Positions 1 to 42,816 of a DNA stretch of 42,816 bases are shown here, piece after piece. The notes under the pieces are model-generated. The model was not told the origin of the DNA. It made no database searches and saw only the letters and a program-made list of their open reading frames with translations. Location: assembly GCF_017744135.1 (NCBI RefSeq), contig NZ_JAGHQU010000020.1:1-42816 (forward strand), given 5' to 3'. Position numbers and translations under genes: made by a program. Position 1 is the stretch's first letter, and each line of letters starts with the position of its first letter. The DNA is from Endozoicomonas sp. G2_2 (GTDB lineage Bacteria; Pseudomonadota; Gammaproteobacteria; Nevskiales; Salinisphaeraceae).

Positions 1-19
1 TCGTCGTATCGTCTCGCAT
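1..19 (-). CDS. 5' end of a gene running off the left edge
   Basis: An ATG on the minus strand at 19-17 is preceded at good spacing by a purine-rich ribosome-binding site (AGAAGAGGTG). Only six codons are visible (MRDDTT), so no function can be given. It would be the next gene in the minus-strand series that ends at 102. Confidence 0.35.
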
Positions 20-42
20 GGTGGTGGCACCTCTTCTGTCGT

Positions 43-74
43 CTGAAATCAGTGATTGGTCTTACTAATTTCAG
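43..74. promoter_or_regulatory. Nested dyad symmetry upstream of the left-edge gene
   Basis: Arms CTGAAAT (43-49) and ATTTCAG (68-74) are perfect inverted repeats, and a second palindrome AATCA-G-TGATT (47-57) lies inside. It sits between the stop of the gene at 102-317 and the start at 19. It could be an operator or an RNA hairpin; there is no T-tract, so a simple terminator is unlikely. Confidence 0.35.
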
Positions 75-101
75 CAGGTGGGTGCCGCCTCCTTCAATCG
101 C

Positions 102-317
102 TCATACACCAGAAATGAGCGTAGCTCTCGCATCGCTTCTGAGTACCAGTTCGAGACCCGAACCGTTCGATGTGTGGTCGTACAGGCTCAGCACGGGGCG
201 TCCGGTACCGGTCAGGCCCGCCAGCACCAGCTGGAAGCCGCCGTTGCCCTGTGAGACGAAGGCCACGGGATAAGCCGAGCTGGCGAAAGCCCGGTCGAGG
301 GTGGATTGTGCGGGCAT
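102..317 (-). CDS. Small hypothetical protein (71 aa)
   Basis: I do not recognise this protein. The ATG at 317 was chosen because a GAAAGG-type ribosome-binding site lies just upstream; a longer reading to 419 would overlap the preceding gene. The sequence begins MPAQSTLDRAFASSAYPV and continues as a mixed hydrophobic/polar chain rich in G, L and S with no cysteine, no clear membrane helix and no signal peptide. It lies 29 bp downstream of the zinc-ribbon gene at 347-628 in the same direction and probably shares its transcript. Coding reality is supported by position and start signal only. Confidence 0.5.
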   Translation of the reverse strand: MPAQSTLDRAFASSAYPVAFVSQGNGGFQLVLAGLTGTGRPVLSLYDHTSNGSGLELVLRSDARATLISGV

Positions 318-346
318 GGCGTATCGCCTTTCGTTGCGTGATGGGA

Positions 347-628
347 TCAGGCGGCGTCGATCAGACGATCCACGCGCGCACTGCTGGCGGCGCCTTTCCA
401 GCCGCAGTCGCCGCAGCACATGCCGTTGCCGTCCGTCCAGCGGGTCATGTCCGGCGCGTCCGGGCGATCCACGCCGTCCACGCGGCGCAGACGCGCCTTG
501 ACGATGAACATCACGCTCAGGTCGTCCTGGGAACCGCAGTCCGGGCAGGCATAGTCAGCGGGGGTGTCGCGATCGCGCGGCGCTTCGTTGCGCTGTTTGA
601 ACAGTCCCTGAAGAAATCCCTTGCTCAT
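347..628 (-). CDS. Small zinc-ribbon protein (93 aa)
   Basis: The protein has two Cys pairs: CPDC near residue 28 and CCGDC near residue 71, typical of a small zinc ribbon. The N-terminus (MSKGFLQGLFKQRNEAP) is basic and amphipathic. The ATG at 628 overlaps the stop of the upstream gene as ATGA, which fixes the start. No enzymatic motif is visible; a DNA- or RNA-binding accessory role is only inference from the zinc ribbon. Its neighbours are two other small unknown proteins in one operon. Confidence 0.65.
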   Translation of the reverse strand: MSKGFLQGLFKQRNEAPRDRDTPADYACPDCGSQDDLSVMFIVKARLRRVDGVDRPDAPDMTRWTDGNGMCCGDCGWKGAASSARVDRLIDAA

Positions 629-864
629 GGTGGTGCTCGTGGTGTGCTTGAGTGCCTCCAGACTGCCCCGGCCCACGCGCGCCGCAAGCCTGCGCGAATC
701 TGTTTGACGATCACGAGTGCCCCATCATCCACGCGATAGTTCGACACGTGCAGCGCGCAAGCCGATATGTCCCGCGTGGCTGCGACCAGCGGCTCGATGG
801 AACGACGACAGATCCGGTCGATCGTGTCAGGTGTATTGCCTTGCCAGATCAGGTGGCGGGTCAT
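625..864 (-). CDS. Small hypothetical protein, possibly N-terminally truncated
   Basis: Unrecognised. The stop overlaps the next start (ATGA at 628-625), which argues for real translation. The start is uncertain: the first ATG in frame is at 864 (MTRHLIWQGNTPDTIDRIC), with no strong ribosome-binding site. A TTG at 906 would give 93 aa and lies directly after an in-frame stop. The gene is 110 bp from the left end of the IS1595 element, so its promoter or 5' end may have been altered by the insertion. The C-terminal third is rich in Arg, Ala and Trp. Confidence 0.5.
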   Translation of the reverse strand: MTRHLIWQGNTPDTIDRICRRSIEPLVAATRDISACALHVSNYRVDDGALVIVKQIRAGLRRAWAGAVWRHSSTPRAPP

Positions 865-973
865 GCGGCCCGAGAGCCTGCCACCCAGTCGCAGGGGCCA
901 GATCAAGCGTCAATGGGTCGCCGGGCGCCTGAGTCAGTCCGTCGCGAGGTCATGACGAGGCGCTTGTGCAGGC

Positions 974-981
974 AAAAAAAA
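974..981. repeat. Left 8-bp target-site duplication (A8) of the IS1595 element
   Basis: Eight A residues directly abut the left inverted repeat and are matched by eight A residues at 3329-3336 outside the right inverted repeat. Eight-bp duplications are normal for IS1595-family elements. Because the target is a homopolymer its exact limits cannot be proved from this sequence alone. Confidence 0.75.
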
Positions 982-1008
982 GGGTGTTATATACTTAACG
1001 AACCCAGA
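982..1008 (+). repeat. Left terminal inverted repeat of the IS1595 element
   Basis: Matches the reverse complement of 3302-3328 at 24 of 27 positions. It contains TATACT (990-995), a good sigma-70 -10 hexamer reading inwards towards the gene at 1051; the best outside -35 candidate (TTGTGC at 964) is 20 bp away, which is long. Confidence 0.85.
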
Positions 1009-1050
1009 GTATTTCGGTATGGTTGAGGCTCGTCAAAAACGAGAGCCACC

Positions 1051-1257
1051 ATGTTTGACTACAAAGAGAATAAGAACGCGAAGCTTGACCTACCGTGTCC
1101 TAGTTGCGAGAGGAAGAGCCCGCACAGAATCGTCGATCTTGAGAAGAACGAATCTTTCGTCTGCCCTCATTGCGACACGACCGTTCAACTTGAGGGGGAC
1201 GGATTGGATACTATCAAGCAGTTGAAAAAAACGATGGCAAATCTCGGCAAGCGATAG
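1051..1257 (+). CDS. Zinc-ribbon passenger protein of the IS (68 aa)
   Basis: This 68-aa protein carries a clear zinc ribbon, CPSC at residues 16-19 and CPHC at 38-41, followed by a Lys-rich amphipathic tail (IKQLKKTMANLGKR). It is the only plus-strand gene in the IS, begins 42 bp inside the left inverted repeat and ends about 95 bp before the bidirectional terminator at 1352-1382. The ribosome-binding site is weak (GAGAG). Function is unknown; a nucleic-acid-binding role is inferred from the fold. It may regulate the element or be a passenger. An ORF on the opposite strand (1090-1338) overlaps almost all of it. Confidence 0.7.
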   Translation: MFDYKENKNAKLDLPCPSCERKSPHRIVDLEKNESFVCPHCDTTVQLEGDGLDTIKQLKKTMANLGKR

Positions 1258-1338
1258 GCGCTCGCTCTGCGACTCCTTTAGTAGTGCCGCTACGCACTCT
1301 TTCGCTTCGTCATCGAATGACAAGTTTAGCTTGACCAT
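1090..1338 (-). CDS. Questionable antisense ORF with strong ribosome-binding site (82 aa)
   Basis: The start MVKLNLSFDDEAKECVAALL is preceded by GGAGG six bases before ATG, the best Shine-Dalgarno sequence in this part of the window. The first 27 codons are free of overlap, but the rest lies antisense to the zinc-ribbon gene at 1051-1257. In the direction of transcription it lies just after the terminator at 1382-1352, so expression needs readthrough or a promoter within the terminator. It may be a genuine small passenger protein, the remnant of a longer gene whose 3' part was replaced, or chance. I recognise no family. Confidence 0.35.
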   Translation of the reverse strand: MVKLNLSFDDEAKECVAALLKESQSERLSLAEICHRFFQLLDSIQSVPLKLNGRVAMRADERFVLLKIDDSVRALPLATRTR

Positions 1339-1351
1339 ATTTAGCCTCCAC

Positions 1352-1382
1352 AAAAAAAGCCCGCTCACTTGGCGGGCTTTTT
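1352..1382. terminator. Bidirectional rho-independent terminator inside the IS
   Basis: GCCCGC (1359-1364) and GCGGGC (1372-1377) form the stem, flanked by A7 on the left and T5 on the right, so it works on both strands. It ends the minus-strand transposase/toxin-antitoxin transcript and the plus-strand zinc-ribbon transcript. The TGA of the 37-aa peptide (1365-1367) lies in the loop. Confidence 0.85.
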
Positions 1383-1478
1383 CTTGTCTTTAGGTTGCCG
1401 CTTGGGGGGCGGTGGCGTGTTGAGCATGCGCAATAAGACCGCTCGCTCCTTATGCTCAACGTTCTTATAGTCGGTCAT
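1365..1478 (-). CDS. 37-aa basic, proline-rich peptide, third gene of the toxin-antitoxin operon
   Basis: This small ORF starts at an ATG that overlaps the stop of the putative toxin gene as TGATG (1480-1476), so it is very likely translated by coupling. The peptide opens MTDYKNVEHKERAVLLRML, has a four-proline run at residues 22-25, and ends in a Lys-rich tail (KDKKKPAK). Its stop lies in the loop of the terminator hairpin, giving an economical operon end. No family is recognised. It may be a third component, a stabilising peptide or a regulator; none of this can be told from sequence alone. Confidence 0.6.
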   Translation of the reverse strand: MTDYKNVEHKERAVLLRMLNTPPPPKRQPKDKKKPAK

Positions 1479-1783
1479 CACTCGTCATCCTCAGGTTTAA
1501 AGACACGAGCCGAATGTATAACGACTTCATCGTTATCAAACGAATAAACGACTTGTACAACCGGCACATCGCTCATCACCCAGTTGGGTGTTTTCGCTGT
1601 GTAAACATTGCCCCTCGCGTGCGGGAGCTTTACGCCGTCCTCAGGTCTCCTGGCTAACCTCCATTTAAGACCTGAGAATACGTCATCTACACGAGGCCAA
1701 CAGCGGGAAGCACTATCAATTATATCGCTAGCTGCCTCATCTTCTGCGACAGTTCTAGCATGGAAAAAGCCTTTGCCTACCAT
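1478..1783 (-). CDS. Putative toxin paired with the Panacea antitoxin (101 aa)
   Basis: A 101-aa protein encoded directly downstream of the Panacea-domain gene, with stop and start overlapping as TAATG (1785-1781). The C-terminal half (PVVQVVYSFDNDEVVIHSAR) reads as two or three beta strands, reminiscent of RelE/ParE-like toxin folds, but catalytic residues cannot be assigned by eye. Panacea proteins are known to act as antitoxins for varied small toxins encoded beside them, and the size and coupling here fit. The toxin role is therefore inferred from family context rather than seen in the protein itself. Confidence 0.65.
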   Translation of the reverse strand: MVGKGFFHARTVAEDEAASDIIDSASRCWPRVDDVFSGLKWRLARRPEDGVKLPHARGNVYTAKTPNWVMSDVPVVQVVYSFDNDEVVIHSARVFKPEDDE

Positions 1784-2319
1784 TACGCGGCAATATCCTT
1801 GGCCTCATCTTCAGCCCAGCTCATATCATGTTCATCGACTTCACCCAACTGGCTGACTAAGACCGCTTCGTAAGGAATTGATTCGCCAATCTTGGCCATT
1901 TCCCAAATCTCGTCGTGAGTCTTATCGCTTATAGAAGTCGCGGTGTAGTTGTTACAGATCTTATGCACGACCTCATCGATCAGTTCGATTTCATCGCTGC
2001 TAAATACCTCTGATACATCCGGCGTTTTGAGAGAAATAAATTCTTTTTTGGGATACCCAAAATGCTCAGCACGCCGGACGGTAATTAGCTTGTCGTCCGA
2101 CAGAGAATTTAACGCACTCATTACACGAGATGGGACGGGGCCAAATTGTCTTTTGAGGTAGGTTTCCCCGGTTATTGGGCTGCCATGTTTCAAGTACGAG
2201 ATGACGTCCGAATACCAAAGTATTTTGTTCAGCTTAGTCGCGCCAAGCTGAGAAACGTCCTCGCAGCTTGCGCATACGTAATGGATAAGCGATTTGAATT
2301 TATCTTCAGAGTAATTCAT
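1783..2319 (-). CDS. Panacea-domain (DUF4065/SocA-like) antitoxin
   Basis: A 178-aa protein whose N-terminal 80 residues fit the Panacea domain: KLNKILWYSDVISYLKHG, then ITGETYLKRQFGPVP, the most conserved stretch of this family. Panacea proteins such as SocA work as antitoxins, and the domain is a versatile neutraliser of unrelated toxins. The C-terminus is acidic (DEHDMSWAEDEAKDIAA), as expected for an antitoxin. It starts 33 bp after the transposase stop, with AGGGG upstream, and overlaps the toxin gene by TAATG. The whole set therefore probably shares the transposase transcript, tying toxin expression to the IS promoter. Confidence 0.82.
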   Translation of the reverse strand: MNYSEDKFKSLIHYVCASCEDVSQLGATKLNKILWYSDVISYLKHGSPITGETYLKRQFGPVPSRVMSALNSLSDDKLITVRRAEHFGYPKKEFISLKTPDVSEVFSSDEIELIDEVVHKICNNYTATSISDKTHDEIWEMAKIGESIPYEAVLVSQLGEVDEHDMSWAEDEAKDIAA

Positions 2320-2352
2320 TTTTTGATGCCCCTGTTCAGGCTCGCATTTGTT

Positions 2353-3264
2353 TCAGCTTCCGTACAAAAGACGTTTACCGCCAATTTGCTTCAACAGAAC
2401 TGCGGCGCGCTGATTGTCGTTGTAGCCATTGCGCGCCCGGTAATTGTAACGAAAATCGAATTCACCCGCGTATCGCTTTAGATGCTGTTCGCCCACATGA
2501 TGGAACGTGCCGATCAGACCACGCTTGAGCAGGCTAAAGAAACCTTCAATCGTGTTCGTGTGAATCGGGCCGCGCACGTACTCGCCGATACCGTGGCTAA
2601 CAACGCCGTGACTCGCGAACTTGCGGCCGATCTTCGTGTACTGAGACGCCTCATCGGTCATTAGGTTCGCATCTGCGGCGATCTGTTCTTCCATTATCGG
2701 CGCGAGCGTCTTTGAATTGACCGCAGGCACCGTGAAGCTGCGCGCCTTGCCGTCGCGCTCCAACAAGGTAAAGACCTTCATCTTGTGCGCGTAGCCGCGA
2801 CCCTTCTTGCCCTGGGTGCGCTGCTTCTTGCTCTTGCCGCCCCAGAAGGTTTCGTCTACTTCGACCGTGCCGCCACCGCCGCCGAGCGGGCTACCGCCTT
2901 CGCTCATGGCCTCACGAATGCGGTGGGTCATGAACCACGCGGTTTTATACGTGACGCCAATCATGCGGTGAACCTGATGGCTGCTGATGCCTTTCTTGCT
3001 GGCGCACATTAGGTGAACAGCCATAAGCCACTTGTTCAGCGGTACGCGGCTGCGCTCGAAGACGGTGCCGACCGTTACCGTGAACTGCTTACGGCAGTCA
3101 GCGCACTTGTACAGGCCGGGGCGCGTGCTTTTGCCTTCCAGCTTGTAGGCATTGCCTTCTACGCCACAGTGCGGGCAGACCGGACCATTCGGCCACCGCA
3201 GAGCTTCCAAATACTCGCGGGCCTTGTCGGAGTCCTGAAACTCGGGCTTGGTTAGATCGCACAT
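2353..3264 (-). CDS. IS1595-family (ISXO2-like) transposase
   Basis: 303 aa, full length for the family. An N-terminal zinc ribbon (CPHC near residue 34 and CADC near 54) precedes a helical region, then the ISXO2-like catalytic core: VEVDETFWGGK gives the first Asp, LMTDEASQY the second, and the conserved HTNTIEGFFSLLKRG the Asn/Glu part. The ATG at 3264 has AAGGAG upstream at good spacing. The promoter is probably supplied by the right inverted repeat, which carries TATACT. The enzyme should move this element by cut-and-paste with 8-bp duplications. No frameshift or missing catalytic residue is apparent. Confidence 0.93.
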   Translation of the reverse strand: MCDLTKPEFQDSDKAREYLEALRWPNGPVCPHCGVEGNAYKLEGKSTRPGLYKCADCRKQFTVTVGTVFERSRVPLNKWLMAVHLMCASKKGISSHQVHRMIGVTYKTAWFMTHRIREAMSEGGSPLGGGGGTVEVDETFWGGKSKKQRTQGKKGRGYAHKMKVFTLLERDGKARSFTVPAVNSKTLAPIMEEQIAADANLMTDEASQYTKIGRKFASHGVVSHGIGEYVRGPIHTNTIEGFFSLLKRGLIGTFHHVGEQHLKRYAGEFDFRYNYRARNGYNDNQRAAVLLKQIGGKRLLYGS

Positions 3265-3301
3265 GGTCTTCTCTCCTTATGCGTCTATTATCTCCCGATC
3301 A

Positions 3302-3328
3302 TCTGGGTTTGTAAAGTATATAACTCCC
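3302..3328 (-). repeat. Right terminal inverted repeat of the IS1595 element
   Basis: The reverse complement matches 982-1008 at 24 of 27 positions. It carries an inward-facing TATACT -10 hexamer suitable for transcribing the transposase gene. Confidence 0.85.
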
Positions 3329-3359
3329 AAAAAAAAGCCCGCGTCATCGGAACGCGGGC
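3329..3359 (-). terminator. Rho-independent terminator whose U-tract is the IS target site
   Basis: On the minus strand GCCCGCG and CGCGGGC (3353-3359 and 3337-3343) pair around a 9-nt loop and are followed by eight T residues. Those eight T residues (A8 on the plus strand, 3329-3336) are also the right-hand target duplication, so the IS inserted into the U-tract of this terminator. It closes the small membrane-protein operon at 3383-3714. Confidence 0.85.
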
Positions 3360-3382
3360 CTTTCGGTAGTTTGGTGCGACGC

Positions 3383-3481
3383 TCAGTCTTCGTCGCCGGC
3401 GTGCCCGAGGCAGTAGACGACGGCAAGCATGGTTCCCATGCCGATAACGACAGTCGCACCGAAAGCGATGTAGTCCATCAT
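3383..3481 (-). CDS. 32-aa single-span membrane peptide
   Basis: Too short for routine ORF calling. The ATG at 3481 overlaps the stop of the upstream gene as ATGA. The peptide MMDYIAFGATVVIGMGTMLA continues VVYCLGHAGDED: one hydrophobic helix of about 20 residues with an acidic tail, suited to a small inner-membrane peptide. It is followed within 25 bp by a strong terminator. No function is recognised; coupling to a two-span membrane protein suggests the two may form a membrane complex. Confidence 0.6.
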   Translation of the reverse strand: MMDYIAFGATVVIGMGTMLAVVYCLGHAGDED

Positions 3482-3714
3482 GACCGTTCGACCTCTCTTA
3501 CTGCGCGAGCATTTCGTATAAGCATAATACACACGCAGGCCAGAATCACGGCGCAGGCCAGCGTACCCCCCAGGCAGAGCCAGATCATGCCTGTCTCGCC
3601 CTTATAGAACGCGATGCCGCCGCGTCCGACGCAGGAAAGCAGGCCGACACTGAAAACCGTCAGAAGAATATTCAGTGAGCGTTGATAGAAATCAAGCTGC
3701 TGATAACGGGTCAT
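3478..3714 (-). CDS. Small two-span membrane protein (78 aa)
   Basis: A 78-aa protein with two hydrophobic segments, about residues 14-33 (LNILLTVFSVGLLSCVG) and 43-66 (MIWLCLGGTLACAVILACVC), and a basic C-terminal tail (RNARAVREVERS). The family is not recognised. It overlaps the downstream 32-aa membrane peptide by ATGA and is terminated with it. The 210 bp upstream (3715-3924) hold no credible gene and presumably the promoter. Confidence 0.6.
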   Translation of the reverse strand: MTRYQQLDFYQRSLNILLTVFSVGLLSCVGRGGIAFYKGETGMIWLCLGGTLACAVILACVCIMLIRNARAVREVERS

Positions 3715-3924
3715 AGCGGTACTGTCGTGGGTGGTTGTTCATGCCTACAGGTTAGGCCGTGCCGGCGTCGCCGCAAGCCGCTGGAAAATAGCGCATGGTG
3801 TGCATCGCGCTGGGGCTGCATCCGATGCCCGTGGGGGACATTGTGCCTCGGTGTGTTTGCGTGCTTGCGCACTGGCCCCGACGCGCGCCGTCAGGCTCTA
3901 TTCGACACCGCGACCCCGAGCGAC

Positions 3925-4548
3925 TCAGAAGGCCAGCGTCCCTACGGTCTTGTCGCTGAACAGGTGGGGCGGCTGGCCCCGGCGCTTGAGGCGCTCGAGG
4001 CAGTGTTGGAGCCATAGCGTCGTCACGCTGCTCTGCAAGACCTGAAGGGGGCTGGCCATCTCCCGGGGGTTGTCCGGCTGCAAGAGCGTGTCCACCAGCT
4101 CGATCAACGTATTGCGGCCGTCCCGTTCGGCGCGGATGTCGCCATGCGTGCGCATCGGTTTGTAGTGCGTGTCAGCGAGACTGTGAACCCGCCGTTGGGT
4201 CAGCAGCTCGATGGTCTGGCCGTGCTGACCCAGACGCAGGGTGATGTTATCGCTCTCAACGCGCATATCATCATCCCCCAGCCGGTAGACGCCGAAATGC
4301 ACGGATCGCGGCGTGCTGATCATCGGCTGTTGATGCACGGACCAGTACGGGTTCTGATTGCCCTTGCCTGACAGGTACCGCTCGTTGAGGTCGGTCATGT
4401 CCATCGCCGGGCCGATGCTGTCCGGGCTCAGGGACTGGAAGTGCGACTTGCCGGCGGCGCTCATGACTTCGATCACGATTTCGGGCTTATCGTGGGCGCG
4501 CATGAGGCACGGGCGGGAGAAGGCGGGCATGTGAGTCATTGCGGTCAT
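3925..4548 (-). CDS. Hypothetical protein, tandem paralogue B (207 aa)
   Basis: Paralogous to the protein at 4592-5209. Both have the opening block RPCL-x-R-x(3)-PEIVI, a following L-x-P-x-SI segment, the central H/N-GVYRL or GIYRI motif followed by RVE(S/T)D and L-LG, and a C-terminal MASPLQVL or MKSPLHLL helix ending ...LAF. No family is recognised. The ATG at 4548 was chosen because the longer form would overlap the upstream gene. It is predicted soluble and cytoplasmic, with mixed alpha/beta character. Role unknown; the tandem duplication with strong divergence suggests two specialised versions of one function. Confidence 0.65.
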   Translation of the reverse strand: MTAMTHMPAFSRPCLMRAHDKPEIVIEVMSAAGKSHFQSLSPDSIGPAMDMTDLNERYLSGKGNQNPYWSVHQQPMISTPRSVHFGVYRLGDDDMRVESDNITLRLGQHGQTIELLTQRRVHSLADTHYKPMRTHGDIRAERDGRNTLIELVDTLLQPDNPREMASPLQVLQSSVTTLWLQHCLERLKRRGQPPHLFSDKTVGTLAF

Positions 4549-4591
4549 GGGATGCTCGTATCGGATGCTTGGATCAGTCGGGCCGGGTCGC

Positions 4592-5209
4592 TCAGAAGGC
4601 CAGCAGGCCATCGGCAGCGTTGAGCACAGGCGACTTTCTCGTGGGGGTCGCGGTCATTCGAGCCAGACAGGCATCCAGCCACATCGCCGAGCTGCCCAGC
4701 AGGTGCAGGGGGCTTTTCATCTGGTGCGGCTGGCCGCTGTGTATCAGGTCTTGGGCATGCGCCTGCACGATCTGGCGGCCTTCGTCGTCGGCTTGGATGA
4801 GGCCGAACGACTCGCTCGCTTCGACGCTGAGGGTGTCGTGGTCGTAATACTGGCGCTCGGTGCCCAGTTCGAGCGTGCCGGGTTCGCTACCCAGTGCGAG
4901 CGTGAGCACATCGGTTTCCACGCGAAAGCGATCGCTGTCGATGCGATAGATGCCCACGTTGATGCAACGCGGCCGGGGCAGGGGCGCCAGGTCTCGTTTG
5001 ATCTCGAAATGCGGCATGCCGTCCTGTGCGGCCATCTGACGATGCCGGGTGAAGTCTTGCAGGGTCATCTTGGTGCTGATGCTGTTCGGACGCAGCCAGT
5101 GCCAGCACAGCGCGCCTTGTGCGTTGACGCACTGGATCACGATTTCGGGCTCGTCATTCAGGCGGAACAGACAGGGGCGGGTGATGATCGGATCGGGTGA
5201 CAGCTGCAT
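4592..5209 (-). CDS. Hypothetical protein, tandem paralogue A (205 aa)
   Basis: Sister of the gene at 3925-4548, which lies 43 bp downstream in the same direction. Conserved features include RPCLFRLNDEPEIVIQC at the N-terminus, INVGIYRIDSDRFRVETD in the middle and MKSPLHLLGSSAMWLDACL near the C-terminus. The start at 5209 fits the paralogue alignment; an upstream frame to 5269 would add residues without counterpart. No signal peptide or membrane helix. Function unknown. Confidence 0.65.
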   Translation of the reverse strand: MQLSPDPIITRPCLFRLNDEPEIVIQCVNAQGALCWHWLRPNSISTKMTLQDFTRHRQMAAQDGMPHFEIKRDLAPLPRPRCINVGIYRIDSDRFRVETDVLTLALGSEPGTLELGTERQYYDHDTLSVEASESFGLIQADDEGRQIVQAHAQDLIHSGQPHQMKSPLHLLGSSAMWLDACLARMTATPTRKSPVLNAADGLLAF

Positions 5210-5267
5210 GATGGTCTCGCTGGAGGTGAGATCTACAGGCTGGCCCGCGCGGCGAGCGCCGCAAGGC

Positions 5268-5304
5268 AAAAAAAAAGCCGCCGGGCACTCAAGAACCCGA
5301 CGGC
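5268..5304 (-). terminator. Rho-independent terminator
   Basis: On the minus strand GCCGTCGGG pairs with CCCGGCGGC (one mismatch) and is followed by nine T residues (A9 at 5268-5276 on the plus strand). It would end a minus-strand transcript coming from 5429 or further upstream, just before the paralogue pair. Confidence 0.8.
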
Positions 5305-5429
5305 TTAAATAGATCGCGCAGCACCCACTGCACTTGACCGAAGTTCACATTCCGCGGGTCCGTCGCGGGGGAGAGGGGTTGTAAACGACCCAGCCAGCAC
5401 GCTTTACCCTTGGCCATCGGGCGAATCAC
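5289..5429 (-). CDS. Possible 46-aa peptide ending inside a terminator
   Basis: A GTG at 5429 has AAAGGGAG about ten bases upstream and opens a 46-aa frame (MIRPMAKGKACWLGRLQPLS...) that ends with KPSGS encoded within the terminator stem and its TGA in the loop, the same layout as the 37-aa IS peptide. A TTG at 5489 would give 66 aa. Composition is plausible for a small basic protein, but no family is recognised and there is no overlap with another gene to support it. Confidence 0.4.
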   Translation of the reverse strand: MIRPMAKGKACWLGRLQPLSPATDPRNVNFGQVQWVLRDLFKPSGS

Positions 5430-5765
5430 TCGGGGCGTGCTCCCTTTGCTCTGATGGGTACAGATTGACCCGCCTGAAGCGCGCCGCAACCCCTATATCG
5501 CGACTTTTCGACAAAACCTGAAGAGCGGGCCGAGTTCGTTACAACGCGGCGTACGACGTGACCCTGGCCCTACAACAGCGCCCCCGATGTCAGCCTCACG
5601 CCGAACCGGGCCGCAGCCCCGACAGTCCATGTTTGGCCCCCGTCCCCACGATCGCGCACCCCACGCGAACCAACGGGCCAATGCCCGCCCGCACGTCATC
5701 ACCGACCCGCGCGGCGTCAATGTCTGCCCGCACCCGGTCAGCCCTTTGCGCGCCCTGCCAAACCT

Positions 5766-5809
5766 GCCTTGAGCAACGCACGCCTCGTGCTGTGATCTCG
5801 CCTCAAGGC
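5766..5809. other. Compound inverted repeat (candidate structured RNA or origin element)
   Basis: Outer arms GCCTTGAG (5766-5773) and CTCAAGGC (5802-5809) are perfect 8-bp complements. Inside is a second perfect hairpin, GCACG-CCT-CGTGC (5778-5790). There is no T-tract, so this is not a classical terminator. Confidence 0.45.
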
Positions 5810-6163
5810 CAGCCCTCACCCCCGCACCCACCGTCGCGAGCCTATAGAGGGCGCAGACACTAGGGCGCCACGCCTGCCTGTCTCATGTCTGTCCGGGGGA
5901 GTGGGCCACCGGGGCGATAGCGCTCAGACAGGGGGAGCCACACACAGGTGAGCCCTGGCGCCTCGCCCCGCTTCGGGGGAGACCGACAGAGTCGTTCGCT
6001 GTCGTCACACCGGGGGGAGGTGACACTCGGTTGGAGAGAGCACAGGGGAGGAACCACACGCAAAGGGCAGGGCGCACGTCAGGCGCCCTGACCCGGTTGG
6101 AGATGGCTACCGAGGGGTAGGCGGGGCACCCAGGGTGGGTGTGGTCAACTCGGTGGAGGCGTG

Positions 6164-6183
6164 CCGGCCGGTTCTCCGGCCGG
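6164..6183. other. Perfect CCGGCCGG inverted repeat
   Basis: CCGGCCGG (6164-6171), loop TTCT, CCGGCCGG (6176-6183). A very stable hairpin about 95 bp beyond the stop of the gene at 6278-6862. Without a T-tract it may be a 3' stabiliser or rho-dependent boundary of the primase/sigma operon, or an origin element. Confidence 0.5.
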
Positions 6184-6277
6184 GGCGCTGGAACGGATCC
6201 GCTATGTCGTCAGACGATCGATCGGCGCGATAGTCAGCGACGACTGCGCGGCGGCGACCCTGGCGCCGCCGCGCCTC

Positions 6278-6862
6278 TCAGAAGCCCGGACTGGCCGATC
6301 CATTAGCGGAACCCTCGACAGCACCGTTGCTCCTGGTGGCAGCGGAGGGCGCCGCTGCTGCGGCGCCCGTAGCGTCCGTAGCTTTGCCCGCACCCGTGGC
6401 GCTGGTCGAAGTCGTGGCCTCGTCCTTCTTTGCGGTCGAGGTCTCGGCTGCTGCCGCATTCTTTTCCGTGGCCGAAGATGTGTCCTTCTTCGGCTTCGAG
6501 GCCTTCGGGTTTGCGTTGGTTGCGCTCTGCCCGTTCGAGGTCGTGGCCTTCTTGTTCGTCCCTTTCCCTTGGGTGGGATTCGCACGGCCATTGCTGCGCT
6601 GGGCTCGACTGCGGTTGCGGCCGCCGTCGTCGATTTCGGAGATGCCACTTTCCAGATGCCCAAGCATCGCGCGACATTTGCTGCGAATCTCTTCATAGCG
6701 CGATTCGCTCATCTGACCTCGGCCATACCGTTCGTCGGCACGACGCACGATTCGATCGAGTCGCTTTGCCTGTTCGACCAGGCGCGCGGTGTAGGGCGAC
6801 GAGATGATTACCTTCTCGGACGGCTTGTTGGAGATCTGCTGGGGGATGTTGGCTTCGGCCAT
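6278..6862 (-). CDS. Hypothetical protein with helical N-domain and low-complexity tail (194 aa)
   Basis: The ATG at 6862 is preceded by GAGAA at suitable spacing; a longer frame to 6979 would run through the promoter-like motif at 6885. Residues 1-85 look like a folded helical domain (SSPYTARLVEQAKRLDRIV, then ESRYEEIRSKCRAMLGHLES). Residues 90-194 are low complexity, made almost wholly of A, T, S, N, K and G, a disordered tail resembling histone-like or linker sequences but less basic. No family is recognised. It is the last gene before the gene-free region. Confidence 0.65.
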   Translation of the reverse strand: MAEANIPQQISNKPSEKVIISSPYTARLVEQAKRLDRIVRRADERYGRGQMSESRYEEIRSKCRAMLGHLESGISEIDDGGRNRSRAQRSNGRANPTQGKGTNKKATTSNGQSATNANPKASKPKKDTSSATEKNAAAAETSTAKKDEATTSTSATGAGKATDATGAAAAAPSAATRSNGAVEGSANGSASPGF

Positions 6863-6884
6863 AGTTCTTCTCGCTGATGTACCT

Positions 6885-6900
6885 GCCCCATAAAAGGGGT
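6885..6900. promoter_or_regulatory. Copy 1 of a near-palindromic motif shared by three operons
   Basis: Plus-strand GCCCCATAAAAGGGGT, 22 bp upstream of the start at 6862. It aligns, with one gap, to copies at 30485-30501 and 35522-35538 (consensus ACCCCYAYAAARRGGGT). A regulator or sigma-factor site is inferred from repetition at operon heads. Confidence 0.55.
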
Positions 6901-6920
6901 CGGCACAACAGCATTCGAGT

Positions 6921-7211
6921 CTATTCTTGACCGAATCCCGGAATTGCGCTCGCGATTGAGACGCAGCGATCGTGAACATTCATCGAATGCTCGATCATCA
7001 TCAGATGGAAATCATGCGCCTTCGGGATCACCAACTGCGGCAGATCCACAGTCACGGTGTTGTACGCGAGGTAGATCGGGTAGCACGCGACTTGTGGCCG
7101 GGCTGCTGCGGGGTTCAATGCGACCTGGACGCACATCAGGATGATCCCGATGACGGCGATGAGTCGTAGCGTTTTTGCGAAAGGGCCTGCGCCGCTGGCG
7201 TTATCAGCCAT
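6921..7211 (-). CDS. Exported or membrane-anchored hypothetical protein (96 aa)
   Basis: Begins MADNASGAGPFAKTLRLIA followed by a hydrophobic segment (about residues 17-33, IAVIGIILMCVQVAL) and an AAARP sequence that could be a signal-peptidase site. The remaining 60 residues contain two Cys (ACYP and DRCVS) and His residues. The start overlaps the end of the primase gene by 8 bp, indicating coupling. No family is recognised; the predicted location is inner membrane or periplasm. Confidence 0.55.
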   Translation of the reverse strand: MADNASGAGPFAKTLRLIAVIGIILMCVQVALNPAAARPQVACYPIYLAYNTVTVDLPQLVIPKAHDFHLMMIEHSMNVHDRCVSIASAIPGFGQE

Positions 7212-8517
7212 CGTGCGCCGTAAATCTGATGGTCATCCCGTACCTCACTCTCAGTTGGTGTCTGATCGCGTCGAGGGACATGCCGCTGCGGCTCATCGCT
7301 GATGCAACTCGCATCATGGATTCCTCGTCAGCGACAGGTTCGACTCCACAACTAGAAAGCAGGCGGTCGTGGAGCATTCGGGATACATCAGTGAGATTCA
7401 GCCGTAGCCGGTATAGCCGGGCGATACGGTCCGTGTGCGCGGCTGAGAACTCGTCGGTGAGGCGAATGATCTGCTGGGCAATGAACACGCCACCATTGAT
7501 CGCGTCGTGCGTCATGTCGTGAACGGTCTCGACACGGCCCCCAGCGCGCAGAGCGTCGACGTCGTCCTCGCCCTCGCGAGTGACGCTGAAAGACGTGACG
7601 ATTCCTAGAGGTTCGCAACACGCGATCGTGCGGAGAATACCCTCGTAGCCGGCCTCGCCCGCATCCGCCAGGAAAATCAGCTCACGCACTCCGTTGGACG
7701 CCAGGGTAGCCGCTTGGTCAGCGGTAACCTGGTTCTGACCCGTCGCTGCCGCGGGAATGCCCATGGTGCGCAGGGCGTATTGATCGAGGTGGCCTTCGAC
7801 ACACACAGATGGCCCTATAGCGCGCGCCCAGCCATAGGGGCGTGCTTTGGATGTGCCAACTGCGAATGTGTATTTTGGGTCGGCACCGTCAATGCTACGA
7901 CCCCAGAGACGAATCGTACCGTCCGGCTGCTGCCAATAGCCCACAACGCGATTATCGAAACGCGACTCACTGCCACGTTTAGGCAGTACGTCCCATTCGC
8001 GACAGAGGGCGAGATCGGCGCCAGCTTCCTTGAGCTTGGCCCCAACAACCTGAGCCGAGGGGTAGAACCCAAGAACAGTGGTATCGATCTCAGCGTCGTC
8101 ATAACGACGTGTGTGTGTCAGGTAGCGCCAGGCAGCGGTGTCGCACTTCAGGAATGCGCCCAACACATCTTGGACGATTGCAGCCGTTGATCGTGTGGTG
8201 CGGCTCGGGCGGTCGTCCTCATCGTCAGGCAGATCGATACCTGCCATCGCATGCAGGTCTTGAGCGATTTCCGCTGAGGTCATGCCCAGCGACTCGAGCA
8301 CATCCCAGACCGATGGAGTAGCGCCGCAGTTATCGCGGCGGTTGCATACGACGTGAGATCCACCGGGGTAGTAAAAAGCGCGCCGACTACCCTTGCACTC
8401 GGGGCAGTCGAGTTTATAGGCCGAACCGGCCTTGATCGGATTGAGAGCACCCATGAGTTCCGAGGCGTCTACCCGCGGGTAGATTGCCTCGCGCATGTGC
8501 TGGGCAGTGATCGGCAT
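7204..8517 (-). CDS. DnaG-like primase with zinc finger and TOPRIM domain
   Basis: 437 aa. An N-terminal zinc-binding motif is visible (CPEC at 38-41, then Cys 58 and Cys 63), as in DnaG-type CHC2 domains though spaced differently. A middle region follows, then a TOPRIM-like fold: SVCVEGHLDQYAL (near 244) supplies the acidic first motif, LIFLADAGEAGYEG (near 287) the D-x-D-like second, and GEDDVDALRAGG the segment usually GKDPD. It probably makes RNA primers for plasmid replication or for the transferred strand. It lies 17 bp downstream of the sigma-factor gene. It is shorter than chromosomal DnaG and lacks an obvious helicase-binding C-domain or helicase fusion. Confidence 0.8.
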   Translation of the reverse strand: MPITAQHMREAIYPRVDASELMGALNPIKAGSAYKLDCPECKGSRRAFYYPGGSHVVCNRRDNCGATPSVWDVLESLGMTSAEIAQDLHAMAGIDLPDDEDDRPSRTTRSTAAIVQDVLGAFLKCDTAAWRYLTHTRRYDDAEIDTTVLGFYPSAQVVGAKLKEAGADLALCREWDVLPKRGSESRFDNRVVGYWQQPDGTIRLWGRSIDGADPKYTFAVGTSKARPYGWARAIGPSVCVEGHLDQYALRTMGIPAAATGQNQVTADQAATLASNGVRELIFLADAGEAGYEGILRTIACCEPLGIVTSFSVTREGEDDVDALRAGGRVETVHDMTHDAINGGVFIAQQIIRLTDEFSAAHTDRIARLYRLRLNLTDVSRMLHDRLLSSCGVEPVADEESMMRVASAMSRSGMSLDAIRHQLRVRYGMTIRFTAHDG

Positions 8518-8534
8518 CGCAGCTACTCGATGCG

Positions 8535-9197
8535 TTATGCGAGTGGGCTGTCGGGTAGGGTGCCACCCTGAGACTCGTAGATTTCCTGGAGGCGACGTCG
8601 CGCCTTACGCAACAGGCCGTGGACGTTGTTTGTTGAGCAGTTGAGCATGCGTGCTGAATCGGCAGGACCGAGACCGCCAACGATGCTCAGCTCGAGAACC
8701 TTGAACTGCTGAGCTGGGAATGCATCACGAAGCGTTTCGAGCTGCATGGTCGAACGCCGATCATGCTCGTGCTCTTCCCACTGCAGCAACGCCTCTTGTT
8801 CGATAGATATGCCGCAGGTCCGCAGACGCTCAGGCGCGTCGTGCGTGATGACACTTTCGACCTCATCGATATCGGCGTTCCCAACCGATGCGTACTGAGA
8901 ATGAAATTTCCGACGCCACTGGGTGCGGATGATCTGCATGCAGTACGCGCGCAGAGAGCGGGCACGTGAATCCGGAGCCATATCAGCCTGGCGATCCATA
9001 ATCACCTGTGGCTGAGCGATACACAGAATGATCTCGGTAGCGACGTCTTCCGCCTGGACGGTCGCGGCATAGGCCGAATTACCCAGCGTGGCCACAGCGC
9101 AACGCGCTAGCCACTCACGCTCCTCGTATAGCAGTACCCGTAAATCGACCGCGCGAACCTCGTCGGCGGTCATTCCATCCAAAGCCTCTAGCGACAT
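8535..9197 (-). CDS. Plasmid-encoded sigma-70-family (ECF-like) RNA polymerase sigma factor
   Basis: 220 aa with two recognisable parts. A region-2-like helix set (residues about 28-90) includes AEDVATEIIL, matching the D-x(V)-Q-E region, and SLRAYCMQIIRTQWRRKF, resembling the region 2.3/2.4 arginine/tryptophan stretch. A region-4 helix-turn-helix (about 155-205) reads FKVLELSIVGGLGPADSA, then MLNCSTNNVHGLLRKARRRL. It starts at 9197 with GGGAGGGGGG directly upstream. It probably directs RNA polymerase to promoters of the element; which ones is unknown. An alternative is a sigma-like HTH activator. Confidence 0.78.
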   Translation of the reverse strand: MSLEALDGMTADEVRAVDLRVLLYEEREWLARCAVATLGNSAYAATVQAEDVATEIILCIAQPQVIMDRQADMAPDSRARSLRAYCMQIIRTQWRRKFHSQYASVGNADIDEVESVITHDAPERLRTCGISIEQEALLQWEEHEHDRRSTMQLETLRDAFPAQQFKVLELSIVGGLGPADSARMLNCSTNNVHGLLRKARRRLQEIYESQGGTLPDSPLA

Positions 9198-9224
9198 CCC
9201 CCCTCCCTCAGTTTTTCTTTAACG

Positions 9225-9244
9225 TCCCCTAGTCCCGCAGGGGA
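9225..9244. promoter_or_regulatory. Inverted repeat upstream of the sigma-factor gene
   Basis: TCCCCT and AGGGGA separated by 8 bp, about 28 bp upstream of the start at 9197. The CCCC/GGGG halves recall the operon-head motif at 6885, 30485 and 35522, but the spacer differs. Candidate operator for autoregulation. Confidence 0.4.
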
Positions 9245-9430
9245 TGTAACGACAGCGGCGCTGCGGAATCCAGCATGCGCACAAAAATAACAGAATTCTG
9301 TATGTAATATATTTGACGGCGAGTTGAGCCCAAATCGCTGACAACGGGGCTTAGATCGCCGGCGTTGACGGGAGCCATAAAACAACAACTTACGACGGGC
9401 CGATGCGTTGGTATCGACAGCCTCTACGAA
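9245..9430. other. Divergent intergenic region with AT-rich stretch
   Basis: Lies between the minus-strand sigma-factor operon and the plus-strand segregation operon. It contains an AT-rich stretch around 9283-9316 (AATAACAGAATTCTG and TATGTAATATATTTG) that stands out from the surrounding GC-rich DNA. Promoters for the two divergent operons or an origin unwinding element may be here; no DnaA-box consensus is seen. Confidence 0.35.
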
Positions 9431-9432
9431 AC

Positions 9433-9604
9433 AGCAGGAATTTTCCTAATAATGCAGAGTAATTCCGAGTTTTGCAGGTTTTTTCCGAAAAGGCTGGCGC
9501 TGACAGACGCGGCCCATCGCCCAGGCACTGGTTGGAGCCGGATTGCCGCAGGTTGTTGCAGACTAATTCCGGTTTACGCAGGTTTTTTCCGAGTATTTCC
9601 GAAT
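9433..9604. repeat. Repeat cluster, candidate centromere (parC) or iterons
   Basis: Two 35-bp direct repeats (9454-9488 and 9558-9592) agree at about 30 positions; both contain TAATTCCG and GCAGGTTTTTTCCGA. Further TTCCGA or TTTCCT half-sites lie at about 9441 and 9597. Repeats just upstream of an actin-type segregation operon are where ParR-type proteins bind in parMRC systems, so a centromere and operator role is inferred. Replication iterons are the alternative. Confidence 0.6.
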
Positions 9605-9630
9605 AACGCGGAATCGGGATTTTGGGCGCT

Positions 9631-10620
9631 GTGAGCACGCCTGATGAGACACAGGAGGCGGTGGACAGCTATGTCACTCGGCTGGCAGCGCTACGCCAGT
9701 CGAGGCGGTCGCACTTCGCAGAACTGATCGAAACGGTGTCTGCTGTCGACTGGGACTTGGATGCGCTCGAGACGAAACTGCACGCGCTGCGATCCCGCTT
9801 CAATGGTGTCCGCCCTGGCGGCCGGGTTCGATTCCATCTGCGATGGCATCCGAGCCGGCGTTCAAGCGCCGGTCTGATCCATCACGGGGTAGGGCTCGAG
9901 GTCTTAGTCAGTGATCAATCTGCGCCGCGTCAGACGCGAAGGTTGAAAGCCTGGCCACGGTCCATCGAGCTCGACCGTACGACACATCCCGCGGATCGAG
10001 CCTACAGGCGGGACGTCATCAAGGAGATCAAGGTTCTCAACCGAACCTTCATCCGAGATCGGTCATGGCTCTATCAACTCGGTAATGCCGTGAGAAAAAT
10101 CGCCTCGGACAATAGCCTTGAGGTCTTACCGATCGCGCCAACTCGGAACGACCTTACCTTTGATGCCGCCTGTCACTATCGGGCGGCAATATCCGCCCAC
10201 GTCATTCGCGTTATCAAGGCCCTGCTCGAGCAGATGGAATCGATCGATCGCGAGCTGACGAAAGTGATGTACGAGTTCAACACCGTCGAGCCTAAACGCC
10301 GGAATGGTTCGCTAAGCATCGCTTTCACTATACGAGGGACACAGATGGAGCAACGCCTGGGACCGAATGGCCCATTCTTCTCCACTGTGTCCTTCAAGAA
10401 CGGGAGGCGCTACGCGCACAGGCTCAAGTCAGGCAGCAAACGGTTTCCAAATCGCGTCAATCGCGATGTGCTCAGATCACGGCATCTCCGGCGTTACGCC
10501 AGGCCGCTGCTTCTGAAAGCGCGCCGAATTGAACAGCTTCGAAACAAGCGAGCTGAGTGCCAGGCCGCCGCTGAAAGCCTCTACCGTCACATTCGAACAA
10601 TGCAACGGGAATTGAAATGA
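9631..10620 (+). CDS. Hypothetical protein with internal duplication, first gene of the segregation operon
   Basis: 329 aa from GTG 9631 (TTG at 9622 also possible; neither has a strong ribosome-binding site). The protein is highly basic and seems to contain two related halves: RFNGVRPGGRVRFHLRWHP near residue 54 resembles EFNTVEPKRRNGSLSIAFT near 213, each preceded by a coiled helix and followed by an Arg-rich segment (RLKAWPRSIELDRTTHP and RLKSGSKRFPNRVN). Its stop overlaps the ParM-like start as ATGA, so it belongs to the segregation operon. No family is recognised. A DNA-binding role is suggested by the charge and the adjacent repeats. Confidence 0.65.
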   Translation: MSTPDETQEAVDSYVTRLAALRQSRRSHFAELIETVSAVDWDLDALETKLHALRSRFNGVRPGGRVRFHLRWHPSRRSSAGLIHHGVGLEVLVSDQSAPRQTRRLKAWPRSIELDRTTHPADRAYRRDVIKEIKVLNRTFIRDRSWLYQLGNAVRKIASDNSLEVLPIAPTRNDLTFDAACHYRAAISAHVIRVIKALLEQMESIDRELTKVMYEFNTVEPKRRNGSLSIAFTIRGTQMEQRLGPNGPFFSTVSFKNGRRYAHRLKSGSKRFPNRVNRDVLRSRHLRRYARPLLLKARRIEQLRNKRAECQAAAESLYRHIRTMQRELK

Positions 10621-11567
10621 CACAGACGGTAAATGCCGGCATCGACATCGGGTACGGGGCAGTAAAGGTGGTCGCCAGTGAACGCGCGCCTTTCTCTTTC
10701 CCTGCATATACGGCCAGGATTGAAGATGTCCAGATGTTGCCACCCGATATGAAACGAAGGGTGATCACGCTTGACGGCATCAACTACCTGGTCGGGGATG
10801 ATGCTCGTAAGGTCAGACGCGTAACCGAGACCTATGTGGATAGCGATCGGATTCATCAGAATGAATACCGGCTGCTGGGCTTGCACGCCCTGCGGATGCT
10901 GGACGCTGAAAGGGTCAACCTGACCGCTGGCCTTCCTGTACGCGACTACACGCGCCATAGGGAAGCGCTCGCCGAGATTGTTCGCTCTTGGAATGGCGTC
11001 TATTGCAAGGTTGCCCTGCACAAGGTGGTCCCGCAGCCGTTCGGCACTTTCTGGGATATCGGGCTGAACCTGGACCCAGTGGAAACCAAGCAGTTCGAAC
11101 ACGGCAAGGTGGCCATTATCGATATCGGATCGGGTACCACCGACCTCATTGAAGTCAACGAAAACCAGTTCAACCCGGCCTCATATACGACCGATCCGTT
11201 CGCTGTTTCGATTGCGATGAAGCTGATCCGGAACCAGATTCAGGTGAAGCACAACGCCGAGTTCGACATCACGGCGATACCCAAGATCGCGGCCGACGGC
11301 GAGTTCATGTCCAAAGGCAAGCCGCTATCGGTGGCTCGGATCGTCTCTGAAGCGAAGCGCCATGTCGTGATCAACACGCTCGCGGTGGCTCAGAGACTGT
11401 GGGGTAGCCTCAATACATTCCGATACGTGGTCGTGACAGGTGGCGGTGCTCAGTTCCTGCGTGAAGAGCTGGAGCAGTATATTCCCAGTGAACAGCTTAT
11501 GATCCCCACGGATCCCGAATTCAGCAACGCCCGCGGTTTCTTGGCGGCAACCTTAAAGACGAGCTGA
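10617..11567 (+). CDS. parM: ParM/StbA-like actin-family segregation ATPase
   Basis: 316 aa, typical for ParM. The actin ATPase signatures are present: phosphate 1 AGIDIGYGAVKVV at residues 8-20, phosphate 2 AIIDIGSGTTDLIEV near 166-180, and the adenosine motif YVVVTGGGAQFLREE near 272. These proteins polymerise into filaments that push plasmid copies apart when capped by ParR bound to a centromere. The start overlaps the preceding stop by ATGA, and the ParR-like gene follows after 1 bp. Assignment as segregation protein rather than another actin-like protein rests on this context. Confidence 0.85.
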   Translation: MTQTVNAGIDIGYGAVKVVASERAPFSFPAYTARIEDVQMLPPDMKRRVITLDGINYLVGDDARKVRRVTETYVDSDRIHQNEYRLLGLHALRMLDAERVNLTAGLPVRDYTRHREALAEIVRSWNGVYCKVALHKVVPQPFGTFWDIGLNLDPVETKQFEHGKVAIIDIGSGTTDLIEVNENQFNPASYTTDPFAVSIAMKLIRNQIQVKHNAEFDITAIPKIAADGEFMSKGKPLSVARIVSEAKRHVVINTLAVAQRLWGSLNTFRYVVVTGGGAQFLREELEQYIPSEQLMIPTDPEFSNARGFLAATLKTS

Positions 11568-11568
11568 T

Positions 11569-12213
11569 ATGGCAGCAAAGACTCTGCGCTCTACCATCCA
11601 GCTGGATGAGACGAAGGATAAGGCTCTGATTGAGCACCTTGAGTCCTGTCGCTCGTCTCAGTACCGGCGAGCGCAACTGCACGTCTTCATCCTTGCTGCT
11701 TTGGATGACGATGAGCCAGTCCGGCTTGATCTTCAGGCTCTGACAGAGACTCCGGAAAATCTCTACAAGATCGAACTGATGATCCCGCCGACGTCACCCC
11801 CGCGGATCCGCGAGCTTCATAAGCAGACCAGCCGGAATCTTCGGACAGTGACATTGCGCGCTCTGATCCGATATGGATTCAAGCTAATCAGCGAGAACAG
11901 GGGCCCGAAGATATCGACAATGTTCAACGCTCTTGAGCATCAGGCAGTCGAGATTGTGGAGCAGCCCGGCGAGCAGCACGTTGCCGAACAAATCGATCAG
12001 CCTGACCTGCAAAGCGATGGGCGCAAGTCTGATACCCCGTCAGGTGACCAGATAGCGGAACGAAACGACGATTCGGCATCACCTCCCCGCCATCAGACGA
12101 GTGATCGGCAGGGAGAGTTCGAGGAAATGGACGCGCTCGACGACCACGAGAGTGAATCGTCGAGCGGTCAGCCCGAGTTCGACATGAATCGACTGCTCGG
12201 TTCTTTCGGTTAA
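11569..12213 (+). CDS. ParR-like DNA-binding partner of the actin ATPase
   Basis: 214 aa, following the ParM-like gene after 1 bp. The N-terminal 120 residues include TLRSTIQLDETKDKALIEHL, which resembles an RHH-type beta strand plus helix, and RIRELHKQTSRNLRTVTLRA, a basic helical segment. The remainder (about 120-214) is acidic and low complexity (E, D, Q, S), and probably disordered. ParR proteins bind centromere repeats and cap ParM filaments, which fits the location; sequence identity to known ParR is not evident by eye. The acidic tail is longer than usual. Confidence 0.6.
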   Translation: MAAKTLRSTIQLDETKDKALIEHLESCRSSQYRRAQLHVFILAALDDDEPVRLDLQALTETPENLYKIELMIPPTSPPRIRELHKQTSRNLRTVTLRALIRYGFKLISENRGPKISTMFNALEHQAVEIVEQPGEQHVAEQIDQPDLQSDGRKSDTPSGDQIAERNDDSASPPRHQTSDRQGEFEEMDALDDHESESSSGQPEFDMNRLLGSFG

Positions 12214-12217
12214 TGCG

Positions 12218-12703
12218 TCAAACTGGCCAGGCTGCTGACGCTTCGTATGCGTCCTTCGGGACGCAGCCGTGCGATTCAGCAGGCGATTCGAGTGCAATCC
12301 ATTCGTCCGCGAAGCCGGCGATGATTGTCTCCGCGGGATAGCGTTTCTGCGAGACCATGTAGTCGTAGGCATTCAGCATCGCAGCGCAGTCTTTCGACGA
12401 GCTCACTTCGAACGGCATGGCCTCGTAGAGATCCGGATCCGGCTTCGTGCGTAGAGTGACCATCTCAACGCGGCCTTTACCCTCACCCGAGAATCGGATT
12501 CGCGCCTGAACCATCATCGTCTCGCGCACGCGCGTCTGTTCGACGATCCATTTCGCGAGGTCCGAGAAAGGCATGTCCTCGACCTCAATTACATCGGGGT
12601 CGGTCGGCGTGCCGTAGCGCACCACGCCGTCCGGGACGGCCACTGTCGAACCAGCACAGCGGTACGCAGCGAGACTGACTACTTTGGTATCGGAATTGGT
12701 CAT
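12218..12703 (-). CDS. Hypothetical protein at the end of the conjugation region (161 aa)
   Basis: Unrecognised soluble protein beginning MTNSDTKVVSLAAYRCAG, convergent with the ParR-like gene (4 bp between stops). It contains a strand-rich segment MMVQARIRFSGEGKGRVEMV and a helical segment FADEWIALESPAE. It is 43 bp downstream of the large membrane protein gene at 12747 and may be the last gene of that transcript. A hairpin with a TTCG loop (12248-12265) is present in its 3' coding part and could help separate the convergent transcripts. Confidence 0.6.
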   Translation of the reverse strand: MTNSDTKVVSLAAYRCAGSTVAVPDGVVRYGTPTDPDVIEVEDMPFSDLAKWIVEQTRVRETMMVQARIRFSGEGKGRVEMVTLRTKPDPDLYEAMPFEVSSSKDCAAMLNAYDYMVSQKRYPAETIIAGFADEWIALESPAESHGCVPKDAYEASAAWPV

Positions 12704-12746
12704 GGGTCGTGCCTTCGTTGGGTCGTATATCGGTGAGTTTGGGGTA

Positions 12747-14477
12747 TCAGGGCTGGAAACAGTTAAAGAGGGTGCCGTCGCTGGATTGGTAGATGGACCG
12801 GCGTTGGTTACAAACAGACTCGGGTACTAAGCCGAACCAGGTTGGGGGCACGAGCTGCGTCAACATCGTTCCGAATCCGTTGATCAGTCGACTGGTTCGA
12901 GCAATCTGCTCGACGCCGACTGGTAGATCGAAGTCGGAATCCAATGTGCCATTGCCATCGAGCGGATTCAGCGCGGTCATCATCAGGATCGCGCCAACGA
13001 ATCCGGCAACTACGACGCGGCCGCGGATGCTCATCTTTCTCCAGCGCACAAGCGTTAATAGGTTCAGCAGCAGGAACATGGTCGACAGGCATAGCGCCAA
13101 CGGCATCACATAGGCGGCCTTGAGGGCATTTATACGAAGCTCCTTCATCTCGGCCGTGGCGATCGCAGCCGGGTTGGCGAGCACGTACTGATCGACTGTC
13201 TTCTCGACTTCGCGGCTCACGCGCGGCGCCCAGACATTCTGGAAGAACGAAGTGCCGCTCATCCCGAGGTCATGGCCTTGGCCGCCGGCGTCCATAGCTT
13301 GAACGCGATCACGAATCGGCGGCAACGTCAGGAACGACTTAAAACGCCGGTCGAAAGCGATGTAGGGCACCAGGGAAGGCGGAAGCCGGTCAGCCAGTTC
13401 TGCAGTGGCAGTCTCGAGCATGCGATCACGCTCTGATGCCAGACGATTGCCGTCCGCAACGATGCTCATCGCTGCAGGCGCGTTACCATCTGAGTACAGG
13501 CCTGACTGGACACGGACCTCCGGGCGGTTGAAGAACTCGCGCGCGGTCAGGTTTGGCGGCAGATCGACACGTTCAACGAACGTGCGGTAGGCGCGCTTGC
13601 GGTTCGACGCAGAAAGGCGAGGCAGCGCACGCTCGTAGTATTTCTGTGCCTTGCGATAGTCCTGGTACTTAGAAACGAGCAAGCGAAAACTCTCCAGTCG
13701 CGGCTCGAGAATGGCCTTGCGCGCCTTCCAGACTTTGTCGTCGACTGCGACGCTGACGTCATTCATCGTGCTCCAAAGAGCGACCAGCTCGCGCTGCGCA
13801 GCGACGAATCGACCGAGGTCAACACGAAAACGGGTGTGAAAGGCCTGGGCACGCATTGCCGCCGAGATCGCCTCACGGTTTCCGGCCAACCGGCGCGCGA
13901 AGCTGTCTGTGCCGATCGAGGCCACAGGCAGAAGTGACAGCATGGTCTCGCTATCATCAACCATCATGTCGTATCGATCGATCGAGGCATCCAGGCCAAA
14001 TGCCTCGCCTACGCCGGACAGAACCAGTGTCTGAGCGATCCCGCCGGCATAGGCGCGGTAGGCCGTCCGATCGCTCGATAGATCGATCATCAGATTGATC
14101 GCGAACGATTGCAGCGCGAGGGCAGAGAGATAGACGCCAACGGCCACTCCGCCCAGAACGAGCCAGCGAGGCCGACCCAGCCCACGATGCACGCGCTTGG
14201 CGTTCCAACGCAGGTATAGACCGCCAATCAGGAGGGTCGCGCCAACCGCGGCTACCTGCCGGCCGAACAGGTGAAATCGCTCGATATCGTCTGCGTCGAT
14301 CCCCGGCGTGCTGCCGAAGATCTGAAGCGTGTTGTTGTAGTACAGCTCGACAGCGATATAGAGCAGCTTCGCAACCACGAGCCCGATGCCTGCACAGAAG
14401 AACAGGACTGAACGCGAGTCACGGGCAGTGGTGTCCTCGTGAGGACCAGATGCGATGTTTTGATTGAGATCAGTCAT
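12747..14477 (-). CDS. Large multi-span membrane protein of the conjugation region (576 aa)
   Basis: Hydrophobic segments lie at about residues 25-45 (VLFFCAGIGLVVAKLLYIA), 73-90, 103-125 (WLVLGGVAVGVYLSALALQ), 465-485 (VMPLALCLSTMFLLLNLLT) and 497-515. A roughly 300-residue domain lies between the N- and C-terminal spans, rich in Arg and Asp, probably on one face of the membrane. The family is not recognised. The start overlaps the upstream gene's stop (14470-14477). It lies downstream of TraG, where F- and SXT-type elements often keep entry-exclusion or surface genes, so exclusion or pilus-related function is possible but unproved. Confidence 0.65.
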   Translation of the reverse strand: MTDLNQNIASGPHEDTTARDSRSVLFFCAGIGLVVAKLLYIAVELYYNNTLQIFGSTPGIDADDIERFHLFGRQVAAVGATLLIGGLYLRWNAKRVHRGLGRPRWLVLGGVAVGVYLSALALQSFAINLMIDLSSDRTAYRAYAGGIAQTLVLSGVGEAFGLDASIDRYDMMVDDSETMLSLLPVASIGTDSFARRLAGNREAISAAMRAQAFHTRFRVDLGRFVAAQRELVALWSTMNDVSVAVDDKVWKARKAILEPRLESFRLLVSKYQDYRKAQKYYERALPRLSASNRKRAYRTFVERVDLPPNLTAREFFNRPEVRVQSGLYSDGNAPAAMSIVADGNRLASERDRMLETATAELADRLPPSLVPYIAFDRRFKSFLTLPPIRDRVQAMDAGGQGHDLGMSGTSFFQNVWAPRVSREVEKTVDQYVLANPAAIATAEMKELRINALKAAYVMPLALCLSTMFLLLNLLTLVRWRKMSIRGRVVVAGFVGAILMMTALNPLDGNGTLDSDFDLPVGVEQIARTSRLINGFGTMLTQLVPPTWFGLVPESVCNQRRSIYQSSDGTLFNCFQP

Positions 14478-14811
14478 TGTGTGCCCCGTTCGTATCGCGC
14501 GCGTCGCCAGTGGCCACCCACCGGCGATATTGGGAACTCAGGCCTTGAGGCACCCCCGAATTGGTGGGATCTGTCCACGGTTCAACGCGGCTTTCGAAAG
14601 CATCGCTGTTGATCGGCTTGAGGCCGGGCCATTGACTGATGACGCGCCAGCCGTTCTGTTCAAGCGCGTGGTGCAACGTGGCGGGCAGACGGACATGCTC
14701 TGTCCCATAAGTCGGGGCACCGGCAATGGCCGCGGGAGCAGTCACAAAAAGACCGCACACAACTAGCGCGGCGCGGGTGTGATCTCGGTAGGTTTTGAAT
14801 CGTGCCGTCAT
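14470..14811 (-). CDS. Small secreted hypothetical protein (113 aa)
   Basis: Begins with a classical signal peptide, residues 1-31 (basic RFKTYRDHTR, hydrophobic AALVVCGLFVTAPAAIAGA, cleavage after AIA). The mature part contains AQ-type helix HALEQNGWRVISQWPG, reminiscent of the small periplasmic TcpQ/PilL-like proteins, but too short to assign. It is translationally coupled to the large membrane protein downstream. Predicted location is the periplasm. Confidence 0.55.
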   Translation of the reverse strand: MTARFKTYRDHTRAALVVCGLFVTAPAAIAGAPTYGTEHVRLPATLHHALEQNGWRVISQWPGLKPINSDAFESRVEPWTDPTNSGVPQGLSSQYRRWVATGDARDTNGAHND

Positions 14812-14815
14812 GGCA

Positions 14816-14901
14816 ATCGCCCAAAGTGTCCAGTGCCTCTTGCTGGGTACTCTGGGGCGATCGCAGCCGCAATGAATTCTAAAGAGACACTATTGGGCGA
14901 T
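14816..14901. repeat. 15-bp inverted repeat spanning the gap between two genes
   Basis: Left arm ATCGCCCAAAGTGTC (14816-14830) matches the reverse complement of 14886-14901 with a single-base insertion. The right arm includes the stop codon of the gene at 14890; the left arm lies 5 bp upstream of the ATG at 14811. The 55-nt interior could loop out in RNA, or the arms could be ends of a small mobile or regulatory unit. Confidence 0.55.
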
Positions 14902-15270
14902 CTTGACTACCCGATTTATCCGATCCGGATAGTCGAATTTCGCGATGGGGGCGCGCTGGTACGGGTAGATCTGTTGCAGCACTGTCCGTGTCCGAGAGCG
15001 TGAGAGATCAATGCAACGTCGAATGCGAATAGCGAGCCGTTCTGGCGTGAGTTCCCATCGATGGGCGGTGCTGCCGCCTGGTACAAATATTGGGAAGTCG
15101 GCGTCACGAAAGCCGTGTTCATGGCAAAAGCCCGCAGGGCACACGATCAGCATCCCGTCGCGTGATGTCACAAAGCATGGCAAAGGGTGGCCGTTTCGAT
15201 ATCGAATCAAGGGCAGATTGATGTCCGGAGTAGAACTCCGGACTTCCCTCACCTGATCACTCGAAATCAT
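14890..15270 (-). CDS. Hypothetical protein downstream of TraG (126 aa)
   Basis: Unrecognised soluble protein beginning MISSDQVREVRSSTPDINLP. It has two nearby Cys residues in PCFVTSRDGMLIVCPAGFC (about 32-50) plus His residues (CHEHGFRD) that could bind metal. The C-terminal half is Arg/Ile rich (RLAIRIRRCIDLSRSR). It starts 23 bp downstream of the TraG stop and so is probably in the same transcript. No membrane helix or signal peptide. Confidence 0.55.
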   Translation of the reverse strand: MISSDQVREVRSSTPDINLPLIRYRNGHPLPCFVTSRDGMLIVCPAGFCHEHGFRDADFPIFVPGGSTAHRWELTPERLAIRIRRCIDLSRSRTRTVLQQIYPYQRAPIAKFDYPDRINRVVKIAQ

Positions 15271-15293
15271 CGCGTGCTCGACTCAGAGCATAT

Positions 15294-17165
15294 CTATTTC
15301 GCTGGAACACCTCTGCCCGGACTACTTTGGCGATTTTTATCGTCCTCAATTTGGCCGAGATTTCTAGAGTTATTCACGGCGTAGCCCACTGCCTTACCGC
15401 CGACACGTGTCGCGACCTGGGTAGCCGCACCTGCAGCAATCATGGCGTTTCGTGCCGCGTCGCTACCAATAGAATCCGGCTTCAGGCTGCTTAGGCCCTT
15501 TGTTTCACTGAACACGATGAAGTAAGCGAGCATCGGTGCGGCCGTGAGCAAGACAATAAGCGCGATTAGTTGCGAGGCGACCGCCAAGGACACCTGGGCG
15601 GCGTAAAGGCTCGTCGGCATATAGCTCATCGTTTGAACCGAGAACATGGAAGCAGACGACGCAATCAGGCTCAGTTTGCAGGTGATATACATCAGCAGCA
15701 GCGTGAGCTTCCCGAACAATATGACCTTGATAATCGTTCCGAGAGTCGAGATGCGGCCCGGCAAGACTGAGAATACGATGACGAGAGGGAGCATGATGAA
15801 AAGGAGCGCCATGCCCATTGCCACGACGCTGTTTACAGCGGCCGGGGCCAGATCCAGACGCCACTCCTTCCATAGGGCGCTGAGGCCAAGCCCTAGAGAC
15901 TTGACCCCAGCATCGAGAAAGCCGTTACTGGTATCCCCGCGGTTGTTGCCGCCCAGGCTCTGATAACCATTAGCTTCAGAGACCGCGCGGTTCAGTGGGA
16001 CCATGCCATTCATGTAGGACGCTTCAGCAAGCTTCTCGACCTCCAGTGAGGCGATTTGCTGCGGTTGATCGAAGAGTACGTCCCTCAGCCAGCTAAAAGC
16101 TGATGAGTCACTTACGAGGTCACCTCGATCCGTTTCGATACCTTTGATGAATGCATAGTATTGACGGTTACCAAGCTGAACCATGTCATGAAGCTCGTCG
16201 CAGTCGCTTGCATAGAAGCGCGCCTGATCGGCGCTTGCTGCACTCGGGTTCGGGTGTTCGAACTGTGTTCCGGATACCTCGGCGCGGGTCAGGAAGCTGT
16301 TTGAGTCTGGACTCGCGCCTTGCTCGCGAGCGGAAAAGTAGCGGCTGCTTGGTATAAGCGAACCTGATGCTAGGAACACGCCGCTTTCGGATGCTGAGGC
16401 TTTTATCTTGGAGAGCTCAGTGTTTGAGAGGCTGTCACCACTGACTTCATGGATTCGAGAACTCATGGGCCAGAGGCTTCGCCAGAACGACACCTGATGC
16501 TCAGGGTCTTGTATGACATCACCGTCGTCGATGCCGATCATGATGCTGTTGTGGAATCCAAGCGCCTGCATTGCAGTCGTTGATAAGCCGAGCTTGGAGG
16601 CAGGTGTTTGGCAAGAGGAGCGGTAAAGCCTATGCAGCGACACCAATTCGGGCGACGCGGTCGCCAACGTCATCGAGTCATTTGCGATAGAGAGAATCCT
16701 GCTGGGCAGTACACCCTCAGAAAGTGAACCGTCGAACTCTGCCATTGCGGTGTTAACCGCGCTGTATAGCCCTCGCTCGAGGACTCCGACCACGTTAAAA
16801 AATACGACTATAGATCGCGGGTACTCAATATCGATGTTTGAGTTTCCGGTTACATCAGCGGGGTTTGATGGTACTGCGCTGCTAAACCAGAGCGCTGAAT
16901 CACCGGTTTGGTAGTTCCCCGGCAAGAGGAGTATCACCGCTAGACAAAGGCTTACGAAGAAGCTCTTTATTTGCCCGTTCTGGAATACAAACCACATGAT
17001 GAAGCATGCGATGAGGCCAAGATAGGCGACCGGTTCGAGCACTTTCAGGGCTGCGCTGTAGTACGCGCTCGCGTATGGCAATGCGATCTGGATCAAGAAA
17101 TCCTGTGCTGCGCCGCCATGCGTAAGCATTGAAGCGGCGCCATCGAAAGTGTCGGTAATCGCCAT
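15294..17165 (-). CDS. traG: TraG-like mating-pair stabilisation membrane protein
   Basis: 623 aa. The N-terminal hydrophobic region (about residues 45-80, VAYLGLIACFIMWFVF then FVSLCLAVILLLPG) is followed by a long periplasmic stretch, then a second cluster of membrane helices (about 440-555, including VVAMGMALLFIMLPLVIVFS). This matches the N-terminal part of TraG of F/SXT-type systems, which stabilises mating pairs in the inner membrane. F TraG is about 940 aa with a C-terminal exclusion-specificity domain; this protein ends about 70 residues after the last span, so that domain is absent. It follows the TraH-position gene by 15 bp, the standard order. Confidence 0.75.
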   Translation of the reverse strand: MAITDTFDGAASMLTHGGAAQDFLIQIALPYASAYYSAALKVLEPVAYLGLIACFIMWFVFQNGQIKSFFVSLCLAVILLLPGNYQTGDSALWFSSAVPSNPADVTGNSNIDIEYPRSIVVFFNVVGVLERGLYSAVNTAMAEFDGSLSEGVLPSRILSIANDSMTLATASPELVSLHRLYRSSCQTPASKLGLSTTAMQALGFHNSIMIGIDDGDVIQDPEHQVSFWRSLWPMSSRIHEVSGDSLSNTELSKIKASASESGVFLASGSLIPSSRYFSAREQGASPDSNSFLTRAEVSGTQFEHPNPSAASADQARFYASDCDELHDMVQLGNRQYYAFIKGIETDRGDLVSDSSAFSWLRDVLFDQPQQIASLEVEKLAEASYMNGMVPLNRAVSEANGYQSLGGNNRGDTSNGFLDAGVKSLGLGLSALWKEWRLDLAPAAVNSVVAMGMALLFIMLPLVIVFSVLPGRISTLGTIIKVILFGKLTLLLMYITCKLSLIASSASMFSVQTMSYMPTSLYAAQVSLAVASQLIALIVLLTAAPMLAYFIVFSETKGLSSLKPDSIGSDAARNAMIAAGAATQVATRVGGKAVGYAVNNSRNLGQIEDDKNRQSSPGRGVPAK

Positions 17166-17180
17166 GGATAAGCCTGCTGC

Positions 17181-18473
17181 TTAGAAGCTTCGACGTGCGT
17201 CTTCAACGATCTGGAGGACGTGCTCTTGGTATCGGGCCTTGTTGTCGACCATGTCTACCTGGGCGCGAAGTAGCTTGAGTTCGTTCATTCGGCGGTCCCA
17301 CTCAGCATCGTTGAGAGCACCGGTTGTGGTTGTGCGTGCGTCCAGCAAGGCGATCTCGTACTTGTCGAGCACATGCCGCATGGAAACGATGGCCGACTCA
17401 CGTGCCATCGCGCCGATTACCTGGGCATATTGCAGCGGCGTCTCTTGGCTGGCTTCGTAGAGATCCATAACGGCCTTGCCAGACAAGGTCGGTATTGCAG
17501 GCAGCTGGCTGAGTTTGCGATAGGCCTCGTTCTGTAGCAGCGACTGATCGCGGGCGCTGGCCACGATCGATTGATAATCCGTCGCGAACTCCTGTGTCAT
17601 CTCGATGATCTTTTCTTCGACCTGTGCTTCTGGCGGGTCGATCGAGGTGCCGAGTTCGCTGGTGCCGGATCCGCCCGAACTGTCGCCGGCGCTGTTATCC
17701 GCGCCGCCGGAGCCACTACCGCCGCCGGAGCCGCCGCCCGCGCCGGAGCCCAGCAGCTCGTCGCCTGTAACGTCACGGATCACCTTTTCAAACGATTCAC
17801 CTGTGACGACCTTCGCCTGCCGCGACCGCGTACCCATGCGCTCGAGAACAAGATCGGTAGGTGTTGCTCCGCTCATACCAGCCTGCTGATCGCGCTTTTG
17901 CTGACGCAGCTGTTGGGCCTGACGTGCATCACTCTCGATATTCGAACCCAATGAGCAGAATTCGGCGGTTTTACCACTCGCCAGACAGGTATCCATTGCT
18001 TGGGTCTCGTACTGGGCCTGTTGGGCGCCTTCACGCTGATCAGTTGCGTTCTCTCGCACGGACGAGCAGCTGGCCATCATCTGCTGCGTCAGGAAGGAGT
18101 GCTTCTGATTCAGGTTCTGGAGAAAGGAATAGAGCGTCGGATTCCGGTAGACCAGATAGTTGACGGCAAGTCCGAGCGCGTTCTGTTGCAGGTAGTCGAA
18201 AACGCGTTCGACTTCTGCACCGACATTCGCCACAGCACCGTACTGAGGAATGCCAGAGCAACCGAGTTTGAAGTTGCTCTCGGCGCCGACGCGCGCCATG
18301 TCGAACTCGCGATCACCGAGCTTCGGTATGTACGTGCTGTATTGCTCACCAAAGCCCTCAAGGGCCCCCTGGAAGGGGATGTCCTCGTTCATGTCCGAGA
18401 CCTGAGCGATCGCCGGCGAAAGGCCGCACAGGGCAATGAGGGCGACAGCGCCAGTAGATTTGAATCGACGCAT
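17181..18473 (-). CDS. Conjugative pilus assembly protein in the TraH position
   Basis: 430 aa with a signal peptide (MRRFKSTGAVALIALCGLSP, cleavage after AIAQ). The mature protein begins with Q and contains LGCSGIPQYGAVANVG, a long helical part with CLASGKTAEFCSLG, then a 40-residue Gly/Ser/Asp-rich linker (about 255-295), and a C-terminal helical domain. Length, periplasmic location and the position between TraF and TraG match TraH of F-like systems or its functional counterpart in GI-type elements. It starts 1 bp after the TraF-like stop. Pairwise similarity to F TraH is not evident by eye. Confidence 0.65.
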   Translation of the reverse strand: MRRFKSTGAVALIALCGLSPAIAQVSDMNEDIPFQGALEGFGEQYSTYIPKLGDREFDMARVGAESNFKLGCSGIPQYGAVANVGAEVERVFDYLQQNALGLAVNYLVYRNPTLYSFLQNLNQKHSFLTQQMMASCSSVRENATDQREGAQQAQYETQAMDTCLASGKTAEFCSLGSNIESDARQAQQLRQQKRDQQAGMSGATPTDLVLERMGTRSRQAKVVTGESFEKVIRDVTGDELLGSGAGGGSGGGSGSGGADNSAGDSSGGSGTSELGTSIDPPEAQVEEKIIEMTQEFATDYQSIVASARDQSLLQNEAYRKLSQLPAIPTLSGKAVMDLYEASQETPLQYAQVIGAMARESAIVSMRHVLDKYEIALLDARTTTTGALNDAEWDRRMNELKLLRAQVDMVDNKARYQEHVLQIVEDARRSF

Positions 18474-18474
18474 A

Positions 18475-19338
18475 TCAGCTCTCCTGGGAAACACGGGCAA
18501 TGGCCTTCTCGAGGTCGCGCATCGGTTGATAGCCACGCAGCACCGTGGTCTTGTTCGACTGTTCGTCCTGGATCCAGACAGTCGGCGTCATGGTTACGCG
18601 GTCCATGATCTGTTTGCGCTTGGCGCCTCTCAGCGTCGCTGCGTCCAGACCAAAAACAGAACGCACGCGGGACAGGAACGGCGTGTCGTCGTTAAGCTGC
18701 AGCAAGCGCATATCTAGATCGGGGTGCGCATCGGTCAGACGTTTCCACTCCGGCAGGCTCTTGCGGCAATAGCCACAGTTCGAGTCATAGAAGACATAAA
18801 CCCGGACTTTGTCCGACGCTATGTCGTATTTCTTGACCGTGGAACCGAGCACCGAAACCTGCTCGCGCGCGTTTTTGTCACGTATCCCTTCGATGCTCTC
18901 GAGTCCGCCTTCGAACTCGCTGAAGCCGAACCCACCATCAAGTTCCTTGATTGCCTGGCGCGCGTACTGAGCTGCGTTCTTGTCTCGTTCGGCCATACGC
19001 CGCTCGCGCAGGACCATAGCGCGCGCCGTCTCGATACTCGGATCGAGCATGTGAGCGATAACGGTCGTAGGCGTCTGAGGTGCGAAGGTGTACTCGGTGC
19101 CATCAGGCGCCTTGGCGCGGATAGGCGCCTCGGGATGACGCTTCGCTTGCCGGTTGAGCGCTGAGCAGTTCTTCATCCAGTCGAACTGTTTGCAATCGAG
19201 CACATCGGGAAGCTCGTCGTAGCGCGGCGCGTCGGCCGCGGCCTGGTTTGCTGCTGCAGCGGAGGCACTGTTTTGTGCCATTGCGGGCGGTCCGATCATG
19301 AGAGCGGCACACAGCAAGAGGTAGATCGGTGAACGCAT
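18475..19338 (-). CDS. TraF/DsbC-like periplasmic thioredoxin-fold protein
   Basis: 287 aa with a signal peptide (MRSPIYLLLCAALMIGPPAM, cleavage after AMA). The C-terminal half is thioredoxin-like: VRVYVFYDSNCGYCRKSLP gives a CGYC redox motif at about residue 188, followed by WKRLTDAHPDLDMRLLQLND and the cis-Pro region TMTPTVWIQDE. TraF proteins of F- and SXT-type systems have this fold and support pilus assembly; the intact CxxC suggests real disulfide chemistry in the periplasm on Cys-rich partners. It begins a new transcript just after the terminator at 19408. Confidence 0.75.
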   Translation of the reverse strand: MRSPIYLLLCAALMIGPPAMAQNSASAAAANQAAADAPRYDELPDVLDCKQFDWMKNCSALNRQAKRHPEAPIRAKAPDGTEYTFAPQTPTTVIAHMLDPSIETARAMVLRERRMAERDKNAAQYARQAIKELDGGFGFSEFEGGLESIEGIRDKNAREQVSVLGSTVKKYDIASDKVRVYVFYDSNCGYCRKSLPEWKRLTDAHPDLDMRLLQLNDDTPFLSRVRSVFGLDAATLRGAKRKQIMDRVTMTPTVWIQDEQSNKTTVLRGYQPMRDLEKAIARVSQES

Positions 19339-19407
19339 GAGCCCGGATGATGAGTAAGTCCTACTCCCTCAAAGCGCTCGGGTGTGTAGCGATCTGACGG
19401 AAACAAC

Positions 19408-19431
19408 AAAAAAGCCCCGCAAGAGCGGGGC
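19408..19431 (-). terminator. Rho-independent terminator between two tra operons
   Basis: On the minus strand GCCCCGC-TCTT-GCGGGGC followed by six T residues. It lies directly after the lytic transglycosylase gene and before the TraF-like gene, splitting the transfer region into separate transcripts. Confidence 0.9.
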
Positions 19432-19445
19432 AATCAGAGTTGAAT

Positions 19446-20069
19446 CTAGGATCCGTTGGTCAGGCTCGCGTATGAGCGTCTCACCTTCCGGTAGTAGTGG
19501 CGCCAACGTGGGCTCGAGCGGCTGTGGTAGTAGCCCACACCGCGAAAGAGACCGTATTGCTTGATCTGCGAGCGAAGCATCTGGGCCGCATACATGACGT
19601 TCGCGTGGGTTTGGCTCATCTGGTCGATCGACGAGAACTCTTTGCCATGCCATCGCCAGTTGACCTGCATGAGCCCGATATCGACGTTGTCGATGTCGAT
19701 GTGAACCACCTTGGCGGAACGGACGGCACGGTCTGCGCGCTTGCGAAGGCCGAAGGCGCTCGCGTCATCCCCATGCTTGAAGAAAATTCGCCGCGAAGGG
19801 CGTTTGTCTCGGTAGACGACAGTCACGAGCCAAGGACGCGATCGTGAAGCCTTGAATGTTCGAACCATGGCCTCGCGATCGGGCAGGTAGAACGCGTTGC
19901 CGCCGAAGTTGAGGGTCCATGGGTAGACGCTCGACTCCGTCATGGAGATGCTGCGCAGGAGGGTGGGATCGACGCCGTAAAGCTCACCAGCTGACTCGAA
20001 TACGCTTTCCGCATTCGCGGCACTGATGCTGGCAACGAGCACGAGGCCAGCCATGATCGTGCGGCGCAT
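19446..20069 (-). CDS. Lytic transglycosylase (SLT family) for conjugation
   Basis: 207 aa. The start at 20069 overlaps the upstream stop as TGATG and gives a clean signal peptide (MRRTIMAGLVLVASISAANA). The SLT fold is shown by VDPTLLRSISMTESS (catalytic Glu at about residue 45), NVDIGLMQVNWRWHG, and the later FRGVGYYHSRSSPRWRHYYR. Such enzymes open the peptidoglycan locally for assembly of the secretion channel. The insertion between the catalytic Glu and the DIGLMQ motif is long (about 75 residues) and contains a basic strand-rich segment, unusual for short conjugative transglycosylases. Confidence 0.85.
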   Translation of the reverse strand: MRRTIMAGLVLVASISAANAESVFESAGELYGVDPTLLRSISMTESSVYPWTLNFGGNAFYLPDREAMVRTFKASRSRPWLVTVVYRDKRPSRRIFFKHGDDASAFGLRKRADRAVRSAKVVHIDIDNVDIGLMQVNWRWHGKEFSSIDQMSQTHANVMYAAQMLRSQIKQYGLFRGVGYYHSRSSPRWRHYYRKVRRSYASLTNGS

Positions 20070-20488
20070 CAGATGTCCCATTCGTCTTCACCGTAGCCTT
20101 TGCGAGATAGCCATTCCGGCGCGGTCTTGCGATAGGGCGCCAAGCCTTTTTTGACCTCATACAGCCGTGACGAAGGTGTCGTGCATCGGGTAAGCCCCAT
20201 CACGACGACATAACGGATGACGTAGCGTGGAACAGTGTCCTTGCACAGCGCGGGATGGACGCGAAGTTTGCTCCCCACCCGTTGGAGTGCCGGCGTATAG
20301 CTCAGTGTTATCGGCGTGGTCCCTCGGCCGACGATATTCGGAGACGAATACGGCACGGGTTCCGGTAGCTCGACAACGACCTCGATTTCACGGTTAGCCT
20401 TGGTGCCGTACAGCCGACGTGCCCAACTCACGGCACCAGCCAAACGCTCGCGCGTAGCTTCACTCGGGTTGCTTGCTAGTTCGATCAT
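20069..20488 (-). CDS. Hypothetical protein in the tra operon (139 aa)
   Basis: Unrecognised. It begins MIELASNPSEATRERLAGAV and contains RYVIRYVVVMGLTRCTTPSS, a hydrophobic segment that may be a buried helix rather than a membrane span. Two Cys only. Both ends overlap neighbours (ATGA with the upstream gene, TGATG with the transglycosylase), so its translation is tightly tied to the operon. No signal peptide. Probably a cytoplasmic accessory factor, but this is not supported by a recognised domain. Confidence 0.6.
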   Translation of the reverse strand: MIELASNPSEATRERLAGAVSWARRLYGTKANREIEVVVELPEPVPYSSPNIVGRGTTPITLSYTPALQRVGSKLRVHPALCKDTVPRYVIRYVVVMGLTRCTTPSSRLYEVKKGLAPYRKTAPEWLSRKGYGEDEWDI

Positions 20489-22164
20489 GAGCCGGGGTAG
20501 TAGGAGTGTTGAACAGAGCCGCGTACCAGCAGCAGACGGTCGCCCTGGATGTCCACGGTGTAACCCTCAAACGAGTCGCCCTTAGACAGGTGCATGGTTT
20601 TCCCGTCTTGTAGAACGGTGACCAGCGGCACACAGCTGGCGCAGTAGCGCGCGACGCTAATGCCCAAGAGCTTGATGTCCGGCTTCGTTCTCGTTGCCCG
20701 TGCCGACGTGCTGCGTGGTCGGTTAGACCGCTCGAGCCGAGCGATCTTCTGCTGGCTCTTGTGCAGCTCATTCTCGACTGCCTGAAGGCGCGACACGAGG
20801 CTGGCCTCGTCCGACGTGGCCGTCTCAGTCGTGTCGTCCTCCGCGGCAGCTAACGCCGGGCCTGATTCATCTTCGACTGTGTCGGCATCGGCGGCGCCGT
20901 CGTCGGCACTCGCGAGCGTATCTGGCGAGCTTGGCGAGACCGCCTCCGGCATCACGGCCTCGGCATCCTCAATTCCGCTCGGCGCATCGGCAATATCGGC
21001 GTCCGCGACAGCGGTCTCGGTCGAAGTTGTCTTCGAATCGGTAGACGCGACGTCCTGGGTGTCATCCTTGGCCGGCGCATTCTCGGCTGCCGCACTGCTA
21101 TAAAACGGAGTCGAGTCGATAGCGGTGTATGTCGACATATCCTCGAATGTCGGTTCTTTGTCAGCCAGGGGCTCGTCCATGACCATCGCGACTTCTTCTT
21201 GCACGCCATCTGGGGTGCTAGAGAAAGAGCGGTCATCGAGTTCCGGCAATCCGTCGCTACCAAAGCTCGCGTCATCGCTGAAACCGTCCTGCTCGGAGGA
21301 CGAGTTCTCCGCCAGCTGCGGCAAACCATTCGCAGAGCCCTCATCTTCTATTGAAAGGCCGGACTCGTTGGTCGACTCGTCGGCATTGGTGGTGCCGGCG
21401 AGGCTTGGCTGTGAGGGGCTGCCGAGCAGTGAGTTCAGGAACGGCGGCTCATATCCGGCCTTGTAGGCGACCGTGCCGACAACCCCGACGATCAATACAG
21501 CAGCCAGTGCCCTGGGCGCCTTCCCTTTGCCACTTTGGGGACGGTTTTGTTCGTCGGTCACGCTCGACTCCTGGTTCTTCTGACGAGCCTTGTTCGCCTT
21601 TAGCCGAGCCTTGCGTTGCTTGCGAGCTTCGCGATCCGACTGGGCCTCAATGGGTGTCTCTTGTTCGGATGACGAATCGTGTTCATCGCGCTCAAGCGAT
21701 GGCGCCTGCCGACTGGTGTTCTTGCCAGCGGCCATCGCCTTGCCATGGGCCGCGAGCCGCTGAAAGACATTGCTTTCGCCCTCGCCTTGATTGGGCTGGA
21801 AAGCCTTCTTCACACGACCAACGAGAGAGGCAGCAGACCCCGCTCTCACCGAGTTCTCAGCCTCGAGAGGGTTGTCGTAAAAGACCGGCCGACCGGTACC
21901 GCTTCGCGATGCTGCGTCGCGATCAGCCGGTGCCGGTGCGTCATACTCGTCGCCGTGCGCCGCGTCAGCGGAATGGGTGGAATCGGCATCGTCGACAAGA
22001 GGCGATGAAGGGCCGCGGTGGGCATCGCTGGTATTGTCAGCCTGAGCTTGCTCTCGCTCTTCCTGGGGAGTCGCTTTTGCCCCTCTACCTTTTTTGAAGC
22101 GCTCAACCGCGGGGTTGTTATGCGCCCGGGATTCGACGCCGTTGTTATCGATATCGTCGCTCAT
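20485..22164 (-). CDS. Large acidic single-span protein of the transfer apparatus (559 aa)
   Basis: Begins MSDDIDNNGVESRAHNNPAV with GGAG upstream. About 220 residues of charged, low-complexity cytoplasmic sequence lead to one membrane span (RALAAVLIVGVVGTVAYKAG, about 220-240). A 230-residue acidic Ser/Asp/Glu/Ala-rich stretch follows, then a coiled coil (LVSRLQAVENELHKSQQKIA, about 455-480) and a compact C-terminal domain with CASCVP and LVTVLQDGKTMHLSKGDSFE. The C-terminal domain resembles the strand-rich PilP/GspC-type modules that bridge to outer-membrane parts. The long acidic stretch may be extended across the periplasm. Family not recognised. Confidence 0.65.
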   Translation of the reverse strand: MSDDIDNNGVESRAHNNPAVERFKKGRGAKATPQEEREQAQADNTSDAHRGPSSPLVDDADSTHSADAAHGDEYDAPAPADRDAASRSGTGRPVFYDNPLEAENSVRAGSAASLVGRVKKAFQPNQGEGESNVFQRLAAHGKAMAAGKNTSRQAPSLERDEHDSSSEQETPIEAQSDREARKQRKARLKANKARQKNQESSVTDEQNRPQSGKGKAPRALAAVLIVGVVGTVAYKAGYEPPFLNSLLGSPSQPSLAGTTNADESTNESGLSIEDEGSANGLPQLAENSSSEQDGFSDDASFGSDGLPELDDRSFSSTPDGVQEEVAMVMDEPLADKEPTFEDMSTYTAIDSTPFYSSAAAENAPAKDDTQDVASTDSKTTSTETAVADADIADAPSGIEDAEAVMPEAVSPSSPDTLASADDGAADADTVEDESGPALAAAEDDTTETATSDEASLVSRLQAVENELHKSQQKIARLERSNRPRSTSARATRTKPDIKLLGISVARYCASCVPLVTVLQDGKTMHLSKGDSFEGYTVDIQGDRLLLVRGSVQHSYYPGS

Positions 22165-22176
22165 CGTCTTCTCCGG

Positions 22177-22662
22177 CTACTCGTGACCGTAGGGCGAGTT
22201 CGGCAGGGCAACGCCGTTGCGTTCCTGCCATTCACCTGGGGCGATCAGTACGGGTTCCATGTGGGCCGGGACCAGCGCGCCGTTGACCACACGCGAGGGC
22301 ATGTGGACGGTATCGACGATAGGTTTCTGCCACACGTATGTCCGCGTGGCGTTCATGCGCCCGCGGAACTCAGCCATGGTGTCGTTGACGCCCTCGCGGT
22401 ATGCGGCCCGGGCCTGCTGGCTTGAGAGCATCCTGTAACCCTCACGGGCTTTCGTGTCCGCTCGCAGCACGCGCTGGATGCTGTCGTGCTCAGTGGAATA
22501 GGGGAGACCTTGATGCTTTTCAGCCCGCGCCTTCTCGATCGCGGCATCCCGTTGCTCGGCGTATCGAAGGCCGGGGTCGGAGACGCATGCAGTCAAGGCA
22601 ACGACCGCGCCGATTAGCGCCGTGGCCTTAGCCGGCCAGTTGATAGTCATAACGCGAGCCAT
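22177..22662 (-). CDS. Lipoprotein of the transfer apparatus (161 aa)
   Basis: Signal peptide with lipobox: hydrophobic ATALIGAVVALTAC, lipidated Cys at residue 26 (ATG at 22650 is an alternative start that keeps the lipobox). The C-terminus PSRVVNGALVPAHMEPVLIA followed by PGEWQ resembles the C-terminus of the lipoprotein at 25953 (IPPYIDKATGRRVDGHWQYA ... SQWQ), so the two may be divergent relatives. The start overlaps the TraC stop by 35 bp. A role in the outer-membrane part of the secretion channel, as with TraV/DotC-type lipoproteins, is inferred from location and context. Confidence 0.65.
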   Translation of the reverse strand: MARVMTINWPAKATALIGAVVALTACVSDPGLRYAEQRDAAIEKARAEKHQGLPYSTEHDSIQRVLRADTKAREGYRMLSSQQARAAYREGVNDTMAEFRGRMNATRTYVWQKPIVDTVHMPSRVVNGALVPAHMEPVLIAPGEWQERNGVALPNSPYGHE

Positions 22663-25459
22663 AGGGAAATTCCTGTGCCAGTTCCAGAATGGCCCGCCGG
22701 CGGGCCTCCTTCGGGGGGATGTTCTCCGCGACTTTTTTATCGATTCGTTCCTGCCGTGCCTTGCGGTCGAGCGGGTGAGTCGATGACAGCCAGAGCGTCA
22801 CGGGATTGGAGTAAAGCCGCACCGCGCCGAAGTAGTTCTTCGATGCTGTCGTGCGAGCGACGTATAGAAACTCGGTGTAGAAGGGCGGCACGCTCAGGTT
22901 GTTTCGCCACAGGCGCTCGGCCTCGTCTTCCAGCTCGAGCAGATCACGCGCGCCGCGACGGTCAGCGGGATTCGAGCCAAGAAAGTAGTAGTGCGAGGTG
23001 TTCGCGCTGATGCCGTCATCGGCCTCGCCTTCGCTCGCCACGATCTTGGCGAAGTCAGAGAGCTTCTGACTGATGAGCGTGATACTGCAGTTGTACTTAC
23101 GCGCTTCGCGATAGACCTGGCCGACCGCGCGGGCGTGTTGCGCCAGCACACGCCATGCCTCGTCGATGATGAGCATCTTGCGCATTTCGCTGGGCAGGCG
23201 GAACTTCATGTACTGGTCGATCTGGGCGAGGATCGAAAGCATCACCACGTCCATCGCCTGACGGTCGGCAAACCGTTCGGTTTCGATCACGATCATGGGG
23301 TTGTCCCAATCAACGTCGAGAGGTCCGTCGAACATCTCGCCGTAGATCCCCGTTTTGAGGAACTCGGTCATACGTCGAACAAGCTGAGTGCCTTCCTCGC
23401 CACGTTGACTTAGCGCTTCGGCAAAGTCGCTGAGCATCAATTCCTGCCCGAGCTGACGCGTGGCGAAGATCTCGATCAGCACGCTCTGAATCAGATTCAC
23501 CGATGCCTTGGGAACCGATTCGGTCTTGCCCCCCTCATCGGCCGTGCCGGACTTACACATCGCCACGATGCTGTCCTGCATCGTTTCGATTTCTTCACTT
23601 GTCGCCTGGCGCGCTTCGGTGCTGCCCTCGACGTCGTTGATGTGCAGAGGGTTCAAACAGATCGGCTTGCGGCCGTCCGGCTGTTCTTGGGCAACGAGAT
23701 AGACGTATTGCCCATCCGTCGATTCGCACAGATCCTCGAAAGAACGGCCCTTATCGATGATGATCGTCTTCGGGGCGTACTGGCTGCGCATCTGCATGGT
23801 GAGCGCGTTGACGAGGAACGACTTGCCCGAGCCGGTACCGCCGACGACCAGTTGGTGCGGCGCCGGCGTCATGTTGGTGAACGGATCCATCATGATCGGC
23901 GTGCCGTCGCTGTTGTTCATCAGCAGTCGGCCGTCCTTCATGCCCGGGAACCCACCATAGAGCGGGACTAGATCGGTCATGTTCGACGACAACATCCCGT
24001 GGGAGCGCCGCAGCATCTGCATGGCCCGAACGCGAAAATTCAGTGGCAATGTCTGGTGCAGGATCGCGTCAGCACGCAGATCCTCGCGGTAACCGCTTTC
24101 CCATAGCAGTGACTCAAGCGCACGCGCGCGGCGGCGCGCTTTTTCCTCGGACGAGTCGCGGCAGCACATATGAATGGCACAGTCGACGACCTTCGTCCGA
24201 GTGTGTTCTTCTGGATTGGTGACGTTGTCCAGATAAGCGATGTCTGCAGCATTCTTCTCCCGCTTGATCGCGTCACCGGCGAAGAAGCCGCGGTTCACGC
24301 CGGCATGATCTTCACTGCTTGACTGTCGGCCCTTACGCAGCCGGATAGCCATCCTGACCTTGCGCTGGTCACGAACCATGAAATTGAAACAACACCAGCC
24401 GGAACCCTCGGTTTCGGACAGGGCGTTCTGGATCAGGTGAGGACTCGGGCGCTCGGCCATGTGCTTGACCGAAGTCACGCGGTAGTAGTGACCATCGATC
24501 TTCCAGCCGTCGTCGTTGGCCTCAACCGACGACATGATCATCCTCGACGACAGCCGACCCTCGGCAACGATCGCGTCCGGGTCGGTGGTGCTCATGATTT
24601 CGCGAAGCGGGGCGCGTCCCGAGTAGCGGGGCGCGCGCTGGCTGAAACTCCGATTGGGATTGAGCATCGAGAACACGAGATCGATCAGACCTTGGCCCGT
24701 CTGTCGCTCGTGGGTGAAACCCATCGCCTGAAGGCTGCGTTCGATGCTATCGACGTGGCCCAGAAAATCATCGCGATGACGCTTGAAGCGGAGGCGGTAA
24801 CGGTTGTCCGAACTCTCGGAGTTCGCAACCGCCCGAATGCGATCCACAGTCTTGGTCAGGACACCTTTCTCGCCGAAGTGCGGGTCCGTCATGAAGACGA
24901 GGAACAAGCGCTGACGCATGGCAAATTTGCCTGAACGCCCGCGAATGCTGTGATCGTTGACCAGATCAGCCGGGTCGATCTGCTCGTCTTCAGTCAGCCC
25001 TTGCGCATTCAGCTCTTCGAATTCGTTGCGCATCTGCTCGATTACGGCGTCCTCTGGAACCGTAGTCAGAAACCCTTGCGAGGCGCCGCGTGACTGCAGG
25101 TCGATGACCGAGTCCTGGATCTCGCGAGCAAACGTCGCGTCACTGCATCTCGATGCGTAGTCCTCGAGAATGTCTCGGTTGTCCGTGCCAGACACTCTCA
25201 GGATCTGGCCGTGGCTCCGATCCGGCATCTGGTCAATCACGTATGCCAGGCCATTCGAAATGGACGCCATGTCGTGGTCGGAGAACCCCTCGCGCGCGAG
25301 TAGACCGATCTCCCAGACCGCGGCCAGACGATAGTCGACCGTGGCGAAAATCTTGTCGCCACTCGAGTAGGCGAAAGCGTCGATCAATTCGGAGAAAGGG
25401 AGGCTTTGCCCGTAATTGAGCTTTTGATAGGCCGCTTCGGTGTAGTCAGCAACGCTCAT
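22628..25459 (-). CDS. traC: TraC/VirB4-type conjugative ATPase
   Basis: 943 aa. Walker A GGTGSGKSFLVNALTMQ lies near residue 540 and Walker B RKMLIIDEAWRVLAQHA near 765, followed by ITLISQKLSDFAKI, the conserved sensor region of VirB4/TraC proteins. The N-terminal half matches the TraC-type domain. These ATPases energise pilus assembly and substrate transfer at the inner membrane. The start overlaps the preceding stop as TAATG. Size is somewhat larger than F TraC (about 875 aa), closer to the GI-type relatives. Confidence 0.93.
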   Translation of the reverse strand: MSVADYTEAAYQKLNYGQSLPFSELIDAFAYSSGDKIFATVDYRLAAVWEIGLLAREGFSDHDMASISNGLAYVIDQMPDRSHGQILRVSGTDNRDILEDYASRCSDATFAREIQDSVIDLQSRGASQGFLTTVPEDAVIEQMRNEFEELNAQGLTEDEQIDPADLVNDHSIRGRSGKFAMRQRLFLVFMTDPHFGEKGVLTKTVDRIRAVANSESSDNRYRLRFKRHRDDFLGHVDSIERSLQAMGFTHERQTGQGLIDLVFSMLNPNRSFSQRAPRYSGRAPLREIMSTTDPDAIVAEGRLSSRMIMSSVEANDDGWKIDGHYYRVTSVKHMAERPSPHLIQNALSETEGSGWCCFNFMVRDQRKVRMAIRLRKGRQSSSEDHAGVNRGFFAGDAIKREKNAADIAYLDNVTNPEEHTRTKVVDCAIHMCCRDSSEEKARRRARALESLLWESGYREDLRADAILHQTLPLNFRVRAMQMLRRSHGMLSSNMTDLVPLYGGFPGMKDGRLLMNNSDGTPIMMDPFTNMTPAPHQLVVGGTGSGKSFLVNALTMQMRSQYAPKTIIIDKGRSFEDLCESTDGQYVYLVAQEQPDGRKPICLNPLHINDVEGSTEARQATSEEIETMQDSIVAMCKSGTADEGGKTESVPKASVNLIQSVLIEIFATRQLGQELMLSDFAEALSQRGEEGTQLVRRMTEFLKTGIYGEMFDGPLDVDWDNPMIVIETERFADRQAMDVVMLSILAQIDQYMKFRLPSEMRKMLIIDEAWRVLAQHARAVGQVYREARKYNCSITLISQKLSDFAKIVASEGEADDGISANTSHYYFLGSNPADRRGARDLLELEDEAERLWRNNLSVPPFYTEFLYVARTTASKNYFGAVRLYSNPVTLWLSSTHPLDRKARQERIDKKVAENIPPKEARRRAILELAQEFPYGSRYDYQLAG

Positions 25460-25971
25460 TAGGATCCTCGCGGTCCGTAGACCATGATCAGTCGAGATTC
25501 AGGAAATATCGTGATCGGGATGTGCATGCGTTCGGTCAGCCATGCGACGACGTCGGCCACCTCGTGCTCACCGCGAATGGCATGTGGTACCAGTTGGCCT
25601 CGCACCCAGGGCGCAACGAAATGCGGTTGGTACCCCAGCGAGCGTGCGAGCGTGTCGATTACGATGCCCAGAGGCGTGTTCTCGGCGAAGAACAGCTGCA
25701 CATCCGCCGAATCCAAGCCACCCGACGTGTTCGGGATATCTGTCTCATTCGCCAAGCGCATCTGATTACGGATGCGTTGGGCATCAGGTTCGCGGTTGGT
25801 CGCATGAGGGGCCTGGAAGTAGTTCTGGATCACCTGATTACGAATGGCGTCCTTGCTGATTTCATCGATACCGCTGTGCAAGCCCCCCTTGCCGGCGTGC
25901 CAGGGGGACGCATTGACCGGTAGGCTCATTGCCAGGCCCAGGCCTGCAGCAATCAGTAGTCGAGCTGCCAT
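25459..25971 (-). CDS. DotD-like periplasmic protein with secretin-N-type domain (170 aa)
   Basis: Signal peptide at residues 1-21 (MAARLLIAAGLGLAMSLPVN then A). The C-terminal 75 residues, VQLFFAENTPLGIVIDTLA onwards to MHIPITIFPESRLIMVYG, look like the N0/N1-type fold of DotD and secretin N-domains: helix, strand, then a paired helix before a final strand. In Dot/Icm-type systems DotD sits in the outer-membrane core complex. No lipobox is visible, unlike Legionella DotD. It overlaps both neighbours, between a lipoprotein and TraC, a location fitting core-complex assembly. Confidence 0.6.
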   Translation of the reverse strand: MAARLLIAAGLGLAMSLPVNASPWHAGKGGLHSGIDEISKDAIRNQVIQNYFQAPHATNREPDAQRIRNQMRLANETDIPNTSGGLDSADVQLFFAENTPLGIVIDTLARSLGYQPHFVAPWVRGQLVPHAIRGEHEVADVVAWLTERMHIPITIFPESRLIMVYGPRGS

Positions 25972-26291
25972 TGCGACTCCTTGATGACGGCGTACTGCCA
26001 GTGCCCATCGACCCGACGGCCGGTGGCCTTGTCGATATACGGCGGGATCCAGATGGGCATCACGGTTTCAGGCTGACGGATCGGTATGACCGGGTCAGAG
26101 GTTCCGGCTGCGGCTTGAGCCTGCAGGCCTTCACGGACCAGACGAACCGTGTCGCGCGCGCCCTGCTGTGTGACGCCGCTGTAAACCTCTTCGATCGAAG
26201 GCCCGACAATCGTGGGCCCCTTGGAGGCGCACCCGGTCAAAAGAGCCAACGCAGTCAACGCTGCGAATGCGCCGACGGTCTTATTGGACAT
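25953..26291 (-). CDS. Lipoprotein in the TraV position (112 aa)
   Basis: Lipobox ALALLTGC with Cys at residue 21. The mature part has a helical segment (IEEVYSGVTQQGARDTVRLV) and a C-terminal motif PIWIPPYIDKATGRRVDGHW then KESQWQ, similar to the end of the lipoprotein at 22177. TraV lipoproteins cap the VirB7/9/10-type core complex and are encoded next to TraB, as here; it is shorter than F TraV (about 170 aa) and lacks the usual two Cys in its middle. It overlaps TraB and the DotD-like gene. Confidence 0.65.
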   Translation of the reverse strand: MSNKTVGAFAALTALALLTGCASKGPTIVGPSIEEVYSGVTQQGARDTVRLVREGLQAQAAAGTSDPVIPIRQPETVMPIWIPPYIDKATGRRVDGHWQYAVIKESQWQLDY

Positions 26292-27807
26292 TGCTTACCT
26301 CGGCATTTGAATTCTTGGCCAGATATTCGAAAGGTGTGGTGGTGATCATCGTCATGGGCAGGCCCGCCTGGATCCGCACGACTGGGATGATTCGAGCGGC
26401 CTGACGGTCATAGAACTCGGCGATCCGGCCGAAAGCCTCGCCGAATGCATCACCTGCAACCGCTGCAGGGATATTTCCCCCATCAATCGAACGCGCACTT
26501 CCGACACCGCCAGCCGCGCCGCCGCCAAAGATCTGCGTGTTGAACTGCGAATCGGAGAACACTTCGCCAGCAGCACTCATGCCTGCGGCGAACGAGGCGA
26601 GAGCGATCTCGCGGCCGCTGGCCTGGTCCAGGTAACCGGCAACGCCCATTTGATTGTCACGACGGTCGATCAGGTAGCCATTGATCGGGATGAACTGGGG
26701 CTTGCCATCGGGACCGACGTAGCTCAGACGTTCGATCTTCACGATGGCAGCGGGCCGATTCGATTCCTGGCCGACACAGGTGCCCGAGACGTGCGGCGAA
26801 CCCATGTGATAGGTGGTGCCGTTAGGGCCGTGAAATTCGCCTTTGACGGGCAGCGTGATGGGGACTTCGGAAAGAAGGGCGCGCGGGCCGTCACCGCCAC
26901 GCTGGCCCGACGCGTTTGCAACCGGGCAGGCAACCCCGTGCAGATCGGTAACGTGCACCCAGGAGTTTCCAGGCACAGTGATGCTGTCGTACTCCGGCTT
27001 CACTTCAACCACATCGCCCGTCAGCGGACTCATCGCGCCACCGGCCTCAGATGGCGGCGGCGGTGGCGTTGAGGTCGAGACCGGGCGGTTGGTCGCGGTA
27101 CCAGAGCGCGAGCTAGAGGGGCTGCTGAACAGACCGCCGCTGGACTCTGCTGGCTGGGAACGCGCGCCAAGTTCCATATACGGGAACGCGTTATCGGGCT
27201 TGGCTTGGCCCTTGGTCGTCGTGCTGGAGGGCTGGTCATCAAGCGCGGGCAGGCCAGAAGTGCTTACGGTGCCGCCTTCGGGTTTCTGTCCGCCCAGCAG
27301 GGCATCCCGTTCTTCCAGAATGCGATCTTCGCCTTGGCGCTCAATAGCATTCGTGAGCTGGCTGAGCTTCTCCTCGACCGAGTTTTGAAGCTGCGCCATG
27401 TCACGTTGGCTATTACGCGTGTTCTCGTCGAGCGAGCGCCTGAGCTGCTCGATGCGCTCGTTCGCCGCGTTGACGCGCCGATCTACCGCAACAACAGACG
27501 ATTCATTCGTGCGGTCATCGATGTTGAACGCCTCATCGACACCACTCTGGGCGATCTGATCCTCAGTGCGGCGCTGCTCTGCGCGCTCGCGATCGAAAGT
27601 CGTGGTCCGATCAGAATCGCGTTGCTGTACCTGTCCGCTGTTCGCACTCTGCGACTGGTCGTCGTCACCGGTGATAGCAGCGAACGTCTTCCAGACAAGC
27701 AAGCCGATGACGATCGCAACGACCGCTATCTTTACCGGGCTGCGACCTTTGTTCTCACCCTCACCGGCCGGGTCGGCATGCATGAGCTCGTCGTTATCTC
27801 GTGCCAT
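26281..27807 (-). CDS. traB: TraB/VirB10-type core-complex scaffold protein
   Basis: 508 aa. Short cytoplasmic N-terminus, a membrane span at about residues 30-50 (VKIAVVAIVIGLLVWKTFA), a coiled-coil region (about 85-165, including NERIEQLRRSLDENTRN), a Pro/Ser-rich stretch (about 235-275), and a C-terminal TrbI-type beta-barrel domain with KIERLSYVGPDGKPQFIPIN and DRRDNQMGVAGYLDQ. TraB spans from inner to outer membrane in the secretion channel. The start at 27807 overlaps the TraK stop by 14 bp; the longer frame to 27873 would extend deeply into TraK. Confidence 0.88.
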   Translation of the reverse strand: MARDNDELMHADPAGEGENKGRSPVKIAVVAIVIGLLVWKTFAAITGDDDQSQSANSGQVQQRDSDRTTTFDRERAEQRRTEDQIAQSGVDEAFNIDDRTNESSVVAVDRRVNAANERIEQLRRSLDENTRNSQRDMAQLQNSVEEKLSQLTNAIERQGEDRILEERDALLGGQKPEGGTVSTSGLPALDDQPSSTTTKGQAKPDNAFPYMELGARSQPAESSGGLFSSPSSSRSGTATNRPVSTSTPPPPPSEAGGAMSPLTGDVVEVKPEYDSITVPGNSWVHVTDLHGVACPVANASGQRGGDGPRALLSEVPITLPVKGEFHGPNGTTYHMGSPHVSGTCVGQESNRPAAIVKIERLSYVGPDGKPQFIPINGYLIDRRDNQMGVAGYLDQASGREIALASFAAGMSAAGEVFSDSQFNTQIFGGGAAGGVGSARSIDGGNIPAAVAGDAFGEAFGRIAEFYDRQAARIIPVVRIQAGLPMTMITTTPFEYLAKNSNAEVSNVQ

Positions 27808-28609
27808 GGAGGGTGCGCCGGTTACGATTGGAAACGATGTAGACCAGTCCCTTGTTCTGTGCACGCGCGGCATCAGCTGCGAACTCAGGGGCGGGGTCGA
27901 GGCGAAAATCTGACGGCATCATCGAGATTTCGCGCACGTGGCCAAATTGCTCGATCAGTTCACGTGAGCCGAACTCGATGTTGTCGATGGCCACGCGAAA
28001 CGGAGTGCGGCCACGGTTTACCGCGAGAAGCACAATGCCTGTATCCCCACCCGCGCCGCGCCAAGTCTCCTCGAGGTAGAAAGCGACCGAGCCTTGCTCG
28101 AGAACAAGCCGCTGCTGCGGGGAGCCTGTGGCCTTCTGGATCTGGTAGCCGGAAGGCGTCGCGCCGCTCACCATGTACTTGATCAGGCGCTGCTTGCCGG
28201 GTTCGCGACCTTCGTCGCCGGATCCCACATGCTTCTGCGCTAGTGCCGGCGACTCATCGACGACGGAAACAGTGCCGTCAGCACAGGCACGCTCGATGAC
28301 CTGCAGGCGGTATGAGTTGCCCGAAGCGCTCTGTACGAGCACCTGCGCGTTGTAGGACTGGCCGTCTTCCTCAGTCTTGATGAAAATGCGGTCAGGAAAT
28401 GCAGCTTGATTGATCGAGATCCCTGCGGGCTGCTCGGGCAGCAGACCTCGCAACGCTTCAGGGAATTTAACCTCGGCGTACTGATCGTCAGCTGCGTAAA
28501 CCGGCACAGCGCGGCCTTGATAGACGGTGACCCGATCGGTGCGATCACAGGCTGACCATGCCAGCGCAGGTGATGCTGCGACGAGTAAACCTAGCGCCCA
28601 ACGCCTCAT
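27794..28609 (-). CDS. traK: TraK/VirB9-type secretion-channel protein
   Basis: 271 aa with signal peptide MRRWALGLLVAASPALAWSA. The remainder is strand-rich with two Cys in the mature part (SACDRT and ERACADG), and the C-terminal half (GIVLLAVNRGRTPFRVAIDN) is like the secretin-type fold of TraK. TraK is the VirB9 analogue that joins TraB and TraV in the core complex. Position between TraE and TraB is the invariant order in F- and GI-type systems. The start overlaps the TraE stop as ATGA. Confidence 0.82.
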   Translation of the reverse strand: MRRWALGLLVAASPALAWSACDRTDRVTVYQGRAVPVYAADDQYAEVKFPEALRGLLPEQPAGISINQAAFPDRIFIKTEEDGQSYNAQVLVQSASGNSYRLQVIERACADGTVSVVDESPALAQKHVGSGDEGREPGKQRLIKYMVSGATPSGYQIQKATGSPQQRLVLEQGSVAFYLEETWRGAGGDTGIVLLAVNRGRTPFRVAIDNIEFGSRELIEQFGHVREISMMPSDFRLDPAPEFAADAARAQNKGLVYIVSNRNRRTLHGTR

Positions 28610-29223
28610 AGTTTTGTCTCCGTGATGCCGGTCACCCAGAGGCCAGCAGGGCGAGCCTCGGTCGGCGTGACTTTTTCCAGTCGCACAGCGATCTCGACTC
28701 GATAGGTCGTGTCATACGACGTCGCGACATAACGCTCGACGCGGCCGCGCATGCGGTAGAGATACCCAGTGTCACTCTCCTCCAGACCAGATTCCTGGAG
28801 GATCGTCGTCTTCTGGCTCAACTGGAGGTTCTGTATCCGCTCGGCCAGGTCACGCAGCTGACGGGCAACACCAACGGCCTTACCCGGCACAACCATGTTG
28901 GCCGCGCGTTTGAAATTCGCCTCGACGGTGTCGGCGTCGTAGTTGAAGCGGTTCGAAACGAAGTCTCGGGCATATCGCTTCACTGCTGCCGGCGGACGAC
29001 GACGCGATGAAACCAACACGCCGTCTTCGTCCGGGAATGCGTACATGATCCGGTTGTTCGCCAGCTTCGTGTTCTGGGCATTCATGCTGAGCAGCGCAGC
29101 GCCCATCGCGACAACGGTGAGGATCAGGATGATCACCATCGCGACAAGGCCGAGAAAAAGACGCGTGTTGGAGCGTTCATAGCCGACCAGCGGTGATTCC
29201 CAGTCGAAGTCTTTGGTCGCCAT
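28606..29223 (-). CDS. traE: TraE/VirB8-like inner-membrane assembly protein
   Basis: 205 aa. The N-terminal cytoplasmic part (MATKDFDWESPLVGYERSNT) precedes one span (about 25-48, LFLGLVAMVIILILTVVAMG) and a periplasmic domain ending in RVEIAVRLEKVTPTEARPAG then LWVTGI, which resembles TraE. The start was placed at 29223 because it lies 2 bp after the TraL stop. TraE nucleates assembly in the inner membrane. The order TraL-TraE-TraK-TraB supports the assignment. Confidence 0.82.
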   Translation of the reverse strand: MATKDFDWESPLVGYERSNTRLFLGLVAMVIILILTVVAMGAALLSMNAQNTKLANNRIMYAFPDEDGVLVSSRRRPPAAVKRYARDFVSNRFNYDADTVEANFKRAANMVVPGKAVGVARQLRDLAERIQNLQLSQKTTILQESGLEESDTGYLYRMRGRVERYVATSYDTTYRVEIAVRLEKVTPTEARPAGLWVTGITETKL

Positions 29224-29225
29224 AA

Positions 29226-29588
29226 TCAGGGCTCGTATCGTTTCGATGCGCCCGGGGCCGGGGGGAGGCCGCAGCTTCCCCACGCCCGACTGAGCAGCGG
29301 TTGCAGAAACGGCAGATAACGCCGTGCAAAGGGGGACTCAGATGCACTTGAGGCCCAGAACGCGACAAAATTCGGCATACGGCCGGCGCTGGCCTTTTCG
29401 TACGCGTAGGCCAGTACGAGCGCGATCAGCGTGGCCTTGCCCATGCCCAGCATCGGCTTGCCGATGGCGATGATTGCCACCACGATGCCGGCGGTCTCCA
29501 TTTGCAAGCCGAACGCCTTGAGCGGGGCCAGCGAATAGACGGGGCAGCGTCTGCTGCCCCAGTCAAAGTTGTCGCGAGACTCGTTCAC
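29226..29588 (-). CDS. traL: TraL-like membrane protein (120 aa)
   Basis: The N-terminal 25 residues are cytoplasmic and polar, followed by hydrophobic stretches around residues 29-45 (METAGIVVAIIAIGKPMLG) and 50-65 (KATLIALVLAYAYEKAS). TraL-type proteins are about 95-105 aa with this hydrophobic pair and a conserved tail containing P and Y-P segments; here the tail is ARRYLPFLQPLLSRAWG. Both ends overlap or abut neighbours (ATGA with the pilin-like gene). Assignment relies largely on position. Confidence 0.65.
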   Translation of the reverse strand: MNESRDNFDWGSRRCPVYSLAPLKAFGLQMETAGIVVAIIAIGKPMLGMGKATLIALVLAYAYEKASAGRMPNFVAFWASSASESPFARRYLPFLQPLLSRAWGSCGLPPAPGASKRYEP

Positions 29589-30007
29589 GTGTTGGTCCGC
29601 TCAACGATCTCCATGCCACCGACCTGAAGGATCCACTGAACAGCCCACTCGCCGAAGCCGCCGATAATGGCAACAGCTGCGCCGATGTAGACCCACTTCG
29701 CGCCGAGGCCGAAGACGAGGCAGACGATCGCGACGATGGCGCCGATATAGACTGCCGAGTTAGCGACGATTCGCCAGATGGTGTAGAACGAGCTGACGAT
29801 TTTTTCCGAGTCGGCATCATCGATCCCGAAATCGAGATTCGGGTTGTCGGCGAATGCCAGCATCGGCAGGAACCAAAGCGCCACCATGACCATTAGCGAT
29901 CGGTTCACCCGGTTCCAACGGTCCAAAGTGGCGGCACTCATCGTGTTATTTCCCACTGCGAGCGGGGCGTCCGGCCGGCGGCCGGTAAACAGTTCATAGA
30001 CAGACAT
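29585..30007 (-). CDS. Pilin-like small membrane protein (140 aa)
   Basis: ATG 30007 has GGAG seven bases upstream and is preferred over the ATG at 30019. The protein has a hydrophobic segment (about 30-50, SLMVMVALWFLPMLAFA) whose end looks like a signal-peptidase site (AFA), followed by a short mature region and two spans (about 85-105, VYIGAIVAIVCLVFGLGAKW, and 105-125, VYIGAAVAIIGGFGEWAVQW). That layout, leader plus two spans, is the plan of TraA/VirB2 pilins and of the GI-type pilin-region proteins. It is longer than F pilin. Confidence 0.65.
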   Translation of the reverse strand: MSVYELFTGRRPDAPLAVGNNTMSAATLDRWNRVNRSLMVMVALWFLPMLAFADNPNLDFGIDDADSEKIVSSFYTIWRIVANSAVYIGAIVAIVCLVFGLGAKWVYIGAAVAIIGGFGEWAVQWILQVGGMEIVERTNT

Positions 30008-30042
30008 TTTCTGCTCCATTGGTGGAGGTCACGGCACGGGTT

Positions 30043-30462
30043 TCAGTTGGTCGGTGCATCCGTTGCCCGCGGGGCGCCGGGCACGAAGTAGTCAGCAGAC
30101 GGTGTGAGTGTTTGGTACTCGAGGCGACGCCGCTCCGGCATCAGCACAGGCGAGAGCTGACCGTTCAGGTACTGCAGGTCGTCGAGGAACAGGTCATAGC
30201 GAAAGCCCGGCAACGCGTAAGACGTGCGCGCGGCCTGCACTTCGCGTGCGGCATTGGCGAGCAGCTGCTGAGCACGCGATAGGTGTTCGAACGCCCGTTG
30301 GTAGAGCGGATTGCGTTGATCGATTCGCGGTATCGAGCCGAAGTCCTGAGCCGGGTAGCGATCGCCACGCTGACCCTGCTGGGCGTGCGCCGGCAGTGCC
30401 AGGCAAAGCGTCACAGCCAGGGTCGTAATGACGCCAGTCAGGGCGGTCTTGGTGAGTGCCAC
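30043..30462 (-). CDS. RAQPRD-like periplasmic protein, first gene of the main tra operon
   Basis: 139 aa from a GTG at 30462, with GAGG seven bases upstream. Signal peptide MALTKTALTGVITTLAVTLC, cleavage after AHA. The mature part is a helical pair with Arg-rich heptads (FEHLSRAQQLLANAAREVQA, about 62-81) followed by RYDLFLDDLQYLNGQLSPVL. This layout and position, just before the pilin and TraL genes, recall the small RAQPRD family of GI-type integrative elements, although the RAQPRD signature itself is not visible. Function is unknown but linked to pilus formation. Confidence 0.55.
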   Translation of the reverse strand: MALTKTALTGVITTLAVTLCLALPAHAQQGQRGDRYPAQDFGSIPRIDQRNPLYQRAFEHLSRAQQLLANAAREVQAARTSYALPGFRYDLFLDDLQYLNGQLSPVLMPERRRLEYQTLTPSADYFVPGAPRATDAPTN

Positions 30463-30484
30463 GGTCGATCCTCATGTCTCGGTT

Positions 30485-30501
30485 ACCCCTACAAAGGGGG
30501 T
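30485..30501. promoter_or_regulatory. Copy 2 of the near-palindromic operon-head motif
   Basis: Plus-strand ACCCCTACAAAGGGGGT, 22 bp upstream of the GTG at 30462. Matches copy 3 (35522-35538) at 14 of 17 positions. It sits at the head of the main tra operon, after the terminator at 30616. Confidence 0.6.
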
Positions 30502-30615
30502 CCGAGTGGAGCATCTGACCGGGATTTCCGAAATATTCTGAAAATTAGTGAATTGGCGACGATCTGGCGGGGTTGAGTAGGGAAACGATGCGAGTGCGAT
30601 CTGCCGACCTGAACG

Positions 30616-30648
30616 AAAAAAGCCGCCGAGAGGGTGCCCTCGGCGGCT
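30616..30648 (-). terminator. Rho-independent terminator after the TraD operon
   Basis: On the minus strand AGCCGCCGAG pairs with CTCGGCGGCT around an 8-nt loop and is followed by six T residues. It separates the TraD/RecD-like operon (ending at 30671) from the pilin-to-TraC operon. Confidence 0.9.
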
Positions 30649-30670
30649 CTGCGTGGGATGCGGTCAGGAT

Positions 30671-31105
30671 CTATCGGTAGATATCACACACACCGACCTG
30701 ATCTTTTCTGAGCCATTCGAGTTCGGGATTCGAGGTGATGGTGAAATTGCTGTACTGAGGATTGAACAGTGCCCCCTTCGGCGCACGCGAGCGTATGCGG
30801 CCGATGAACGCGACTTTTACGTTGTCGCTGCCGATCTGTTCCACTGTTCCAACGTAGTTGCCCCAGGTGCAAACGCGGTCGCCAACGGAAAGGGGGGCTG
30901 ACGACGCCCGTTCGAAGTTGCGCTTCGCTACTGCGTCGGCCTTTCGCTTCTTATCTGCCTTCGCTTTGGCCCAAGAATCGGAATTCGCCACATATTCTTG
31001 CTGGGCACTGACTACTTGGGGCTCTAGAGCGTTCATCCACTCAGCGGCCTCCAGCACGTTATCGAAACTGGAGTTGGTCACTCCGAAACTGTCGGATGGA
31101 TTCAC
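30671..31105 (-). CDS. Hypothetical protein at the end of the TraD operon (144 aa)
   Basis: The annotated start is a GTG without a ribosome-binding site. The reading frame stays open for about 100 bp upstream with coding-like sequence (EIIDILDDRPYRHL) but no standard start codon, so the true N-terminus is unknown. The protein has a helical part (NVLEAAEWMNALEPQVVSAQ), a Lys-rich linker (AKADKKRKADAVAKR) and a C-terminal SH3-like strand segment (APLSVGDRVCTWGNYVGTVE). The C-terminal module looks like a small beta-barrel binding domain. Family not recognised. Confidence 0.6.
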   Translation of the reverse strand: MNPSDSFGVTNSSFDNVLEAAEWMNALEPQVVSAQQEYVANSDSWAKAKADKKRKADAVAKRNFERASSAPLSVGDRVCTWGNYVGTVEQIGSDNVKVAFIGRIRSRAPKGALFNPQYSNFTITSNPELEWLRKDQVGVCDIYR

Positions 31106-31179
31106 CAGGTGCCGGTAGGGGCGATCGTCCAGAATATCGATGATTTCGGCCGCCAGCCAAGCGCCGCAAGTGTCTATTT

Positions 31180-31542
31180 TTAATTCGGTCTGTTCTTGCG
31201 ATAGTCACGGAACATACGCGCTGAATCGCGAACTCGAGCGAAGAAGAAGCGGTTGACCATCAGGCCCAGCCAGCTCACCACCAGGCCGACCATCGTCATC
31301 GCGACATAGACGATCGCGCCCCAAGATCGCGAGAGCATATTCGACGTCCAGTGGTGCGTCAGATCGAGCGAGAGGCCCACGAACACGACGAATAAAAACA
31401 GGCCGACATAGGCTGGCCAGCCAATGGTGTCGAGGTAGTACCAGGCGGTATCCATCCAGTGATCCCACAGATCCCATAGGTTCCAATCCCAGTGACGCAG
31501 GGAATTGACCCAATCGTTATCGGTCCATTGAAACTCAGCCAT
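31180..31542 (-). CDS. Small Trp-rich membrane protein next to TraD (120 aa)
   Basis: It begins MAEFQWTDNDWVNSLRHWDW; the first 40 residues contain eight Trp. Two membrane spans follow, about 43-60 (AYVGLFLFVVFVGLSLDL) and 73-95 (GAIVYVAMTMVGLVVSWLG), with a basic C-terminal tail. It lies 2 bp after TraD and is co-transcribed. GI-type elements also keep a small membrane protein beside TraD, which may anchor or assist it; homology to that protein is not shown. Confidence 0.6.
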   Translation of the reverse strand: MAEFQWTDNDWVNSLRHWDWNLWDLWDHWMDTAWYYLDTIGWPAYVGLFLFVVFVGLSLDLTHHWTSNMLSRSWGAIVYVAMTMVGLVVSWLGLMVNRFFFARVRDSARMFRDYRKNRPN

Positions 31543-31544
31543 GA

Positions 31545-33371
31545 TCAGACCCTCGCGGCTTGCAGCAGCGTGTTGTGTTCCTTGTCGAGGAGCTTGGTGG
31601 CGAGATTCAGCCCCGGCTTCGCCGCACGCTCGTAGCGGGGAAGGGTGATCTCGTCGAGGTTGGGCACATCGCCTTCGAAGCGCACCCGCGGTAGACGCAG
31701 CCGATACGTGCCCTGTTTGCCGATCAGGATTGCGTCACCGGCGTCCATGGCGAAGTCCTCCGGGTTGAGAAGGTCTTCACGCATTTCCCTATAGCCGTCC
31801 GACATCGTCTGACCGTGGGCCTCTGTGCGCAGCAGGCCGGACTCCCAGTTCTTGTAGTTCGAGCCGAAAGACGTGCCCATGTTCTTCTGGCGGAACTGGT
31901 TGATGACCGTGCCAGCGAGTTTGATGGCCGTGTCGCGCGTATCGGGATCACGCACGTCGAGATAGACATGGTTCCAGGCGTTGGTAAGGATGTTCGCCGT
32001 GAACTCTTTGCCGATCTTGTCGAGGAAGCCGCGGCCCTGCACCGAGCAGATCATCGATATGCCGGCGCCGCGCGCGGCCATGAACAGCTCCTCGTGGGTC
32101 TCGTCCGCGAACGACCCGTACTCATCGAGAAAGACCAGGTAGGGCAGCATGGCCTTGGTGCGGTCAGCGTAGAGCTGGCCGACCGCCCGCGACAGGTCAG
32201 CCAGAAACAGCCGACCGAATACCTCGACACCCTGTTTGTCCGAGAGCGCCGGCAGCGAAATCATGACGATCTTGGATTCGAGAATGCAGCTCTTCAGCTC
32301 GATATCCGGGTTGTAGTCGTTGATCAGCGCGCGGTACTCGCTATGGCAGAAGTCCATCAGCAATGAGCGCAGGCCGGTCAACAGATCGCGAAAGCGGTTG
32401 TAGTTGAGCTGCTGCACCCCGTCCTTGTCCGGCGAAATCCAGCCGATCAGGTACTGCATCACGAACTCACGCTCTTCCTGCATGTGCGCGGGCATCTGCG
32501 CGTAGTAGTCGATGAACAGACGCGGCTGCGAGATCAAGGCTGCGAGATCAGCGAAATTGAAGCGCGGATCGCCGGGCTGACAGCGTAAGCAGATGATCGC
32601 GGCGATCAGGGTGTTGCGGTTAAGGCGAGACCAGAACTCGTTATCGCCGCTCTTGCCGCCGCCTTCGAGCTTCATCGCCGTCGATACGAGCTGACGCACG
32701 GAACCATGAATGAGCGGGTTGTAGCTGTGCGACAGATCCGGGCGGTCGAGGTTGAGGTACATGCAGTCGTGCTCACGATGATGGTCGCGCGCCATCGTGT
32801 AGAGCTCGGTGAACATGCCTTCGTCGCCCTTGGCGTCGAACATGATCAGGCCACCACCGCGCCGGATCTGGCCATAGGCCATCGACTTATACATCTCCGA
32901 TTTGCCGACACCCGTCGAACCGCCTACGAAGACGTGCCGGGTCGCGATATCGTCGGTCAGGAACAGCGGCCGCATCCGGTGAATCACCTTTCGGTTATAG
33001 GCGACACGGTCGTCTGTTGTGATCTGCCCCTTGAGCGCCTGAATGCGTGCCAGACCTTCGCGATACGAGGTGAAATCCATCGCATGGCCGACATAGAGAT
33101 GATTGATCAGGCTCGGTTCTGAGGGCGTCTGGAAGCGATACATGCTGTCGATCGCCGGGGGCTGGCTCGAGCGCACACGCAGACGCTGAGCCAGACCCGC
33201 GAACAAGCCCACGGGTAAGCCGACAAGCGCGACGACGGGCAGCAGATGCATGGGCACGAATGGTGTGGCCAGTGCCACCGCCATCGGCACGATGAGCAAG
33301 GCAAGGCGCGCGCGCCCCGCAGATGCAATGCGGTCATCCAGCGTCATGCTGGAAGCGGTTCGAGCGCTCAT
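31545..33371 (-). CDS. traD: TraD/VirD4-type coupling protein
   Basis: 608 aa. Two membrane spans at the N-terminus (about 20-60), then an AAA+ motor: Walker A FVGGSTGVGKSEMYKSMAYG near residue 148 and Walker B MLPYLVFLDEYGSFADE near 415. Coupling proteins bring the relaxase-DNA complex to the secretion channel and pump DNA. The start overlaps the RecD-like gene's stop as ATGA (33371-33368). Length matches SXT/GI-type TraD rather than F TraD (717 aa), which has a long acidic C-terminus for relaxase binding. Confidence 0.93.
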   Translation of the reverse strand: MSARTASSMTLDDRIASAGRARLALLIVPMAVALATPFVPMHLLPVVALVGLPVGLFAGLAQRLRVRSSQPPAIDSMYRFQTPSEPSLINHLYVGHAMDFTSYREGLARIQALKGQITTDDRVAYNRKVIHRMRPLFLTDDIATRHVFVGGSTGVGKSEMYKSMAYGQIRRGGGLIMFDAKGDEGMFTELYTMARDHHREHDCMYLNLDRPDLSHSYNPLIHGSVRQLVSTAMKLEGGGKSGDNEFWSRLNRNTLIAAIICLRCQPGDPRFNFADLAALISQPRLFIDYYAQMPAHMQEEREFVMQYLIGWISPDKDGVQQLNYNRFRDLLTGLRSLLMDFCHSEYRALINDYNPDIELKSCILESKIVMISLPALSDKQGVEVFGRLFLADLSRAVGQLYADRTKAMLPYLVFLDEYGSFADETHEELFMAARGAGISMICSVQGRGFLDKIGKEFTANILTNAWNHVYLDVRDPDTRDTAIKLAGTVINQFRQKNMGTSFGSNYKNWESGLLRTEAHGQTMSDGYREMREDLLNPEDFAMDAGDAILIGKQGTYRLRLPRVRFEGDVPNLDEITLPRYERAAKPGLNLATKLLDKEHNTLLQAARV

Positions 33372-35521
33372 GCGGCCTCGCTATTCTGGTGGTCCTTGAT
33401 CAACTGCGCGAATCCAGACCAGACCTCCGGCCGTCGCCGGGTCAGTGCCTTGGTAAAGGCCTCGGCGTCACCGATCACGATCAGGTGGCGCTGTGCTGCA
33501 CACGCGAGCGTGTAAAGCATGACCTGGTGGGCAAGTATCGGGTGCGTGTTCTCCGTCATCACCAGGATCACGGCATCCGCACGTTCGCCCATCAGCATTG
33601 ACATAGATCGCATGCCATCGCGCTTCAGGCGTTTCTCTGCGTTGGCTGGAAGCTCGACAGTCGAACTCATTGGCTCGCCCTGACGATCGATGCGGGTGAC
33701 TTTTATGGGTGGCCGGTCACGATCGATACGCACCCGGTAGCCCGCCTTGAGCCCCACGCTGTTGATGTCCTCCACGACACAGGCATGCCGGTCTTTACGC
33801 AGGGCGTATGTCTGGCCAGGGCTCTCACCGTGACGTTTCCCAAGCCATTCGCGCACGAGCGTGGCGTCAGACTCTCCCGACAAACTCGGGAGCATGAGCA
33901 GGCTGTTTTCGAGTTCGAGGCCGGGCAGGACGTGTTCGTAGACGTCATCCAACAACGCGCCGATCGCAGAAGACGGGCACTGGAGCATGCTGATCGGGCC
34001 GTCGAGGTTGTCGACCCAGTCCGCAGGATCGCAATGCCCCGCCCAGGCGGCCCCGATGGCTCGGGCAGGTGCTGCATTGGCGCTTAGCGACTGGGCTTTG
34101 TAGCAGGCCAGACGCTCGGTAAGCACCAGATCGAGGTAAGGGTGGCCAGGAGCAAGGGACGGCTGGCAGTAGATGTCACCCATCAAGATGAGGCCGCAGT
34201 CGTCGGGGATCGCTGCACACAGATCGCGCAGGCGCTCGATACCGAGCTGTTCGGCGTGGGTGACGATGATGCACTCGGCATCGATCGGCGCGTCTGGTCC
34301 GGCACCCGGCTGACGATCGTCGTCGTATGCCAGACACGATGAAAGGCTCAGGGCAGTGAGGCCGTCGCTGGCTTCGTTGAGAATTTCGGCGTGTAGCGCG
34401 TCCGCGGAGCAGACCACGCAGGACACGGAAAGTGCATCGAACAGATGGGCCAGCGACACAACCACCGCGTCATCGTCGCCGGCGCGAGGTATGTCGATCA
34501 CGCACGCCGCGTGGGAGAGGGCGAATTCACAGATCGCCCGGTGATGATCGAGAATCCGTGGGCGGCCCATCGCCTGCATCGCGCCATCGATGCCCACCCA
34601 GTCGGTCGCCGATTCGTAGGCGGTGTCGTGACACTCGATACGGTCAATCGCCTCGAGCGCACGTAGCTCGGCGTCGTAGAGGCGAGGCAGGTAGATCCGT
34701 TCACCGATACGTGCCAGACGTGCGTCGAGCACGATGTTGTCCAGCGTCTTTTCTATGGCGGCTTCGGTGAGATGGTGGCGAGCCAGCATGCGAGACAAAC
34801 GCGCGACCAGCTTGTCCTGCGGCACATAGGTATGCCCAAGCGTACACATCAGTCGAACGCGGCGAAGGATCAGTGCCCTCAGACGCGGTAGACCGGCCGG
34901 GTCGGCACCGTGAGCCTCGGCATAGCGCTCGACCGGGGTAAAGTCGACCGTGTCGTCGAGTACATAGGCCAGATACGGATTGGCCGATAGTTCGTCGGCA
35001 AGCCGTTCAAAATCCCCCGCAAACGATGATTCGAGCCGTTCCGTCTGGACGCTCGATAGGCGCATGCCGGCCATGATCGAGCGCGCACGATGTTGCAGTC
35101 GTGCAGCTTTCCAGGCGCTATCCATCACGCCCACGGTGACCGCATCGAGGCCTGGGATCTCGTTGAGCCGCTCGGGATTCTCATCGAGCACCGTGGTCGT
35201 GCGATCGCCGAACCGGGACACGATTAACGACGCGATAGAGCTATCGCAATCCAGCGCCTGCTGCAGGTAGCGGATCAGACCCTGGGCGTCGGTCGGCGGC
35301 GATGATTCAACCCGGTCGGCGTAGAACACGCACGCCGGCGGGGGATGATTCGACCAGTAGCCGGCCAGCACCACCCGTTCGCCCACATAAAGCGCCTGCG
35401 TTTCGCAAAGCGCGTTGAAAGCGCGGCCCTGTTCGGTCTGAATCGTGAGGATGCACCGACCGGTGCCTGGTGAGCGCCAGGCAACCTCTGTCAGCGTTCC
35501 GGAGATACGTTCACTGTCCAT
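33368..35521 (-). CDS. RecD2-like protein with degenerate helicase motifs
   Basis: 717 aa from ATG 35521; a GTG at 35590 would add 23 residues. The N-terminus has an OB-like domain (SGTLTEVAWRSPGTGRCIL) and a helical domain with NPERLNEIPGLDAVTV, as in RecD2. Where Walker A (GPPGTGKT) is expected the sequence is VIDIPRAGDDDAVVVSL, and the Walker B site reads CIIVTHAEQLGI instead of VDE. The motif-VI region reads HQVMLYTLACAAQRHLIVIG instead of YTAITRA(R/K). It therefore keeps the fold but probably not the ATPase. It begins the TraD operon, so a structural role in DNA processing for transfer is plausible. Confidence 0.7.
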   Translation of the reverse strand: MDSERISGTLTEVAWRSPGTGRCILTIQTEQGRAFNALCETQALYVGERVVLAGYWSNHPPPACVFYADRVESSPPTDAQGLIRYLQQALDCDSSIASLIVSRFGDRTTTVLDENPERLNEIPGLDAVTVGVMDSAWKAARLQHRARSIMAGMRLSSVQTERLESSFAGDFERLADELSANPYLAYVLDDTVDFTPVERYAEAHGADPAGLPRLRALILRRVRLMCTLGHTYVPQDKLVARLSRMLARHHLTEAAIEKTLDNIVLDARLARIGERIYLPRLYDAELRALEAIDRIECHDTAYESATDWVGIDGAMQAMGRPRILDHHRAICEFALSHAACVIDIPRAGDDDAVVVSLAHLFDALSVSCVVCSADALHAEILNEASDGLTALSLSSCLAYDDDRQPGAGPDAPIDAECIIVTHAEQLGIERLRDLCAAIPDDCGLILMGDIYCQPSLAPGHPYLDLVLTERLACYKAQSLSANAAPARAIGAAWAGHCDPADWVDNLDGPISMLQCPSSAIGALLDDVYEHVLPGLELENSLLMLPSLSGESDATLVREWLGKRHGESPGQTYALRKDRHACVVEDINSVGLKAGYRVRIDRDRPPIKVTRIDRQGEPMSSTVELPANAEKRLKRDGMRSMSMLMGERADAVILVMTENTHPILAHQVMLYTLACAAQRHLIVIGDAEAFTKALTRRRPEVWSGFAQLIKDHQNSEAA

Positions 35522-35538
35522 ACCCCCATAAAGAGGGT
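35522..35538. promoter_or_regulatory. Copy 3 of the near-palindromic operon-head motif
   Basis: Plus-strand ACCCCCATAAAGAGGGT, directly abutting the ATG at 35521. If this start is right, the motif would overlap the ribosome-binding region, and binding of a protein or folding of RNA could control translation as well as transcription. Confidence 0.55.
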
Positions 35539-35562
35539 GGCTGTGTTGCGATCGGCTTTCTG

Positions 35563-35591
35563 AGTGCTTTAATTGGTTTAAGAAAAGCACT
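35563..35591. promoter_or_regulatory. Dyad between divergent genes
   Basis: AGTGCTTT (35563-35570) and AAAGCACT (35584-35591) are perfect 8-bp inverted repeats with a 13-bp AT-rich spacer. They lie between the divergent starts at 35521 and 35733; an operator is the simplest reading. Confidence 0.45.
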
Positions 35592-35732
35592 TCGTTGCTG
35601 GCGGTATCAGCCTGCTACTTTCAATAGGGATAGGCTTGAAGGATCGCGGCGTGGGAAACCGGGCCGAGAAAAGCCGTGCAAGCTATTTCGATAACGACAG
35701 GCGTGGCAGCAGTAAAGTCGAGGGGGAGAAAG

Positions 35733-36293
35733 ATGAGCAGCAACACTGCCGCCTGGGTACAGGCAATCTCTGCGATCGGACTGCCGTTGTTTATTTTATG
35801 GTTTCAGTCTATCCGGGACGCTGCGCGCGACCGTGAGTTCCAACGCCAGTCCGTGGGGAACATAACTGACCATGTGCGCGAACTCCGCGACACTTTCAAA
35901 CATCTATCTGATAGCTACGAGACTGGCCAGCAAAGTTTCTATACAAACTGTGATGTGCTGAGTGAAACACTCGACAACCCTTATAGCGTCGCGCAGGTTC
36001 CGATTTACGCGATGCGTCTCGATTCTTACTGGCAAGTACGCTTAAAAAATCTGGCGGGATATTACAGGGAGACAGTAGAAATCGGTCTGAGTATCGAGCC
36101 CCTTAATCCAGAGAGATTGCACGAACGGGACTGGGAGTTAGCGGGGAAAACCATTGAGGCGGGTATGAAGTTAGCGTCTTCGATGTACGAAACGAGCAAC
36201 GAAGAATTTTATGCCCCGTCGTGGACTCCGACCCGCTACCTGCTGCACCGCTACAAAGGGCCGATTGATTGGCTCACGTTCTTTTCTGCGTGA
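35733..36293 (+). CDS. Membrane-anchored hypothetical protein (186 aa)
   Basis: ATG 35733 is preceded by GAGGGGGAG at ideal spacing, better than the ATG at 35676. The N-terminus has one hydrophobic segment (WVQAISAIGLPLFILWF, about 7-23) that anchors a cytoplasmic or periplasmic domain rich in helices (ERDWELAGKTIEAGMKLASS). No Walker, nuclease or zinc motif is visible. Base composition here is less GC-rich than in the tra genes, suggesting later acquisition. It is divergent from the RecD-like gene and stands alone. Function unknown; such anchored stand-alone proteins occur among exclusion and defence factors, but there is no direct sign of either. Confidence 0.65.
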   Translation: MSSNTAAWVQAISAIGLPLFILWFQSIRDAARDREFQRQSVGNITDHVRELRDTFKHLSDSYETGQQSFYTNCDVLSETLDNPYSVAQVPIYAMRLDSYWQVRLKNLAGYYRETVEIGLSIEPLNPERLHERDWELAGKTIEAGMKLASSMYETSNEEFYAPSWTPTRYLLHRYKGPIDWLTFFSA

Positions 36294-36332
36294 GCGTGAG
36301 CAATTCGATTGAGAGTCTATCGAGGGCGGGGA

Positions 36333-36566
36333 TCAATCGGTGTCGCGACAGTTAGCAACAATACCGGTCGGGTCTCTTGCGATACGCACGCGCACGCACT
36401 CTACAGCGGGACCACGGAACACCATGATGGTCTCTCCGATCTCGCGAAGCGAGTCATCGGGCGAGAACTTCCGGCAGGAACATGAATGCCCCGTGTAGCG
36501 TCGGCTCAGTCCGCCGGGCGGGGCGTTAAACCTCCCAAGGCACGATACGCACGCGGGGATACTCAT
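36333..36566 (-). CDS. Small Cys-rich hypothetical protein (77 aa)
   Basis: Contains CVSC near the N-terminus (residues 6-9) and HSCSCRKF near residue 28, which could form a small zinc site. The start at 36566 overlaps the end of the CoiA-like gene by 41 bp in another frame, and its ribosome-binding site is weak. The C-terminal half (IGETIMVFRGPAVECVRVRI) looks like ordinary beta-strand coding sequence. No family is recognised. Confidence 0.4.
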   Translation of the reverse strand: MSIPACVSCLGRFNAPPGGLSRRYTGHSCSCRKFSPDDSLREIGETIMVFRGPAVECVRVRIARDPTGIVANCRDTD

Positions 36567-38043
36567 TCGCTGCGTATCCACTGCCCTCAAGGCACAGGAC
36601 AGAGTGTTTCTCCAGACGATGGAGAAAGCCTTTTGCGTCGCTGTATCGCTGGGTTAGTGATTCATCGTCATCGGGCCAATCGAATAGGGTGCTGTAGAAG
36701 TCGCTCAATGCGATTTGGTCAGGAGATGTGTAATCGATGTGGCCGCCGAAAAGCCCGCGCAGGATCTCGTGATACCAGATCACCGATGTCCATACCCGGT
36801 AGTGCGTGCCCCATGAATAGCTCCATTCACCCGGGTCACTGGGCGGCGGAACCCGCAGCCATTCCTGTGCAACAACCTCCATCTGTTCGGAAGCTGAGAG
36901 GTAATGAAAATCCTCCAGGTATCCGATACCGCGCGAGAGCAGGGTCTTGTCCTTTCGGATGACCCCCTTCCTCGCGTTGCGTCGGAGTTTCTTTCGCCAG
37001 TGATCAACACCCAGCCAGCAGACGCGCAGGGATTGCCGGAACTCGGCCCTCGTGCGCCCCGGCGATACGGAAATGGCCAGTACCGGATGATCACGCGCCG
37101 GCACCAAGTCAAGCATGCCGCTCAGGCCGACCTCGATCGCAGCGGTGGGTTTGCCGCCCACGATCCCCGAGCCACGCCAGATATAGTCGTCACCCCGGCG
37201 CCACTTCGGATCCACCGAGGTCAACTGCGGCGAAGCGGTTGCCTGGTTGCCGTCCACGTAATCGTCGTCCGGCACGGTTTCGACCAAGGTCGGCCAGGGA
37301 AAACGGCTCGACGTCAGCCATTCTTCGTCGCGTAAACGCCGAACAGTCTGCTCGAGGAGTCGAACAAGGCTCGCATTGCGATCACGCACGTCAGAATCGA
37401 GCTTCGCCTTGGCCATTGTCTTCGCGCGCTCGGCTGCGGCGCAGTGAAGCCATTGCCTTGGCGCCTCTGACAGAACAGCGCGGCTCACTTCATCCGGTGT
37501 GGCGTTCCATGGCAACCGAGACAGATCGATTTCGATGGCGTCATGGCCATAGCCGAGATATTTCTCCCGCTCCGCGTCTCCTTTGGCATGCGTGACCCGA
37601 ATCTCGACTGCAAGGGCGGGTTTTGGGCCTGTGTGATGCAACACAACATCGGCACGCAGATCGTTGCCCACCGCAGCCTCGCAAAGGGCCTTGCCAATCC
37701 TGTAGGTGCCTGCGTGAACCGACCACTTGTCGTGCTGAACATCGCCGCGGATGTCGGCCTGGCTCAGCTGCCCGGTGAGTTCGGGCGTGGCAACGCTTTC
37801 GCCGGCGGCGGCCGCGTCGACCAGAGCCTGTTTGCCGGCAAGGTGCAGCGCTGATTCGCCACGACACGTCGTCGTGGTCGCGTGCCTGAAATGCTTCGCG
37901 TACTTGTTGCCCTGGTGGGCGATCAGCGCTGTCTTGCAGTCGGGACAGACACAGCCGCACGCTTTGCCGCGCTCGACTTGCGAAGCGTGGCGGGCACGCC
38001 CGGCGGAATCCATCCCCCAAGCGATTCGAACGGTGCTTTGCAT
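36526..38043 (-). CDS. CoiA-like (competence protein-type) nuclease-fold protein (505 aa)
   Basis: Residues 20-75 carry CVCPDCKTALIAHQGNKYAK then HFRHATTTTCRGESALHLAG, the zinc-finger and H-F-x-H block that opens CoiA-family proteins. The following region contains the nuclease-like acidic and strand pattern ADVVLHHTGPKPALAVEIRV, similar to the PD-(D/E)xK core D-x(n)-E-x-K type, here E-I-R. CoiA takes part in recombination of incoming DNA in competent bacteria. The C-terminal 300 residues are not recognised. The start at 38043 lies 5 bp after the stop of the HhH gene, indicating one operon. Confidence 0.7.
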   Translation of the reverse strand: MQSTVRIAWGMDSAGRARHASQVERGKACGCVCPDCKTALIAHQGNKYAKHFRHATTTTCRGESALHLAGKQALVDAAAAGESVATPELTGQLSQADIRGDVQHDKWSVHAGTYRIGKALCEAAVGNDLRADVVLHHTGPKPALAVEIRVTHAKGDAEREKYLGYGHDAIEIDLSRLPWNATPDEVSRAVLSEAPRQWLHCAAAERAKTMAKAKLDSDVRDRNASLVRLLEQTVRRLRDEEWLTSSRFPWPTLVETVPDDDYVDGNQATASPQLTSVDPKWRRGDDYIWRGSGIVGGKPTAAIEVGLSGMLDLVPARDHPVLAISVSPGRTRAEFRQSLRVCWLGVDHWRKKLRRNARKGVIRKDKTLLSRGIGYLEDFHYLSASEQMEVVAQEWLRVPPPSDPGEWSYSWGTHYRVWTSVIWYHEILRGLFGGHIDYTSPDQIALSDFYSTLFDWPDDDESLTQRYSDAKGFLHRLEKHSVLCLEGSGYAANEYPRVRIVPWEV

Positions 38044-38047
38044 CCGT

Positions 38048-38752
38048 TCAGCCGGGCAGGCGCTCACCCGCGACCGGGATGGTCGCGCCTTGCAGCCGCG
38101 CGCGTGCCTCGGTTTGCAGCTTCACGGCCGTCGCATGGCCGATGCCCTCGATCGTCTTCAGCTCGTCGACACTGCTCTGGGCCAGTGCCTCCAGGCTCGT
38201 AAGACCGGCACCGCGAAGGCCCATCAGACGTGCCTTGCCGATGTTGGGTAGCGAGTCGACGGTCAGCCCGAACCTCGATTCGGGGAAACCCGCGTAGCTC
38301 TTGGTCAGCCGCTGGTAGTAATCGTCGAAGGCGTCTGAGTGAGTCGACAGCGCACGTATCTGCGCGAGCTTATCGTTGGCACTGAGCAGGCTCTCGACGA
38401 TCTGACGATACGCCTTGAGAAAGGACAGGTAGCCGTCAGGCATGATCGAGCCTATATCCGAGGATGACGAGCTGTCCGGCAGGCCATTGCCATAGCCTGT
38501 CCAGGGAAGCCAGATGCCGTCCGCCGCGGTGCCGTATGTGGGCGCTTCGCTGGGGCGGCCGCGGAACACTTCGCCGTGATGCTGGAGCACATGAAAAGGG
38601 GTGCGAAGCTGCAGCGTCGCGGCGAACGCGTAGCCTTCAATCACGTCGGCGAACTCATCGTGTTGTCTCTCGGCCCGCACAGTGGACTGCGGGTGCCCGG
38701 ACTCGCTCCGGCGCGACCCCAGTAACGACAGCAGCTTCTTCACGATGTGCAA
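38048..38752 (-). CDS. Helix-hairpin-helix DNA-binding protein (234 aa)
   Basis: The TTG start at 38752 has GGAG six bases upstream; a GTG at 38743 is possible. Residues about 165-220 hold tandem HhH motifs (SLPNIGKARLMGLRGAGLTS, then LKTIEGIGHATAVKLQTEAR), as in RadA/Rad51 N-domains and helicase-associated proteins. The N-terminal 150 residues are not recognised. It is co-transcribed with the CoiA-like gene, suggesting a pair that acts on DNA, for instance in recombination or repair of transferred DNA. Confidence 0.65.
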   Translation of the reverse strand: MHIVKKLLSLLGSRRSESGHPQSTVRAERQHDEFADVIEGYAFAATLQLRTPFHVLQHHGEVFRGRPSEAPTYGTAADGIWLPWTGYGNGLPDSSSSSDIGSIMPDGYLSFLKAYRQIVESLLSANDKLAQIRALSTHSDAFDDYYQRLTKSYAGFPESRFGLTVDSLPNIGKARLMGLRGAGLTSLEALAQSSVDELKTIEGIGHATAVKLQTEARARLQGATIPVAGERLPG

Positions 38753-38970
38753 AAGTTTCTCCCCTCGGCCAGGTATCCCCGCGTCAATAGCGCGCAGTGC
38801 CTACTATATCGAATGAACGTCGCAAAATTACTCGGCAAAAGCAAAAAATCAAGTTTGTATTAGGTATCAAGCGGTAAAACCCCGCGAATCGCGAGAGAAG
38901 GCGCTGATTAAAACTGCGCAATGAAGCGACTTTTGCCAAAACCGCACGCGACAGGCCAATTCTTACTTCT

Positions 38971-38992
38971 GTGTCGCTAGAGGGCGCGACAC
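38971..38992. promoter_or_regulatory. Dyad upstream of the lipoprotein gene
   Basis: GTGTCG (38971-38976) and CGACAC (38987-38992) flank a 10-bp spacer, 38 bp upstream of the ATG at 39030. Candidate operator in the divergent region 38753-39029, which otherwise shows only AT-rich promoter-like stretches. Confidence 0.4.
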
Positions 38993-39029
38993 ACGGGGTT
39001 ATTCGTTCGCGAGATGGGACCGGGGGGTC

Positions 39030-40043
39030 ATGATGAAACGAGTTATAGCTGGCGCTTTGGCGCTATGTGCCGCACTGCTTGCCGGGTGCGTGAGCTTCCA
39101 CACAAACAATGGCGAAAATGCAGATGCCGAGAGCAGCAAGATGCCGGGGCTCTATTACTACCTGCCGAAGAAAGACTTGATCGTTACGCTCACTGTCGAG
39201 CAGAAAGGCAATTCTGAACCCGTTTACAGGTTCGACTTCGACACCTCCGCGGCTTATCCGAATTTGTCGCAGTCGTATCGGCTGAACCAGACAAAGCAGT
39301 TTTTCGCCAACGTGGAGGACAAGTACGAAATCAGCAAATCTGGGCTGTTGAACAGCGTCGACGTCAAATCTGAATCTAAAGTGGAGACCGTGCTGGACAA
39401 CCTTACAGGTAAACCTACAAAGGGATTTGTTGAGAAACCTGTTAAATGTGCCGTAGGCACTCACGTGTTGGTAATCGATCCGGCTAGTAATGCTGAAAAA
39501 TCCCCAGACAATGATGGGTATCGCAGCGCGGGAGAGCTTTGCCAATTCAAAATTATGTATCGGGTACTCAAATCCGGTAAGACCTATCATGAGCCGCCCT
39601 CTTTGGACGTCCCGCTCGCGGGCATCGTCTATCGCAATGATCAGCCATATGCGATCGAGATTCGGTCAGGCACAGTCCTGAAAGCCCGGAAGATCCTGTT
39701 TTCGCCCACGGGGGCACTGGCACGCAGGCTGCCTCTGAAGAAAGGCTTTTTCGCTCAGACCGACCACAAGTTCGTTATGGAAGACGGGCGACTCACCCAT
39801 GTCGACTACACCAAAGACAGCGAGCTGGCGACGGTACTGACGGCGCCGGCGAAGTTGATTGGTGCCTATACCGGTGCCCTGGGCCAGATCCTGTCGGGCA
39901 TACACGGGCCGTCGAACGAACGGCTTGAGGCAGACAAGATCGAGGCCAATCAGCAGTTGCTCAAGGCGAAAATCGAACAGTGTCGGGACGCGCTCGACGA
40001 GGGCGTCGAGGTGGCGGTCGCGCAGACGCTCTGCGCGTTCTGA
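39030..40043 (+). CDS. Secreted lipoprotein of unknown function (337 aa)
   Basis: Signal peptide with lipobox (ALALCAALLAGC, Cys at residue 20) and GGGGGG upstream of the double ATG. The mature protein contains LNQTKQFFANVEDKYEISKS and a long middle domain rich in strands, then a region with ILFSPTGALARRLPLKKGFF and HVDYTKDSELATVLTAPAKL, and a C-terminal helix. No family is recognised. It is predicted to be anchored in a membrane and exposed to the periplasm or surface. The gene stands alone between two divergent or convergent neighbours with a good terminator after it. Confidence 0.7.
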   Translation: MMKRVIAGALALCAALLAGCVSFHTNNGENADAESSKMPGLYYYLPKKDLIVTLTVEQKGNSEPVYRFDFDTSAAYPNLSQSYRLNQTKQFFANVEDKYEISKSGLLNSVDVKSESKVETVLDNLTGKPTKGFVEKPVKCAVGTHVLVIDPASNAEKSPDNDGYRSAGELCQFKIMYRVLKSGKTYHEPPSLDVPLAGIVYRNDQPYAIEIRSGTVLKARKILFSPTGALARRLPLKKGFFAQTDHKFVMEDGRLTHVDYTKDSELATVLTAPAKLIGAYTGALGQILSGIHGPSNERLEADKIEANQQLLKAKIEQCRDALDEGVEVAVAQTLCAF

Positions 40044-40049
40044 TCCGAT

Positions 40050-40074
40050 GCGGGCCGGAGCGCATCCGGCCCGC
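40050..40074. terminator. Stem-loop between convergent genes
   Basis: GCGGGCCGGA (40050-40059) pairs perfectly with TCCGGCCCGC (40065-40074) with a 5-nt loop, followed by TCGGTTTCGC. The T-tract is poor but position between convergent stops at 40043 and 40086 supports a terminator. Confidence 0.65.
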
Positions 40075-40085
40075 TCGGTTTCGCG

Positions 40086-40391
40086 CTAGACGCGTGCGGT
40101 GATGCGCGCTTCCGTGGCCCGTGCGATGCGGTCCAGGTAAGCCAGCACCTGTGCGAGCGCCATGAAAAGCGCGCATTCGATCACACCGGCCACGATCCAG
40201 ATCATGGATGGAATGAAATCGATGAGCGTGGGATCGTACCGATAGCTCGTTTCGGGCCACAGATTGACCCCGACGACCAATGACGCAACGAAAAAGAGAA
40301 TGCCGATGACGCCAAGGGTGGTCGCCATACCCGGCATGGTCGATGTTTCGATCGGGGCCGAAGGCGGCGTGCTCACGGTAACTTCTGACAT
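40086..40391 (-). CDS. Small two-span membrane protein (101 aa)
   Basis: Begins MSEVTVSTPPSAPIETSTMP, then a span (about 21-45, ATTLGVIGILFFVASLVVGV) and a second (about 60-85, IWIVAGVIECALFMALAQVL). The C-terminus is basic. The start at 40391 was preferred over 40418 because the extra residues run into the upstream intergenic hairpin. No family is recognised. It lies about 95 bp downstream of the gene at 40486. Confidence 0.55.
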   Translation of the reverse strand: MSEVTVSTPPSAPIETSTMPGMATTLGVIGILFFVASLVVGVNLWPETSYRYDPTLIDFIPSMIWIVAGVIECALFMALAQVLAYLDRIARATEARITARV

Positions 40392-40485
40392 GGTGGGTTC
40401 CCCCGAAAACGCCCACATGGGCGCGTCAGAAGAGTAGCGCGGCCGCTCGCGTTTGTGCCCTGTGTCCGGGCAAAAAAAATCGCGC

Positions 40486-41364
40486 TTATTCGTCCACCGG
40501 CATGAACGGCAGCTTGTCCCAGCCCTCGACCAGCTCGCGCATGGTCATGTCCATGAGCACGCGCAGGCGCACGGCCACGGTGCGGATGATCTCCGGCTCG
40601 TGACGCCGGGCATGCAGATCGATCAGGCGCATGTACTTCACACCATCGGCCATCAGGCCGCTGTCGGTACGCAGCAGATGATTCCACAGCGCGCGCACAT
40701 GCGGCAGATAGCCCTCACGCGAGGTGGGTAGCGGGCGATCACCGGCCAGGCCCTCGAGCACGCCGGCGGTGAGATTGCGCACCAGTGCGGCGTTGGTGCG
40801 GGTATCGCGATCCTGACTCATGGTCGCCAGGTAGGCATGCACGCAGGCGCTGGTGAAGGTGATGGCCACGAGCAGGCGTCGCGCGTTGGAGCCATCGCGA
40901 AACAGATCCTCGGGCAAAGCCCCGACGTCATGCTCGCAGACCTTTTCGATGAGTCGGCAGCACAGCAGGATCACGGCCTGGTCGTCCGGTCGGGGGGCGG
41001 CAATTTCATGGCGGATACGCGTCATCGGTGAGTGGTAGGGCAGTGCCAGTGAGGAACAGCCCAGACCCATCGCCTGATCCACGAGTCCGATCAGAATCGC
41101 CTCGGGGCGATCGTTGTCGCTATCGACGCCTTCGAGTGCCCCGGTGATCTCGATCAGATCGATGTTGAAGAACGGCCCGACACGCTTGCACGCCTGCGGG
41201 TCCAGTCCTTCGGCACAGGCGCCCACCCAATGCGGCGGCACCCCGTGATAGCGGCACTTCTCACGAAAGTCGACATCATTGACCAGCGCCGTCGTGTCCT
41301 TGACGACCATCTGGATCACGGGCGCCCCATCATCCGATGGCTCCGGCTGTCTGTCCTCTATCAC
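40486..41364 (-). CDS. Hypothetical protein divergent from the Tus-like gene (292 aa)
   Basis: GTG 41364 with GGGG ten bases upstream is preferred; an ATG at 41421 would add a Cys/Gly-rich leader (MDGCWCLGVTRDCCSGC) and has no ribosome-binding site. The protein is mostly helical with no membrane span; PPHWVGACAEGLDPQACKRV and GALPEDLFRDGSNARRLL are typical segments. No family is recognised. Its promoter region carries a Ter-like site (41431-41450), the counterpart of those before the Tus-like gene, so the two divergent genes may be jointly controlled. A replication-associated function is possible but not shown. Confidence 0.6.
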   Translation of the reverse strand: MIEDRQPEPSDDGAPVIQMVVKDTTALVNDVDFREKCRYHGVPPHWVGACAEGLDPQACKRVGPFFNIDLIEITGALEGVDSDNDRPEAILIGLVDQAMGLGCSSLALPYHSPMTRIRHEIAAPRPDDQAVILLCCRLIEKVCEHDVGALPEDLFRDGSNARRLLVAITFTSACVHAYLATMSQDRDTRTNAALVRNLTAGVLEGLAGDRPLPTSREGYLPHVRALWNHLLRTDSGLMADGVKYMRLIDLHARRHEPEIIRTVAVRLRVLMDMTMRELVEGWDKLPFMPVDE

Positions 41365-41430
41365 TAAAGCGCACCCCGAACAGCAATCACGCGTAACACC
41401 CAGGCACCAACACCCATCCAATAATGAAGA

Positions 41431-41450
41431 TTTTATATCATCCTACACAG
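41431..41450 (-). promoter_or_regulatory. Ter-like site 3 (minus orientation)
   Basis: The minus-strand sequence CTGTGTAGGATGATATAAAA differs from the two plus-strand copies by one base in the core and one at the end. It faces the opposite way, 10 bp upstream of the possible ATG at 41421. Its TATAAA could be the -10 of the divergent gene. Confidence 0.65.
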
Positions 41451-41637
41451 CGCCCCGCCACCCAAGGCGGGCTGCCCACCCTCGAGTCCTATCTTATCGG
41501 CATCGGTGGCCATATCTGACCCCGTTTTTGCCGAACCTGCGAAGCCGAAAAAAACAGGGGAAAAAAAGGGGGAAAACCGCGACAAGATCGGGGCGCCGTT
41601 CCGTGAGGGTTCGGCACGGCGTGGTAGGTGGTGGTGG

Positions 41638-41658
41638 CTGTGTAGGTTGATATAAATA
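41638..41658 (+). repeat. Ter-like site 1
   Basis: A 21-bp sequence repeated exactly at 41737-41757. Its core GTAGGTTGATATAAA resembles the E. coli Ter consensus (G-T-A-N-GTTG-N-N-A-N-N-A-A), sharing GTA-x-GTTG and the A-rich end, though not the inner C. Confidence 0.7.
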
Positions 41659-41736
41659 TCGGGCTTGGGGTGGGGCGTTTGGGCTGTAAGGGTAGGGTGC
41701 ATATAGTGGATTGGGAGACGAACAAAGCCGCACGGT

Positions 41737-41757
41737 CTGTGTAGGTTGATATAAATA
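41737..41757 (+). repeat. Ter-like site 2, overlapping the tus promoter region
   Basis: Exact copy of site 1, 99 bp downstream in the same direction and 14 bp before the tus-like ATG. In E. coli TerB overlaps the tus promoter and Tus represses itself; the same layout is seen here. The TATAAAT inside can act as a -10. Confidence 0.7.
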
Positions 41758-41771
41758 ATGCGGGGGTAGGG

Positions 41772-42677
41772 ATGGACGACATCGCGACAATCAAGGCTGA
41801 GATCGCCCAGGCGGCGCGCGCGCTGGAAGGGTGGGTGCGTGAGTTCAACGATGCCCTGGCCCTGTATGCCGCCGACTGGCCCGCAGTCTGCTACGCGATC
41901 GAGCGCTTCAATCCCGACATGCCCCAACAGGCACTCACGGTGACGCGCAGTGTCGGCGAGCCGGCACGTTTGAACGCCCGCGCGATCTTCGCGGCGATCG
42001 ACTACGCGCCCGAGCAGTCACCGAACACCGTGCGACGCATGGCCGGTGTCGTGTGCGCGCCACGCGAGGTGCTGCCGGCACTCGATGGCCTCAACGCCGC
42101 GAAAGAGGCGCTCAAGACGTCGGTGGGCAAACTGCCGCGCGGTCGCTGGCAGCGTGAGCGCGCCAGCATGTCGCGGGCGGCGACTCTGTCACTGCTGCAG
42201 GCCTACCGGCGGGTGCGGGTGCTGCCGGATGGGGCATCGCGTGTGAGCTTCACGTGGGATCGCCACGGCGCGTCCGGCCGGCGCCTGACTGTTGCCCAGG
42301 CGCGCGAGCTGGTCCAGGCGCCGGGCTATCACGGCCCGATTTCACAGGCCCGCCAGAACATCGAACGCGCCGCGCTCGTGGATCTGCCCGAAACCGAAGT
42401 GCTGCTCCAGCGCAAGCCGATCGCACCGACGCCGGCGGCCAATGTCTGGCTCACGCCCGACGCGCGCCCGATCGCCTTCCGCGTGGACATGCCGGTGGTG
42501 GTGATCACCGATGCCCCCGAGCAGGCGCCCAAGATCTACGATCTCGAAGACTTCGATCCGCAGACGCCGGCACGAAAGACCCGCTCGGATCGGCGGGTGG
42601 AAGATCAGCCCCTGATCGAGCGGCTGCATCTGTATCGCTACACCGCGGCCTGGCGCGGCTCTAACTCGCGCAACTGA
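41772..42677 (+). CDS. tus: Tus-like replication-terminator (Ter-binding) protein
   Basis: 301 aa, against 309 in E. coli. Colinear matches to Tus as remembered: [20 protein letters not shown] with [39 protein letters not shown] with [39 protein letters not shown] with [26 protein letters not shown] with TPLIALIN; and [11 protein letters not shown] with LIIPRLHLYVA at the end. Tus binds Ter sites as a monomer and blocks forks from one side. The residues aligned with the cytosine-flip pocket of E. coli Tus (F140, H144, G149) do not seem conserved, so fork locking may work differently. GGGGG precedes the ATG. Confidence 0.75.
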   Translation: [301 protein letters not shown]

Positions 42678-42689
42678 GTGCAAAAAAAA

Positions 42690-42816
42690 GGTTCATCGCA
42701 CTTTACCGGGAAACGCGGCTTTGATTTTGAGGAAGAAGTAGTCGGCGTTACGAAAGCCATAGGCTTGGCGTTTGATGACTTTAATGCGGTTGTTCATGCC
42801 TTCGAGCACGCTGGTA
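42690..42816 (-). mobile_element. End of an ISL3-family insertion sequence (truncated by the window)
   Basis: The end of an IS enters from the right. The likely terminal inverted repeat begins at GGTTCATCGCACTTT (42690) and is preceded by eight A residues (42682-42689) that may be its 8-bp target duplication, the size usual for ISL3 elements. The other end is outside the window, so limits are provisional. Confidence 0.65.
42693..42816 (-). CDS. C-terminal end of an ISL3-family transposase (partial)
   Basis: The last 40 codons read ...TSVLEGMNNRIKVIKRQA then YGFRNADYFFLKIKAAFPGK and stop at 42693. The segment EGMNNRIKVIKRxAYGFR is the hallmark C-terminus of ISL3 (IS204/IS1001/IS1165) transposases, including the catalytic Glu. 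The gene continues beyond the right edge of the window. No disruption is visible in the part seen. Confidence 0.88.
   Translation of the reverse strand, partial: TSVLEGMNNRIKVIKRQAYGFRNADYFFLKIKAAFPGKVR

Follow-up and report, generated by a model that had tools for sequence, protein, structure and literature searches.

A diverged Tus relative with its own Ter-like sites is predicted to form a narrow replication fork trap on a conjugative element of Endozoicomonas sp. G2_2

The Ter sites of E. coli have the consensus GNRNGTTGTAACKA; their G-rich side is non-permissive to replication forks and their A/T-rich side is permissive. The cytosine pocket of E. coli Tus comprises I79, F140, H144, G149 and L150. 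The terminus of plasmid R6K was reportedly described by Horiuchi and Hidaka in 1988 as a pair of polar terminus sites that form an inverted repeat. These sites are about 73 bp apart, and R6K relies on the Tus of its host and on E. coli-type Ter. According to the available part of PMC6312765, most theta plasmids lack a termination site, R6K being among the exceptions. The terRL and terRR sites of plasmid R1 adjoin the origin and enforce unidirectional replication, and E. coli tus is autoregulated (both from the available part of PMC10331603). As described in the accessible sections of PMC8707476, the type I trap of Edwardsiella tarda is chromosomal, with two opposed Ter sites 56 kb apart, and the narrowest trap given there in the account of fork traps is 18 kb (Dickeya paradisiaca). 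The tus gene has been recorded on mobile plasmids and on a Pseudoalteromonas chromid (available parts of PMC6549158, PMC7858055 and PMC10331603); ter sites of this chromid are stated as not found in the excerpt of PMC7858055 and are marked with a question mark in that of PMC10331603. In the argument of Galli and colleagues, the tus genes of chromosomes derive from plasmids, and the accessible portion of their paper names resident tus only in Enterobacterales, Pseudoalteromonas and Aeromonadales (PMC6549158).

The window analysed here is a stretch of 42,816 nucleotides from Endozoicomonas sp. G2_2, contig C12 of a 33-contig, 3.73-Mb draft genome. As the contig stops shortly past tus, the replicon is taken as incomplete, and neither an origin nor an initiator could be recognised on the contig. 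The presence of a conjugation block places the tus cassette on a conjugative element. Conjugation genes lie between tus and parM in the window, on the plasmid of locus L004 and on two IncC-type plasmids. The features of the window are as follows.

10617..11567, plus strand: ParM-like actin homologue (profile search)
12747..35590, minus strand: conjugation block (profile search)
22628–25459, minus strand: TraC/VirB4-like gene of the conjugation block
31545–33371, minus strand: TraD-like gene of the conjugation block
33368–35590, minus strand: RecD2-like gene of the conjugation block
41432..41451 (core 41432–41446), minus strand: left Ter-like site, predicted by the polarity rule to block leftward forks
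41452..41637, no strand: trap interior of about 186 bp, bounded by the innermost facing sites (site geometry)
41547..41576, plus strand: purine-rich tract in the trap interior (run score 27, as against a mean of 9.6 in shuffles)
41638..41658 (core 41642–41656), plus strand: first right Ter-like site, predicted to block rightward forks
41737..41757 (core 41741–41755), plus strand: second right Ter-like site, 21 bp identical to the first right site
41772..42677, plus strand: Tus-family protein of 301 aa (PF05472 profile, Foldseek, alignment to E. coli Tus)

Elsewhere in the window, an IS1595-family transposase gene (2353–3264) adjoins an ORF (1783–2319) with a Panacea antitoxin-like domain, and a DnaG-like primase ORF (7204–8517) scores under its family cut-off.

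The locus resembles R6K in having two facing plasmid terminus sites at a very short distance. Unlike R6K, the window plasmid has a diverged Tus of its own and sites of a different sequence, one of them at the start of tus. Plasmid-borne polar terminators that fix the end point of forks, predicted in the window, are shared with R1; the R1 sites lie by the origin, whereas no origin was recognised in the window. With E. coli Tus/TerB the locus has in common the protein family, a site close upstream of tus and, by the polarity rule, a G-rich side predicted to be non-permissive, but the proteins are 19% identical, F140, H144 and G149 are not conserved and the site sequence diverges after GNRNGTTG; the predicted trap of about 190 bp also stands against a chromosomal terminus region in E. 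coli. The trap of Edwardsiella tarda is comparable in consisting of just two oppositely oriented sites, but it is chromosomal and spans 56 kb as against about 190 bp.

The initial annotation, made from the sequence without database searches, regarded the gene at 41772 as a tus homologue, and a Pfam search bears this out: the 301-aa product of 41772–42677 matches PF05472 with 66.8 bits (gathering cut-off 22, E 2.2e-18). Solved Tus structures are matched by sequence at E of about 1.5e-4 over residues 137–288. Structure comparison agrees, as Foldseek ranked four Tus entries (4xr1, 4xr2, 4xr0 and 1ecr) first to fourth for the predicted model, each with probability 1.00 and TM about 0.5; the fifth match had a probability of only 0.10. 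The predicted model is modest (mean pLDDT 73.2, pTM 0.64), and the Tus fold of the protein is supported overall, without fine detail. The cut-offs of the E. coli-type Tus equivalogs are missed (TIGR02648, 32.8 against 178.3 bits; NF002810, 57.2 against 323 bits). Tus matches were found in two of 100 related genomes, the window's own and G055, and in none of the 13 other genomes of the window's genus. Class-wide, 11 of 369 genomes match Tus, 10 of them above the cut-off, with the window's own genome counted. The phage collection contains no relatives of the protein, and viral_contigs no confirmed ones.

The motif GTAGGTTGATATAAA occurs exactly at 41642–41656 (+) and 41741–41755 (+) and with one mismatch at 41432–41446 (−). 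With up to three mismatches allowed, these are the only three matches in the window; 100 shuffles average 0.19 matches, with a maximum of 1. Two identical 21-bp sites and a reversed near-copy facing the first of them had been noticed initially, and both descriptions hold: the plus-strand copies (41638–41658 and 41737–41757) agree in 21/21 positions, the first of them forms an inverted repeat with the minus-strand copy across 20 bp at 95%, and the orientations run minus, then plus. Searched as GTAGGWTGATATAAA with up to two mismatches, the three sites are the sole matches in the genome of 3,729,773 bp, and the reversed control gives 0. The 15-bp core of the second right site (41741–41755) stops 16 bp short of the tus start codon (41772), so that a Ter-like site precedes tus by less than about 50 bp; this site is a probable operator and back-up barrier. 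No DNA-level relatives of the upstream region were found in PLSDB, and in viral_contigs the window motif matched 25 stretches, once in each and never as a pair. By eye, the plus-strand sites agree with the E. coli consensus at 8 of 12 specified positions, which would not be convincing taken alone.

The upstream regions of 59 tus loci were compared: that of the window, 14 chosen loci (L003–L008 and L014–L021; hand-picked for diversity from the PLSDB listing, plus L003) and 44 loci from genome_contigs, retrieved with a Pseudomonas/Azotobacter alignment and in many cases so closely related that they are not independent events. Loci L144–L147 stand outside the 59. The search zone comprised the last 500 bp before tus; the starts of L052, L067 and L075 were estimated via partial matches. 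A strict core, derived from the same upstream regions, is arranged minus-then-plus at 30 loci, as minus only at 12, plus only at 5 and two minus at 2, and is missing from 10; L071 was scored as minus only and has a weaker plus-strand core at −27. Six of the 10 loci without the core (the window, L003, L004, L015, L018 and L020) have a diverged facing pair found in an inverted-repeat search, with 16–18 of 18 positions matching, the best of 40 shuffles per locus being 15/18. Altogether, a facing pair is present at 36 of the 59 loci, in identical order in all 36, sites are confined to one strand at 19, and no site was recognised at four (L005, L016, L019 and L067). Per 1000 strand-bases, this core, which was not independently chosen, is counted 1.365 times upstream of tus and 0.031 times in the downstream flanks, where it is about 44 times rarer.

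The two arms of a pair co-vary, as expected if one protein reads both. Arms were compared for 33 of the 36 loci with a pair, a length rule having excluded L050, L074 and L075; they agree within a locus at 7.76 of 11 non-core columns as against 4.71 between loci (permutation p 0.0002), and 18 diverse loci also give p 0.0002. The comparison was anchored on TG, hence T12 and G13 are invariant; Ter position 10 is G in 64 of 66 arms and position 16 is A in 58 of 66. E. coli TerB likewise has G and A at positions 10 and 16.

Eleven plasmids were covered in full or almost in full (W05 to 320,000 of 321,600 bases, W09 to 240,000 of 240,256), and on 10 of them the facing pair represents the sole strong sites. 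The pair is the best match on W01, W02, W05, W07, W08, W09, W10 and W11, with runner-up matches at 4 or more mismatches of 18, and on W13 and W14, with runner-up matches at 3–4 mismatches of 14. The Xenorhabdus plasmid (W12, L145) has no local pair; a plus-strand site lies at tus and a minus-strand site 25 kb off, and with an additional plus-strand match 68 kb away, the arrangement is wider than the others. W03, W04 and W06 were covered by pattern search only.

The P. luteola plasmid (W03, L092) has a second facing pair at 93,799–93,964 (about 3800–3970 of L092), far from the annotated tus, which encloses a pyrimidine/purine tract; by eye, none of the six ORFs of at least 150 aa in the 8-kb stretch there is Tus-like, and the pair is perhaps a remnant of a fused replicon. 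On the Pseudoalteromonas chromid (L015, W06), facing GTATGATGTGTTC-type sites are located at tus (665,834–666,023), and four further plus-strand copies with at most one mismatch lie rightward of the pair. Ter sites of the chromid were not found according to the available part of PMC7858055; the facing GTATGATGTGTTC-type sites and the further copies are candidates, predicted from their sequence, for those missed there. In P. oryzihabitans YY7 (L059, L060), the chromosome and a plasmid each have a tus accompanied by sites, making two Tus systems in one strain.

The polarity of a related motif can be read on the chromosomes of P. oryzihabitans, where dnaA was used as the origin marker. The exact 12-mer AGGGGTGGTATT has 16 copies on each of G451 (via L055) and G452 (via L059), with a reversed control of 0. 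On G451 (dnaA, 1.61 Mb; dif, 3.98 Mb), the rightward arm from dnaA to dif contains nine minus-strand copies and the other arm seven plus-strand copies. On G452 (dnaA at 3.75 Mb, dif at 1.42 Mb), the numbers are 10 minus and 6 plus. Since a trap must admit forks from the origin to dif, the A/T-rich side must be the permissive one, and by this reckoning 16 of 16 copies on G451 and 16 of 16 on G452, 32 of 32 together, are permissive from dnaA to dif. Both chromosomes have dif enclosed by the innermost sites, and tus, with a single neighbouring site, lies no more than about 10 kb from dif. Leading strands are usually G-rich, and the strand bias of AGGGGTGGTATT is opposite to that expected from this general rule. 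P. oryzihabitans appears to have an undescribed chromosomal Tus–Ter fork trap. Two drafts in contigs were left out of the polarity score (G453, 3 plus and 11 minus; G454, 6 plus and 11 minus). On contig C11 of G454, dnaA and dif are just 436 kb apart on one scaffold, unlike a symmetrical chromosome, which may be due to an assembly fault or an odd chromosome.

The polarity test rests on Pseudomonas relatives with 24–30% identity to the window protein. The assumption of the initial annotation that the GTA side is the blocking one agrees with all 32 related-motif copies being permissive towards dif. Applied to the window, the rule from P. oryzihabitans predicts that forks enter 41452–41637 both ways and run into a non-permissive face on their way out. 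The fork-trap reading proposed initially is likewise supported, as a prediction, by the facing pair upstream of 36 of 59 tus genes together with this 32/32 polarity.

The pocket positions I79, F140, H144, G149 and L150 of E. coli Tus align with Y, E, M, T and L in the window protein, so that the initial remark on differing pocket residues is supported, with F140, H144 and G149 aligned to E, M and T. L150 is the sole E. coli pocket residue kept, although single positions are doubtful at 19% identity. In the same alignment, F140, H144 and G149 are all kept in Tus of the Pseudoalteromonas chromid and of the A. hydrophila plasmid, F140 and H144 in that of Marinobacter, and F140 and G149 in that of IncC. 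Where they align with Ter position 6, the window sites show the G, with C opposite, that the E. coli lock requires; 48 of 66 arms of the 33 pair loci, window included, have no G there. As the pocket is mostly not conserved, the E. coli lock is not to be assumed for the window protein.

The main rival explanation is that the Tus relative acts as a repressor and the sites as operators of tus and of the divergent gene, without a fork stop. It accords with a mostly non-conserved pocket and with the spacing of the sites: among the relatives, the plus-strand site, where present, is usually situated no more than about 75 bp from the tus start, and the minus-strand site is 11 bp from the start of the divergent ORF in the window, 7 bp in L017 and 27 bp in L004. 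At other loci, however, the minus-strand site is about 900 bp (L008) or about 1 kb (L006) away from the divergent gene, and L018, L021, L146 and L147 have an upstream neighbour in non-divergent orientation. An operator function would also leave the uniform polarity of the related motif across both chromosomal replichores unexplained. Regulation without fork arrest is consequently regarded as improbable, at odds well below those of a trap.

The divergent ORF of the window (40486–41421, TTG start) has no Pfam or PLSDB match and is therefore not a secure gene. It was rejected as a conserved neighbour, since it does not resemble the L004 gene that follows tus and lacks a PLSDB match. The initial annotation had also placed likely −10 boxes of the two genes over the sites; the sites do contain TATAAA, yet a sigma-70 scan of 41350–41800 returned no promoters, and the overlap is unproven.

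The interior of the trap was searched for other elements. No folded structure is indicated (DNA fold z −0.51), and an Rfam search of 41300–41900 gave no match. The purine tract at 41547–41576 reaches the p floor of 300 shuffles. Of 19 intervals 120 bp or longer, 15 reach this floor with a purine run on the strand of tus, the window included, and the IncC interval (L018) has a pyrimidine run on that strand instead of a purine one; among shorter intervals, 5 of 17 reach the floor, with runs of 11–16. The tract was accordingly discarded as a universal feature of such traps.

The direction of replication was considered through GC skew. On the mutually related IncC-type plasmids W08 and W11, the longest cumulative rise of GC skew begins between parM and mobI and terminates 195 bp (W08) or 1.8 kb (W11) before the left site. 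The repB initiator gene of W08 lies about 1.3 kb past the start of the rise; in W11 the initiator is outside the stretch covered. This suggests that the IncC-type plasmids have one long and one short replication arm, both ending at the pair. GC skew does not mark the trap on nine other plasmids (W01, W02, W05, W07, W09, W10, W12, W13 and W14): on W01 it climbs almost steadily round the whole circle, giving a maximum at any chosen start, W09 and W10 show reversals away from the trap, and W02, W05, W07, W12, W13 and W14 have their extremes elsewhere. As a general trap marker it was rejected, fitting just the two related plasmids. In the window, third codon positions are G-rich on the plus strand in 13 of 15 ORFs, a hand selection of the larger ones, including all 11 minus-strand genes; this fits forks arriving from the left, the other side being absent from the contig.

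A second rival supposes that a replication origin or partition site lies between the paired sites, the protein modulating initiation and not termination. Genes of this kind do occur near tus, namely repB (L006), partition genes (L007, L014 and L017), replication protein A (L015) and an initiator with parA (L146 and L147), and a purine tract is common in the interval. On the IncC-type plasmids, however, the skew minimum lies 15–18 kb off and the maximum near the pair, no recognised initiator stands beside the pair on the window contig, and the chromosomal copies encircle dif, not dnaA. A role at an origin is very unlikely on this evidence. The last rival, that the repeats have nothing to do with the Tus relative, which binds other DNA or none at all, can draw on the match to the E. 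coli consensus at only 8 of 12 positions, but it is the least credible of all, given that the sites are unique in the genome, the arms co-vary and the layout recurs beside distant tus genes.

The analysis establishes that the protein belongs to the Tus family, that the three sites are present, unique in the genome and oriented as described, that the layout recurs and that the related motif is polar on related chromosomes. The explanation preferred here, with a probability of roughly 0.8, is that the window protein, bound to the three sites, forms polar barriers at which plasmid replication ends, prevents over-run and limits its own expression from the last site. The cassette of the conjugative plasmid would be a self-contained terminator, made up of a diverged tus with its own Ter sites upstream. 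With the Tus relative on the three sites, a fork reaching the A/T-rich side of a site would pass and one reaching the G-rich side would halt. Owing to the facing left and right sites, forks could enter the interval of about 190 bp either way and would find no exit; the trap would thus set the end of plasmid replication and keep forks off DNA already copied. As the last plus-strand site abuts the tus start codon, bound protein would presumably curb its own synthesis, and the doubled plus-strand site may serve as a back-up against forks coming from the transfer-gene side.

A broader reading is offered tentatively, at somewhat less than even odds: the facing pair with tus may be an ancestral, portable cassette that chromosomes have captured, with pocket-free arrest in the branch to which the window and the Pseudomonas plasmids belong. 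Many large gammaproteobacterial plasmids would then carry a facing Ter pair with its own tus, and chromosomal traps, such as that of P. oryzihabitans, would have arisen by capture and spreading of sites. If forks are arrested without the cytosine pocket, polarity would rest on a different protein–DNA contact. The purine tract of wide traps may, in the same reading, help to finish replication.

Close inverted terminus pairs are already known from R6K. Plasmid-borne Tus was set aside as a novelty, being recorded 1070 times in PLSDB and described in the accessible part of PMC6549158 (Galli 2019), and autoregulation of E. coli tus is known as well (available part of PMC10331603). Neither Ter sites for the plasmid Tus branches compared here nor the facing pair that recurs next to tus on plasmids is reported among the open-licence PubMed Central matches listed, and the same holds for a Tus–Ter trap in P. 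oryzihabitans. The apparent trap of P. oryzihabitans falls outside the clades named for resident tus in the available part of PMC6549158. Tus proteins like that of the window may arrest forks without the E. coli lock. Candidate sites for several Tus branches, together with their layout and a polarity rule, make the plasmid-to-chromosome origin of tus directly testable.
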